Below are positions 1 through 64,000 of a stretch of 64,000 bases of DNA, in pieces. Origin of the DNA: Eunapius fragilis (Eukaryota; Porifera; Demospongiae; Spongillida; Spongillidae); the NCBI GenBank assembly GCA_963681505.1, contig OY811980.1, positions 8,648,955 to 8,712,954 on the forward strand, written 5' to 3'. Position numbers and translations under genes: made by a program. Position 1 is the stretch's first letter. Each line of letters opens with the position of its first letter. The notes under the pieces were generated by a model. It was not told the DNA's origin, made no database searches, and saw only the letters and a list, made by a program, of their open reading frames with translations.

Positions 1-2990
1 GGGAAATTTTTGACTATCTTAGCATCGAGGTGTTGATGAGACATGCAATATGAGCAAACCACTGCACACATGGAAGATAGCAGTAACCATTCCTCTATCT
101 GTTTTAAATGCCACCCCGAGCATACCTGCTTCGGTATGGGTTACCCAAGCGATTCAAAAGTAGGTTCCCACCCATACATTCCTATGGGAAACCACCCATA
201 CATTTCAATGGGAAATATTGACTATCTTAGCATTGAGGTGTTGATGAGGCATGCAATATGAGCAAACCACTGGACACATGGAAGATAGCAGTAACCACTC
301 CTCTATCTCTTTTTAATGCCACCCCGAGTATACCTGCTTTGGTATGGGTTTACCAAGGGATTCAAAAGTACGTTCCCACCCATACATTTCTATGGGAAAT
401 TTTTGACTATCTTAGCATCGAGATGTTGATGAGACATGCCATATGAGCAAACCACTGCACACATGGAAGATAGCAGTAACCATTCCTCTATCTGTTTTAA
501 ATGCCACCCCGATGATACCGGCTTTGGTATGGGTTTAACAAGCGATTCAAAAGTAGGTTCCCACCCATACATTTCTATGGGAAATTTTAGACTACCTTAG
601 CATCGAGGTGTTGATGAGACATGCAATATGAGCAAACCACTGCACACATGGAAGATAGCAGTAACCATTCCTCTATCTGTTTTAAATGCCACCCCGAGCA
701 TACCTGCTTCGGTATGGGTTACCCAAGCGATTCAAAAGTAGGTTCCCACATATACAATCCTATGGGAAACCACCCATACATCTCTATGGGAAATATTGAC
801 TATCTTAGCATCGAGGTGTTGATGAGGCATGCAATATGAGCAAACCACTGGACACATGGAAGATAGCAGTAACCACTCCTCTATCTCTTTTTAATGCCAC
901 CCCGAGGATACCTGCTTTGGTATGGGTTTACCGAGCGATTCAAAAGTAGGTTCCCACCCATACATTTCTATGGGAAATTTTTGACTATCTTAGCATCGAG
1001 GTGTTGATGAGACATGCAATATGAGCAAACCACTGCACACATGGAAGATAGCAGTAACCATTCCTCTATCTGTTTTAAATGCCACCCCGAGGATACCTGC
1101 TTTGGTATGGGTTTACCAAGCGATTCAAAAGTAGGTTCCCACCCATACATTTCTATAGGAAATTTTTGACTATCTTAGCATCGAGGTGTTGATGAGACAT
1201 GCAATATGAACAAACCACTGCACATATGGAAGATAGCAGTAACCACTCCTCTATCTCTTTTTAATGCCACCCCGAGGATACCTACTTTGGTATGGGTTTA
1301 CCAAGCGATTCAAAAGTAGGTTCCCACCCATACATTTCAATGGGAAATTTTTGACTATCTTAGCATCGAGGTGTTGATGAGACATGCAATATGAGCAAGC
1401 CACTGCACACATGGAAGATAGCAGTAACCATTCCTCTATCTGTTTTATATGCCACCCCGAGGATACCTGCTTTGGTATGGGTTTACCAAGCGATTCAAAA
1501 GTAGGTTCCCACCCATACATTTCTATGGGAAATTTTTGACTATCTTAGCATCGAGGTGTTGATGAGACATGCAATATGAGCAAACCACTGCACACATGGA
1601 AGATAGCAGTAACCATTCCTCAATTTGTTTTAAATGCCACACCGAGCATACCTGCTTCGGTATGGGTTACCCAAGCGATTCAAAAGTAGGTTCCCACCCA
1701 TACATTCCTATGGGAAACCACCCATACATCTCAATGGGAAATATTGACTATCTTAGCATCGAGGTGTTGATGAGGCATGCAATATGAGCAAACCACTGCA
1801 CACATGGAAGATAGCAGTAACCACTCCTCTATCTCTTTTTAATGCCACCCCGAGGATACCTGCTTTGGTATGGGTTTACCAAGCGATTCAAAAGTAGGTT
1901 CCCACCCATACATTTCTATGGGAAATTTTTGACTATCTTAGCATCGAGGTGTTGATGAGACATGCAATATGAGCAAACCACTGCACACATGGAAGATAGC
2001 AGTAACCATTCCTCTATCTGTTTTAAATGCCACCCCGAGCATACCTGCTTCGGTATGGGTTACCCAAGCGATTCAAAAGTAGGTTCCCACCCATACATTC
2101 CTATGGGAAACCACCCATACATTTCAATGGGAAATATTGACTATCTTAATATTGAGGTGTTGATGAGGCATGCAATATGAGCAAACCACTGGACACATGG
2201 AAGATAGCAGTAACCACTCCTCTATCTCTTTTTAATGCCACCCCGAGGATACCTGCTTTGGTATGGGTTTACCAAGGGATTCAAAAGTACGTTCCCACCC
2301 ATACATTTCTATGGGAAATTTTTGACTATCTTAGCATCGAGATGTTGATGAGACATGCCATATGAGCAAACCACTGCACACATGGAAGATAGCAGTAACC
2401 ATTCCTCTATCTGTTTTAAATGCCACCCCGATGATACCGGCTTTGGTATGGGTTTAACAAGCGATTCAAAAGTAGGTTCCCACCCATACATTTCTATGGG
2501 AAATTTTAGACTACCTTAGCATCGAGGTGTTGATGAGACATGCAATATGAGCAAACCACTGCACACATGGAAGATAGCAGTAACCATTCCTCTATCTGTT
2601 TTAAATGCCACCCCGAGCATACCTGCTTCGGTATGGGTTACCCAAGCGATTCAAAAGTAGGTTCCCACATATACAATCCTATGGGAAACCACCCATACAT
2701 CTCTATGGGAAATATTGACTATCTTAGCATCGAGGTGTTGATGAGGCATGCAATATGAGCAAACCACTGGACACATGGAAGATAGCAGTAACCACTCCTC
2801 TATCTATTTTTAATGCCACCCCGAGGATACCTGCTTTGGTATGGGTTTACCAAGCGATTCAAAAGTAGGTTCCCACCCATACATTTCTATGGGAAATTTT
2901 TGACAATCTTAGCATCGAGATGTTGATGAGACATGCAATATGAGCAAACCACTGCACATATGGAAGATAGCAGTAACCATTCCTCTATCT
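1..2990 (+). repeat. 1919-bp higher-order duplication in family A
   Basis: Positions 1 to about 1070 match 1920 to about 2990 at a constant offset of 1919 bp, sharing rare variants. One is the monomer with ACCAAGGGATTCAAAAGTACG followed by GAGATGTTGATG (near 350-430 and 2270-2350). Another is the monomer with GATGATACCGG and ATTTTAGACTACC (near 510-600 and 2430-2515). Differences are scattered single bases, for example ATCTCTTTTT against ATCTATTTTT. The intervening 1070-1919 monomers are of other types. Confidence 0.8.
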
Positions 2991-3034
2991 GTTTAAAAAG
3001 CCACCCCGAGGATACCTGCTTTGGTATGGGTTTA

Positions 3035-6000
3035 CCAAGCGATTCAAAAGTAGGTTCCCACCCATACATTCCTATGGGAAACCACCCATACATCTCTATG
3101 GGAAATATTGACTATCTTAGCATCGAGGTGTTGATGAGGCATGCAATATGAGCAAACCACTGCACACATGGAAGATAGCAGTAACCATTCCTCTATCTGT
3201 TATAAATGACACCCCGAGGATACCTGCTTTGGTATGGGTTTACCAAGCGATTCAAAAGTAGGTTCCCACCCATACATTCCTATGTGAAACCATCCATACA
3301 TCTCTATGGGATATATTGACTATCTTACCATCGAGGTGTTGATGAGACATGCAATATGAGCAAATCACTGCACACATGGAAGATAGCAGTAACCACTCCT
3401 CTATCTCTTTTTAATGCCACCCCGAGGATACCTGCTTTGGTATGGGTTTACCGAGCGATTCAAAAGTAGGTTCCCACCCATACATTTCTATGGGAAATTT
3501 TTGACTATCTTAGCATCGAGGTGTTGATGAGACATGCAATATGAGCAAACCACTGCACACATGGAAGATAGCAGTAACCATTCCTCTATCTGTTTTAAAT
3601 GCCACCCCGAGGATACCTGCTTTGGTATGGGTTTACCAAGCGATTCAAAAGTTGGTTCCCACCCATACATTTCTATAGGAAATTTTTGACTATCTTAGCA
3701 TCGAGGTGTTGATGAGACATGCAATATAAGCAAACCACTGCACACATGGAAGATAGCAATAACCATTCCTCTATCTGTTTTAAATGCCACCCCGAGCATA
3801 CCTGCTTCGGTATGGGTTACCCAAGCGATTCAAAAGTAGGTTCCAACCCATACATTCCTATGGGAAACCACACATACATCTCTATGGGAAATATTGACTA
3901 TCTTAGCATCGAGGTGTTGATGAGGCATGCAATTTGAGCAAACCACTGCACACATGGAAGATAGCAGTAACCATTCCTCTATCTGTTTTAAATGCCACCC
4001 CGAGGATACCTGCTTTGGTATGGGTTTACCAAGCGATTCAAAAGTAGGTTCCCACCCATACATTTCTATAGGAAATTTTTGACTATCTTAGCATCGAGGT
4101 GTTGATGAGACATGCAATATGAACAAACCACTGCACATATGGAAGATAGCAGTAACCATTCCTCTATCTGTTTTAAATGCCACCCCGAGGATACCTGCTT
4201 TGGTATGGGTTTACCAAGCGATTCAAAAGTAGGTTCCCACCCATACATTTCTATAGGAAATTTTTGACTATCTTAGCATCGAGGTGTTGATGAGACATGC
4301 AATATAAGCAAACCACTGCACACATGGAAGATAGCAATAACCATTCCTCTATCTGTTTTAAATGCCACCCCGAGCATACCTGCTTCGGTATGGGTTACCC
4401 AAGCGATTCAAAAGTAGGTTCCAACCCATACATTCCTATGGGAAACCACACATACATCTCTATGGGAAATATTGACTATCTTAGCATCGAGGTGTTGATG
4501 AGGCATGCAATATGAGCAAACCACTGCACACATGGAAGATAGCAGTAACCATTCCTCTATCTGTTTTAAATGCCACCCCGAGGATACCTGCTTTGGTATG
4601 GGTTTACCAAGCGATTCAAAAGTAGGTTCCCACCCATACATTTCTATGGGAAATTTTTGACTATCTTAGCATCGAGGTGTTGATGAGACATGCAATATGA
4701 GCAAACCACTGCACACATGGAAGATAGCAGTAACCATTCCTCTATCTGTTTTAAATGCCACCCCGAGCATACCTGCTTCGGTATGGGTTACCCAAGCGAT
4801 TCAAAAGTAGGTTCCCACCCATACATTCCTATGGGAAACCACCCATACATCTCTATGGGAAATATTGACTATCTTAGCATCGAGGTGTTGATGAGGCATG
4901 CAATATGAGCAAACCACTGCACACATGGAAGATAGCAGTAACCACTCCTCTATCTCTTTTTAATGCCACCCCGAGGATACCTGCTTTGGTATGGGTTTAC
5001 CAAGCGATTCAAAAGTAGGTTCCCACCCATACATTTCTATGGGAAATTTTTGACTATCTTAGCATCGAGGTGTTGATGAGACATGCAATATGAGCAAACC
5101 ACTGCACATATGGAAGATAGCAGTAACCATTCCTCTATCTGTTTTAAATGCCACCCCGAGGATACCTGCTTTGGTATGGGTTTACCAAGCGATTCAAAAG
5201 TAGGTTCCCACCCATACATTTCTATAGGAAATTTTTGACTATCTTAGCATCGAGGTGTTGATGAGACATGCAATATAAGCAAACCACTGCACACATGGAA
5301 GATAGCAATAACCATTCCTCTATCTGTTTTAAATGCCACCCCGAGCATACCTGCTTCGGTATGGGTTACCCAAGCGATTCAAAAGTAGGTTCCAACCCAT
5401 ACATTCCTATGGGAAACCACACATACATCTCTATGGGAAATATTGACTATCTTAGCATCGAGGTGTTGATGAGGCATGCAATATGAGCAAACCACTGCAC
5501 ACATGGAAGATAGCAGTAACCATTCCTCTATCTGTTTTAAATGCCACCCCGAGGATACCTGCTTTGGTATGGGTTTACCAAGCGATTCAAAAGTAGGTTC
5601 CCACCCATACATTTCTATGGGAAATTTTTGACTATCTTAGCATCGAGGTGTTGATGAGACATGCAATATGAGCAAACCACTGCACACATGGAAGATAGCA
5701 GTAACCATTCCTCTATCTGTTATAAATGCCACCCCGAGCATACCTACTTCGGTATGGGTTACCCAAGCGATTCAAAAGTAGGTTCCCACCCATACATTCC
5801 TATGGGAAACCACCCATACATCTCTATGGGAAATATTGACTATCTTAGCATCGAGGTGTTGATGAGGCATGCAATATGAGCAAACCACTGCACACATGGA
5901 AGATAGCAGTAACCATTCCTCTATCTGTTATAAATGACACCCCGAGGATACCTGCTTTGGTATGGGTTTACCAAGCGATTCAAAAGTAGGTTCCCACCCA

Positions 6001-8640
6001 TACATTCCTATGTGAAACCATCCATACATCTCTATGGGATATATTGACTATCTTACCATCGAGGTGTTGATGAGACATGCAATATGAGCAAACCACTGCA
6101 CACATGGAAGATAGCAGTAACCACTCCTCTATCTCTTTTTAATGCCACCCCGAGGATACCTGCTTTGGTATGGGTTTACCGAGCGATTCAAAAGTAGGTT
6201 CCCACCCATACATTTCTATGGGAAATTTTTGACTATCTTAGCATCGAGGTGTTGATGAGACATGCAATATGAGCAAACCACTGCACACATGGAAGATAGC
6301 AGTAACCATTCCTCTATCTGTTTTAAATGCCACCCCGAGGATACCTGCTTTGGTATGGGTTTACCAAGCGATTCAAAAGTTGGTTCCCACCCATACATTT
6401 CTATAGGAAATTTTTGACTATCTTAGCATCGAGGTGTTGATGAGACATGCAATATAAGCAAACCACTGCACACATGGAAGATAGCAATAACCATTCCTCT
6501 ATCTGTTTTAAATGCCACCCCGAGCATACCTGCTTCGGTATGGGTTACCCAAGCGATTCAAAAGTAGGTTCCAACCCATACATTCCTATGGGAAACCACA
6601 CATACATCTCTATGGGAAATATTGACTATCTTAGCATCGAGGTGTTGATGAGGCATGCAATATGAGCAAACCACTGCACACATGGAAGATAGCAGTAACC
6701 ATTCCTCTATCTGTTTTAAATGCCACCCCGAGGATACCTGCTTTGGTATGGGTTTACCAAGCGATTCAAAAGTAGGTTCCCACCCATACATTTCTATAGG
6801 AAATTTTTGACTATCTTAGCATCGAGGTGTTGATGAGACATGCAATATGAACAAACCACTGCACATATGGAAGATAGCAGTAACCATTCCTCTATCTGTT
6901 TTAAATGCCACCCCGAGGATACCTGCTTTGGTATGGGTTTACCAAGCGATTCAAAAGTAGGTTCCCACCCATACATTTCTATAGGAAATTTTTGACTATC
7001 TTAGCATCGAGGTGTTGATGAGACATGCAATATAAGCAAACCACTGCACACATGGAAGATAGCAATAACCATTCCTCTATCTGTTTTAAATGCCACCCCG
7101 AGCATACCTGCTTCGGTATGGGTTACCCAAGCGATTCAAAAGTAGGTTCCAACCCATACATTCCTATGGGAAACCACACATACATCTCTATGGGAAATAT
7201 TGACTATCTTAGCATCGAGGTGTTGATGAGGCATGCAATATGAGCAAACCACTGCACACATGGAAGATAGCAGTAACCATTCCTCTATCTGTTTTAAATG
7301 CCACCCCGAGGATACCTGCTTTGGTATGGGTTTACCAAGCGATTCAAAAGTAGGTTCCCACCCATACATTTCTATGGGAAATTTTTGACTATCTTAGCAT
7401 CGAGGTGTTGATGAGACATGCAATATGAGCAAACCACTGCACACATGGAAGATAGCAGTAACCATTCCTCTATCTGTTTTAAATGCCACCCCGAGCATAC
7501 CTGCTTCGGTATGGGTTACCCAAGCGATTCAAAAGTAGGTTCCCACCCATACATTCCTATGGGAAACCACCCATACATCTCTATGGGAAATATTGACTAT
7601 CTTAGCATCGAGGTGTTGATGAGGCATGCAATATGAGCAAACCACTGCACACATGGAAGATAGCAGTAACCACTCCTCTATCTCTTTTTAATGCCACCCC
7701 GAGGATACCTGCTTTGGTATGGGTTTACCAAGCGATTCAAAAGTAGGTTCCCACCCATACATTTCTATGGGAAATTTTTGACTATCTTAGCATCGAGGTG
7801 TTGATGAGACATGCAATATGAACAAACCACTGCACATATGGAAGATAGCAGTAACCATTCCTCTATCTGTTTTAAATGCCACCCCGAGGATACCTGCTTT
7901 GGTATGGGTTTACCAAGCGATTCAAAAGTAGGTTCCCACCCATACATTTCTATAGGAAATTTTTGACTATCTTAGCATCGAGGTGTTGATGAGACATGCA
8001 ATATAAGCAAACCACTGCACACATGGAAGATAGCAATAACCATTCCTCTATCTGTTTTAAATGCCACCCCGAGCATACCTGCTTCGGTATGGGTTACCCA
8101 AGCGATTCAAAAGTAGGTTCCAACCCATACATTCCTATGGGAAACCACACATACATCTCTATGGGAAATATTGACTATCTTAGCATCGAGGTGTTGATGA
8201 GGCATGCAATATGAGCAAACCACTGCACACATGGAAGATAGCAGTAACCATTCCTCTATCTGTTTTAAATGCCACCCCGAGGATACCTGCTTTGGTATGG
8301 GTTTACCAAGCGATTCAAAAGTAGGTTCCCACCCATACATTTCTATGGGAAATTTTTGACTATCTTAGCATCGAGGTGTTGATGAGACATGCAATATGAG
8401 CAAACCACTGCACACATGGAAGATAGCAGTAACCATTCCTCTATCTGTTATAAATGCCACCCCGAGCATACCTACTTCGGTATGGGTTACCCAAGCGATT
8501 CAAAAGTAGGTTCCCACCCATACATTCCTATGGGAAACCACCCATACATCTCTATGGGAAATATTGACTATCTTAGCATCGAGGTGTTGATGAGGCATGC
8601 AATATGAGCAAACCACTGCACACATGGAAGATAGCAGTAA
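3035..8640 (+). repeat. 2728-bp higher-order repeat of family A, two copies
   Basis: Copy 1 is about 3035-5762. Copy 2 is about 5763-8490, with the match running on to about 8640. Corresponding landmarks lie 2728 bp apart: 3488/6216, 3719/6447, 4297/7025, 4690/7418, 5268/7996 and 5661/8389. A distinctive monomer with TATGTGAAACCATCC and GGGATATATTGAC appears at about 3290 and 6010. The unit length fits six long and eight short monomers. Within each copy there is a further 971-bp sub-duplication (4297 to 5268). The copies differ at very few positions, such as AATTTGAGC at 3931 against AATATGAGC at 6659, so amplification was recent. Confidence 0.85.
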
Positions 8641-9689
8641 CCACTCCTCTATCTCTTTTTAATGCCACCCCGAGGATACCTGCTTTGGTATGGGTTTACC
8701 AAGCGATTCAAAAGTAGGTTCCCACCCATACATTTCTATAGGAAATTTTTGACTATCTTAGCATCGAGGTGTTGATGAGACATGCAATATAAGCAAACCA
8801 CTGCACACATGGAAGATAGCAGTAACCATTCCTCTATCTGTTTTAAATGCCACCCCGAGCATACCTGCTTCGGTATGGGTTACCCAAGCGATTCAAAAGT
8901 AGGTTCCCACCCATACATTCCTATGGGAAACCACCCATACATCTCTATGGGAAATATTGACTATCTTAGCATCGAGGTGTTGATTAGACATGCAATATAA
9001 GCAAACCACTGCACACATGGAAGATAGCAGTAACCATTCCTCTATCTGTTTTAAATGCCACCCCGAGCATACCAGCTTTGGTATGGGTTTACCAAGCGAT
9101 TCAAATGTAGGTTCCCACCCATACATTTCTATGGGAAATTTTTGACTATGCCAATTGGGCCAATTGGTTCCAATTGCCCATTTGGTGCGGTATGTCCCAA
9201 TGAATTGATGCCAATTGGGCCAATTGGTTCCATTGGCCCAATTGGCGCAATATGTTCTGAAGATATGATCCCAATTGGGCCATTTGGTTCCACCGGCCCA
9301 ATTGGCGCTATATGTACTATTTATGACAATTGGGCCAATTGGTACCACCGGCCCAATTGTTGCGGTATGTCCCAATGAATTGATGCCAATTGGGCCATTT
9401 GGTTCCACCGGCCCATTTGGCGCGATATGTACTATTTATGCCAATTGGGCCAATTGGTTCCGCGGGCCCAATTGATGTGATATGTCCCAATGAATTGATG
9501 CCAATTGGGGCAAATGGTTCCATCGGCCCAATTGGCGCGATATGTTCTAATGAAATGATGCCAATTGGGCCACTTGGTTCCATTGGCCCATTGGCGCGTT
9601 ATGTACAATTTGTGCCAATTGGGCCAATTGGTTCCACCGGCCCAATTGGTGCGGTATGTCCCAATGAATTGATGCCAATTGGGCCAATT

Positions 9690-12600
9690 GGTTCCATTGG
9701 CCCAATTGGCGCGATATGTACTATTTATGCCAATTGGGCCAATTGGTTCCACCGGCCCAATTGGTGCGATATGTCCCAATGAATTGATGCCAATTGGGCC
9801 AATTGGTTCCATCGGCCCAATTGGCGCGATATATACAATTTTTGCCAATTGGGCCAATTGGTTCCACCGGCCCAATTGTTGCTTTGTGTCCCTATGAATT
9901 GATGCCAATCGGGCCAATTGGTTCCATCGGCCCAATTGGCGCGATATGTCCTAACGAAATGATGCCAAATGGGCCAATTGGTTCCACCGGCCCAATTGGC
10001 GCGATATGAACTATTCATGCCAATTTGGCCAATTGGTTCCACGGGCCCAATTGGTGCGATATGTCCCAATGAATTGAGGCGAATTGGGCCGATTGGTTCC
10101 ATCGGCCCAATTGGCGCGATATGTACAATTTATGCCAATTGGACCAATTGGTTCCACCGGCCCAATTGGCGCGGTATGTCCCAATGAATTGATGCCAATT
10201 GGGCCAATTGGTTCCATCGGCCCAATTGGCGCGATATGTACTATTTATGCCAATTGGGCCAATTGGTTCCACGGGCCCAATTGGTGCGATATGTCCCAAT
10301 GAATTGATGCCAATTGGGTAAATTGGTTCCATCCGCCCAATTGGCGCGATAAGTACAATTTATGCCAATTGGGCCAATTGGTACCACCGGCCCAATTGTT
10401 GCGGTATGTCCCAATGAATTGATGCCAATTGGGCCAATTGGTTCCATCGGCCCAATTGGCGCGATATGTCCTGATGAAATGATGCCAATTGGGCCAATTG
10501 GTTCCACCGGCCCAATTGGCGCGATATGTACTATTTATGCCAATTGGGCCAATTGGTACCACCGGCCCAATTGTTGCGGTATGTCCCAATGAATTGATGC
10601 CAATTGGGCCAATTGGTTCCACCGGCCCATTTGGCGCGATATGTACTATTTATGCCAATTGGGCCAATTGGTTCCGCGGGCCCAATTGATGTGATATGTC
10701 CCAATGAATTGATGCCAATTGGGGCAAATGGTTCCATCGGCCCAATTGGCGCGATATGTTCTAATGAAATGATGCCAATTGGGCCACTTGGTTCCATTGG
10801 CCCATTGGCGCGTTATGTACAATTTGTGCCAATTGGGCCAATTGGTTCCACCGGCCCAATTGGTGCGGTATGTCCCAATGAATTGATGCCAATTGGGCCA
10901 ATTGGTTCCATTGGCCCAATTTGTGCGATATGAACTATTTATGCCAATTGGGCGAATTGGTTCAACAGGCCCAATTGGTGCGGTATGTCCCAATGAATAG
11001 ATGCCAATTGGGCCAATTGGTTCCATCGGCCCAATTGGCGGGATATGTTCTAATGAAACGATGCCATTTGGGCCAATTGGTTCCGCCGGCCCAATTGGCG
11101 CGATATGTACTGTTTATGCCAATTGGGCCAATTGGTTCCATGGGCCCAATTGGTGCGAAATGTCCCAATGAATTGACGCCAATTGGGCCAATTGGTACCA
11201 CCGGCCCAATTGTTGCGGTATGTCCCAATGAATTGATGCCAATTGAGCCAATTGGTTCCATCGGCCCAATTGGCGCTATATGTTCTAATGAAATGATGCC
11301 AATTGGGCCAATTGGTTCCACCGGCCCATTTGGCGCGATTTGTACTATTTATGCCAATTGGGCCAATTGGTTCCACGGGCCCAATTTTGGTGTGATATGT
11401 CCCAATGAATTGATGCCAATTGGGGCAATTGGTTCCATCGGCCCAATTGGCGCGATATGTTCTAATGAAATGATAACAATTGGGCCAATTGGTTCCGCCG
11501 GCCCAATTGGCGCGATATGTGCTATTTATGCCAATTGGGCCAATTGGTTCCACGGGCCCAATTGGTGCGATATGTCCCAATAGATTGATGCCAATTGGGC
11601 CACTTGGTTCCATTGGCCCAATTGGCGCGATATGTACAATTTGTGCCAATTGGGCCAATTGGTTCCACCGGCCCAATTGGTGCGGTATGTCCCAATGAAT
11701 TGATGCCAATTGGGCCAATTGGTTCCATTGGCCCAATTGGTGCGATATGAACTATTTATGCCAATTGGGCTAATTGGTTCAACAGGCCCAATTGGTGCGG
11801 TATGTCCCAATGAATAGATGCCAATTGGGCCAATAGGTTCCATCGGCCCAATTGGCGGGATATGTTCTAATGAAACGATGCCATTTGGGCCAATTGGTTC
11901 CGCCGGCCCAATTGGCGCGATATGTACTGTTTATGCCAATTGGGCCAATTGGTTCCACGGGCCCAATTGGTGCGATATGTCCCAATGGATTGATGCCAAT
12001 TGGGCCTCTTGGTTCCATCGGCCCAATTGGCGCGATAAGTACAATTTATGCCAATCGGGCCAATTGGTACCACCGGCCCAATTGTTGCGGTATGTCCCAA
12101 TGAATTGATGCCAATTGTGCCAATTGCATGGTTCCATCGGCCCAATTGGCGCGATATGTTCTAATGAAATGATACCAATTGGGCCAATTGGTTCCGCCGG
12201 CCCAATTGGCGCGATATGTACAATTTATGCCAATTGGGCCAATTGGTTCCACGGGCCCAATTGGTGCGATATGTCCCAATGGATTGATGCCAATTGGGCC
12301 ACTTGGTTCCATCGGCCCAATTGGCGCGATATGTACAATTTATGCCAATTGGGCCAATTGGTTCCACCGGCCCAATTGGTGCGGTATGCCCCAATGAATT
12401 GATGCCAATTGGGCCAATTGGTTCCACCGGCCCAATTGGCGCGACATGTACTATTTATGCCAATTGGGCCAATTCGTTCCACGGGCGCGATTGGTGAGAT
12501 ATGTCCCATTGAATTGATGCCATTTGGGCCAATTGGTTCCATTGGCCATATTGGTGCGATATGAACTATTTATGCCAATTGGGCCAATTGGTTCCACCGA

Positions 12601-15600
12601 CCCAATTGGCGCGATATGTACTATTTATGCCAATTGGGCTAATTGGTTCCACGGGACCAATTGGTGCAATATGTGCCAATAAATTATTGCCAATTGGTTC
12701 CATTGGCCCAATTGGTGCGATATGAACTATTTATGCCAATTGGGCCAATTGGTTCAACAGGCCGAATTGGTGCGGTATGTCCCAATGAATTGATGCCAAT
12801 TGGGCCAATTAGTTCCATCGGCCCAATTGGCGCGATATGCGTAATGAAATGATGCCAATTGGGCCAATTGGTTCTACCGGCCGAATTGGCGCGATATGAA
12901 CAATGTATGCCAATTGGGTCAATTGGTTCCACCGGCCCAATTGGTCCGGTATGTCCCAATGAATTGATGCCAATTGGGCCAATTGGTTCCATGGGCCCAA
13001 TTGGCACAATATGTACAATTTATGCCAATTGGGCCAATTGGTTCCAATGGCCCAATTGGTGCGATATGTCTTAATGAATTGATGCCAATTGGGCCAATTG
13101 GTTCCATGGGCCTAATTGGCGCGACATGTACTATTTATGCCAATTGGGCCACTTGGTTCCACGGGAGCAATTGGTGACATGTCCCATTGAATTGATGCCA
13201 AACGGGCCAATTGGTTCCATCGGCCCAATTGGCGCGATATGAACAATTTATGCCAATTGGGCCAATTGGTTCCACCGTCCCAATTGTTGCAGTATGTCCC
13301 AATGAATTGATGCCAATTGGGCCAATTGGTTCCACCGGCCCAATTGGCGCGAGATGAACTATTTTTGCCAATTGGGCCAATTGGTTCCACGGGCCCAATT
13401 AGTGAGATATGTCCCAATGAATTGATACCAATTAGGCCAATTGGTTCCATCGGCCCAATTGGCGCGATAAGTGCATTTTATGCCAATCGGGCCAATTGGT
13501 TCCAATGGCCCAATTGGTGCGATATATTGATGCCAATTGGGCCAATTGGTTCCACCGGCCCAATTGGCGCGATATGTACTATTTATGCCAATTGGGCCAA
13601 TTGGTTCCACCGGCCCAATTGGTGCGATATGTCCCAATGAATTGATGCCAATTGGGCCAATTGGTTCCATCGGCCCAATTGGCGCGATATATACAATTTA
13701 TGCCAATTGGGCCAATTGGTTCCACCGGCCCAATTGTTGCTTTGTGTCCCTATGAATTGATGCCAATCGGGCCAATTGGTTCCATCGGCCCAATTGGCGC
13801 GATATGTCCTAACGAAATGATGCCAAATGGGCCAATTGGTTCCACCGGCCCAATTGGCGCGATATGAACTATTCATGCCAATTTGGCCAATTGGTTCCAC
13901 GGGCCCAATTGGTGCGATATGTCCCAATGAATTGAGGCGAATTGGGCCGATTGGTTCCATCGGCCCAATTGGCGCGATATGTACAATTTATGCCAATTGG
14001 ACCAATTGGTTCCACCGGCCCAATTGGCGCGGTATGTCCCAATGAATTGATGCCAATTGGGCCAATTGGTTCCATCGGCCCAATTGGCGCGATATGTACT
14101 ATTTATGCCAATTGGGCCAATTGGTTCCACGGGCCCAATTGGTGCGATATGTCCCAATGAATTGATGCCAATTGGGTAAATTGGTTCCATCCGCCCAATT
14201 GGCGCGATAAGTACAATTTATGCCAATTGGGCCAATTGGTACCACCGGCCCAATTGTTGCGGTATGTCCCAATGAATTGATGCCAATTGGGCCAATTGGT
14301 TCCATCGGCCCAATTGGCGCGATATGTCCTGATGAAATGATGCCAATTGGGCCAATTGGTTCCACCGGCCCAATTGGCGCGATATGTACTATTTATGCCA
14401 ATTGGGCCAATTGGTACCACCGGCCCAATTGTTGCGGTATGTCCCAATGAATTGATGCCAATTGGGCCAATTGGTTCCACCGGCCCATTTGGCGCGATAT
14501 GTACTATTTATGCCAATTGGGCCAATTGGTTCCGCGGGCCCAATTGATGTGATATGTCCCAATGAATTGATGCCAATTGGGGCAAATGGTTCCATCGGCC
14601 CAATTGGCGCGATATGTTCTAATGAAATGATGCCAATTGGGCCACTTGGTTCCATTGGCCCATTGGCGCGTTATGTACAATTTGTGCCAATTGGGCCAAT
14701 TGGTTCCACCGGCCCAATTGGTGCGGTATGTCCCAATGAATTGATGCCAATTGGGCCAATTGGTTCCATTGGCCCAATTTGTGCGATATGAACTATTTAT
14801 GCCAATTGGGCGAATTGGTTCAACAGGCCCAATTGGTGCGGTATGTCCCAATGAATAGATGCCAATTGGGCCAATTGGTTCCATCGGCCCAATTGGCGGG
14901 ATATGTTCTAATGAAACGATGCCATTTGGGCCAATTGGTTCCGCCGGCCCAATTGGCGCGATATGTACTGTTTATGCCAATTGGGCCAATTGGTTCCATG
15001 GGCCCAATTGGTGCGAAATGTCCCAATGAATTGACGCCAATTGGGCCAATTGGTACCACCGGCCCAATTGTTGCGGTATGTCCCAATGAATTGATGCCAA
15101 TTGAGCCAATTGGTTCCATCGGCCCAATTGGCGCTATATGTTCTAATGAAATGATGCCAATTGGGCCAATTGGTTCCACCGGCCCATTTGGCGCGATTTG
15201 TACTATTTATGCCAATTGGGCCAATTGGTTCCACGGGCCCAATTTTGGTGTGATATGTCCCAATGAATTGATGCCAATTGGGGCAATTGGTTCCATCGGC
15301 CCAATTGGCGCGATATGTTCTAATGAAATGATAACAATTGGGCCAATTGGTTCCGCCGGCCCAATTGGCGCGATATGTGCTATTTATGCCAATTGGGCCA
15401 ATTGGTTCCACGGGCCCAATTGGTGCGATATGTCCCAATAGATTGATGCCAATTGGGCCACTTGGTTCCATTGGCCCAATTGGCGCGATATGTACAATTT
15501 GTGCCAATTGGGCCAATTGGTTCCACCGGCCCAATTGGTGCGGTATGTCCCAATGAATTGATGCCAATTGGGCCAATTGGTTCCATTGGCCCAATTGGTG

Positions 15601-18195
15601 CGATATGAACTATTTATGCCAATTGGGCGAATTGGTTCAACAGGCCCAATTGGTGCGGAATGTCCCAATGAATAGATGCCAATTGGGCCAATAGGTTCCA
15701 TCGGCCCAATTGGCGGGATATGTTCTAATGAAACGATGCCATTTGGGCCAATTGGTTCCGCCGGCCCAATTGGCGCGATATGTACTGTTTATGCCAATTG
15801 GGCCAATTGGTTCCACGGGCCCAATTGGTGCGATATGTCCCAATGGATTGATGCCAATTGGGCCTCTTGGTTCCATCGGCCCAATTGGCGCGATAAGTAC
15901 AATTTATGCCAATCGGGCCAATTGGTACCACCGGCCCAATTGTTGCGGTATGTCCCAATGAATTGATGCCAATTGTGCCAATTGCATGGTTCCATCGGCC
16001 CAATTGGCGCGATATGTTCTAATGAAATGATACCAATTGGGCCAATTGGTTCCGCCGGCCCAATTGGCGCGATATGTACAATTTATGCCAATTGGGCCAA
16101 TTGGTTCCACGGGCCCAATTGGTGCGATATGTCCCAATGGATTGATGCCAATTGGGCCACTTGGTTCCATCGGCCCAATTGGCGCGATATGTACAATTTA
16201 TGCCAATTGGGCCAATTGGTTCCACCGGCCCAATTGGTGCGGTATGCCCCAATGAATTGATGCCAATTGGGCCAATTGGTTCCACCGGCCCAATTGGCGC
16301 GACATGTACTATTTATGCCAATTGGGCCAATTGGTTCCACGGGCGCGATTGGTGAGATATGTCCCATTGAATTGATGCCAATTGGGCCAATTGGTTCCAT
16401 TGGCCATATTGGTGCGATATGAACTATTTATGCCAATTGGGCCAATTGGTTCCACCGACCCAATTGGCGCGATATGTACTATTTATGCCAATTGGGCTAA
16501 TTGGTTCCACGGGACCAATTGGTGCAATATGTGCCAATAAATTATTGCCAATTGGTTCCATTGGCCCAATTGGTGCGATATGAACTATTTATGCCAATTG
16601 GGCCAATTGGTTCAACAGGCCGAATTGGTGCGGTATGTCCCAATGAATTGATGCCAATTGGGCCAATTAGTTCCATCGGCCCAATTGGCGCGATATGCGT
16701 AATGAAATGATGCCAATTGGGCCAATTGGTTCTACCGGCCGAATTGGCGCGATATGAACAATGTATGCCAATTGGGTCAATTGGTTCCACCGGCCCAATT
16801 GGTCCGGTATGTCCCAATGAATTGATGCCAATTGGGCCAATTGGTTCCATGGGCCCAATTGGCGCAATATGTACAATTTATGCCAATTGGGCCAATTGGT
16901 TCCAATGGCCCAATTGGTGCGATATGTCTTAATGAATTGATGCCAATTGGGCCAATTGGTTCCATGGGCCTAATTGGCGCGACATGTACTATTTATGCCA
17001 ATTGGGCCACTTGGTTCCACGGGAGCAATTGGTGACATGTCCCATTGAATTGATGCCAAACGGGCCAATTGGTTCCATCGGCCCAATTGGCGCGATATGA
17101 ACAATTTATGCCAATTGGGCCAATTGGTTCCACCGTCCCAATTGTTGCAGTATGTCCCAATGAATTGATGCCAATTGGGCCAATTGGTTCCACCGGCCCA
17201 ATTGGCGCGAGATGAACTATTTTTGCCAATTGGGCCAATTGGTTCCACGGGCCCAATTAGTCAGATATGTCCCAATGAATTGATACCAATTAGGCCAATT
17301 GGTTCCATCGGCCCAATTGGCGCGATAAGTGCATTTTATGCCAATCGGGCCAATTGGTTCCAATGGCCCAATTGGTGCGATATATTGATGCCAATTGGGC
17401 CAATTGGTTCCACCGGCCCAATTGGCGCGATATGTACTATTTATGCCAATTGGGCCAATTGGTTCCACCGGCCCAATTGGTGCGATATGTCCCAATGAAT
17501 TGATGCCAATTGGGCCAATTGGTTCCATCGGCCCAATTGGCGCGATATATACAATTTATGCCAATTGGGCCAATTGGTTCCATCGGCCCAATTGGCGCGA
17601 TATGTCCTAACGAAATGATGCCAAATGGGCCAATTGGTTCCACCGGCCCAATTAGCGCGATATGAACTATTCATGCCAATTTGGCCAATTGGTTCCACGG
17701 GCCCAATTGGTGCGATATGTCCCAATGAATTGAGGCGAATTGGGCCGATTGGTTCCATCGGCCCAATTGGCGCGATATGTACAATTTATGCCAATTGGAC
17801 CAATTGGTTCCACCGGCCCAATTGGCGCGGTATGTCCCAATGAATTGATGCCAATTGGGCCAATTGGTTCCATCGGCCCAATTGGCGCGATATGTACTAT
17901 TTATGCCAATTGGGCCAATTGGTTCCACGGGCCCAATTGGTGCGATATGTCCCAATGAATTGATGCCAATTGGGTAAATTGGTTCCATCCGCCCAATTGG
18001 CGCGATAAGTACAATTTATGCCAATTGGGCCAATTGGTACCACCGGCCCAATTGTTGCGGTATGTCCCAATGAATTGATGCCAATTGGGCCAATTGGTTC
18101 CATCGGCCCAATTGGCGCGATATGTCCTGATGAAATGATGCCAATTGGGCCAATTGGTTCCACCGGCCCAATTGGCGCGATATGTACTATTTATG
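9690..18195 (+). repeat. 3858-bp higher-order repeat of family B, 2.2 copies
   Basis: Copy 1 is about 9690-13547, copy 2 about 13548-17405, and a partial copy 3 about 17406-18195. Landmarks are offset by exactly 3858 bp (9679/13537, 10489/14347, 11480/15338, 12643/16501, 13537/17395). Copy 3 has lost one 60-bp monomer, the one with GTTGCTTTGTGTCCC at 13736-13750, so its later landmarks are offset by 3798 bp. Only a handful of base differences were noticed between copies 1 and 2, for example GCGGTATGTCCC near 11797 against GCGGAATGTCCC near 15655, which implies a recent amplification. An older 1214-bp duplication also links 9275-9583 with 10489-10797. Confidence 0.9.
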
Positions 18196-18480
18196 CCAAT
18201 TGCGCCAATTGGTTTCACGGGCCCAATTGGTGTGATATGTCCCAATGAATTGATGCCAATTGGGGCAATTGGTTCCATCGGCCCAATTGGCGCGATATGT
18301 CCTGATGAAATGATGCCAATTGGGCCAATTGGTTCCACCGGCCCAATTGGCGCGATATGTACTATTTATGCCAATTGGGCCAATTGGTTCCACGGGCCCA
18401 ATTGGTGTGATATGTCCCAATGAATTGATGCCAATTGGGGCAATTGGTTCCATCGGCCCAATTGGCGCGATTTGTTTTGA

Positions 18481-18517
18481 TGAAATGATACCAATTGGGC
18501 CAATTGGTATCATTTCA
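18481..18517. repeat. 37-bp perfect palindrome at the B/C junction
   Basis: An 18-base arm TGAAATGATACCAATTGG, a central G, and the exact reverse complement CCAATTGGTATCATTTCA. The left half is ordinary B sequence (TGAAATGATACCAATT). The right half reads the same B spacer in reverse, so B appears folded back on itself exactly where it ends. Confidence 0.9.
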
Positions 18518-18518
18518 A

Positions 18519-18555
18519 GTGCACAAATCCGTCGCGCTGCGACGGATTGGTGCAC
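18519..18555. repeat. Inverted repeat of C sequence at the B/C junction
   Basis: Arms at 18519-18535 and 18539-18555 flank the loop GCT. The left arm GTGCACAAATCCGTCGC is the reverse complement of GCGACGGATTGGTGCAC with one mismatch. The right arm is normal family C sequence; the left arm is a short inverted piece of C. It starts two bases after the 37-bp B palindrome. Confidence 0.9.
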
Positions 18556-18988
18556 TTATGCGGGATCTATCTGTAGCAATTTGGCACAATTTGGCGCGTT
18601 GCGACGGATTGCAGCATTTTCGCTGAACCAATCTGTAACAATTCGGCGCGCTACAACGGATTGCTGCACTATCGCTGGATTAATCTGCAACAATTCGGGG
18701 CAATTCGGCGCGCTGAGACCGATTGTTTCACTATGGCGGGATCAATCTGCTACAATTAGGCGCAATTCGGTTCGCTGAGACGGATTGCTGCACTATTGCG
18801 GGATCAATCTGCAATATGTTATTCTGCACAATTCGGCGCGCTGCGACCGATTGCTGCACTTTCACGGCTTCAATCTGCAACTATTCAGCGCAATTCGGCG
18901 CGCTGCGACGGATTCCTGCACTTTCGCATGATCAATCTGTAACAATTCGGGGCAATTCGGCGCGCCGAGACCGATTGCTTAGTGGTAG
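18519..18988 (+). repeat. Satellite family C, first block
   Basis: The monomer is about 62 bp. Its core runs GCGCTGCGACGGATTGCTGC, ACTTTCGCGGGATCAATCTG, then (T/C)AACAATTCGGCGCAATTCGGC. A 51-bp short form lacks one GCGCAATTCGG. The block ends in the variant GAGACCGATTGCT followed by TTAGTGGTAG, which is the first few bases of a family D array, where island 1 begins. No gene is seen. Confidence 0.9.
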
Positions 18989-19981
18989 CACAGCGATTCG
19001 ATTGCCCTGCCGCGGGCCCGTAAGGTCACGTAAATTCATTTGTAACCCTGACGTTACGGATTACGTTGTCATCAGGCGTACGTACCCCGCGTTCGGACCG
19101 ATTACTCACGGGAATAGGATTACGGTCGTAATCTTCATCCGTGTGTTTGCGCGTGAGTACGTGAGCAACATCCGCAAGACTACGTTATTACACCGTGATT
19201 TCATCCCCGTTCCCACGATAATGACTCGTTCCCAGTAGTAACATGCATTAATAAATTACCCAGCAATTTCTTTCAAATATAATTTAATAACGTTTTACAT
19301 ATGCATGTACAGAGGGGAATATAGCGATTTTACAAGTAGAGCCAATTGATGAGACCATGGCAGAAGCCTCTTCCACCCTGGCTGCATATGCCTAGCCAAA
19401 TAGAGCACTAAAACACACGGATGCTGAACGATCTGCTCTACCTGGTATAATGAATACTCCTTCATGATGCGCTTGATCCCGCCGCCTGCATGCACGCAGC
19501 TAGAGAGGCCTTAACTTTTGTATACGTAGGGATCGCTTGGCACGCCTAGCTGAATCGTCACCTATTAGGGTCGATACAGGGTTAAATTTTAAAATTCACC
19601 AACAGCACTAACTTTTATACAAACCTCCTCTTTATCGATGTTCTTCTATTCAATCCTGGTAAGAAACGCTAGGTGTGAAAGAAAAAGCAATCCACCGCAG
19701 AGGGGCGCTGTAAAAATCTGCCTGTGAAGAAGCCGCTAACCTTCAAGGATCAGTGTAGTTTTCCTCAACTGGGGTTACACAATTGTAGGACCTGCAAGGC
19801 ATATGACACGCGGGGTAAAACAAAAAACCTCATCGTGTTGGTGTCACACCTTGTTTGACTTGTTTGTTTCAGAGCCTTACTAGAAAACACTTACCTATGT
19901 CGAGCGCAATATTTATCAGTACGCAGCGCAACATGCACCCTTTAAACGAAGTGTGCAACTTACCAGTACGTCGTAGAATGA

Positions 19982-20086
19982 ATGGCTACCAGCAGCAAAC
20001 GTACGCGTGTAAAACGTGCCCCTCCTGAGGCCTGCAAAAAATGTAAAAGGCAGAATACGTACGCTGGGTTTTCTATCTCACCATAG
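19982..20086 (+). CDS. Doubtful 34-codon ORF inside island 1
   Basis: The ATG at 19982 opens a 34-residue frame ending at TAG 20084-20086. The peptide is strongly basic (KRTRVKR near residues 6-12) and has a CxxC pair (residues 18 and 21), vaguely like a nuclear or zinc-binding N-terminus. I recognise no family. It lies in the right half of the putative transposon, just upstream of another small ORF in a different frame, so the two could be remnants of one gene broken by a frameshift or intron. Coding is not demonstrated. Confidence 0.12.
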   Translation: MATSSKRTRVKRAPPEACKKCKRQNTYAGFSISP

Positions 20087-20106
20087 TTTTGTATAGAACA
20101 CGGAAC

Positions 20107-20277
20107 ATGTCTCGAAACAGCCATTTTGCCAAAAAGGTCATCTACAAGCGGAAACGAAAATATAACAGAATCACCAGGGCACTTTGTGAGCATTTAGAAC
20201 AATTAGAGGGTATTGAATGGGCGTTGCGTATATTTGAGTCTGAGTACGAGGCCCATTTTGGTTTGCGATGCCCGTAA
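20107..20277 (+). CDS. Doubtful 56-codon ORF inside island 1
   Basis: The first ATG in this frame is at 20107 and the stop is at 20275-20277. The product begins MSRNSHFAKKVIYKRKRKYN and continues with a predicted amphipathic stretch (ALCEHLEQLEGIEWALRIFE). Composition is unlike the surrounding low-complexity frames, so it could be a relic exon of a transposon gene, but no domain is recognised and it is short enough to arise by chance. It ends 82 bp before the right terminus of the element. Confidence 0.15.
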   Translation: MSRNSHFAKKVIYKRKRKYNRITRALCEHLEQLEGIEWALRIFESEYEAHFGLRCP

Positions 20278-20359
20278 ACATTCGTTACGTGAACTCCCCG
20301 TTGGTCTCATAAAATACGTGATACGTAGTCGTACGCAATCAGACGCCTGAATTGCTGTG

Positions 20360-20738
20360 TAGTGGGATTGGTAGTGGTAGTGGTAGTGGGATTGGTAGTG
20401 GGATTGGTAGTGGTAGTGGTAAGGGCAGTTGGATTGGTAGTGGGATTGGTAATGGTAGTGGTAGTGGTAGTGGGATTGGTAGAGATAGTGATAGAGGAAG
20501 TGGGATTGGTAGTGGTAATAGGAGTGGGATTGGTAGTGGGATTAGTAGTGGTAGTGGTAGAGGTAGTAGGATTGGTTGTGGTAGTGGTAGTGGTAGTGGG
20601 ATTGGTAGTGGGATTGGTATTGAGATTGGTAGTAGCAGTGGTAGTGGTAGTGGGATTGGTAGTGGGAGTGGTAGTGGGATTGGTAGTGGTAGAGGTAGTG
20701 AGATTGGTATTGAGATTGGTAGTGGTAGTGGTAGTGGT
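20360..20738 (-). repeat. Satellite family D, G-rich on + strand, block 1
   Basis: A mixture of 12-bp GGGATTGGTAGT and 6-bp GGTAGT units, with sporadic GAGATT, GGTATT and GGTAAT variants. The + strand has almost no C. Strand is set to minus because the C-rich reading (ACTACCAATCCC) is taken as the reference. The block matches 22616-22975 (offset about 2240 bp), sharing variants such as GGTAAGGG, AGAGATAGTG and GGTAATAGGAGTGGG. Units are multiples of three, so several frames stay open without coding. Confidence 0.9.
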
Positions 20739-20848
20739 TCAATCTGCAAAAATTCAGCACAATTCGGCGCGCTGCGACGGATGCCTGTACTTTCGCAGGA
20801 ACAATCTGTAACAATTCGGGGCAATTCGGCGCATCGAGACCGATAGCC
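20739..20848 (+). repeat. Family C insert between D blocks
   Basis: About two C monomers. They enter abruptly from GGTAGTGG at TTCAATCTGCAAAAATTC and leave in GAGACCGATAGCC followed by TAGTGGTAGTGGG. A closely similar insert is at 22976-23086, so the C-D combination was duplicated as one block. Confidence 0.85.
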
Positions 20849-22195
20849 TAGTGGTAGTGGGATTGGTAGTGGTAGTGGTAGTGGGATTGGTAGTGGGATT
20901 GGTAGTGGTAGTGGTAGTGGTAGTGGGATTGGTAGTGGTAGTGGTAGTGGTTGTGGGATTGGTAGTGGATTGGTAGAGGGATTGGTAGTGGGATTGGTAG
21001 TTTTAGTGGTAGTGGGATTGATAGTGGTAGTGGAAGAGGTAGTGGGATTGGTAGTGGGATGGGTAGTGGTAGTGGTAGTGGTAGTGGGATTGGTAGTGGG
21101 ATTGGTAGTGGTAATTTTAGTGGTAGTGGGATCGGTAGTGGGATTTGTACTGGTAGTGGTATTGGGATTGGTAGTGGTAGTGGTAGTGGGATTGGTAGTG
21201 GTAGTGGTAGTGGTAGTGGGATTGTTAGTGGGATTGGTAGTGGGATTGGTTGTGGTAGTGGGATTGGTAGTGGGATTGGTAGTGGGATTGGTAGTGGGAT
21301 TGGTAGTGGGATTGGTAGTGGTAGTGGTTGAGGTAGTGGGATTGGTAGTGGGATTGGTAGTGGGATTGGTAGTGGTAGTGGGATTGGTAGTGGGATTGGT
21401 AGTGGGATTGGTAGTGGGACTGGTAGCGGTAGTGGTAGTGGTAGTGGGATTGTTAGTGGGATTGGTAGTGGGATTGGTAGTGGGATTGGTAGTGGTAGTG
21501 GTAGTGGTAGTGGGATTGTTAGTGGGATTGGTAGTGGGATTGGTAGTGGAAATTGTAGTGGTCGTGGGATTAGTAGTGGGATTGGTAGTGGTAGTGGGAT
21601 TGGTAGTGGGATTGGTAGTGGGATTGGTAGTGGGATTGGTAGTGGTAGTGGGATTGGTAGTGGTAGTGGTAGAGGTAGTGGGATTGGTAGTGGGATTGGT
21701 AGTGGTAGTTGTAGTGGTAGTGGGATTGGTAGTGGGATTGGTAGTGGGATTGGTAGTGGGATTGGTAGTGGTAATTGTAGTGGTAGTGGTATCGGTAGTG
21801 GGATTTGTAGTGGTAGTGGTAGTCGGATTGGTAGTGGTAGTGGTAGAGGGATTGTTAGTGGGATTGGTAGTGGGATTGGTAGTGGAAATTGTAGTGGTCG
21901 TGGGATTGGTAGGGGACTTGGTAGTGGTAGTGGTAGATCGATTGCTAGTGGTAGTGGTAGTGGGATTGGTAGTGGGATTGGTAGTGGTAGCGGTAATGGG
22001 ATTGGTAGTGGGATTGGTAGTGGTAATTATAGTGGTAGTGGGATAAGTAGTGGGATTGGTATTGGTAGTGGTAGTGGGATTGGAAGTGGTAGTGGTAGTG
22101 GGATTTGCCGCGGTATTGGTAGTGGAATTGGTTGTGGGTTTGTTTGTGGTAGTGGTAGTGGTAGTGGGATTGGTAGTGGTATTTGAAGTGGGATT
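20849..22195 (-). repeat. Satellite family D, G-rich on + strand, block 2
   Basis: About 1.35 kb of GGGATTGGTAGT and GGTAGT units. Rare variants mark internal duplications, for example GGAAATTGTAGTGGTCGTGGG near 21548 and 21889 and again near 23947 and 24218. The 3' edge reads GAAGTGGGATTGCAGGATC as it passes into family C. No gene is seen. Confidence 0.9.
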
Positions 22196-22615
22196 GCAGG
22201 ATCTATCTGTAACAATTCAGCGCAATTCGGCGCGCTGCGACGGATTGGTGCACTTTTGCGGGATTTATCTGTAACAATTTGGCGCAATTTGGCGCGCTGC
22301 GACGGATTGCAGCACTTTCGCGGAACCAATCTGTAACAATTCGGCGCGCTACAACGGATTGCTGCACTATCGCTGGATCAATCTGCAACAATTCGGGGCA
22401 ATTCGGCGCGCTGAGACCGATTGCTTCACTATGGCGGGATTAATCTGCAACAATTAGGCGCAATTCGGCACGCTGAGACGGATTGCTGCACTTTTGCGGG
22501 ATCAATCTGCAATATGTTACTTGGCACAATTCGGTGCGCTGCGACCGATTGATGCACTTTCGCTGGATCAATCTGATACAATTCGGGGCAATTCGGCGCG
22601 CCGAGACCGATTGCT
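22196..22615 (+). repeat. Satellite family C, block 3
   Basis: Six to seven C monomers, long and short forms mixed. The order of variants (TTTGCGGGAT, then CGCGGAACC, CTATCGCTGG and ACTATGGCGGG) repeats at 24325-24640 and resembles 18519-18780. It ends in GAGACCGATTGCT then TAGTGGTAG, the same C-to-D switch point used at 18981, 20849 and 23087. Confidence 0.9.
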
Positions 22616-22975
22616 TAGTGGTAGTGGGATTGGTAGTGGGATTGGTAGTGGTAGTGGTAAGGGTAGTGGGATTGGTAGTGGGATAGGTAATGGTAGTGGT
22701 AGTGGTAGTGGGATTGTTAGAGATAGTGGTAGAGTTAGTGGGATTGGTAGTGGTAATAGGAGTGGGATTGGTAGTGGGATTAGTAGTGGTAGTGGTAGAG
22801 GTAGTGGGATTGGTTGTGGTAGTGGTAGTGGTAGTGGGATTGGTAGTGGGATTGGTATTGAGATTGGTAGTACTAGTGGTAGTGGTAGTGGGATTGGTAG
22901 TGGGAGTGGTAGTGGGATTGGTAGTGGTAGAGGTAGTGAGATTGGTATTGAGATTGGTAGTGGTAGTGGTAGTGG
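22616..22975 (-). repeat. Satellite family D, G-rich on + strand, block 3
   Basis: A duplicate of 20360-20738. Its left edge is the uninterrupted version of the site into which island 1 inserted, and so serves as the empty-site reference. Confidence 0.9.
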
Positions 22976-23086
22976 TTCAATCTGCAAAAATTCAACACAA
23001 TTCGGCGCGCTGCGATGGATGCCTGTACTTTCGCAGGATCAATCTGTAACAATTCGGGGCAATTCGGCGCACCGAGACCGATTGCT
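22976..23086 (+). repeat. Family C insert, second copy
   Basis: A duplicate of 20739-20848 with few differences (AACACAATTCGG for AGCACAATTCGG, GATGGATG for GACGGATG). Confidence 0.85.
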
Positions 23087-24324
23087 TAGTGGTAGTGGGA
23101 TTGGTAGTGGTAGTGGTAGTGGGATTGGTAGTGGGATTGGTAGTGGTAGGTGTAGTGGTAGTGGGATTGGTAGTGGGATTTGTAGTGGGATTGGTAGTGG
23201 TAGTGGGATTGGTAGTGGGATTGGTAGTGGGATTGGTAGTGGGATTGGTAGTGGGATTGGTAGTGGTAGTGGTAGTGGGATTGATTGGTGGTGGGATTGG
23301 TAGTGGGATTGGTAGTGGAAATTGTAGTGGTAGTGGGATTGGTGGGGGAAATGGTAGTGGTAGTGGTAGTGGGATTGGTAGTGGCAGTGGTAGTGGGATT
23401 GGTAGTGGGATTGGTAGTGGTAGTGGTAGTGGGATTGGTAGTGGGATTGGTAGTGGGATTGGTAGTGGTAGCGGTAGTGGGATTGGTAGTGGTAGTGGAA
23501 GAGGTAGTGGGATTGGTTGTGGGATTGTTAGTGGTAGTGGTAGTGGTAGTGGGATTGGTAGTGGGATTGGTAGTGGGATTGGTAGTGGTAATTGTAGTGG
23601 TAGTGGGATCGGTAGTGGGATTTGTAGTGGTAGTGGTATTGGGATTGGTAGTGGTGGTGGTAGTGGGATTGGTAGTGGTAGTGGTAGTGGTAGTGGGATT
23701 GTTAGTGGGATTGGTAGTGGGATTGGAAGTTGTAGTGGGATTGGTAGTGGGATTGGTAGTGCGATTGGTAGTGGGATTGGTAGTGGTAGTGGTAGTGGGA
23801 TTGGTAGTGGTAGTGGTAGAGGTAGTGGGATTGGTAGTGGGATTGGTAGTGGGATTGGTAGTGGGATTGGTAGTGGGATAGGTAGTGGGATTGGTAGTGG
23901 TAGTGGTAGTGGTAGTGGGATTGTTAGTGGGATTGGTAGTGGGTTTGGTAGTCGAAATTGTAGTGGTCGTGGGATTGGTAGTGGGATTGGTAGTGGTAGT
24001 GGTAGAGGTAGTGGGATTGGTAGTGGGATTGGTAGTGGTAGTTGTAGTGGTAGTGGGATTGGTAGTGGGATTGGTAGTGGGATCGGTAGTGTGATTGGTA
24101 GTGGTAATTGTAGAGGTAGTGGGATTGGTAGTGGGATTTGTAGTGGTAGTGGTAGTGGGATTGGTAGTGGTAGTGGTAGTGGGATTGTTAGTGGGATTGG
24201 TAGTGGGATTGGTAGTGGAAATTGTAGTGGTCGTGGGATTGGTATGGGACTTGGTAGTGGTAGTGGTAGTGGGATTGCTAGTGGTAGTGGTAGTGGGATT
24301 GGTAGTGGTAATTGAAGTGGGATT
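23087..24324 (-). repeat. Satellite family D, G-rich on + strand, block 4
   Basis: About 1.24 kb of 12-bp and 6-bp units. It shares variant blocks with 20849-22195, including GGTGGTGG, GGTAATTGTAG and GGAAATTGTAGTGGTCGTGGG. It passes into C at GAAGTGGGATTGCGGGATC. No gene is seen. Confidence 0.9.
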
Positions 24325-24659
24325 GCGGGATCAATCTGTAACAATTCAGCGCAATTCGGCGCGTTGCGACGGATTGGTGCACTTTTGCGGGATCTATCTA
24401 ACAATTTGGCGCAATTTGGCGCGCTGCGACGGATTGCAGCACTTTCGCGGAACCAATCTGTAACTATTCGGCGCGCTACAACGGATTGCTACACTATCGC
24501 TGGATCAATCTGCAACAATTCGGGGCAATTCGACGCGCTGAGACCGATTGCTTCACTATGGCGGGATCAATCTGCAACAATTAGGCGCAATTCGGCGCGC
24601 TGCGAAGGATTCCTGCACTTTCGCAGGATCAATCTGTAACAATTCGGGGCAATTCGGGA
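24325..24659 (+). repeat. Satellite family C, block 5
   Basis: About five to six monomers matching 22196-22500. The last C motif, CAATTCGGGGCAATTCGGGA, runs directly into CAAGTATGTCATTATG of family E at 24660. Confidence 0.9.
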
Positions 24660-25208
24660 CAAGTATGTCATTATGCAAGTATGTCACTATGACTCCTGCA
24701 GAATGCAAGTATGTCACTATGCATGACTCCTGTAGGAGTCAAGAATTTACATGATTGTCTCCTGCGGGAGTCAAGTATTTCAATGTATGACTCCTGCAGG
24801 AGTCAAGGATGTCAATATGTATGACTTCTGCTGGAGTCAAGTATGTCACAATGCAACACTCCTGCAGGAGTCAAGTATTTCAATGTATGACTCCTGCAGG
24901 AGTCAAGGATGTCTATATGTATGACTTCTGCTGGAGTCAAGTATCTCCATGCATGACTCCTACAGGAGTGAAAAATCTCCATGTATGACTCCTGCAGGAG
25001 TCAAGTATGTCAGTATGTTTGACTCCAGCAGGAGTCAAGTATGTCACTATGAATGACTCCTGCAGGAGTCAAGTATTTCAATGTATGACTCCTGCAGGAG
25101 TCAAATATTTCAATGAAGGACTCCTGCAGGAATAAAGTATGTCATTATATATAACTCCTCCAGGAGTCATGCATCTCCATGCATTACTCCTGCAGGAGTC
25201 AAGTATCT

Positions 25209-25283
25209 GAACCTGAGTCAGCAGGTTCAATAAAGGATTGATTGAGGAGTCATGAATGTCATTTTTTCAACAATCATGACTCC
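25209..25283. repeat. Two-hairpin variant island in family E, copy 1
   Basis: A 75-bp departure from the monomer pattern. The first hairpin is GAACCTG-AGTCAG-CAGGTTC at 25209-25228. The second has arms GGAGTCATGA (25246-25255) and TCATGACTCC (25274-25283) around a loop with a T6 run. Between them is AATAAAGGATTGATTGA, which includes an AATAAA hexamer. Copies are at 27591 and 31814. Confidence 0.8.
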
Positions 25284-27590
25284 TTCAGGAGTCAAGTATT
25301 TCAATGTATGACTCCTGCAGGAGTCAAGTATATCAATATGTATGACTCCTGCAGGAGTCAAGTATGTCAGTATGTATGACTCCTGCAGGAGTCAACTATA
25401 TATATGCATGACTCCTGCAGGAGTCAAGTATGTCAATATCTCTGACTCCTTCAGAAGTCAAGTATTTCAATGTATGACTCCTGCAGGAGTCAAGTATTTC
25501 AATATGTATGACTCCTGCAGGAGTCAAGTATGTCAGTATGTATGACTCATGCAGGAGTCAACTATATATATGCATGACTCCTGCAGGAGTCAAGTACGTC
25601 AGTATGCAAGACTCCTGCAGCAGTCAAGAATGTTAATGTATGATTCCTGCAGGAGTCAAGTATCTCCAAGCATGACTTCTGCAGGAGTCAAGTATTTCAG
25701 TATGTATGATACCTGCAGGAGTCAAGTATGTCACTCAAGCATTTCAATGTACGAGTCCTGCAGGAGTCAATTACTTTAATGATGACTCCTGCAGGAGTCA
25801 TGTATGTCAATATGTCTGACTCCTGCAGGAGTCAAGTATTTCAATGTATGACTCCTGCAGGAGTCAAGTATTTCGATATGTATGACTCCTGTAGGAGTCA
25901 AGTATCTCCATGCATGACTCCTGCAGGAGTAGAGTATGTCAGTATGCATGACTCCAGCACGAGTCAAGTATCTCAATGTATGACTCCTGCAGGATGCAAG
26001 TATGTAATTATGCAAGTATGTCACTATGACTCCTGCAAGATGCAAGTATGTCACTATGCATGACTCCTGTAGGAGTCAAGAATTTAAATGATTGACTCCT
26101 GCGGGAGTCAAGTATTTCAATGTATGACTCCTGCGGGAGTCAAGTATTTCAAAGCATAACTCCCGCAGGAGTCAAGTATGTCATTATGTAGGACTCCTGC
26201 AGGAGTCAAGTATCTCAATGTATGACTCAAGCAAGTGTCAAGTATGTCACAATGCAACTCTCCTGCATGAGTCAAGTATTTCAATGTATGACTCCTGCAG
26301 GAGTCAAGGAGGTCAATATGTATGACTTCTGCTGGAGTCAAGTATCTCCATGCATGACTCCTACAGGAGTGAAAAATCTCCATGCATGACTCCTGCAGGA
26401 GTCAAGTATGTCAGTATGTTTGACTCCAGAAGGAGTCAAGTATGTCACTATGAATGACTCCTGCAGGAGTCAAGTATTTCAATGTATGACTCCTGCTGGA
26501 GTGAAGTGTTTCAATGTATGACTCCTGAAGGAGTCAAGTATGTCAGTATCATTGACTACTACAGGAGCCATATGTCAATATGTATGACTCATGCAGGAGT
26601 GAGCAATCTCCATGCATGACTCCTGCAGGAGTATGAGTCCTGCAGGAGTCAAGTATGTCAATATGTATGACTCCTGTAGGAGTCAAGTATGTCAATACGT
26701 ATGACTCCTGTAGGAGTCAACTTTTTATTTGCATGACTCCTGCAGGAGTCAAGTATGTCAGTTTGTATGACTGCTGCAGGAGTCAAATATGTTACAATGA
26801 ATGACTCCAGCAGGAGTCAAGTATTTCAATGTATGACTCCTACAAGAGTCAAGTTTGTCAGAATGCATGACTCCGGCAGGAGTCAAATATATATTTGAAT
26901 GACTCCTGCAGGAGTATAGTATGTCAATATGTATGACTCCTCCAGGAGTCATTTATCTCCATGCATGACTCCTGCAGGAGTCAAGTATGTCAGTATGCAA
27001 GACTCCTGCAGGAGTCAAGTATCTCAATGTATGACTCCGGCTGGAGTCAAGTATCTCCATGCATGACTCCTGCTGGAGTCAAGTATGTCAGTATGTATGA
27101 GTCCTGCAGGAGTCAAGTATGTCTCTCAAGTAGTTCAATTATGACTCTTGCAGGAGTCAAGTATGTCAATATGTCTGACTCCTGCAGGAGTCAAGTATTT
27201 CAATGAATGACTCCTGCAGGAGTCAAGTATTTCAATATGTATGCTGCAGGAGTAAAGTATGTCAGTATGCATGACTCCTGCAGGAGTCAACTATATATTT
27301 GCATGACTCCTGCTGGAGTCAAGTATCTCCATGCATGACTCCTACAGGAGTGAAAAATCTCCATGTATGACTCCTGCAGGAGTCAAGTATGTCAGTATGT
27401 TTGACTCCAGCAGGAGTCAAGTATGTCACTATGAATGACTCCTGCAGGAGTCAAGTATTTCAATGTATGACTCCTGCAGGAGTCAAATATTTCAATGAAG
27501 GACTCCTGCAGGAAGAAAGTATGTCATTATGTATAACTCCTCCAGGAGTCATGCATCTCCATGCATTACTCCTGCAGGAGTCAAGTATCT

Positions 27591-27665
27591 GAACCTGAGT
27601 CAGCAGGTTCAATAAAGGATTGATTGAGGAGTCATGAATGTCATTTTTTCAACAATTATGACTCC
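27591..27665. repeat. Two-hairpin variant island in family E, copy 2
   Basis: Same arrangement as at 25209. The right arm of the second hairpin carries one change (TTATGACTCC), which breaks one pair. Confidence 0.75.
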
Positions 27666-30600
27666 TTCAGGAGTCAAGTATTTCAATGTATGACTCCTGC
27701 AGGAGTCAAGTATATCAATATGTATGACTCCTGCAGGAGTCAAGTATGTCAGTATGTATGACTCCTGCAGGAGTCAACTATATATATGCATGACTCCTGC
27801 AGGAGTCAAGTATGTCAATATCTCTGACTCCTTCAGAAGTCAAGTATTTCAATGTATGACTCCTGCAGGAGTCAAGTATTTCAATATGTATGACTCCTGC
27901 AGGAGTCAAGTATGTCAGTATGTATGACTCATGCAGGAGTCAACTATATATATGCATGACTCCTGCAGGAGTCAAGTACGTCAGTATGCAAGACTCCTGC
28001 AGCAGTCAAGAATGTTAATGTATGATTCCTGCAGGAGTCAAGTATCTCCAAGCATGACTTCTGCAGGAGTCAAGTATTTCAGTATGTATGATACCTGCAG
28101 GAGTCAAGTATGTCACTCAAGCATTTCAATGTACGAGTCCTGCAGGAGTCAATTACTTTAATGATGACTCCTGCAGGAGTCATGTATGTCAATATGTCTG
28201 ACTCCTGCAGGAGTCAAGTATCTCCATGCATGACTCCTGCAGGAGTCAAGTATGTCAGTATGCATGACTCCAGCACGAGTCAAGTATCTCAATGTATGAC
28301 TCCTGCAGGATGCAAGTATGTCATTATGCAAGTATGTCACTATGACTCCTGCAAGATGCAAGTATGTCACTATGCATGACTCCTGTAGGAGTCAAGAATT
28401 TAAATGATTGACTCCTGCGGGAGTCAAGTATTTCAATGTATGACTCCTGCGGGAGTCAAGTATTTCAAAGCATAACTCCCGCAGGAGTCAAGTATGTCAT
28501 TATGTAGGACTCCTGCAGGAGTCAAGTATCTCAATGTATGACTCCTGCAAGTGTCAAGTATGTCACAATGCAACTCTCCTGCATGAGTCAAGTATTTCAA
28601 TGTATGACTCCTGCAGGAGTCAAGGAGGTCAATATGTATGACTTCTGCTGGAGTCAAGTATCTCCATGCATGACTCCTACAGGAGTGAAAAATCTCCATG
28701 CATGACTCCTGCAGGAGTCAAGTATGTCAGTATGTTTGACTCCAGAAGGAGTCAAGTATGTCACTATGAATGACTCCTGCAGGAGTCAAGTATTTCAATG
28801 TATGACTCCTGCTGGAGTGAAGTGTTTCAATGTATGACTCCTGAAGGAGTCAAGTATGTCAGTATCATTGACTACTACAGGAGCCATATGTCAATATGTA
28901 TGACTCATGCAGGAGTGAGCAATCTCCATGCATGACTCCTGCAGGAGTATGAGTCCTGCAGGAGTCAAGTATGTCAATATGTATGACTCCTGTAGGAGTC
29001 AAGTATGTCAATATGTATGACTCCTGTAGGAGTCAACTTTTTATTTGCATGACTCCTGCAGGAGTCAAGTATGTCAGTTTGTATGACTGCTGCAGGAGTC
29101 AAATATGTTACAATGAATGACTCCAGCAGGAGTCAAGTATTTCAATGTATGACTCCTACAAGAGTCAAGTTTGTCAGAATGCATGACTCCGGCAGGAGTC
29201 AAATATATATTTGAATGACTCCTGCAGGAGTATAGTATGTCAATATGTATGACTCCTCCAGGAGTCATTTATCTCCATGCATGACTCCTGCAGGAGTCAA
29301 GTATGTCAGTATGCAAGACTCCTGCAGGAGTCAAGTATCTCAATGTATGACTCCGGCTGGAGTCAAGTATCTCCATGCATGACTCCTGCTGGAGTCAAGT
29401 ATGTCAGTATGTATGAGTCCTGCAGGAGTCAAGTATGTCTCTCAAGTAGTTCAATTATGACTCTTGCAGGAGTCAAGTATGTCAATATGTCTGACTCCTG
29501 CAGGAGTCAAGTATCTCAATGTATGACTCCTGAAGGAGTCAAGTTTGTCAGTATTAATGACTACTACAGGAGCCATATGTCAATATGTATGACTCCTGCA
29601 GGAGTGAGCAATCTCCATGTATGACTCCTGCAGGAGTATAATATGTCACTATGAATGACTCCTGCAGGAGTCACGTATTTCAATATATGACTCCTGCAGG
29701 AGTGAAGTATTTCATTGAATGACGCCTGCAGGAGTCAAGAATGTCAATATATATGACTCTTGCAGGAGTCAAGGATCTTCATACATGAAACCTGCAGGAG
29801 TCTAGTATGTCAGTATCAATGACTCCTGCATGAGTCAAGTATTTCAATGTATGACTCCTGCAGGAGTCAAGGAGGTCAATATGTATGACTTCTGCTGGAG
29901 TCAAGTATCTCCATGCATGACTCCTACAGGAGTGAAAAATCTCCATGCATGACTCCTGCAGGAGTCAAGTATGTCAGTATGTTTGACTCCAGAAGGAGTC
30001 AAGTATGTCACTATGAATGACTCCTGCAGGAGTCAAGTATTTCAATGTATGACTCCTGCTGGAGTGAAGTGTTTCAATGTATGACTCCATAAGGAGTCAA
30101 GTATGTCAGTATCATTGACTACTACAGGAGCCATATGTCAATATGTATGACTCATGCAGGAGTGAGCAATCTCCATGCATGACTCCTGCAGGAGTATGAG
30201 TCCTGCAGGAGTCAAGTATGTCAATATGTATGACTCCTGTAGGAGTCAAGTATGTCAATATGTATGACTCCTGTAGGAGTCAACTTTTTATTTGCATGAC
30301 TCCTGCAGGAGTCAAGTAGGTCAGTTTGTATGACTGCTGCAGGAGTCAAATATGTTACAATGAATGACTCCAGCAGGAGTCAAGTATTTCAATGTATGAC
30401 TCCTACAAGAGTCAAGTTTGTCAGAATGCATGACTCCGGCAGGAGTCAAATATATATTTGAATGACTCCTGCAGGAGTATAGTATGTCAGTATGTATGAC
30501 TCCTCCAGGAGTCATTTATCTCCATGCTTGACTCCTGCAGGAGTCAAGTATGTCAGTATGAAAGACTCCTGCAGGAGTCAAGTATCTCAATGTATGACTC

Positions 30601-31813
30601 CGGCTGGAGTCAAGTATCTCCATGCATGACTCCTGCTGGAGTCAAGTATGTCAGTATGTATGACTCCTGCAGGAGTCAAGTATGTCTCTCAAGTATTTCA
30701 ATTATGACTCTTGCAGGAGTCAAGTATGTCAATATGTCTGACTCCTGCAGGAGTCAAGTATTTCAATGTATGACTCCTGCAGGAGTCAAGTATTTCAATA
30801 TGTATGCTGCAGGAGTAAAGTATGTCAGTATGCATGACTCCTGCAGGAGTCAACTATATATTTGCATGATTCCTGCAGGAGTCAAGTATGTCAGTATGCA
30901 AGACTCCTGCAGAAGTCAAGTATCTCAATATATGACTCCTGCAGGAGTCAAGTATCTCCAAGCATGACTCCTGCAGGAGTCAAGTATGTCATTATGTCTG
31001 ACTCCTGCAAGAGTCAAGTATTTCAATGTATGACTCTTGCAGGAGTCAAGTATGTCAGTATCAATGACTACTACAGGAGCCATATGTCAATATGTATGAT
31101 TCCTGCAGGAGTGAGCAATCTCCATGTATGACTCCTGCAGGAGTAAAATATGTCACCATGAATGACTCCTGCAGGAGTCAAGTATGTCAGATTGGATGAC
31201 TTGTGCAGGAGTCTAATATGTCAAAATGAATGACTCCTGCAGGAGTCAAGTATTTCAATGTATGACTCCTACAAAAGTCAAGTTTGTCAGTATGCATGAC
31301 TCCAGCAGGAGTCAAATATTTCAATGAATGACTCCTGCAGGAGTAAAGCATGTCAATATGTATGACTCCTCCAGTAGTCAATTATCTCCATGCATGACTC
31401 CTGCAGGAGTCAAGTATGTCAGTATGGAATACTCCTGCAGGAGTCAAGTATCTCAATGTATGACTCCTGCAGGAGTCAAGTGTCTCCATGCATGACTCCT
31501 GAAGGAGTCAAGAATGTCAGTATGTATGACTCCTGCTGGAGTCAAGTATCTCCATGCATGACTCCTACAGGAGTGAAAAATCTCCATGTATGACTCCTGC
31601 AGGAGTCAAGTATGTCATTATGTTTGACTCCAGCAGGAGTCAAGTATGTCATTATGAATGACTCCTGCAGGAGTCAAGTATTTCAATGTATGACTCCTGC
31701 AGGAGTCAAATATTTCAATGAAGGACTCCTGCAGGAACAAAGTATGTCATTATGTATAACTCCTCCAGGAGTCATGCATCTCCATGCATTACTCCTGCAG
31801 GAGTCAAGTATGT

Positions 31814-31888
31814 GAACCTGCGTCAGCAGGTTCAATATAGGATTGATTGAGGAGTCATGAATGTCATTTTTTCAACAATGATGACTCC
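31814..31888. repeat. Two-hairpin variant island in family E, copy 3
   Basis: Same arrangement. The first loop is CGTCAG in place of AGTCAG, and the second right arm reads TGATGACTCC. The first stem is intact in all three copies. Confidence 0.75.
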
Positions 31889-34800
31889 TTCAGGAGTCAA
31901 GTATTTCAATGTATGACTCCTGCAGGAGTCAAGTATTTCAATATGTATGACTCCTGCAGGAGTCAAGTATGTCAGTATGTATGACTCCTGCAGGAGTCAA
32001 CTATATATATGCATGACTCCTGCAGGAGTCAAGTATGTCAATATCTCTGACTCCTTCAGAAGTCAAGTATTTCAATGTATGACTCCTGCAGGAGTCAAGT
32101 ATTTCAATATGTATGACTCCTGCAGGAGTCAAGTATGTCAGTATGTATGACTCATGCAGGAGTCAACTATATATATGCATGACTCCTGCAGGAGTCAAGT
32201 ATGTCAGTATGCAAGACTCCTGCAGCAGTCAAGAATGTTAATGTATGATTCCTGCAGGAGTCAAGTATGTCACTCAAGTATTTCAATGTACGAGTCCTGC
32301 AGGAGTCAATTATTTTAATTATGACTCCTGCAGGAGTCATGTATGTCAATATGTCTGACTCCTGCAGGAGTCAAGTATCTCCATGCATGACTCCTGCAGG
32401 AGTCAAGTATGTCAGTATGCATGACTCCAGCACGAGTCAAGTATCTCAATGTATGACTCCTGCAGGATGCAAGTATGTCATTATGCAAGTATGTCACTAT
32501 GACTCCTGCAAGATGCAAGTATGTCACTATGCATGACTCCTGTAGGAGTCAAGAATTTAAATGATTGACTCCTGCGGGAGTCAAGTATTTCAATGTATGA
32601 CTCCTGCGGGAGTCAAGTATTTCAAAGCATAACTCCCGCAGGAGTCAAGTATGTCAATATGTAGGACTCCTGCAGGAGTCAAGTATCTCAATGTATGACT
32701 CCTGCAAGTGTCAAGTATGTCACAATGCAACTCTCCTGCATGAGTCAAGTATTTCAATGTATGACTCCTGCAGGAGTCAAGGATGTCAATATGTATGACT
32801 TCTGCTGGAGTGAAGTATCTCCATGCATGACTCCTACAGGAGTGAAAAATCTCCATGCATGACTCCTGCAGGAGTCAAGTATGTCAGTATGTTTGACTCC
32901 AGAAGGAGTCAAGTATGTCACTATGAATGACTCCTGCAGGAGTCAAGTATTTCAATGTATGACTCCTGCTGGAGTGAAGTGTTTCAACGTATGACTCCTG
33001 AAGGAGTCAAGTATGTCAGTATCATTGACTACTACAGGAGCCATATGTCAATATGTATGACTCATGCAGGAGTGAGCAATCTCCATGCATGACTCCTGCA
33101 GGAGTATGAGTCCTGCAGGAGTCAAGTATGTCAATATGTATGACTCCTGTAGGAGACAACTTTTCATTTGCATGACTCCTGCAGGAGTCAAGTATGTCAG
33201 TTTGTATGACTGCTGCAGGAGTCAAATATGTTACAATGAATGACTCCAGCAGGAGTCAAGTATTTCAATGTATGACTCCTACAAGAGTCAAGTTTGTCAG
33301 AATGCATGACTCCGGCAGGAGTCAAATAGATATTTGAATGACTCCTGCAGGAGTATAGTATGTCAATATGTATGACTCCTCCCGGAGTCATTTATCTCCA
33401 TGCATGACTCCTGCAGGAGTCAAGTATGTCAGTATGCAAGACTCCTGCAGGAGTCAAGTATCTCAATGTATGACTCCGGCTGGAGTCAAGTATCTCCATG
33501 CATGACTCCTGCAGGAGTCAAGTATGTCAGTATGTATGACTCCTGCAGGAGTCAAGTATGTCTCTCAAGAATTTCAATGTATGACTCCTGCAGGAGTCAA
33601 GTATTTCAATTATGACTCTTGCAGGAGTCAAGTATGTCAATATGTATGACTCCTGCAGGAGTCAAGTATTTCAATGTATGACTCCTGCAGGAGTCAAGTA
33701 TTTCAATATGTATGCTGCAGGAGTAAAGTATGTCAGTATGCATGACTCCTGCAGGAGTCAACTATATATTTGCATGATTCCTGCAGGAGTCAAGTATGTC
33801 GGTATGCAAGACTCCTGCAGGAGTCAAGTATCTCAATGTATGACTCCTGCAGGAGTCAAGTATCTCCAAGCATGACTCCTGCAGGAGTCAAGTATGTCAT
33901 TATGTCTGACTCCTGCAACAGTCAAGTATTTCAATGTATGACTCTTGCAGGAGTCAAGTGTATCAATATGTATGACTCCTGCAGGAGTCAAGTATCTCCA
34001 TGTATGACTCCTGAAGAGTCAAGTATGTCAGTATCAATGACTACTACAGGAGCCATATGTCAATATGTATGACTCCTGCAGGAGTGAGCAATCTCCATGT
34101 ATGACTTCTGCAGGAGTAAAATATGTCACCATGAATGACTCCTGCAGGAGTCAAGTATGTCAGATTGGATGACTTGTGCAGGAGTCTAATATGTCAAAAT
34201 GAACGACTCCTGCAGGAGTCATGTATTTCAATGTATGACTCCTACAAGAGTCAAGTTTGTCAGTATGCATGACTCCAGCAGGAGTCAAATATTTCAATGA
34301 ATGACTCCTGCAGGAGTAAAGTATGTCAATATGTATGACTCCTCCAGTAGTCAATTATCTCCATGCATGACTCCTGCAGGAGTCAAGTATGTCAGTATGC
34401 AAGACTCCTGCAGGAGTCAAGTATCTCAATGCATGACTCCTGCAGGAGTCAAGTATCTCCATGCATGACTCCTGCCGGAGTCAAGTAGGTCAGTATGAAT
34501 GACTCCTGCTGGAGTCATATGTCAATTTGTATGACTCCTGCAGGAGTCAGCAATCTCCATGTATGACTCCTGCAGGAGTCAAGTATGTCAGAATGTATGA
34601 GTCCTGCAGGAGTCAAGTATGTCAATATGTATGACTCCTGTAGGTGTCAACTATATATTTGCATGACTCCTGCAGGAGTCAAGTAAGTCAGTTTGTATGA
34701 CTGCTGCAGGAGTCAAATATGTTACAATGACTCCTGCAGGAGTCAAGTATGTCAGTATGCAAGACTCCTGCAGGAGTCAAGTATCTCAATGTATGACTCC

Positions 34801-37049
34801 TGCAGGAGTCAAGTATCTCCATGAATGACTCCTGCAGGAGTCAAGTATGTCAGTACGTATGACTCCTGCAGGAGTCAAGTATGTCTTTCAAGAATTTCAA
34901 TGTATGACTCCTGCAGGAGTCAAGTATTTCAATTATGACTCTTGCATGAGTCAAGTATGTCAATATGTCTGACTCCTGCAGGAGTCAAGTATTTCAATGT
35001 ATGACTCCTGCAGGAGTCAAGTATTTCAATATGTATGCTGCAGGAGTAAAGTATGTCAGTATGCATGACTCCTGCAGGAGTCAACTATATATTTGCATGA
35101 TTCCTGCAGGAGTCAAATATGTCAGTATGGAAGACTCCTGCAGGAGTCAAGTATCTCAATGTATGACTCCTGCAGGAGTCAAGTATCTCCAAGCATGACT
35201 TCTGCAGGAGTCAACTATGTCATTATGTCTGACTCCTGCAGGAGTCAAGTATTTCAATGTATGACTCCTGCAGGAGTCAAGTGTATCAATATGTATGACT
35301 CCTGCAGGAGTCAAGTATCTCCATGTATGACTCCTGAAGGAGTCAAGTATGTCAGTATCAATGACTACTACAGGAGCCATATGTCAATATGTATGACTCC
35401 TGCAGGAGTGAGCAATCTCCATGTATGACTCCTGCAGGAGTAAAATATGTCACTATGAATGACTCCTGCAGGAGTCAAGTATGTCAGTTTGGATGACTTG
35501 TGCAGGAGTCAAGTATTTCAATGCATGACTCCTGCAGGAGTAAAGTATGTCAATATGTATGACTCCTCCAGTAGTCAATTATCTCCATGCATGACTCCTG
35601 CAGGAGTCAAGTATGTCAGTATGGAATACTCTTGCAGGAGTCAAGTATCTCAATGTATGACTCCTGCAGGAGTCAAGTGTCTCCATGCATGACTCCTGAA
35701 GGAGTCAAGTATGTCAGTATGTATGACTCCTGCAGGAGTCAAGTATCTCCATGAATGACTCCTGCAGGACTCAAGTAGGTCAGTATGAATGACTCCTGCT
35801 GGAGTCATAAGTCAATTTGTATGAATCCTGCAGGAGTCAGCAATTTCCATGTATGACTCCTGCAGGAGTCAAGTATGTCAAAATGTATGAGTCCTGCAGG
35901 AGTCAAGTATGTCAATATGTATGACTCCTGTAGGTGTCAACTATTTATTTGCATGACTCCTGCAGGAGTCAAGTAAGTCAGTTTGTATGACTGCTGCAAG
36001 AGTCAAATATGTTACAATGAATGACTCCTGCAGGAGTCAAGTATGTCAGTATGCAAGACTCCTGCAGGAGTCAAGTATCTCAATGTATGACTCCTGCAGG
36101 AGTCAAGTATCTCCAAGCATGACTCCTGCAGGAGTCAAGTATGTCAATATGTCTGATTCCTGCAGGAGTCAAGTATTTCAATGTATGACTCCTGCAGGAG
36201 TCAAGTATATCAATATGTATGACTCCTGCAGGAGTCAAGTATCTCCATGTATGAGTCCTGAAGGAGTCAAGTTTGTCAGTATCAATGACTACTACAGGAG
36301 CCATATGTCAATATGTATGACTCCTGCAGGAGTGAGCAATCTCCATGTATGACTCCTGCAGGAGTAAATTGTGTCACTATGAATGACTCCTGCAGGAGTC
36401 ACGTATTTCAATATATGACTCCTGCAGGAGTGAAGTATTTCATTGAATGACACCTGCAGGAGTCAAGAATGTCAATATGTATGACTCTTGCAGGAGTCAA
36501 GGATCTCCGTACATGTAACCTGCAGAAGTCTAGTATGTCAGTATCAATGACTCCTGCAGGAGTCAAGTATTTCAATGTATGACTCAAGTATTTCAATGTA
36601 TGACTCCTGCAGGAGTCAAATATGTCATGATGTATGACTATTGCAGGAGTCAACTCTATTCTTAGATGTCAATATGTATGACTTCTGCAGGAGTCAAGTA
36701 TCTCCATGCATGACTCCTACAGGAGTGAAAAATCTCCATGTATGACTCCAGCAGGAGTCAAATATGTCACTATGAATTACTCCTGCAGGAGTGAAGTATT
36801 TCAATGAATGACTCCTGCAGGAGTGAAGTATTTCAATGAATGACTCCTGCCGGAGTGAAGTATTTCAATGAATGACTCCTGCAGTAGTCAAGAATGTCAA
36901 TATGTATGACTCATGCAGGAGTGAAGGGTCTCCGTGCATGACACCTGCAGGAGTCAAGTATGTCAGTATCAATGACTCCTGCAGGAGTCAAGTATTTCAA
37001 TGTATGACTCAAGTATTTCAATGTATGACTCCTGAAGGAGTCAAATATC

Positions 37050-37071
37050 GAGAGTTACGTTAGTAACTCTC
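37050..37071. repeat. Terminal hairpin of the 1462-bp insertion
   Basis: Arms GAGAGTTAC (37050-37058) and GTAACTCTC (37063-37071) pair perfectly around the loop GTTA, one or two bases inside the left boundary of the insertion. Confidence 0.85.
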
Positions 37072-37092
37072 ATATAGGATTTGACCCCGATT

Positions 37093-37326
37093 ATGAATGT
37101 CATTAAAAAAACGCGACCCGCTTCTAACAAGACTCCCGACGAGCGGATGGCTTACCTTGTTATCGTCGTCGTACAAGAAGGCAACAACAAGCAGTTTCGT
37201 GTTTGTTTGATGTCACAAAACCGCGTGGTTGTAGAGAACAAAACAATTTTTGAAACTCGTACCCAGTCCCACGTATTTCTCGTTCTTCTTCTTCTTCTTC
37301 TTGTTCTTGTTCTTGACCACGCATAA
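37093..37326 (+). CDS. Doubtful 77-codon ORF inside the insertion
   Basis: The ATG at 37093 lies shortly after the subterminal 14-mer; the stop is at 37324-37326. The first 58 residues have mixed composition (MNVIKKTRPASNKTPDERMA, then QEGNNKQFRVCLMSQ), unlike the surrounding repeats. The tail is a leucine run encoded by a TTC/TTG microsatellite. No family is recognised. It may be a 5' fragment of a transposon gene or chance. Confidence 0.15.
   Translation: MNVIKKTRPASNKTPDERMAYLVIVVVQEGNNKQFRVCLMSQNRVVVENKTIFETRTQSHVFLVLLLLLLVLVLDHA
37283..37315 (+). repeat. (TTC)n/(TTCTTG)n microsatellite
   Basis: Six uninterrupted TTC units followed by TTGTTCTTG-type units, inside the 1462-bp insertion. 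Confidence 0.85.
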
Positions 37327-37351
37327 CTCGGGATAGGAACACTTTTAAGAA

Positions 37352-37618
37352 ATGAAAATCACACCAATGGCTTCAGAATTTACTGGCATTTTCGCTTCTG
37401 TGGTCAAAACGTCTCGAGGCTACATGACATTTATCGGTGGTTGTGTTAGCAAATCACGTATAGCTTACTGCACTGACACGACTCGGATAGGTCCTACGTC
37501 GCTCTTTATACGAAGTACTAGCAGTATACATCAAATGTGTACGGTCTGGGCACTACACGTAGTGGTAATTAACTTTGGCGGTTATGTATTTTTAATAACG
37601 TGCACGTGCGTACTATAA
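37352..37618 (+). CDS. Doubtful 88-codon ORF inside the insertion
   Basis: The ATG at 37352 runs to the stop at 37616-37618. The product has a hydrophobic C-terminal stretch (WALHVVVINFGGYVFLITC) that could be one membrane segment, but no domain, conserved motif or upstream signal supports it. A poly-T/pyrimidine tract ending in CAG (about 37663-37697) follows, resembling a 3' splice site before the decayed repeat-protein segment. Confidence 0.12.
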   Translation: MKITPMASEFTGIFASVVKTSRGYMTFIGGCVSKSRIAYCTDTTRIGPTSLFIRSTSSIHQMCTVWALHVVVINFGGYVFLITCTCVL

Positions 37619-37697
37619 TCATTCTATCGTTTAGGTTTGACGCTCTTTGTAACTTAGTGAAGTTTTTTTTTCTCAAAATGCCTTCATGCACGTCAGG

Positions 37698-38250
37698 ATA
37701 AGGAGAAAGCCAAACGACGAGCATAGTACCTCAAAACTAGAGACGACGTATTAGATTCAGCCCGAGCGGAACTACAAAGCAGAGCCTGAAAAGAAGCGGG
37801 CCTCTCAAACGTGAAAACTATCGAGCAGAGCCTGAAAAGAAACGGATCTCTCGACGCGCAAGGTATCGAGATGCGATTAGTGGGGGAGAGGGTGCTGTCT
37901 GCTTCTGGCCCGATACAAAATGCGTTTGTGGGTTCGATCGCGCTGGGGCGACAATTAATAACCTCTCTTCTATTTCGGCCGCCCCTTAAAAGCCCCCTCA
38001 GATCCTGAAAAGGAACGGACCTCTCGACGTGCAAGGTATCGAGCAGATCCTGAAAAAAGACAGCGATATTGCCATAGTCCTGAACGTGCATCTCGCTCGG
38101 CGAAAAAAGTTAAGGTCACTCAATGGTATGTCGTACCTTTACAACCTCCCTCTCATATCAAGATGGATTACTTAACATGCTATACGGCTCATAATCGGGT
38201 ATGAATAAAAATCAATGAAACAAGTAAATAAAAACATTCTCTATGAGAAA
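37698..38250 (+). pseudogene. Decayed 15-residue-repeat protein fragment (YRA(D/E)PEKKR type)
   Basis: Four copies of a 45-bp unit start at 37779, 37825, 37998 and 38043. The best encodes AEPEKKRISRRARYR and the last reads ADPEKRQRYCHSPERASRSA. The 45-bp spacing is exact between the last two, while the first two are 46 bp apart, a +1 frameshift. The leading part (DKEKAKRRA, then a TAG stop, then YLKTRDD) fits the same basic pattern. About 130 unrelated bases separate the second and third units. Similar basic repeats occur upstream of other domains in mobile-element and multigene-family proteins of invertebrates (from memory, not searched). Stops and frameshifts mean it is not functional. The start assumes the splice-like CAG at about 37695-37697. 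Confidence 0.4.
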
Positions 38251-38510
38251 GTTGGTGGCATATAGGATTTGAAGGCAATGGTGGTGTAAAAAGGAAGGAA
38301 ACAAGGGTCTAGTAATAAGGAAAAATGGAATAGTCCTATATTTAGCACATTTCTATATGTAGGATATAGTATGTTGTTCGTGTGCTAAATATAGGACTAT
38401 TCCATTTTTCCTTATTACTAGACCCTTGTTTCCTTCCTTTTTACACCACCATTGCCTTCAAATCCTATATGCCACCAACTTTCTCATAGAGAATGTTTTT
38501 ATTTACTTGT
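38220..38510. repeat. Foldback element with perfect 130-bp arms
   Basis: The left arm 38220-38349 and right arm 38381-38510 are exact reverse complements by eye, separated by a 31-base loop. The arms begin ACAAGTAAATAAAAACATTC and end CTATATTTAGCACA. The right arm ends at the boundary of the 1462-bp insertion, so it coincides with the insertion's right terminus. A transcript would fold into a 130-bp double-stranded hairpin. It could be a foldback or MITE-type element, or an inverted duplication of the insertion's own end. No flanking target duplication of its own is evident. Confidence 0.9.
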
Positions 38511-41500
38511 ATCATTATGTATGACTATTGCAGGAGTCAAGTCTATACTTGCATGACTCCTGCAGGAGTCAAGTATTTCAATGTATGACTCCTGCAGGAG
38601 TCAAGTATGTCAGTATGTATGACTCCTGCAGGAGTCAACTATTTATTTGCATGACTCCTGCAGGAGTCAATGTATGACTACTGCAGGAGTCAAATATGTC
38701 ATTATGAATGACTCCTGCAAGAGTCAAGTATCTCCATGCATGACTCCTGCAGGAGTCATAAATGTCAGTATGAATGACTCCTGCAGGAGTCATATGTCAA
38801 TTTGTATGACTCCCGCAGGAGTGAGCAATCTCCATGTATGACTCCTGCAAGAGTATGAGTCCTGCAGGAGTCAAGTATGTCAATATGAATGACTCCTGTA
38901 GGAGTCAACTATTTATTTGCATGACTCCTGTAGGAGTCAAGTACGTCAGTTTGTATGACTGCTGCAGGAGTCAAATATGTTACAAAGAATGACTCCTGCA
39001 GGAGTCAAGTATTTCAATGTATGACTCTTACCAGAGTCAAATTTGTCAGTATGCATGACTCCAGCAGGAGTCAAATAATTCAATGAATGACTCCTGCAGG
39101 AGTAAAGTATGTCAATATGTATGACTCCTCCACGAGTCATTTATCTCCATGCATGACTCCTGCAGGAGTCAAGTATGTCAGTATGCAAGACTCCTGCAGG
39201 AGTCAAGTATCTCAATGAATGACTCCTGCTAGAGTCAAGTATCTCCATGCATGACTCCTGCAGGAGTCAAGTATGTCAGTATGTATGACTCCTGCAGGAG
39301 TCAAGTATGTCTCTCAAGAAATTCAATGTATGACTCCTGCAGGAGTCAAGTATTTCAATTATGACTCTGCAGTAGTCAAGTATGTCAATATGTCTGACTC
39401 CTGCAGGAGTCAAGTATCTCCATGCATGACTCCTGCAGGAGTCAAGTATGTCAGTATGCATGACTCCAGCACGAGTCAAGTATCTCAATGTATGACTCCT
39501 GCAGGATGCAAGTATGTCATTATGCAAGTATGTCACTATAACTCCTGCAAGATGCAAGTATGTCACTATGCATGACTCCTGTAGGAGTCAAGAATTTAAA
39601 TGATTGACTCCTGCGGGAGTCAAGTATTTCAATGTATGACTCCTGCGGGAGTCAAGTATTTCAAAGCATAACTCCCGCAGGAGTCAAGTATGTCAATATG
39701 TAGGACTCCTGCAGGAGTCAAGTATCTCAATGTATGACTCCTGCAAGTGTCAAGTATGTCACAATGCAACTCTCCTGCATGAGTCAAGTATTTCAATGTA
39801 TGACTCCTGCAGTAGTCAAGGATGTCAATATGTATGACTTCTGCTGGAGTGAAGTTTCTCCATGCATGACTCCTACAGGAGTGAAAAATCTCCATGCATG
39901 ACTCCTGCAGGAGTCAAGTATGTCAGTATGTTTGACTCCAGAAGGAGTCAAGTATGTCACTATGAATGACTCCTGCAGGAGTCAAGTATTTCAATGTATG
40001 ACTCCTGCTGGAGTGAAGTGTTTCAATGTATGACTCCTGAAGGAGTCAAGTATGTCAGTATCATTGACTACTACAGGAGCCATATGTCAATATGTATGAC
40101 TCATGCAGGATTGAGCAATCTCCATGCATGACTCCTGCAGGAGTATGAGTACTGCAGGAGTCAAGTATGTCAATATGTATGACTCCTGTAGGAGTCAACT
40201 TTTTATTTGCATGACTCCTGCAGGAGTCAAGTACGTCAGTTTGTATGACTGCTGCAGGAGTGAAATATGTTACAATGAATGACTCCAGCAGGAGTCAAGT
40301 ATTTAAATGTATGACTCCTACAAGAGTCAAGTTTGTCAGAATGCATGACTCCGGCAGGAGTCAAATAGATATTTGAATGACTCCTGCAGGAGAATAGTAT
40401 GTCAATATGTATGACTCCACCCGGAGTCATTTATCTCCATGCATGACTCCTGCAGGAGTCAAGTATGTCAGTATGCAAGACTCCTGCAGGAGTCAAGTAT
40501 CTCAATGTATGACTCCGGCTGGAGTCAAGTATCTCCATGCATGACTCCTGCAGGAGTCAAGTATGTCAGTATGTATGACTCCTGCAGGAGTCAAGTATGT
40601 CTCTCAAGAATTTCAATGAATGACTCCTGCAGGAGTCAAGTATTTCAATTATGACTCTTGCAGGAGTCAAGTATGTCAATATGTATGACTCCTGCAGGAG
40701 TCAAGTATTTCAATGTATGACTCCTGCAGGAGTCAAGTATTTCAATATGTATGCTGCAGGAGTAAAGTATGTCAGTATGCATGACTCCTGCAGGAGTCAA
40801 CTATATATTTGCATGATTCCTGCAGGAGTCAAGTATGTCGGTATGCAAGACTCCTGCAGGAGTCAAGTATCTCAATGTATGACTCCTGCAGGAGTCAAGT
40901 ATCTCCAAGCATGACTCCTGCAGGAGTCAAGTATGTCATTATGTCTGACTCCTGCAACAGTCAAGTATTTCAATGTATGACTCTTGCAGGAGTCAAGTGT
41001 ATCAATATGTATGACTCCTGCAGGAGTCAAGTATCTCCATGTATGACTCCTGAAGGAGTCAAGTATGTCAGTATCAATGACTACTACAGGAGCCATATGT
41101 CAATATGTATGACTCCTGCAGGAGTGAGCAATCTCCATGTATGACTCCTGCAGGAGTAAAATATGTCACCATGAATGACTCCTGCAGGAGTCAAGTATGT
41201 CAGATTGGATGACTTGTGCAGGAGTCTAATATGTCAAAATGAACGACTCCTGCAGGAGTCAAGTATTTCAATGTATGACTCATACAAGAGTCAAGTTTGT
41301 CAGTATGCATGACTCCAGCAGGAGTCAAATATTTCAATGAATGACTCCTGCAGGAGTAAAGTATGTCAATATGTATGACTCCTCCAGTAGTCAATTATCT
41401 CCATGCATGACTCCTGCAGGAGTCAAGTATGTCAGTATGCAAGACTCCTGCAGGAGTCAAGTATCTCAATGCATGACTCCTGCTTGAGTCAAGTATCTCC

Positions 41501-44500
41501 ATGCATGACTCCTGCCGGAGTCAAGTGGGTCAGTATGAATGACTCCTGCTGGAGTCATATGTCAATTTGTATGACTCCTGCAGGAGTCAGCAATCTCCAT
41601 GTATGACTCCTGCAGGAGTCAAGTATGTCAGAATGTATGAGTCCTGCAGGAGTCAAGTATGTCAATATGTATGACTCCTGTAGGTGTCAACTATATACTT
41701 GCATGACTCCTGCAGGAGTCAAGTAAGTCAGTTTGTATGACTGCTGCAGGAGTCAAATATGTTACAATGACTCCTGCAGGAGTCAAGTATGTCAGTATGC
41801 AAGACTCCTGCAGGAGTCAAGTATCTCAATGTATGACTCCTGCAGGAGTCAAGTATCTCCATGAATGACTCCTGCAGGAGTCAAGTATGTCAGTACGTAT
41901 GACTCCTGCAGGAGTCAAGTATGTCTTTCTAGAATTTCAATGTATGACTCCAGCAGGAGTCAAGTATTTCAATTATGACTCTTGCATGAGTCAAGTATGT
42001 CAATATGTATGCTGCAGGAGTAAAGTATGTCAGTATGCATGACTCCTGCAGGAGTCAACTATATATTTGCATGATTCCTGCAGGAGTCAAATATGTCAGT
42101 ATGGAAGACTCCTGCAGGAGTCAAGTATCTCAATGTATGACTCCTGCAGGAGTCAAGTATCTCCAAGCATGACTCCTGCAGGAGTCAACTATGTCATTAT
42201 GTCTGACTCCTGCAGGAGTCAAGTATTTCAATGTATGACTCCTGCAGGAGTCAAGTGTATCAATATGTATGACTCCTGCAGGAGTCTAGTATCTCCATGT
42301 ATGACTCCTGAAGGAGTCAAGTATGTCAGTATCAATGACTACTACAGAAGCCACATGTCAATATGTATGACTCCTGCAGGAGTGAGCAATCTCCATGTAT
42401 GACTCCTGCAGGAGTAAAATATGTCACTATGAATGACTCCTGCAGGAGTCAAGTATGTCAGTTTGGATAACTTGTGCAGGAGTCAAGTATTTCAATGTAT
42501 GACTCCTGCAGGAGTAAAGTATGTCAATATGTATGACTCCTCCAGTAGTCAATTATCTCCATGCATGACTCCTGCAGGAGTCAAGTATGTCAGTATGGAA
42601 TACTCCTGCAGGAGTCAAGTATCTCAATGTATGACTCCTGCAGGAGTCAAGTGTCTCCATGCATGACTCCTGAAGGAGTCAAGTATGTCAGTATGTATGA
42701 CTCCTGCAGGAGTCAAGTATCTCCATGAATGACTCCTGCAGGAGTCAAGTAGGTCAGTATGAATGACTCCTGCTGGAGTCATATGTCAATTTGTATGAAT
42801 CCTGCAGGAGTCAGCAATTTCCATGTATGACTCCTGCAGGAGTCAAGTATGTCAAAATGTATGAGTCCTGCAGGAGTCAAGTATGTCAATATGTATGACT
42901 CCTGTAGGTGTCAACTATATATTTGCATGACTCCTGCAGGAGTCAAGTAAGTCAGTTTGTATGACTGCTGCAAGAGTCAAATATATCACAATGAATGACT
43001 CCTGCAGGAGTCAAGTATGTCAGTATGCAAGACTCCTGCAGGAGTCAAGTATCTCAATGTATGACTCCTGCAGGAGTCAAGTATCTCCAAGCATGACTCC
43101 TGCAGGAGTCAAGTATGTCAATATGTCTGATTCCTGCAGGAGTCAAGTATTTCAATGTATGACTCCTGCAGGAGTCAAGTATATCAATATGTATGACTCC
43201 TGCAGGAGTCAAGTATCTCCATGTATGAGTCCTGAAGGAGTCAAGTTTGTCAGTATCAATGACTACTACAGGAGCCATATGTCAATATGTATGACTCCTG
43301 CAGGAGTGAGCAATCTCCATGTATGACTCCTGCAGGAGTAAAATATGTCACTATGAATGACTCCTGCAGGAGTCACGTATTTCAATATATGACTCCTGCA
43401 GGAGTGAAGTATTTCATTGAATGACACCTGCAGGAGTCAAGAATGTCAATATGTATGACTCTTGCAGGAGTCAAGGATCTCCATACATGAAACCTGCAGG
43501 AGTCTAGTATGTCAGTATCAATGACTCCTGCAGGAGTCAAGTATTTCAATGTATGACTCAAGTATTTCAATGTATGACTCCTGCAGGAGTCAAATATGTC
43601 ATGATGTATGACTATTGCAGGAGTCAACTCTATACTTAGATGTCAATATGTATGACTTCTGCAGGAGTCAAGTATCTCCATGCATGACTCCTACAGGAGT
43701 GAAAAATCTCCATGTATGACTCCAGCAGGAGTCAAATATGTCACTATGAATGACTCCTGCAGGAGTGAAGTATTTCAATGAATGACTCCTGCAGGAGTGA
43801 AGTATTTCAATGAATGACTCCTGCCGGAGTGAAGTATTTCAATGAATGACTCCTGCAGTAGTCAAGAATGTCAATATGTATGACTCTTGCAGGAGTCAAG
43901 GGTCTCCGTGCATGACACCTGCAGGAGTCAAGTATGTCAGTATCAATTACTCCTGCAGGAGTCAAGTATTTCAATGTATGACTCAAGTATTTCAATGTAT
44001 GACTTCTGAAGGAGTCAAATATATCATTATGTATGACTATTGCAGGAGTCAAGTCTATACTTGCATGACTCCTGCAGGAGTCAAGTATTTCAATGTATGA
44101 CTCCTGCAGGAGTCAAGTATGTCAGTATGTATGACTCCTGCAGGAGTCAACTATTTATTTGCATGACTCCTGCAGGAGTCAATGTATGACTACTGCAGGA
44201 GTCAAATATGTCATTATGAATGACTCCTGCAAGAGTCAAGTATCTCCATGCATGACTCCTGCAGGAGTCATAAATGTCAGTATGAATGACTCCTGCAGGA
44301 GTCATATGTCAATTTGTATGACTCCCGCAGGAGTGAGCAATCTCCATGTATGACTCCTGCAAGAGTATGAGTCCTGCAGGAGTCAAGTATGTCAATATGA
44401 ATGACTCCTGTAGGAGTCAACTATTTATTTGCATGACTCCTGTAGGAGTCAAGTACGTCAGTTTGTATGACTGCTGCAGGAGTCAAATATGTTACAAAGA

Positions 44501-46809
44501 ATGACTCCTGCAGGAGTCAAGTATTTCAATGTATGACTCTTACCAGAGTCAAATTTGTCAGTATGCATGACTCCAGCAGGAGTCAAATAATTCAATGAAT
44601 GACTCCTGCAGGAGTAAAGTATGTCAATATGTATGACTCCTCCACGAGTCATTTATCTCCATGCATGACTCCTGCAGGAGTCAAGTATGTCAGTATGCAA
44701 GACTCCAACAGGAGTCAAGTATCTCAATGAATGACTCCTGCAAGAGTCAAGTATCTCCATGCATGACTCCTGCAGGAGTCAAGTATGTCAGTATGTATGA
44801 CTCCTGCAGGAGTCAAGTATGTCTCTCAAGAATTTCAATGTATGACTCCTGCAGGAGTCAAGTATTTCAATTATGACTCTGCAGGAGTCAAGTATGTCAA
44901 TATGTCTGACTCCTGCAGGAGTCAAGTATTTCAATGTATGACTCCTGCAGGAGTCAAGTATTTCAATATGTATGACTCCTGCAGGAGTCAAGTATGTCAG
45001 TATGCATGATTCCTGCAGGAGTCAACTATATATTTGCATGTCTCCTGCAGGAGTCAAGTATGTCAGTATGCAAGACTCCTGCAGGAGTCAAGTATCTCAA
45101 TGTATGACTCCTGCAGGAGTCAAGTATCTCCGAGCAAGACTCCTGCAGGAGTCAAGTATGTCAATATGTCTGTCTCCTGCAGGAGTCAAGTATTTCAATG
45201 TATGACTCCTGCAGGAGTCAAGTATATCAATATGTATGACTCCTGCAGGAGTCAAGTATCTCCATGTATGACTCCTGAAGGAGTCAAGTATGTCAGTATC
45301 AATGACTACTACAGGAGCCATATGTCAATATGTATGACTCCTGCAGGAGTGAGCAATCTCCATGTATGACTCCTGCAGGAGTAATATATGTCACTATCAA
45401 TGACTCCTGCAGGAGTCACGTATTTCAATATATGACTCCTGCAGGAGTGAAGTATTTCATTGAATGACTCCTGCAGGAGTCAAGAATGTCAATATGTATG
45501 ACTCTTGCAGGGGTCAAGGATCTCCATACATGAAACCTGCAGGAGTCAAGTATGTCAGTATCAATGACTCCTGCAGGAGTCAAGTATCTCAATGTATGAC
45601 TCCCGCAGGATTGAAGTATTTCAATGTATGACTCCTGCTGGAGTCAATTATGTCAATACGTATGACTCCTGCAAGAGTCAAGTATCTCCATGCATGACTC
45701 CTGCAGGAGTCAAGTATGTCAGTATCAATGACTCCTACAGGAGTCATATGTCAATTTGTATGACTCCTGAAGGTGTGAGCAATCTCCATGTATGACTCCT
45801 GCAGGAGTCAAGTATGTTAGAATGTATGAGTCCTGCAGGAGTCAAGTATGTCAATATGTATGACTCCTGCAGGAGTCAACTATATATTTGCATGACTCAT
45901 GCAGGAGTCAAGTATGTCAGATTGGATGACTGCTGCTGGAGTCTAATATGTCAGAATGTATGACTCCTGCAGGAGTCAACTATGTATTTGCATGACTCCT
46001 GCAGAAGTCAAGTATGTCAGATGGGATGACTGCTTCAGGAGTCAAATATGTCACTATCAATGACTCCTACAGGAGACAAGTATTTCAATGTATGACTCCT
46101 ATAAGAGTCAAGTTTGTCAGTATGCATGAGTACTGCAGGAGTCAAATATTTCAATGAATGACTCCTGCAGGAGTAAAATATGTCAATTTGTATGACTCCT
46201 GCAGGAGTCAAGTATCTCATTGTATGACTCCTGCAGGAGTCAAGTATGTCACTATGCAAGACTCCTGCAGGAGTCAAGTATTTCAATGTATGACTCCTGC
46301 AGGAGTCAAGGATGTCAATATGTATGACTTCTGCAGGAGTCAAGTATCTCCATGCATGACTCCTACAGGAGTGAAAAATCTCCATGTATGACTCCTGCAG
46401 GAGTCAAGTATGTCAGTATGTATGACACCAGCCTGAGTCAAATATGTCACTATGAATGACTCCTGCAGGAGTCAAGTATTTCTATGTATGACTCCTGCAG
46501 GAGTGAAGTATTTCAATGAATGACTCCTACAGGAGTCAAGAATGTCAATATTCATGACTCTTGCAGGAGTCAAGGATCTCCATGCATGACACCTGCAGGA
46601 GTCAAGTATGTCAGTATCAATGACTCCTGCAGGAGTCAAGTATTTCAATGTATGACTCAAGTATTTCAATGTATGACTCCTGCAGGAGTCAAATATATCA
46701 TTATGTATGACTCTTGCAGGAGTCAACTCTATACTTGCATGACTCCTGCAGGAGTCAAGTATTTCAATGTATGACTCCTGCAGGAGTCAAGTATGTCAGT
46801 ATGTATGAC
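38511..46809 (+). repeat. Satellite family E, right part
   Basis: Continuation of the E array after the insertion, with the same monomer and orientation. 38511-39400 matches 44023-44912. Half-deleted monomers reading GACTCAAGTATTTCAATG (near 43555 and 46646, also 36584) lack the palindrome centre. From about 44950 to 46809 the monomers are less tightly organised. The array ends abruptly at GTCAGTATGTATGACT before AATAGTTTTAATTTGC. No gene is seen. Confidence 0.95.
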
Positions 46810-48660
46810 TAATAGTTTTAATTTGCAGTGCGATGTTTCTTCACATACTAAGGACATGTAATACAGTGTACACTTAAAATGATGTAGTTCCAGTATGTGC
46901 ACTTCTATACAATTTATGCAAGGAAAATTTGTAAGTCTGTTGGGTGGGTTGGCGGGTGGTTGGTCCTTCCCATAGTGCATCAAGATGTTCTAACAAGCCC
47001 ATCGTGGCACATGTAACCTTACCTTAGTGACAAGGCCATATGCAGGTACTGTAGTGCTTTTTACTACCGCTGCATACGTGTGTTCAAATTATACATGGCA
47101 CTGCAGGTGTCAAGCTAGCTGGTAAAAGACACGCCACACGTGTAAGTGAAGCCTGGTTAATTCATGGACAACGACTTAATTTAGGTGACAAGGTAGGTAC
47201 GGTAGTGCGTTTGAATCGCACGGCTTAGAGATATAATATTGAACGTGGCCTAGCAGATGTGAATTAAGCTCGTAGGTGGCACGCCAGTCGTGTGGGAAGC
47301 TTAGTTAATAGAAAAAACTTGTATCAACGGCCAAATGTGCGGACGCTATACAAAAAAGTAATTAGGAACGTACATCGATGGAAGTTCAATAGACGAGAAC
47401 AAAGTTCGGTCTTGCGTTGGCAGTCTGTCCTCGCTCCTGTGCCACACATTTCTAAAGGATGAAAGGTGTAAGGCAAGGCTATGGCAAATTTGAAAGAATC
47501 CAGTGGTTGTACATAAAGGGACTCACGCATTGTATTCCGGAATAGGTCGTACACTCTCCCGCGTACCCCTGTTGCACCTTCAGAAATGTGCGGCACGTAT
47601 ATCCCACCCTTCGTACCTGTTTAAACAGCTCAGCTCTGCTATTGAGGCCAATCGCTACGAAGTGCATTAAAAGGAATAATTAATAAGTAACTATTTCAAA
47701 TTCAAATTTTAAGGATTAGATTGGTACATAGCGTACAGGTTGCTTATTGTAGTGACGCAAGGATTTTTAAAAGGTGAGTGAGGGGCAAAGCTTATATCTG
47801 TGAGGAGTGTGTGTGCAGTGTGTTTGCGCTGGATGGTCTGCCTCGTAACTAGAGGTCTACTTGATGCAGCAATTGGTCCTATATGGTGCTTACGATACGC
47901 CAGAGCACAACGCATTCTTCCAACAACACATCATAATGCAGTCGCGCTTTGAACCTATTGTACACTACGTCAAGCCTTGATGTTAGTAAAATAGACACCC
48001 GTAAATGACATTCAAGCTAAACAATTACTGCTCTGTTCAGAGCAACCATACAATTATACCTGGTGCTAACCACAAGGATTCGTAGCACAGTGCAACACTG
48101 GGCAAGATGATAAACAAATAATTTTAGTCGTGCCCGGACCATACAATGTATTAAATCAATTGATTTTCAATTGGCAGCCAAACAAACTCAAGGCATAAGT
48201 GGTGTCGTGACTCTAAGCTTTTCCCATTGTAATGATAGCTTGTTTATGTGTGCCCGTGACCTAGAACGCTGACGGCGTAGTATGCATGGATTTGAACGAG
48301 GGTACCCATGTCTATTCTAAAGGCTAGAGTATGTTTGAAAGGCATTTGCAAGTGTGCACGCGACTACGAAAGCTTGCCCCGCGGGTATTTAGGCTAGTGT
48401 AAGCGTACCCGTGGCTATGTAAGCGATGTAAGTGAATACAAGTGCTCCCGTGACAACGTAAGCTTGCCCCGTGGCAATGTATGCGTACCCGTGGCTATGT
48501 AAGCGAATGATGTAAGTATACTATTAACATGGGGCACGGCAGATGTGAACGAAGGTTGTAAATAGCACGCGGTAGAAAGTGATGCTGTGGGTAGCACTTA
48601 CCAACATCCTCGACGAGCGTTTAATAGACGAGTACAAAGTACGGTTTTCACCTGGGCTGC
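46810..48660. other. Island 3: low-copy DNA without a recognisable gene
   Basis: About 1.85 kb of mixed-composition sequence between E and D. The open frames on either strand are short (90 codons or fewer) and resemble nothing I know; the longest, on the minus strand at 47324-47596, would need a GTG start. Internal similarity suggests an old, diverged repeat. GTGACAAGG with a following GTA(C/G)GGTAGTGC-like segment occurs at 47027 and 47185, and a GCAGATGTGAA..GCACGC segment occurs near 47253 and 48539. AATAGACGAG(A/T)ACAAAGT recurs near 47388 and 48622. No target duplication or terminal inverted repeat was found, and its edges lie against two different satellites. Confidence 0.6.
48361..48520 (+). 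repeat. Diverged 80-bp tandem repeat in island 3
   Basis: GCGTACCCGTGGCTATGTAA occurs at 48403 and 48483, 80 bp apart. Each is preceded by an AGCTTGCCCCG(C/T)G motif (48371 and 48462) and followed by GATGTAAGT. Shorter CCCGTGRC echoes nearby (48255, 48447) suggest a roughly 20-40-bp sub-period. Confidence 0.6.
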
Positions 48661-51570
48661 CCCACTACCAATCCCACTACCACTACCAATCCCACTACTA
48701 CTACCACAACCACTACCAATCCCACTACCACTACCAATCCCACTACCAATCCCACTACCACCACCACTATCAATCCCACTACCTCTATCACAATCACTAC
48801 CAATTCCACTACCACTACCACTTCCATTACCAATCCCACTACCAATTCCACTACCACTACCACTACCACTACCAATCCCACTACCAATCCCACTACCACT
48901 ACCAATCCCATTACCACTACCACTACCAATCCCACTACCAATCCCAATACCACTATCAATCCCACTACCACTACCACTACCAATCCCCCTACCAATCCCA
49001 CTACCACTACAATTACCACTACCAATCCCACTACCAATCCCACTACCACTACCACTACCAATCCCACTACCTCTACCACTATCACTACCAATCCCACTAC
49101 CACTGCCACTACCACTACCATTACCAATCCCACTACCTCTACCACTATCACTACCAATCCCTCTACCACTACCACTACCATTACCAATCCCACTACCAAT
49201 CCCACTACCAATCCCACTACCACTACCACTACCACTACCAATCCCACTTCTAATCCCACTACCACTACCACTATCAATCCCACTGCCACTACCGCTACCA
49301 ATCCCCCTACCAATCCCACTACCACTACTATTACCACTACCAATCCCACTACCAATCCCACTACCAATCCCACTACCACAACCACTACCACTACCAATCG
49401 CACTACCTCTATTACTACCACTACCAATCGCACTACCAATCCCACTACCACTACCACTACCAATCCCACTACCTCTACCACTATCACCACCAATCCCAAT
49501 ACCACTACCATTACCAATCCCAATTCCAATCCAATTACCATTACCACTTCCACTACCACTACCAATCCCACTGTCTCTATCACTACCACTACCAATCCCA
49601 CTACAAATCCCACTACCACCACCACTACCAATCCCACTACCAATCCCACTACCACTACCACTACCAATCCCACTACCACTACCACTACCAATCCCACTAC
49701 CATTACCACTACCAATGCCACTACCAATCCCGCTACCACTACAATTACCACTACCAATCCCACTACCAATCCCACTACCAATCCCACTACCACTACCACT
49801 ACCACAACCAATCCCACTACCAATCCCACTACCACAACCACGGCCAATCCCACTACCACTTCGACTTCCAATCCCATTACCATTACCACTACCAATCACA
49901 CTACCAATCCCACTACCACTACCACAACCACTACCAATCCCACAACCACTACAACTACCACTACCAATCCCACTACCAATCCCACTACCAACCACTACCA
50001 ATCGCACTACCTCTATCTCTACCACTACAAATTGCACTACCAATCCCACTACCACTACCACTACCACTACCAATCCCACTACCTCTACCACTATCACCAC
50101 CAATCCCACTACCACTACCACTACCACTACCATTACCATTCCCACTTCCAATCCCATTACCACTACCACTACCAATCCCACTACCAATCCCACTACCACT
50201 TCCACTACCAATCCCACTACCACTACTACTACTAATCCACCTACCAATCCCACTACCACTACAATTACCACTACCAATCCCACTACCAATACCACTACCA
50301 ATCCCACTACCTCTACCACTACCACTACCAATCCCACTACCAATCCCATACAACTATAACTACCAATCCCACTACCTCTATCACTATCACCAACATTCCC
50401 ACTACCACTACCACGCTACCAATCTCACTACCTATCCCACTACCACTACCACTACCAATCCCCCTACCAATCCCACTACCACTGCAATTACCACTACCAA
50501 TCCCACTACCAATCCCACTCCCACTACGGCTACCACTACCAATCCCACTACGACTACCACTACCACTACCAATCCCACTACCAATGCCACTACCAATACA
50601 ACTACCAATCCCACTACCTCTACCACTACCACTACCAATCCAACTACAAATCCCACTACCAATCCCACTACCTCTACCACTATCACCACCATTCCACTAC
50701 CACTACCACTACCATTACCAATCCCACTACCAATCCCACTAGCACAACCACTACCAATCCCACTACCACTACCACTTGTAATCCCCCTACCAATCCCACT
50801 ACCACTACAATTGCCATTACCAATCCCACTACCTATCCCACTACCAATCCCACTACCACTACCACTACCACTACCACTACCAATCCCACTATCTCTACCA
50901 CTACCACTACCAATCCCACTACCAATCCCACTACCACCACCACTACCAATCCCACTACCAATCCCACTACCACTACCACTACCAATCCCACTACCACTAC
51001 CACCACCAATCCCACTACCACTATCAGTACCAATCCCACTACCATTCACGCTACCACTACAATTACCACTGTTAATCCCACTACCAATCCCACTACCAAT
51101 CCCACTGCCAATCCCACTACAACTACCACTACCACTACCAATCCCACTACGACTACCACTACCACTACCAATCCCTCTACCAATCCCACTACCAATACAA
51201 CTACCAATCCCACTACCTCTACCACTACCAATCCCACTACCACTACCAGTACCAATCCCACTACCATTCACGCTACCACTACAATTACCACTGTTAATCC
51301 CACTACCAATCCCACTACCAATCCCACTGCCAATCCCACTACAACTACCACTACCACTACCAATCCCACTAAGACTACCACTACCACTACCAATCCCACT
51401 ACCAATCCCACTACCAATACAACTACCAATCCCACTACCTCTACCACTACCACTACCAATCCCACTACAAATCCCACTACCAATCCCACTACTTCTACTA
51501 CTATCACCACCATTCCCACTACCACTACCACTACCACTACAATTACCAATTCCACTACCAATCCCACTAC
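48661..51570 (+). repeat. Satellite family D, C-rich on + strand, block 5
   Basis: About 2.9 kb of ACTACCAATCCC (12 bp) and ACTACC (6 bp) units, with almost no G on the + strand: the inverse of the D blocks at 20-24 kb. From about 49985 it matches 57450 onward (offset 7465, then 7405). A tandem pair with CACGCTACCACTACAATTAC near 51049 and 51270 has a 222-bp spacing. Long open frames on both strands are by-products of units divisible by three. No gene is seen. Confidence 0.95.
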
Positions 51571-54329
51571 CGGCACAATTCAGCGCGCTGCTACCGATTG
51601 CTGCACTTTCACGGGATCTATCTGTAACAATTCGGCGCAATTCGGCGCGCATGGACGGATTGGTGCGCTTCGGCTGGACCAATCTGTAACAATTCGGCGC
51701 AATTCGGCGTGGTACGACCGATTGCTGCACATTCACGGGATCAATCTGTAACAACTCAGCGCAATTCGACGCGATGCGACAGATTGTTGCACTTTCACGG
51801 GATCAATCTGTAACAATTCGGCACAATTAGTCGCGCATGGACGGATTGGTGTGCTTCGGCTGGACCAATCTGTAACAATTCGGCGCAATTCGACGTGGTA
51901 CGACAGAGTGTTGCACTTTCACGGGATCAATTTTGTATCAATTCGGCGCCTTTGCGACGGATTGCTGCATTATCGCGGGATCAATCTGCAAGAATTCGGC
52001 ACAATTCGGCGCGCTGCGACCAATTGCTGCACTTTCACAGGTTCAATCTGTAACAATTCAGAGCAATTCGGCGTGCTGCAACGGATTGGTGCACTTTTGC
52101 GGGATCAATCTGCAACAATTCGGCACAATTCGGCGCGCTGCGACAGATTGCACCACTTTCGCGGAACCAATCTGTAACAATTCGGCGCGCTGCAACGGAT
52201 TGCTGCACTTTCACCGGGTCAAATCTGTAACAATTCAGCGCAATTCGGCGCGCTGCGACAGATTACTGCACTTTCGCAGGATCAATCTGTAACAATTCGG
52301 CGCAATTCGGCGTGGTGTGACCGATTGCTGCACATTCACGGGATCAATCTGTAACAACTCAGCGCAATTCGGCGCGATGCGACAGATTGTTGCACTTTCA
52401 CGGGATCAATCTGTATCAATTCGGCGGAATTTGGCGCGCTGCAACGGATTGCTGCATTATCGCGGGATCAATCTGCAACAAATCGGCACAATTCGGCGCG
52501 CTGCGACCAATTGCTGCACTTTCACGGGTTCAATCTGTAACAATTCAGCGCAATTCGGCGCGCTGCAACGGATTGGTGCACTTTTGCGGGATCAATCTGC
52601 AACAATTCGGCACAATTCGGCGTGCTGCGACAGATTGCACCACTTTCGCGGAACCAATCTGTAAGAATTCGGCGCGCTGCAACTGATTGCTTCACTTTCA
52701 CCGGGTAAATCTGTAACAATTCAGCACAATTCGGCGCGCTGCGACGGAATCCTGCACTTTCGCAGGATCAATCTGTAACAATTCGGCGCAATTCGGCGTG
52801 GTGTGACTGATTGCTGCACATTCACGAGATCAATCTGTAACAACTCAGCGCAATTCGGCGCGCTGCGACGGATTGCTGCACTTTCACGGGATCAATCTGT
52901 ACCAATTCGGCGCACTTCGGCGCGCTGCGACGGATTGGTGCACTTTAGCGGGACCAATATGCAACAATTCTGCACAATTCAGCGCGCTGCTACCGATTGC
53001 AGCACTTTCACGGGTTCTATCTGTAACAATTCGGCACAATTAGTCGCGCATGGACGGATTGGTGCGCTTCGGCTGGACCAATCTGTAACAATTCGGCGCA
53101 ATTCGGCGTGGTACGACAGATTGTTGCACTTTCACGGGATCAATCTGTATCAATTTGGCGCAATTCGGCGCGCTGCGACGGATTGCTGCATTATCGCGGG
53201 ATCAATCTGCAACAATTCGGCACAATTCGGCGCGCTGCGACCAATTGCTGCACTTTCACGGGTTCAATCTGTAACAATTCAGAGCAATTCGGCGCGCTGC
53301 AACGGATTGGTGCACATTTGCGGGATCAATCTGCAACAATTCGGCACAATTCGGCGCGCTGCGACAGATTGCACCACTTTCGCGGAACCAATCTGTAACA
53401 ATTCGGCGCGCTGCAACGGATTGTTGCACTTTCACCGGGTCAAATCTGTAACAATTCATCGCAATTCGGCGCGCTGCGACGGATTACTGCACTTTCGCAG
53501 GATTAATCTGTAACAATTCGGCGCAATTCGGCGTGGTGTGACCGATTGCTGCACATTCACGGGATCAATCTGTAACAACTCAGCGCAATTTGGCGCGATG
53601 CGACAGATTGTTGCACTTTCACGGGATCAATCTGTATCAATTCGGCGCAATTCGGAGCGCTGCGACGGATTGCTGCATTATCGCGGGATCAATCTGCGAC
53701 AATTTGGCACAATTCGGCGCGCTGCAACCCATTGCTGCACTTTCACGGGTTCAATCTGTAACAATTCAGAGCAATTCGGCGCGCTGCAACGGATTGGTGC
53801 ACTTTTGCGGGATCAATCTGCAACAATTCGGCACAATTCGGCGTGGAACGAACGATTGCACCACTTTCGCTTAACCAATCTGTAACAATTCAGCGCGCTG
53901 CTACGGATTGCTGCACATCCACCGGGAAATATCTGTAACAATTCGGTGCGCTGCGACGGATTCATGCACTTTCGCAGGATCAATCTGTAACAATTCGGCG
54001 CAATTCGGCGTGGTGTGACCGATTGCTGCACATTCACGGGATCAATCTGTAACAACTCAGCGCAATTCGGCGCGCTGCGACGGATTGCTGCACTTTCACG
54101 GGATCATTCTGTAACAATTCGGCGCAATTCGGTGCGCATGGACGAATTGGTGCACTTCGGCTGAAACAATTTGTAACAATTTGGCGCAAATCGGCGCGCT
54201 GCTACCGATTGCTGCTCTTTCGCGGGATCAATCTGCAACAATTCGGCGCAATTCGGTTCGCAATGACAGATTGTAGAAGTTTCGCGTGATCAATCTGCAA
54301 CAATTCGGCACAATTCGGCGCGCTGCGAA
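51571..54329 (+). repeat. Satellite family C, long block 1
   Basis: About 2.76 kb of 62-bp monomers with 51-bp short forms, in + orientation. Variants such as GCGCATGGACGGATTGGTGC, GGCGTGGTACGACAGATTG and TTCAATCTGTAACAATTCAG recur in a fixed order, giving a local higher-order period of several hundred bases (for example 51790 to 53030, 52317 to 53538). The block is duplicated at 58976-61672. No gene is seen. Confidence 0.95.
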
Positions 54330-55538
54330 TCAATCCCACTACCACTACCACGGCCAATCCCACTACGACTACCACATCCAATCTCACTACCACTACCAAT
54401 ACCAATCCCACTACCAATCCCACTACCACTACCATTCCCACTACCATTCCCACTACCAATCCCACTACCAATCCCACTACCAATCCCACTACCACTACCT
54501 CTACCAATCCCACTACCAATCCCACTACCAATCCCACTACCAATCCCACTACCAATCCCACTACAAATCCCACTACCAATCCCACTACCAATCCCACTAC
54601 CAATCCCACTACCACTACCACTACCAATCCCACTACCAATCCCACTACCAATCCCACTACCAATCCCACTACCAATCCCACTACCAATCCCACTACCATT
54701 CCCACTACCAATCCCACTACCAATCCCACTACCAATCCCACTACCAATCCCACAACCAATCCCACTACCAATCCCACTACAAATCCCACTACCACTACCA
54801 CTACCAATCCCACTACCACTACCACTACCAATCCCACTACCAATCCCACTACCAATCCCACTACCAATCCCACTACCAATCCCACTACCAATCCCACTAC
54901 CAATCCCACTACCAATCCCACTACCAATCCCACTACCACTACCACTACCAATCCCACTACCAATCCCACTACAAATCCCACTACCAATCCCACTACCAAT
55001 CCCACTACCAATCCCTCTACCAATCCCACTACCACTACCACTACCAATTCTCCTACCAATCCCACTACCACTAGAATTTCCACAATAAATCCCACTACCA
55101 ATCCCACTACCACTACCACTACTTCTACCAATGCCACTACCAATCCCACTACCAATCCCACTACCAATCCCACTACCAATCCCACTACCAATCCCACTAC
55201 AACTACCACTACCACTACCAATCCCACTACCAATCCCACTACCAATCCCACTACCAATCCCACTACCAATCCCACTACCAATCCCACTACCACTACCACT
55301 ACCACTACCAATCCCACTACCAATCCCACTACCAATCCCACTACCACTACCACTACCATTACCAATCCCACTACCAATCCCACAACCACAACCACTACCA
55401 ATCCCACTACCACTACCACTACTAATCCCCCTACCAATCCCACTACCACTACAATTGCCACTACCAATCCCACAACCAATCCCACTACTACTACCACTAC
55501 CAATCCCACTATCTCTACCACTACCACTACCAATCCCA
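54330..55538 (+). repeat. Satellite family D, C-rich on + strand, block 6
   Basis: About 1.2 kb, dominated by uninterrupted ACTACCAATCCC 12-mers with occasional ACTACAAATCCC and ACTACCATTCCC variants. It opens at GCGCTGCGAATCAATCCC and closes at CCAATCCCAATTCGGC. It is duplicated and expanded at 61673-63570. Confidence 0.95.
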
Positions 55539-55875
55539 ATTCGGCACAATTACAATTCGGCACAATTAGTCGCGCATGGACGGATTGGTGCGCTTCGGCT
55601 GGACCAATCTGTAACAATTCGGCGCAATTCGGCGTGGAACGAACGATTGCTGCACATTCACGGGATCAATCTGTAACAACTCAGCGCAATTCGGCGCGAT
55701 GCGACAGATTGTTGCACTTTCACGGGATCAATCTGTATCAATTCGGCGCAATTCGGAGCGCTGCGACGGATTGCTGCATTATCGGGGGATCAATCTGCAA
55801 CAATCTGCAACAATTCGGCGCAATTCGGCGCGCTGCGACCAATTACTGCACTTTCACGGGTTCAATCTGTAACTA
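55539..55875 (+). repeat. Satellite family C, short block
   Basis: About five C monomers from AATTCGGCACAATTACAATTCGG to GGTTCAATCTGTAACTATACC. Duplicated at 63571-63908 with the same edges. Confidence 0.9.
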
Positions 55876-58800
55876 TACCAATCCCACTACCAATCGCACT
55901 ACCAATCCCACTACCAATCCCACTTCCACTACCACTACCACTACCACTACCACTACCAATCCCACTACTAATACCACTACCAATCCCACTACCAATTCCA
56001 CTACCAATCCCACTACCAATCCCACTACCAATCCCACTACCAATCCCACTACCATTTCCACTACCAATCCCAATCCCACTACCAATCCCAGTACCACTAC
56101 CACTACCAATCCCACTACCAATCCCACTACCAATCCCACTACCAATCCCACTACCAATCCCACTACCAATCCCACTACCAATCCCACTACCAATCCCACT
56201 ACCAATCCCACTACCAATCCCACTACCAATCCCACTACCAATCCCACTACCAATCCCACTACCAATCCCACTACCAATCCCACTACCAATCCCACTACCA
56301 ATCCCACTACCAATCCCACTACCAATCCCACTACCACTACCACTACCATTACCAATCCCACTACCAATCCCACTACCTCTACCACTACCACTACCAATCC
56401 CACTACCACTACCACTGCCAATTCCACTACCAATCCCACTACCAATCCCACTACCAATCCCACTACCAATCCCACTACCAATCCCACTACCAATCCCACT
56501 ACCAATCCCACTACCAATCCCACTACCAATCCCACTACCAATCCCACTACCAATCCCACTACCAATCCCACTACCAATCCCACTACAAATCCCACTACCA
56601 CTACCACTACCAATCCCACTACCAATCCCACTACCAATCCCACTACCAATCCCACTACCAATCCCACTACCAATCCCACTACCAATCCCACTACCAATGC
56701 CACTACCAATCCCACTACCAATCCCACGACCACTACCACTACCAATCCCACTACCAATCCCACTACAAATCCCACTACCAATCCCACTACCAATCCCACT
56801 ACCAATCCCTCTACCAATCCCACTACCACTACCACTACCAATTCTCCTACCAATCCCACTACCACTAGAATTTCCACTATAAATCCCACTACCAATCCCA
56901 CTACCACTACCACTACTTCTACCAATGCCACTACCAATCCCACTACCAATCCCAATACCACTATCAATCCCACTACCACTACCACTACCAATCCCCCTAC
57001 CAATCCCACTACCACTACAATTACCACTACCAATCCCACTACCAATCCCACTACCACTACCACTACCAATCCCACTACCTCTACCACTATCACTACCAAT
57101 CCCACTACCACTACCACTACCACTACCATTACCAATCCCACTACCTCTACCACTATCACTACCAATCCCGCTACTACCAATCCCGCTACCACTACAATTA
57201 CCACTACCAATCCCACTACCAATCCCACTACCAATCCCACTACCACTACCACTACCACAACCAATCCCACTACCGATCCCACTACCGATCCCACTACCAC
57301 AACCACGGCCAATCCCACTACCACTTCGACTTCCAATCCCATTACCATTACCACTACCAATCACACTACCAATCCCACTACCACTACCACAACCACTACC
57401 AATCCCACAACCACTACAACTACCACTACCAATCCCACTACCAATCCCACTACCAACCACTACCAATCGCACTACCTCTATCTCTACCACTACAAATCGC
57501 ACTACCAATCCCACTACCACTACCACTACCACTACCACTACCAATCCCACTACCTCTACCACTATCACCACCAATCCCACTACCTATACCACTACCACTA
57601 CCATTACCATTCCCACTACCAATCCCACTACCACTTCCACTACCAATCCCACTACCACTACTACTACTAATCCACCTACCAATCCCACTACCACTACAAT
57701 TACCACTACCAATCCCACTACCAATACCACTACCAATCCCACTACCTCTACCACTACCACTACCAATCCCACTACCAATCCCATACAACTACAACTACCA
57801 ATCCCACTACCTCTATCACTATCACCAACATTCCCACTACCACTACCACGCTACCAATCTCACTACCTATCCCACTACCACTACCACTACCAATCCCCCT
57901 ACCAATCCCACTACCACTGCAATTACCACTACCAATCCCACTACCAATCCCACTACGACTACCACTACCACTACCAATCCCACTACCAATGCCACTACCA
58001 ATACAACTACCAATCCCACTACCTCTACCACTACCACTACCAATCCAACTACAAATCCCACTACCAATCCCACTACCTCTACCACTATCACCACCATTCC
58101 ACTACCACTACCACTACCATTACCAATCCCACTACCAATCCCACTAGCACAACCACTACCAATCCCATTACCACTACCACTTGTAATCCCCCTACCAATC
58201 CCACTACCACTACAATTGCCATTACCAATCCCACTACCTATCCCACTACCAATCCCACTACCACTACCACTACCACTACCACTACCAATCCCACTATCTC
58301 TACCACTACCACTACCAATCCCACTACCAATCCCACTACCACCACCACTACCAATCCCACTACCAATCCCACTACCACTACCACTACCAATCCCACTACC
58401 ACTACCACTACCAATCCCACTACCACTATCAGTACCAATCCCACTACCATTCACGCTACCACTACAATTACCACTGTTAATCCCACTACCAATCCCACTA
58501 CCAATCCCACTGCCAATCCCACTACAACTACCACTACCACTACCAATCCCACTACGACTACCACTACCACTACCAATCCCTCTACCAATCCCACTACCAC
58601 TACCACTACCAATCCCACTACCACTACCACTACCAATCCCACTACCACTACCAGTACCAATCCCACTACCATTCACGCTACCAGTACAATTACCACTGTT
58701 AATCCCACTACCAATCCCACTACCAATCCCACTGCCAATCCCACTACAACTACCACTACCACTACCAATCCCACTAAGACTACCACTACCACTACCAATC

Positions 58801-58975
58801 CCACTACCAATCCCACTACCAATACAACTACCAATCCCACTACCTCTACCACTACCACTACCAATCCCACTACAAATCCCACTACCAATCCCACTACTTC
58901 TACTACTATCACCACCATTCCCACTACCAATACCACTACCACTACCATTACCAATTCCACTACCAATCCCACTAC
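55876..58975 (+). repeat. Satellite family D, C-rich on + strand, block 7
   Basis: About 3.1 kb. The left part contains the purest run of ACTACCAATCCC in the window (about 56107-56330, then 56420-56590). The right part, from about 57450, duplicates 49985-51570. No gene is seen. Confidence 0.95.
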
Positions 58976-61672
58976 CGGCACAATTCAGCGCGCTGCTACC
59001 GATTGCTGCACTTTCACGGGATCTATCTGTAACAATTCGGCGCAATTCGGCGCGCATGGACGGATTGGTGCGCTTCGGCTGGACCAATCTGTAACAATTC
59101 GGCGCAATTCGGCGTGGTACGACCGATTGCTGCACATTCACGGGATCAATCTGTAACAACTCAGCGCAATTCGACGCGATGCGACAGATTGTTGCACTTT
59201 CACGGGATCAATCTGTAACAATTCGGCACAATTAGTCGCGCATGGACGGATTGGTGTGCTTCGGCTGGACCAATCTGTAACAATTCGGCGCAATTCGACG
59301 TGGTACGACAGCGTGTTGCACTTTCACGGGATCAATTTTGTATCAATTCGGCGCAATTCGGCGCGCTGCGACGGATTGCTGCATTATCGCGGGATCAATC
59401 TGCAACAATTCGGCACAATTCGGCGCGCTGCGACCAATTGCTGCACTTTCACAGGTTCAATCTGTAACAATTCAGAGCAATTCGGCGTGCTGCAACGGAT
59501 TGGTGCACTTTTGCGGGATCAATCTGCAACAATTCGGCACAATTCGGCGCGCTGCGACAGATTGCACCACTTTCGCGGAACCAATCTGTAACAATTCGGC
59601 GCTCTGCAACGGATTGCTGCACTTTCACCGGGTCAAATATGTAACAATTCAGCGCAATTCGGCGTGGTACGACCGATTGCTGCACATTGACGGGATCAAT
59701 CTGTAACAACTCAGCGCAATTCGGCGCGATGCGACAGATTGTTGCACTTTCACGGGATCAATCTGTATCAATTCGGCGGAATTTGGCGCGCTGCAACGGA
59801 TTGCTGCATTATCGCGGGATCAATCTGCAACAAATCGGCACAATTCGGCGCGCTGCGACCAATTGCTGCACTTTCACGGGTTCAATCTGTAACAATTCAG
59901 CGCAATTCGGCGCGCTGCAACGGATTGGTGCACTTTTGCGGGATCAATCTGCAACAATTCGGCACAATTCGGCGTGGAACGAACGATTGCACCACTTTCG
60001 CTTAACCAATCTGTAACAATTCAGCGCGCTGCTACGGATTGCTGCACATCCACCGGGACAAATCTGTAACAATTCGGTGCGCTGCGACGCAATCCTGCAC
60101 TTTCGCAGGATCAATCTGTAACAATTCGGCGCAATTCGGCGTGGTGTGACCGATTGCTGCACATTCACGAGATCAATCTGTAACAACTCAGCGCAATTCG
60201 GCGCGCTGCGACGGATTGCTGCACTTTCACGGGATCAATCTGTAACAATTCGGCGCAATTCGGCGCGCTGCGACGGATTGGTGCACTTTAGCGGGACCAA
60301 TATGCAACAATTCTGCACAATTCAGCGCGCTGCTACCGATTGCAGCACTTTCACGGGTTCTATCTGTAGCAATTCGGCACAATTAGTCGCGCATGGACGG
60401 ATTGGTGCGCTTCGGCTGGACCAATCTGTAACAATTCGGCGCAATTCGGCGTGGTACGACAGATTGTTGCACTTTCACGGGATCAATCTGTATCAATTTG
60501 GCGCAATTCGGCGCGCTGCGACGGATTGCTGCATTATCGCGGGATCAATCTGCAACAATTCGGCACAATTCGGCGCGCTGCGACCAATTGCTGCACTTTC
60601 ACGGGTTCAATCTGTAACAATTCAGAGCAATTCGGCGCGCTGCAACGGATTGGTGCACTTTTGCGGGATCAATCTGCAACAATTCGGCACAATTCGGCGC
60701 GCTGCGACAGATTGCACCACTTTCGCGGAACCAATCTGTAACAATTCGGCGCGCTGCAACGGATTGTTGCACTTTCACCGGGTCAAATCTGTAACAATTC
60801 ATCGCAATTCGGCGCGCTGCGACGGATTACTGCACTTTCGCAGGATTAATCTGTAACAATTCGGCGCAATTCGGCGTGGTGTGACCGATTGCTGCACATT
60901 CACGGGATCAATCTGTAACAACTCAGCGCAATTTGGCGCGATGCGACAGATTGTTGCACTTTCACGGGATCAATCTGTATCAATTCGGCGCAATTAGGAG
61001 CGCTGCGTCGGATTGCTGCATTATCACGGGATCAATCTGCGACAATTTGGCACTATTGGGCGCGCTACAACCCATTGCTGCACTTTCACGGGTTCAATCT
61101 GGAACAATTCAGAGCAATTCGGCGCGCTGCAACGGATTGGTGCAATTTTGCGGGATCAATCTGCAACAATTCGGCACAATTCGGCGTGGAACGAACGATT
61201 GCACCACTTTCGCGGAACCAATCTGTAACAATTCAGCGCGCTGCTACGGATTGCTGCACATCCACCGGGAAATATCTGTAACAATTCGGTGCGCTGCGAC
61301 GGATTCATGCACTTTCGCAGGATCAATCTGTAACAATTCGGCGCAATTCGGCGTGGTGTGACCGATTGCTGCACATTCACGGGATCAATCTGTAACAACT
61401 CAGCGCAATTCGGCGCGCTGCGACGGATTGCTGCACTTTCATGGGATCAATCTGTAACAATTCGGCGCAATTCGGTGCGCATGGACGAATTGGTGCACTT
61501 CGGCTGAAACAATCTGTAACTATTTGGCGCAAATCGGCGCGCTGCTACCGATTGCTGCTCTTTCGCGGGATCAATCTGCAACAATTCGGCGCAATTCGGT
61601 TCGCAATGACAGATTGTAGAAGTTTCGCGTGATCAATCTGCAACAATTCGGCACAATTCGGCGCGCTGCGAA
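58976..61672 (+). repeat. Satellite family C, long block 2
   Basis: A duplicate of 51571-54329. The offset is 7405 bp at the left edge and 7343 bp at the right edge. The net 62 bp equals one monomer and includes a deletion of about one monomer near 59660, visible against 52245-52310, offset by smaller indels such as GGCGCCTTTGCG near 51946 against GGCGCAATTCGGCGCG near 59349. Confidence 0.95.
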
Positions 61673-63570
61673 TCAATCCCACTACCACTACCACGGCCAA
61701 TCCCACTACGACTACCACATCCAATCTCACTACCACTACCAATACCAATCCCACTACCAATCCCACTACCACTACCATTCCCACTACCATTCCCACTACC
61801 AATCCCACTACCAATCCCACTACCAATCCCACTACCACTACCTCTACCAATCCCACTACCAATCCCACTACCAATCCCACTACCAATCCCACTACCAATC
61901 CCACTACAAATCCCACTACCAATCCCACTACCAATCCCACTACCAATCCCACTACCACTACCACTACCAATCCCACTACCAATCCCACTACCAATCCCAC
62001 TACCAATCCCACTACCAATCCCACTACCAATCCCACTACCAATCCCACTACCAATCCCACTACCAATCCCACTACCAATCCCACTACCAATCCCACTACC
62101 AATCCCACTACCAATCCCACTACCAATCCCACTACCAATCCCACTACCAATCCCACTACCACTACCACTACCATTACCAATCCCACTACCAATCCCACTA
62201 CCTCTACCACTACCACTACCAATCCCACTACCACTACCACTACCAATTCCACTACCAATCCCACTACCAATCCCACTACCAATCCCACTACCAATCCCAC
62301 TACCAATCCCACTACCATTCCCACTACCAATCCCACTACCAATCCCACTACCAATCCCACTACCAATCCCACTACCAATCCCACTACCAATCCCACTACA
62401 AATCCCACTACCACTACCACTACCAATCCCACTACCACTACCACTACCAATCCCACTACCAATCCCACTACCAATCCCACTACCAATCCCACTACCAATC
62501 CCACTACCAATCCCACTACCAATCCCACTACCAATCCCACTACCAATCCCACTACCAATCCCACTACCAATCCCACTACAAATCCCACTACCACTACCAC
62601 TACCAATCCCACTACCACTACCACTACCAATCCCACTCCCAATCCCACTACCAATCCCACTACCAATCCCACTACCAATCCCACTACCAATCCCACTACC
62701 AATCCCACTACCACTACCACTACCAATCCCACTACCAATCCCACTACAAATCCCACTACCAATCCCACTACCAATCCCACTACCAATCCCTCTACCAATC
62801 CCACTACCACTACCACTACCAATTCTCCTACCAATCCCACTACCACTAGAATTTCCACTATAAATCCCACTACCAATCCCACTACCACTACCACTACTTC
62901 TACCAATGCCACTACCAATCCCACTACCAATCCCACTACCAATCCCACTACCAATCCCATTACCAATCCCACTACCAATCCCTCTACCAATCCCACTACC
63001 ACTACCACTACCAATTCCCCTACCAATCCCACTACCACTAGAATTTCCACTATAAATCCCACTACCAATCCCACTACCACTACCACTACTTCTACCAATG
63101 CCACTACCAATCCCACTACCAATCCCACTACCACTACCACTACTTCTACCAATGCCACTACCAATCCCACTACCAATCCCACTACCAATCCCACTACCAA
63201 TCCCACTACCAATCCCACTACCAATCCCACTACAACTACCACTACCACTACCAATCCCACTACCAATCCCACTACCAATCCCTCTACCAATCCCACTACC
63301 AATCCCACTACCAATCCCACTACCACTACCACTACCACTACCAATCCCACTACCAATCCCACTACCAATCCCACTACCACTACCACTACCATTACCAATC
63401 CCACTACCAATCCCACAACCACAACCACTACCAATCCCACTACCACTACCACTACTAATCCCCCTACCAATCCCACTACCACTACAATTGCCACTACCAA
63501 TCCCACAACCAATCCCACTACTACTACCACTACCAATCCCACTATCTCTACCACTACCACTACCAATCCC
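61673..63570 (+). repeat. Satellite family D, C-rich on + strand, block 8 (expanded)
   Basis: Corresponds to 54330-55538 but is about 690 bp longer (1898 against 1209 bp). Extra copies of internal modules, such as CCACTAGAATTTCCAC..AAATCCC (once at 55070, twice at 62842 and 63037) and ACTACTTCTACCAATGCC (three times), account for the growth. Confidence 0.9.
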
Positions 63571-63908
63571 AATTCGGCACAATTACAATTCGGCACAATT
63601 AGTCGCGCATGGACGGATTGGTGCGCTTCGGCTGGACCAATCTGTAACAATTCGGCGCAATTCGGCGTGGAACGGACGATTGCTGCACATTCACGGGATC
63701 AATCTGTAACAACTCAGCGCAATTCGGCGCGATGCGACAGATTGTTGCACTTTCACGGGATCAATCTGTATCAATTCGGCGCAATTCGGAGCGCTGCGAC
63801 GGATTGCTGCATTATCGGGGGATCAATCTGCAACAATCTGCAACAATTCGGCGCAATTCGGCGCGCTGCGACCAATTTCTGCATTTTCACGGGTTCAATC
63901 TGTAACTA
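63571..63908 (+). repeat. Satellite family C, short block, second copy
   Basis: A duplicate of 55539-55875 with identical boundaries and very few base changes. Confidence 0.9.
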
Positions 63909-64000
63909 TACCAATCCCACTACCAATCGCACTACCAATCCCACTACCAATCCCACTTCCACTACCACTACCACTACCACTACCACTACCAATCCCACTA
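63909..64000 (+). repeat. Satellite family D, start of a further block
   Basis: Begins TATACCAATCCCACTACC as at 55874 and continues beyond the window. A third copy of the compound C/D unit therefore starts here. Confidence 0.9.

Follow-up and report, generated by a model that had tools for sequence, protein, structure and literature searches.

The 1462-bp island at positions 37049–38510 of the window, the 64,000-nucleotide stretch of Eunapius fragilis DNA analysed here, is a transposon that was active recently, encodes no protein and is related to Helitron-type elements. Almost certainly it belongs to the non-autonomous Helitron-like (Rep/helicase, rolling-circle) transposons; by its layout it is of the Helitron2 kind, and it derives from a 13.6-kb element of the same genome. 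The broad class is a known one; the unusual part is a terminal palindrome of ≈290 nt, with matched arms and occasional flips.

The island is missing from the repeat unit with the junction 44022/44023 (no strand assigned), and nothing is duplicated or lost there. When its two flanks are joined they match window positions 43963–44082 at 119 of 120 bases with the junction (AGTCAAATAT|ATCATTATGT) intact, and a second empty unit at 46696/46697 (again without strand) matches the joined flanks at 117 of 120. The original prediction of an insertion with an exact empty site and no target duplication was therefore correct, and so were its offsets of 6974 and 5512, which differ by 1462. It had also described two collinear 5.5-kb repeats. 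The flanks are a minisatellite, and ungapped collinearity at these offsets (60-base windows, at least 80%) holds only at 35045–37048 and 38511–39496; farther out the minisatellite needs indels, so that a "5.5-kb repeat" is only a rough description. As predicted, the break can be placed between A and T, since the junction is movable by one base: the element is either 37049–38510 after TAT, or 37048–38509 (TCGAG...ACTTG) between A and T. Because the window holds two empty units, an insertion is favoured over a deletion at 44022, which the prediction had raised as the outcome that would speak against it. Such a deletion is unlikely and was rejected on account of these two units and of the unrelated flanks around other copies.

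The same ends recur in other copies of the genome (219 Mb, 24 contigs). Among the best 40 candidates scored there were 38 full-length matches (1462 positions) to the short element, a lower bound that leans to intact copies; 18 of them are identical, the window copy included. Besides these 38 there was one match lacking the first 22 bases and one nested group on C19. A 39-mer in which TAT precedes the first 36 bases was found at 336 places and the last 33 bases of the element at 2994 places (both with up to three mismatches). As an intact palindrome is counted once per strand, the latter figure corresponds to roughly 1500 right ends. Thirty of the 38 full copies were read, including L025 and L027, which have one left flank in common. 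In all 30 the left flank ends in AT (29 TAT, 1 CAT), and at the right end CTTGT borders on DNA that differs between copies. The constant ends, A|T target and lack of duplication expected of a true element were found in every one. One further start, in L052, reads TAA|TCGAG. The copies L031–L041 had been chosen with a query starting with TAT, and the third target base is informed only by the 30 copies and L052. The simplest reading is that TCGAG...ACTTG (37048–38509, + strand) was inserted between A and T, as the constant ends and the empty sites indicate. Further empty sites were found for L008 (120/120), L018 (193/200) and L027 (exact, and inside an autonomous copy). The statement that the element lacks TC...CTRR ends holds for its 3′ end, which is CTTG, but not for its 5′ end, where TC is present.

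The 5′ end consists of TC, then a hairpin (37050–37071, + strand) that begins two bases from the end and folds with a 9-bp stem and a 4-nt loop, and then CATATAGGATTTGA (37071–37084, + strand). This is the 5′ copy of a 14-bp asymmetric inverted repeat; it starts at nt 24 and has one base in common with the hairpin. The inverted 3′ copy (38458–38471, − strand) ends 39 bp before 38510 and is followed by a short hairpin, TTCTC-ATA-GAGAA (38481–38493, + strand), seen in the sequence and in a fold of the last 62 nt, then by 16 further bases, the last four being CTTG, and the target T. Our repeat and fold analysis confirms both features named in the original prediction, the end hairpin and the 14-bp subterminal motif. 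The right end as a whole is a perfect palindrome reaching the last base, with an inner arm at 38220–38349, a spacer of 31 bases at 38350–38380 and an outer arm at 38381–38510 (all + strand). The 130-bp arms are complementary at 130 of 130 positions, and the orientation of the spacer (loop) relative to the body varies between lineages. Folded as DNA the palindrome reaches −154.2 kcal/mol, against a mean of −23.0 in 200 shuffles (z −36). It did not figure in the earlier description of the island.

Longer copies with the same ends contain a Rep/helicase gene, the finding that had been expected to settle the class. The genome holds 91 matches to Helitron_like_N, 18 of which score 91.7 bits, and the element's own 5′ end lies 3260–3265 bp upstream of at least nine of these 18 (seven from the 100 of 336 5′-end places examined, two from other loci). 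The one autonomous copy that was read is 13.56 kb long, has the same ends as the window element and shares its first ≈1.1 kb and last 312 bp at about 88%. Its open frame of 1996 aa contains DUF6570, Helitron_like_N, PIF1 helicase and OTU domains according to Pfam (PF14214 at 86.5 bits and PF05970 at 80.6 bits, both above the cut-off), and no Pfam match to an endonuclease domain was found in this frame. Upstream of it lies a 212-aa frame of 15-codon repeats (L049:844–1479) without a Pfam match; remnants of these repeats were identified at 37763–38061 of the window (+ strand) as direct repeats and by their match to the autonomous copy. We read the window copy as an internally deleted derivative of this 13.6-kb element, and the ends that they share suggest that the RepHel of the long copies probably acts in trans on the short ones. 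Pattern searches for relatives of this RepHel in viral contigs gave no match.

Constant ends, insertion at A|T, the lack of duplication and a Rep/helicase in long copies that share these ends together support the rolling-circle class. The original prediction had seen a partial fit to rolling-circle elements and suggested a possibly unclassified type; its first part stands, but an unclassified type is not needed, as the layout is like that of Helitron2 and FoHeli. The features of the Helitron superfamily are present, with Rep and a PIF1-type helicase in one protein (in the copy read) and precise A|T insertion without target-site duplication. The 5′-TC of Helitron1 is also found, but its CTRR-3′ is replaced by CTTG in all 30 full copies read. 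Most, not all, terminal features of Helitron2 can be recognized. As in the published Helitron2 elements (PMC3627910) there is a RepHel, a hairpin at both ends, an asymmetric terminal inverted repeat in the range of 8–15 bp (here 14 bp) and a T at the 5′ end, and some Helitron2 families also lack target duplications, although others do duplicate. In Helitron2 the 5′ repeat lies within the hairpin, 0–2 nt from the end, and the 3′ repeat 20–30 bp from the end (PMC3627910). Here the 5′ repeat is found 3′ of the 5′ hairpin, and the 3′ repeat lies 39 bp from the end, upstream of the short hairpin, in a region that is also palindrome arm throughout. The A|T target, the OTU domain and the ≈290-nt 3′ palindrome are further differences from Helitron2 as described there.

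Among the described elements compared, FoHeli1 and FoHeli2 of Fusarium oxysporum (PMC5148889) are closest in layout. They start with TC directly followed by a 5′ hairpin, have a 3′ inverted repeat 38–51 bp from the end and a target ending in AT, and show the same one-base ambiguity of the start. They differ in their 3′ end (ATTTT), in a 12-bp repeat that is part of the hairpins and in their length of 5–6 kb, and no long palindrome appears in the accessible part of their description. CTTG is not among the ends given for Helitron2 or FoHeli in the corresponding parts of these papers (PMC3627910, PMC5148889). We describe the family as Helitron2-like, non-canonical Helitrons and do not claim membership of Helitron2, the RepHel having been compared with canonical copies only. 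The ends of non-canonical Helitrons are less well described, and searches relying on TC...CTRR would miss this family despite its 336 left and roughly 1500 right ends.

Other elements that insert without duplication were also considered, namely IS200/IS605-like elements, other single-tyrosine HUH elements (Replitrons) and Cryptons. The hairpins close to either end and the short, fixed target on the 5′ side resemble the arrangement in IS200/IS605 elements. All three were dropped once RepHel had been found in a full-length relative sharing the ends of the element, and the nine pairings of 5′ end and Rep at constant spacing are not a matter of chance, which leaves these candidates with practically no probability unless RepHel is itself a passenger gene. 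If the element were a canonical Helitron (Helitron1) whose 3′ end had diverged slightly, the 5′-TC, the A|T insertion, the RepHel protein and the short hairpin 16 nt before the 3′ terminus would be accounted for, and Helraiser/Helibat, a canonical Helitron, likewise shows A|T insertion, a terminator hairpin and read-through capture (PMC4778049). This reading is nevertheless very unlikely, as the 3′ end is CTTG instead of CTRR (in Helraiser CTAG, with a hairpin of 19 bp; PMC4778049), the element has both a 5′ hairpin and an asymmetric inverted repeat, and Rep is far from the canonical type. In a comparison with a canonical copy from this genome, PF14214 scores 86.5 against 214.7 bits, with 23% identity over 324 positions. 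The match to Helraiser is confined to the helicase part (residues 1242–1691, 91 bits), whereas the canonical copy matches Helraiser with 834 bits over residues 11–802. The OTU domain, a Rep unlike the canonical one and a subterminal inverted repeat at a distance of 39 bp from the 3′ end (38–60 bp in HINEs; PMC4067079) would suit an endonuclease-bearing Helentron or a HINE derivative. Helentrons, HINEs and DINE-1 also resemble the present family in being or having non-autonomous deletion derivatives of RepHel elements with subterminal repeats, and in their OTU proteins (PMC4067079). They are described with an endonuclease domain joined to RepHel and a TT target; the 1996-aa frame gave no match to the former and insertion is at A|T, so that we give this origin just as little credence as Helitron1.

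For a non-autonomous Helitron-like element, transposition could proceed as follows. RepHel supplied in trans by long copies would nick at the 5′ TC, and the helicase would peel off one strand. The 3′ end, with its 14-bp repeat, short hairpin and CTTG inside the ≈290-nt foldback, would be read as the terminator, and the displaced strand, probably circular, would be joined between A and T. Composite copies bear on this scheme. On C4, where the long copy was read at its 5′ end (L052) and 3′ end (L055) only, a short element is nested inside the RepHel of the long copy and both flanks match the autonomous copy. The C9 copy has the 5′ start of the family and other flanking DNA; its RepHel is broken off where a short element is nested, and it ends exactly at the 3′ end of that nested element, with no match to the autonomous copy in 1500 bases of right flank. 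These structures indicate that a mobile unit can run from one 5′ end to the 3′ end that comes next downstream. L040 and L041 are two units of 10.3 kb with different flanks on both sides, each composed of two short elements with 7.3 kb of other DNA between them; the second short element was read over its first 186–196 bases and at its 3′ end. A comparison of the two units across ≈9 kb gave no mismatches and three indels, and the captured 7.3 kb includes a Death-domain stretch (24.9 bits). Such units fit read-through from one 3′ end to the next, which has been shown for Helraiser (PMC4778049). The events are inferred from the observed structures, and both the C9 composite and the L040/L041 units fit one-way rolling-circle movement. 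L038 contains an extra stretch of 3.7 kb whose frames were listed; two of these were scanned against Pfam, without a match.

The palindrome was found in four element families, the short/autonomous type and three sister families. Among the matches listed, at least 15 3′ ends of the autonomous type have it (14 were read besides L050), and 14 of these 15 lie 9.9–11.8 kb downstream of a 91.7-bit Rep match, C20:49169 being the exception. In each of the three sister families, all 40 scored matches are found again on the opposite strand along almost their full length; these lists, like that of the autonomous ends, hold the best 40 candidates each and lean to intact copies. Inspected by eye, a sister copy in L036 has TC, hairpin and repeat in unchanged order but with a different stem sequence, and this order is not clearly visible at the sister starts in L031 and L009. 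When the position lists were compared by eye, no sister palindrome family was seen to pair with a particular RepHel gene. A near-perfect foldback, with one related family in which 40 scored matches reach 100%, might suggest a separate foldback element or MITE that landed at the end of the transposon. In the copies read, however, one side of the palindrome is conserved body (junction GAA|ACAAG) and the other varies from copy to copy, and on this ground a stand-alone MITE at the end was rejected. The palindrome is also terminal in the autonomous type, and the idea of a separate element is extremely improbable. In the accessible parts of the literature searched we found neither a Helitron with a long terminal palindrome nor a rolling-hairpin transposon.

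The arms of the palindrome change together. In 16 distinct hairpins compared with the majority, for which left arms served as reference, 127 columns are symmetric, 38 one-sided and 7 changed to different letters; a single divergent hairpin (L035) contributes 22 of the 45 non-symmetric columns, and 127 is not a count of events, since subfamilies have symmetric changes in common by descent. In a fixed alignment of 18 hairpins, 44 of the 130 pairs have two-sided changes, compared with a mean of 11.9 in shuffles (none of 500 as high) and 3–14 in slid controls. Pairing is kept in 97.6% of the 2332 cells, about 56 being unpaired. Both this excess and the presence of the palindrome in four families could be due to selection on the paired structure alone, without any copying between arms. 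We regard this as rather unlikely. Only 16 cells are changed on one side while still pairing, against 98 changed on both sides, and this scarcity of one-sided intermediates points to arm-to-arm copying rather than to stepwise compensation. Close relatives also differ by changes matched in both arms, among them a deletion of one base in each arm of L032. Matched changes are what arm-to-arm copying yields: for template switching between inverted repeats, homogenised arms and inverted spacers have been reported (PMC8604942), as has the fixing of stem pairing (PMC8794818). Most likely the arms are kept alike by template switching or hairpin repair while the strand is single. The palindrome with its symmetric arm changes and flips is a natural record of a folded single strand or a template switch. 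It opens a direct way to study termination at Helitron 3′ ends, its failure in read-through capture and the evolution of these ends.

Both orientations of the palindrome relative to the body are present in three families. The spacer of the autonomous copy matches that of the window element better when inverted (score 6.5, against 1.5 when direct; best of 500 shuffles 3.0). With L050 included, 11 autonomous ends have one orientation and 4 the opposite, uniformly within each sequence lineage. In the 31-type family the same loop has its body on opposite sides in L075, L076, L078 and L079 versus L077, and in the 35-type family L080 and L083 are opposite to L081 and L082. Among 20 more 31-type junctions, L093 and L098 have the body on the L077 side and share the body variant of L077; the remaining 18 have other DNA on that side, from which the side of their body was deduced. 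Flips are thus recurrent between lineages and rare per transposition, and the template switching reported between inverted repeats explains them without special machinery. The foldback might instead be a working terminus, its paired last base priming second-strand synthesis or the whole being re-copied and resolved in the style of rolling-hairpin replication, the mode used by parvoviruses. If true, a Helitron-like element would have evolved a viral-style hairpin end, and the paired 3′ terminus, the homogenised arms and the two orientations in three families would be accounted for together, but we hold this analogy to be improbable. Against an obligatory flip in every cycle, the orientation is constant in the short element (30 of 30 copies) and in all six copies read of the 13-type family.

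The short element is found in several arrangements in the host assembly. Two composite units of 10.3 kb each (L040, G000:C1:363655-373958, and L041, G000:C1:227779-238075) consist of two short elements flanking 7.3 kb of other DNA, which includes a Death-domain stretch in both. In L042 (G000:C19:1031600-1036300), a short element is interrupted at position 478 by the insertion of another one, which runs in the opposite direction. The copy at L038:4015-8997 (G000:C1:4119057-4124039) has 3.7 kb of extra internal DNA, in part low-complexity, which was possibly captured.

A truncated autonomous element on contig C9 (L025 with L051, G000:C9:1605445-1612782) has as its terminus the 3' end of a short element nested in it, and the parent arrangement is located on contig C4 (L027, L052, L055). 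Upstream of RepHel, the autonomous element has a 212-aa frame of RAEPEKKRAS-type repeats (L049:844-1479), for which a Pfam scan gave no match.

The 3' palindromes of one sister family (L013:141-425; L069-L074) had 100% identity in all of the best 40 candidates scored, and this uniformity points to another very recent burst.

The same genome also contains a separate, canonical Helitron lineage (L043-L048), which scores 210-220 bits with the PF14214 profile. Its copy L045 has the EFQKRGLPHAH motif and matches Helraiser with 834 bits.

In the window, the short element's surroundings are satellite-rich, with very long simple-repeat-like arrays (8893-24500 and 48500-63700). Long open frames with NPTT, GIGSGSG and PLPI repeats occur in several reading frames of these arrays and are probably not genes.
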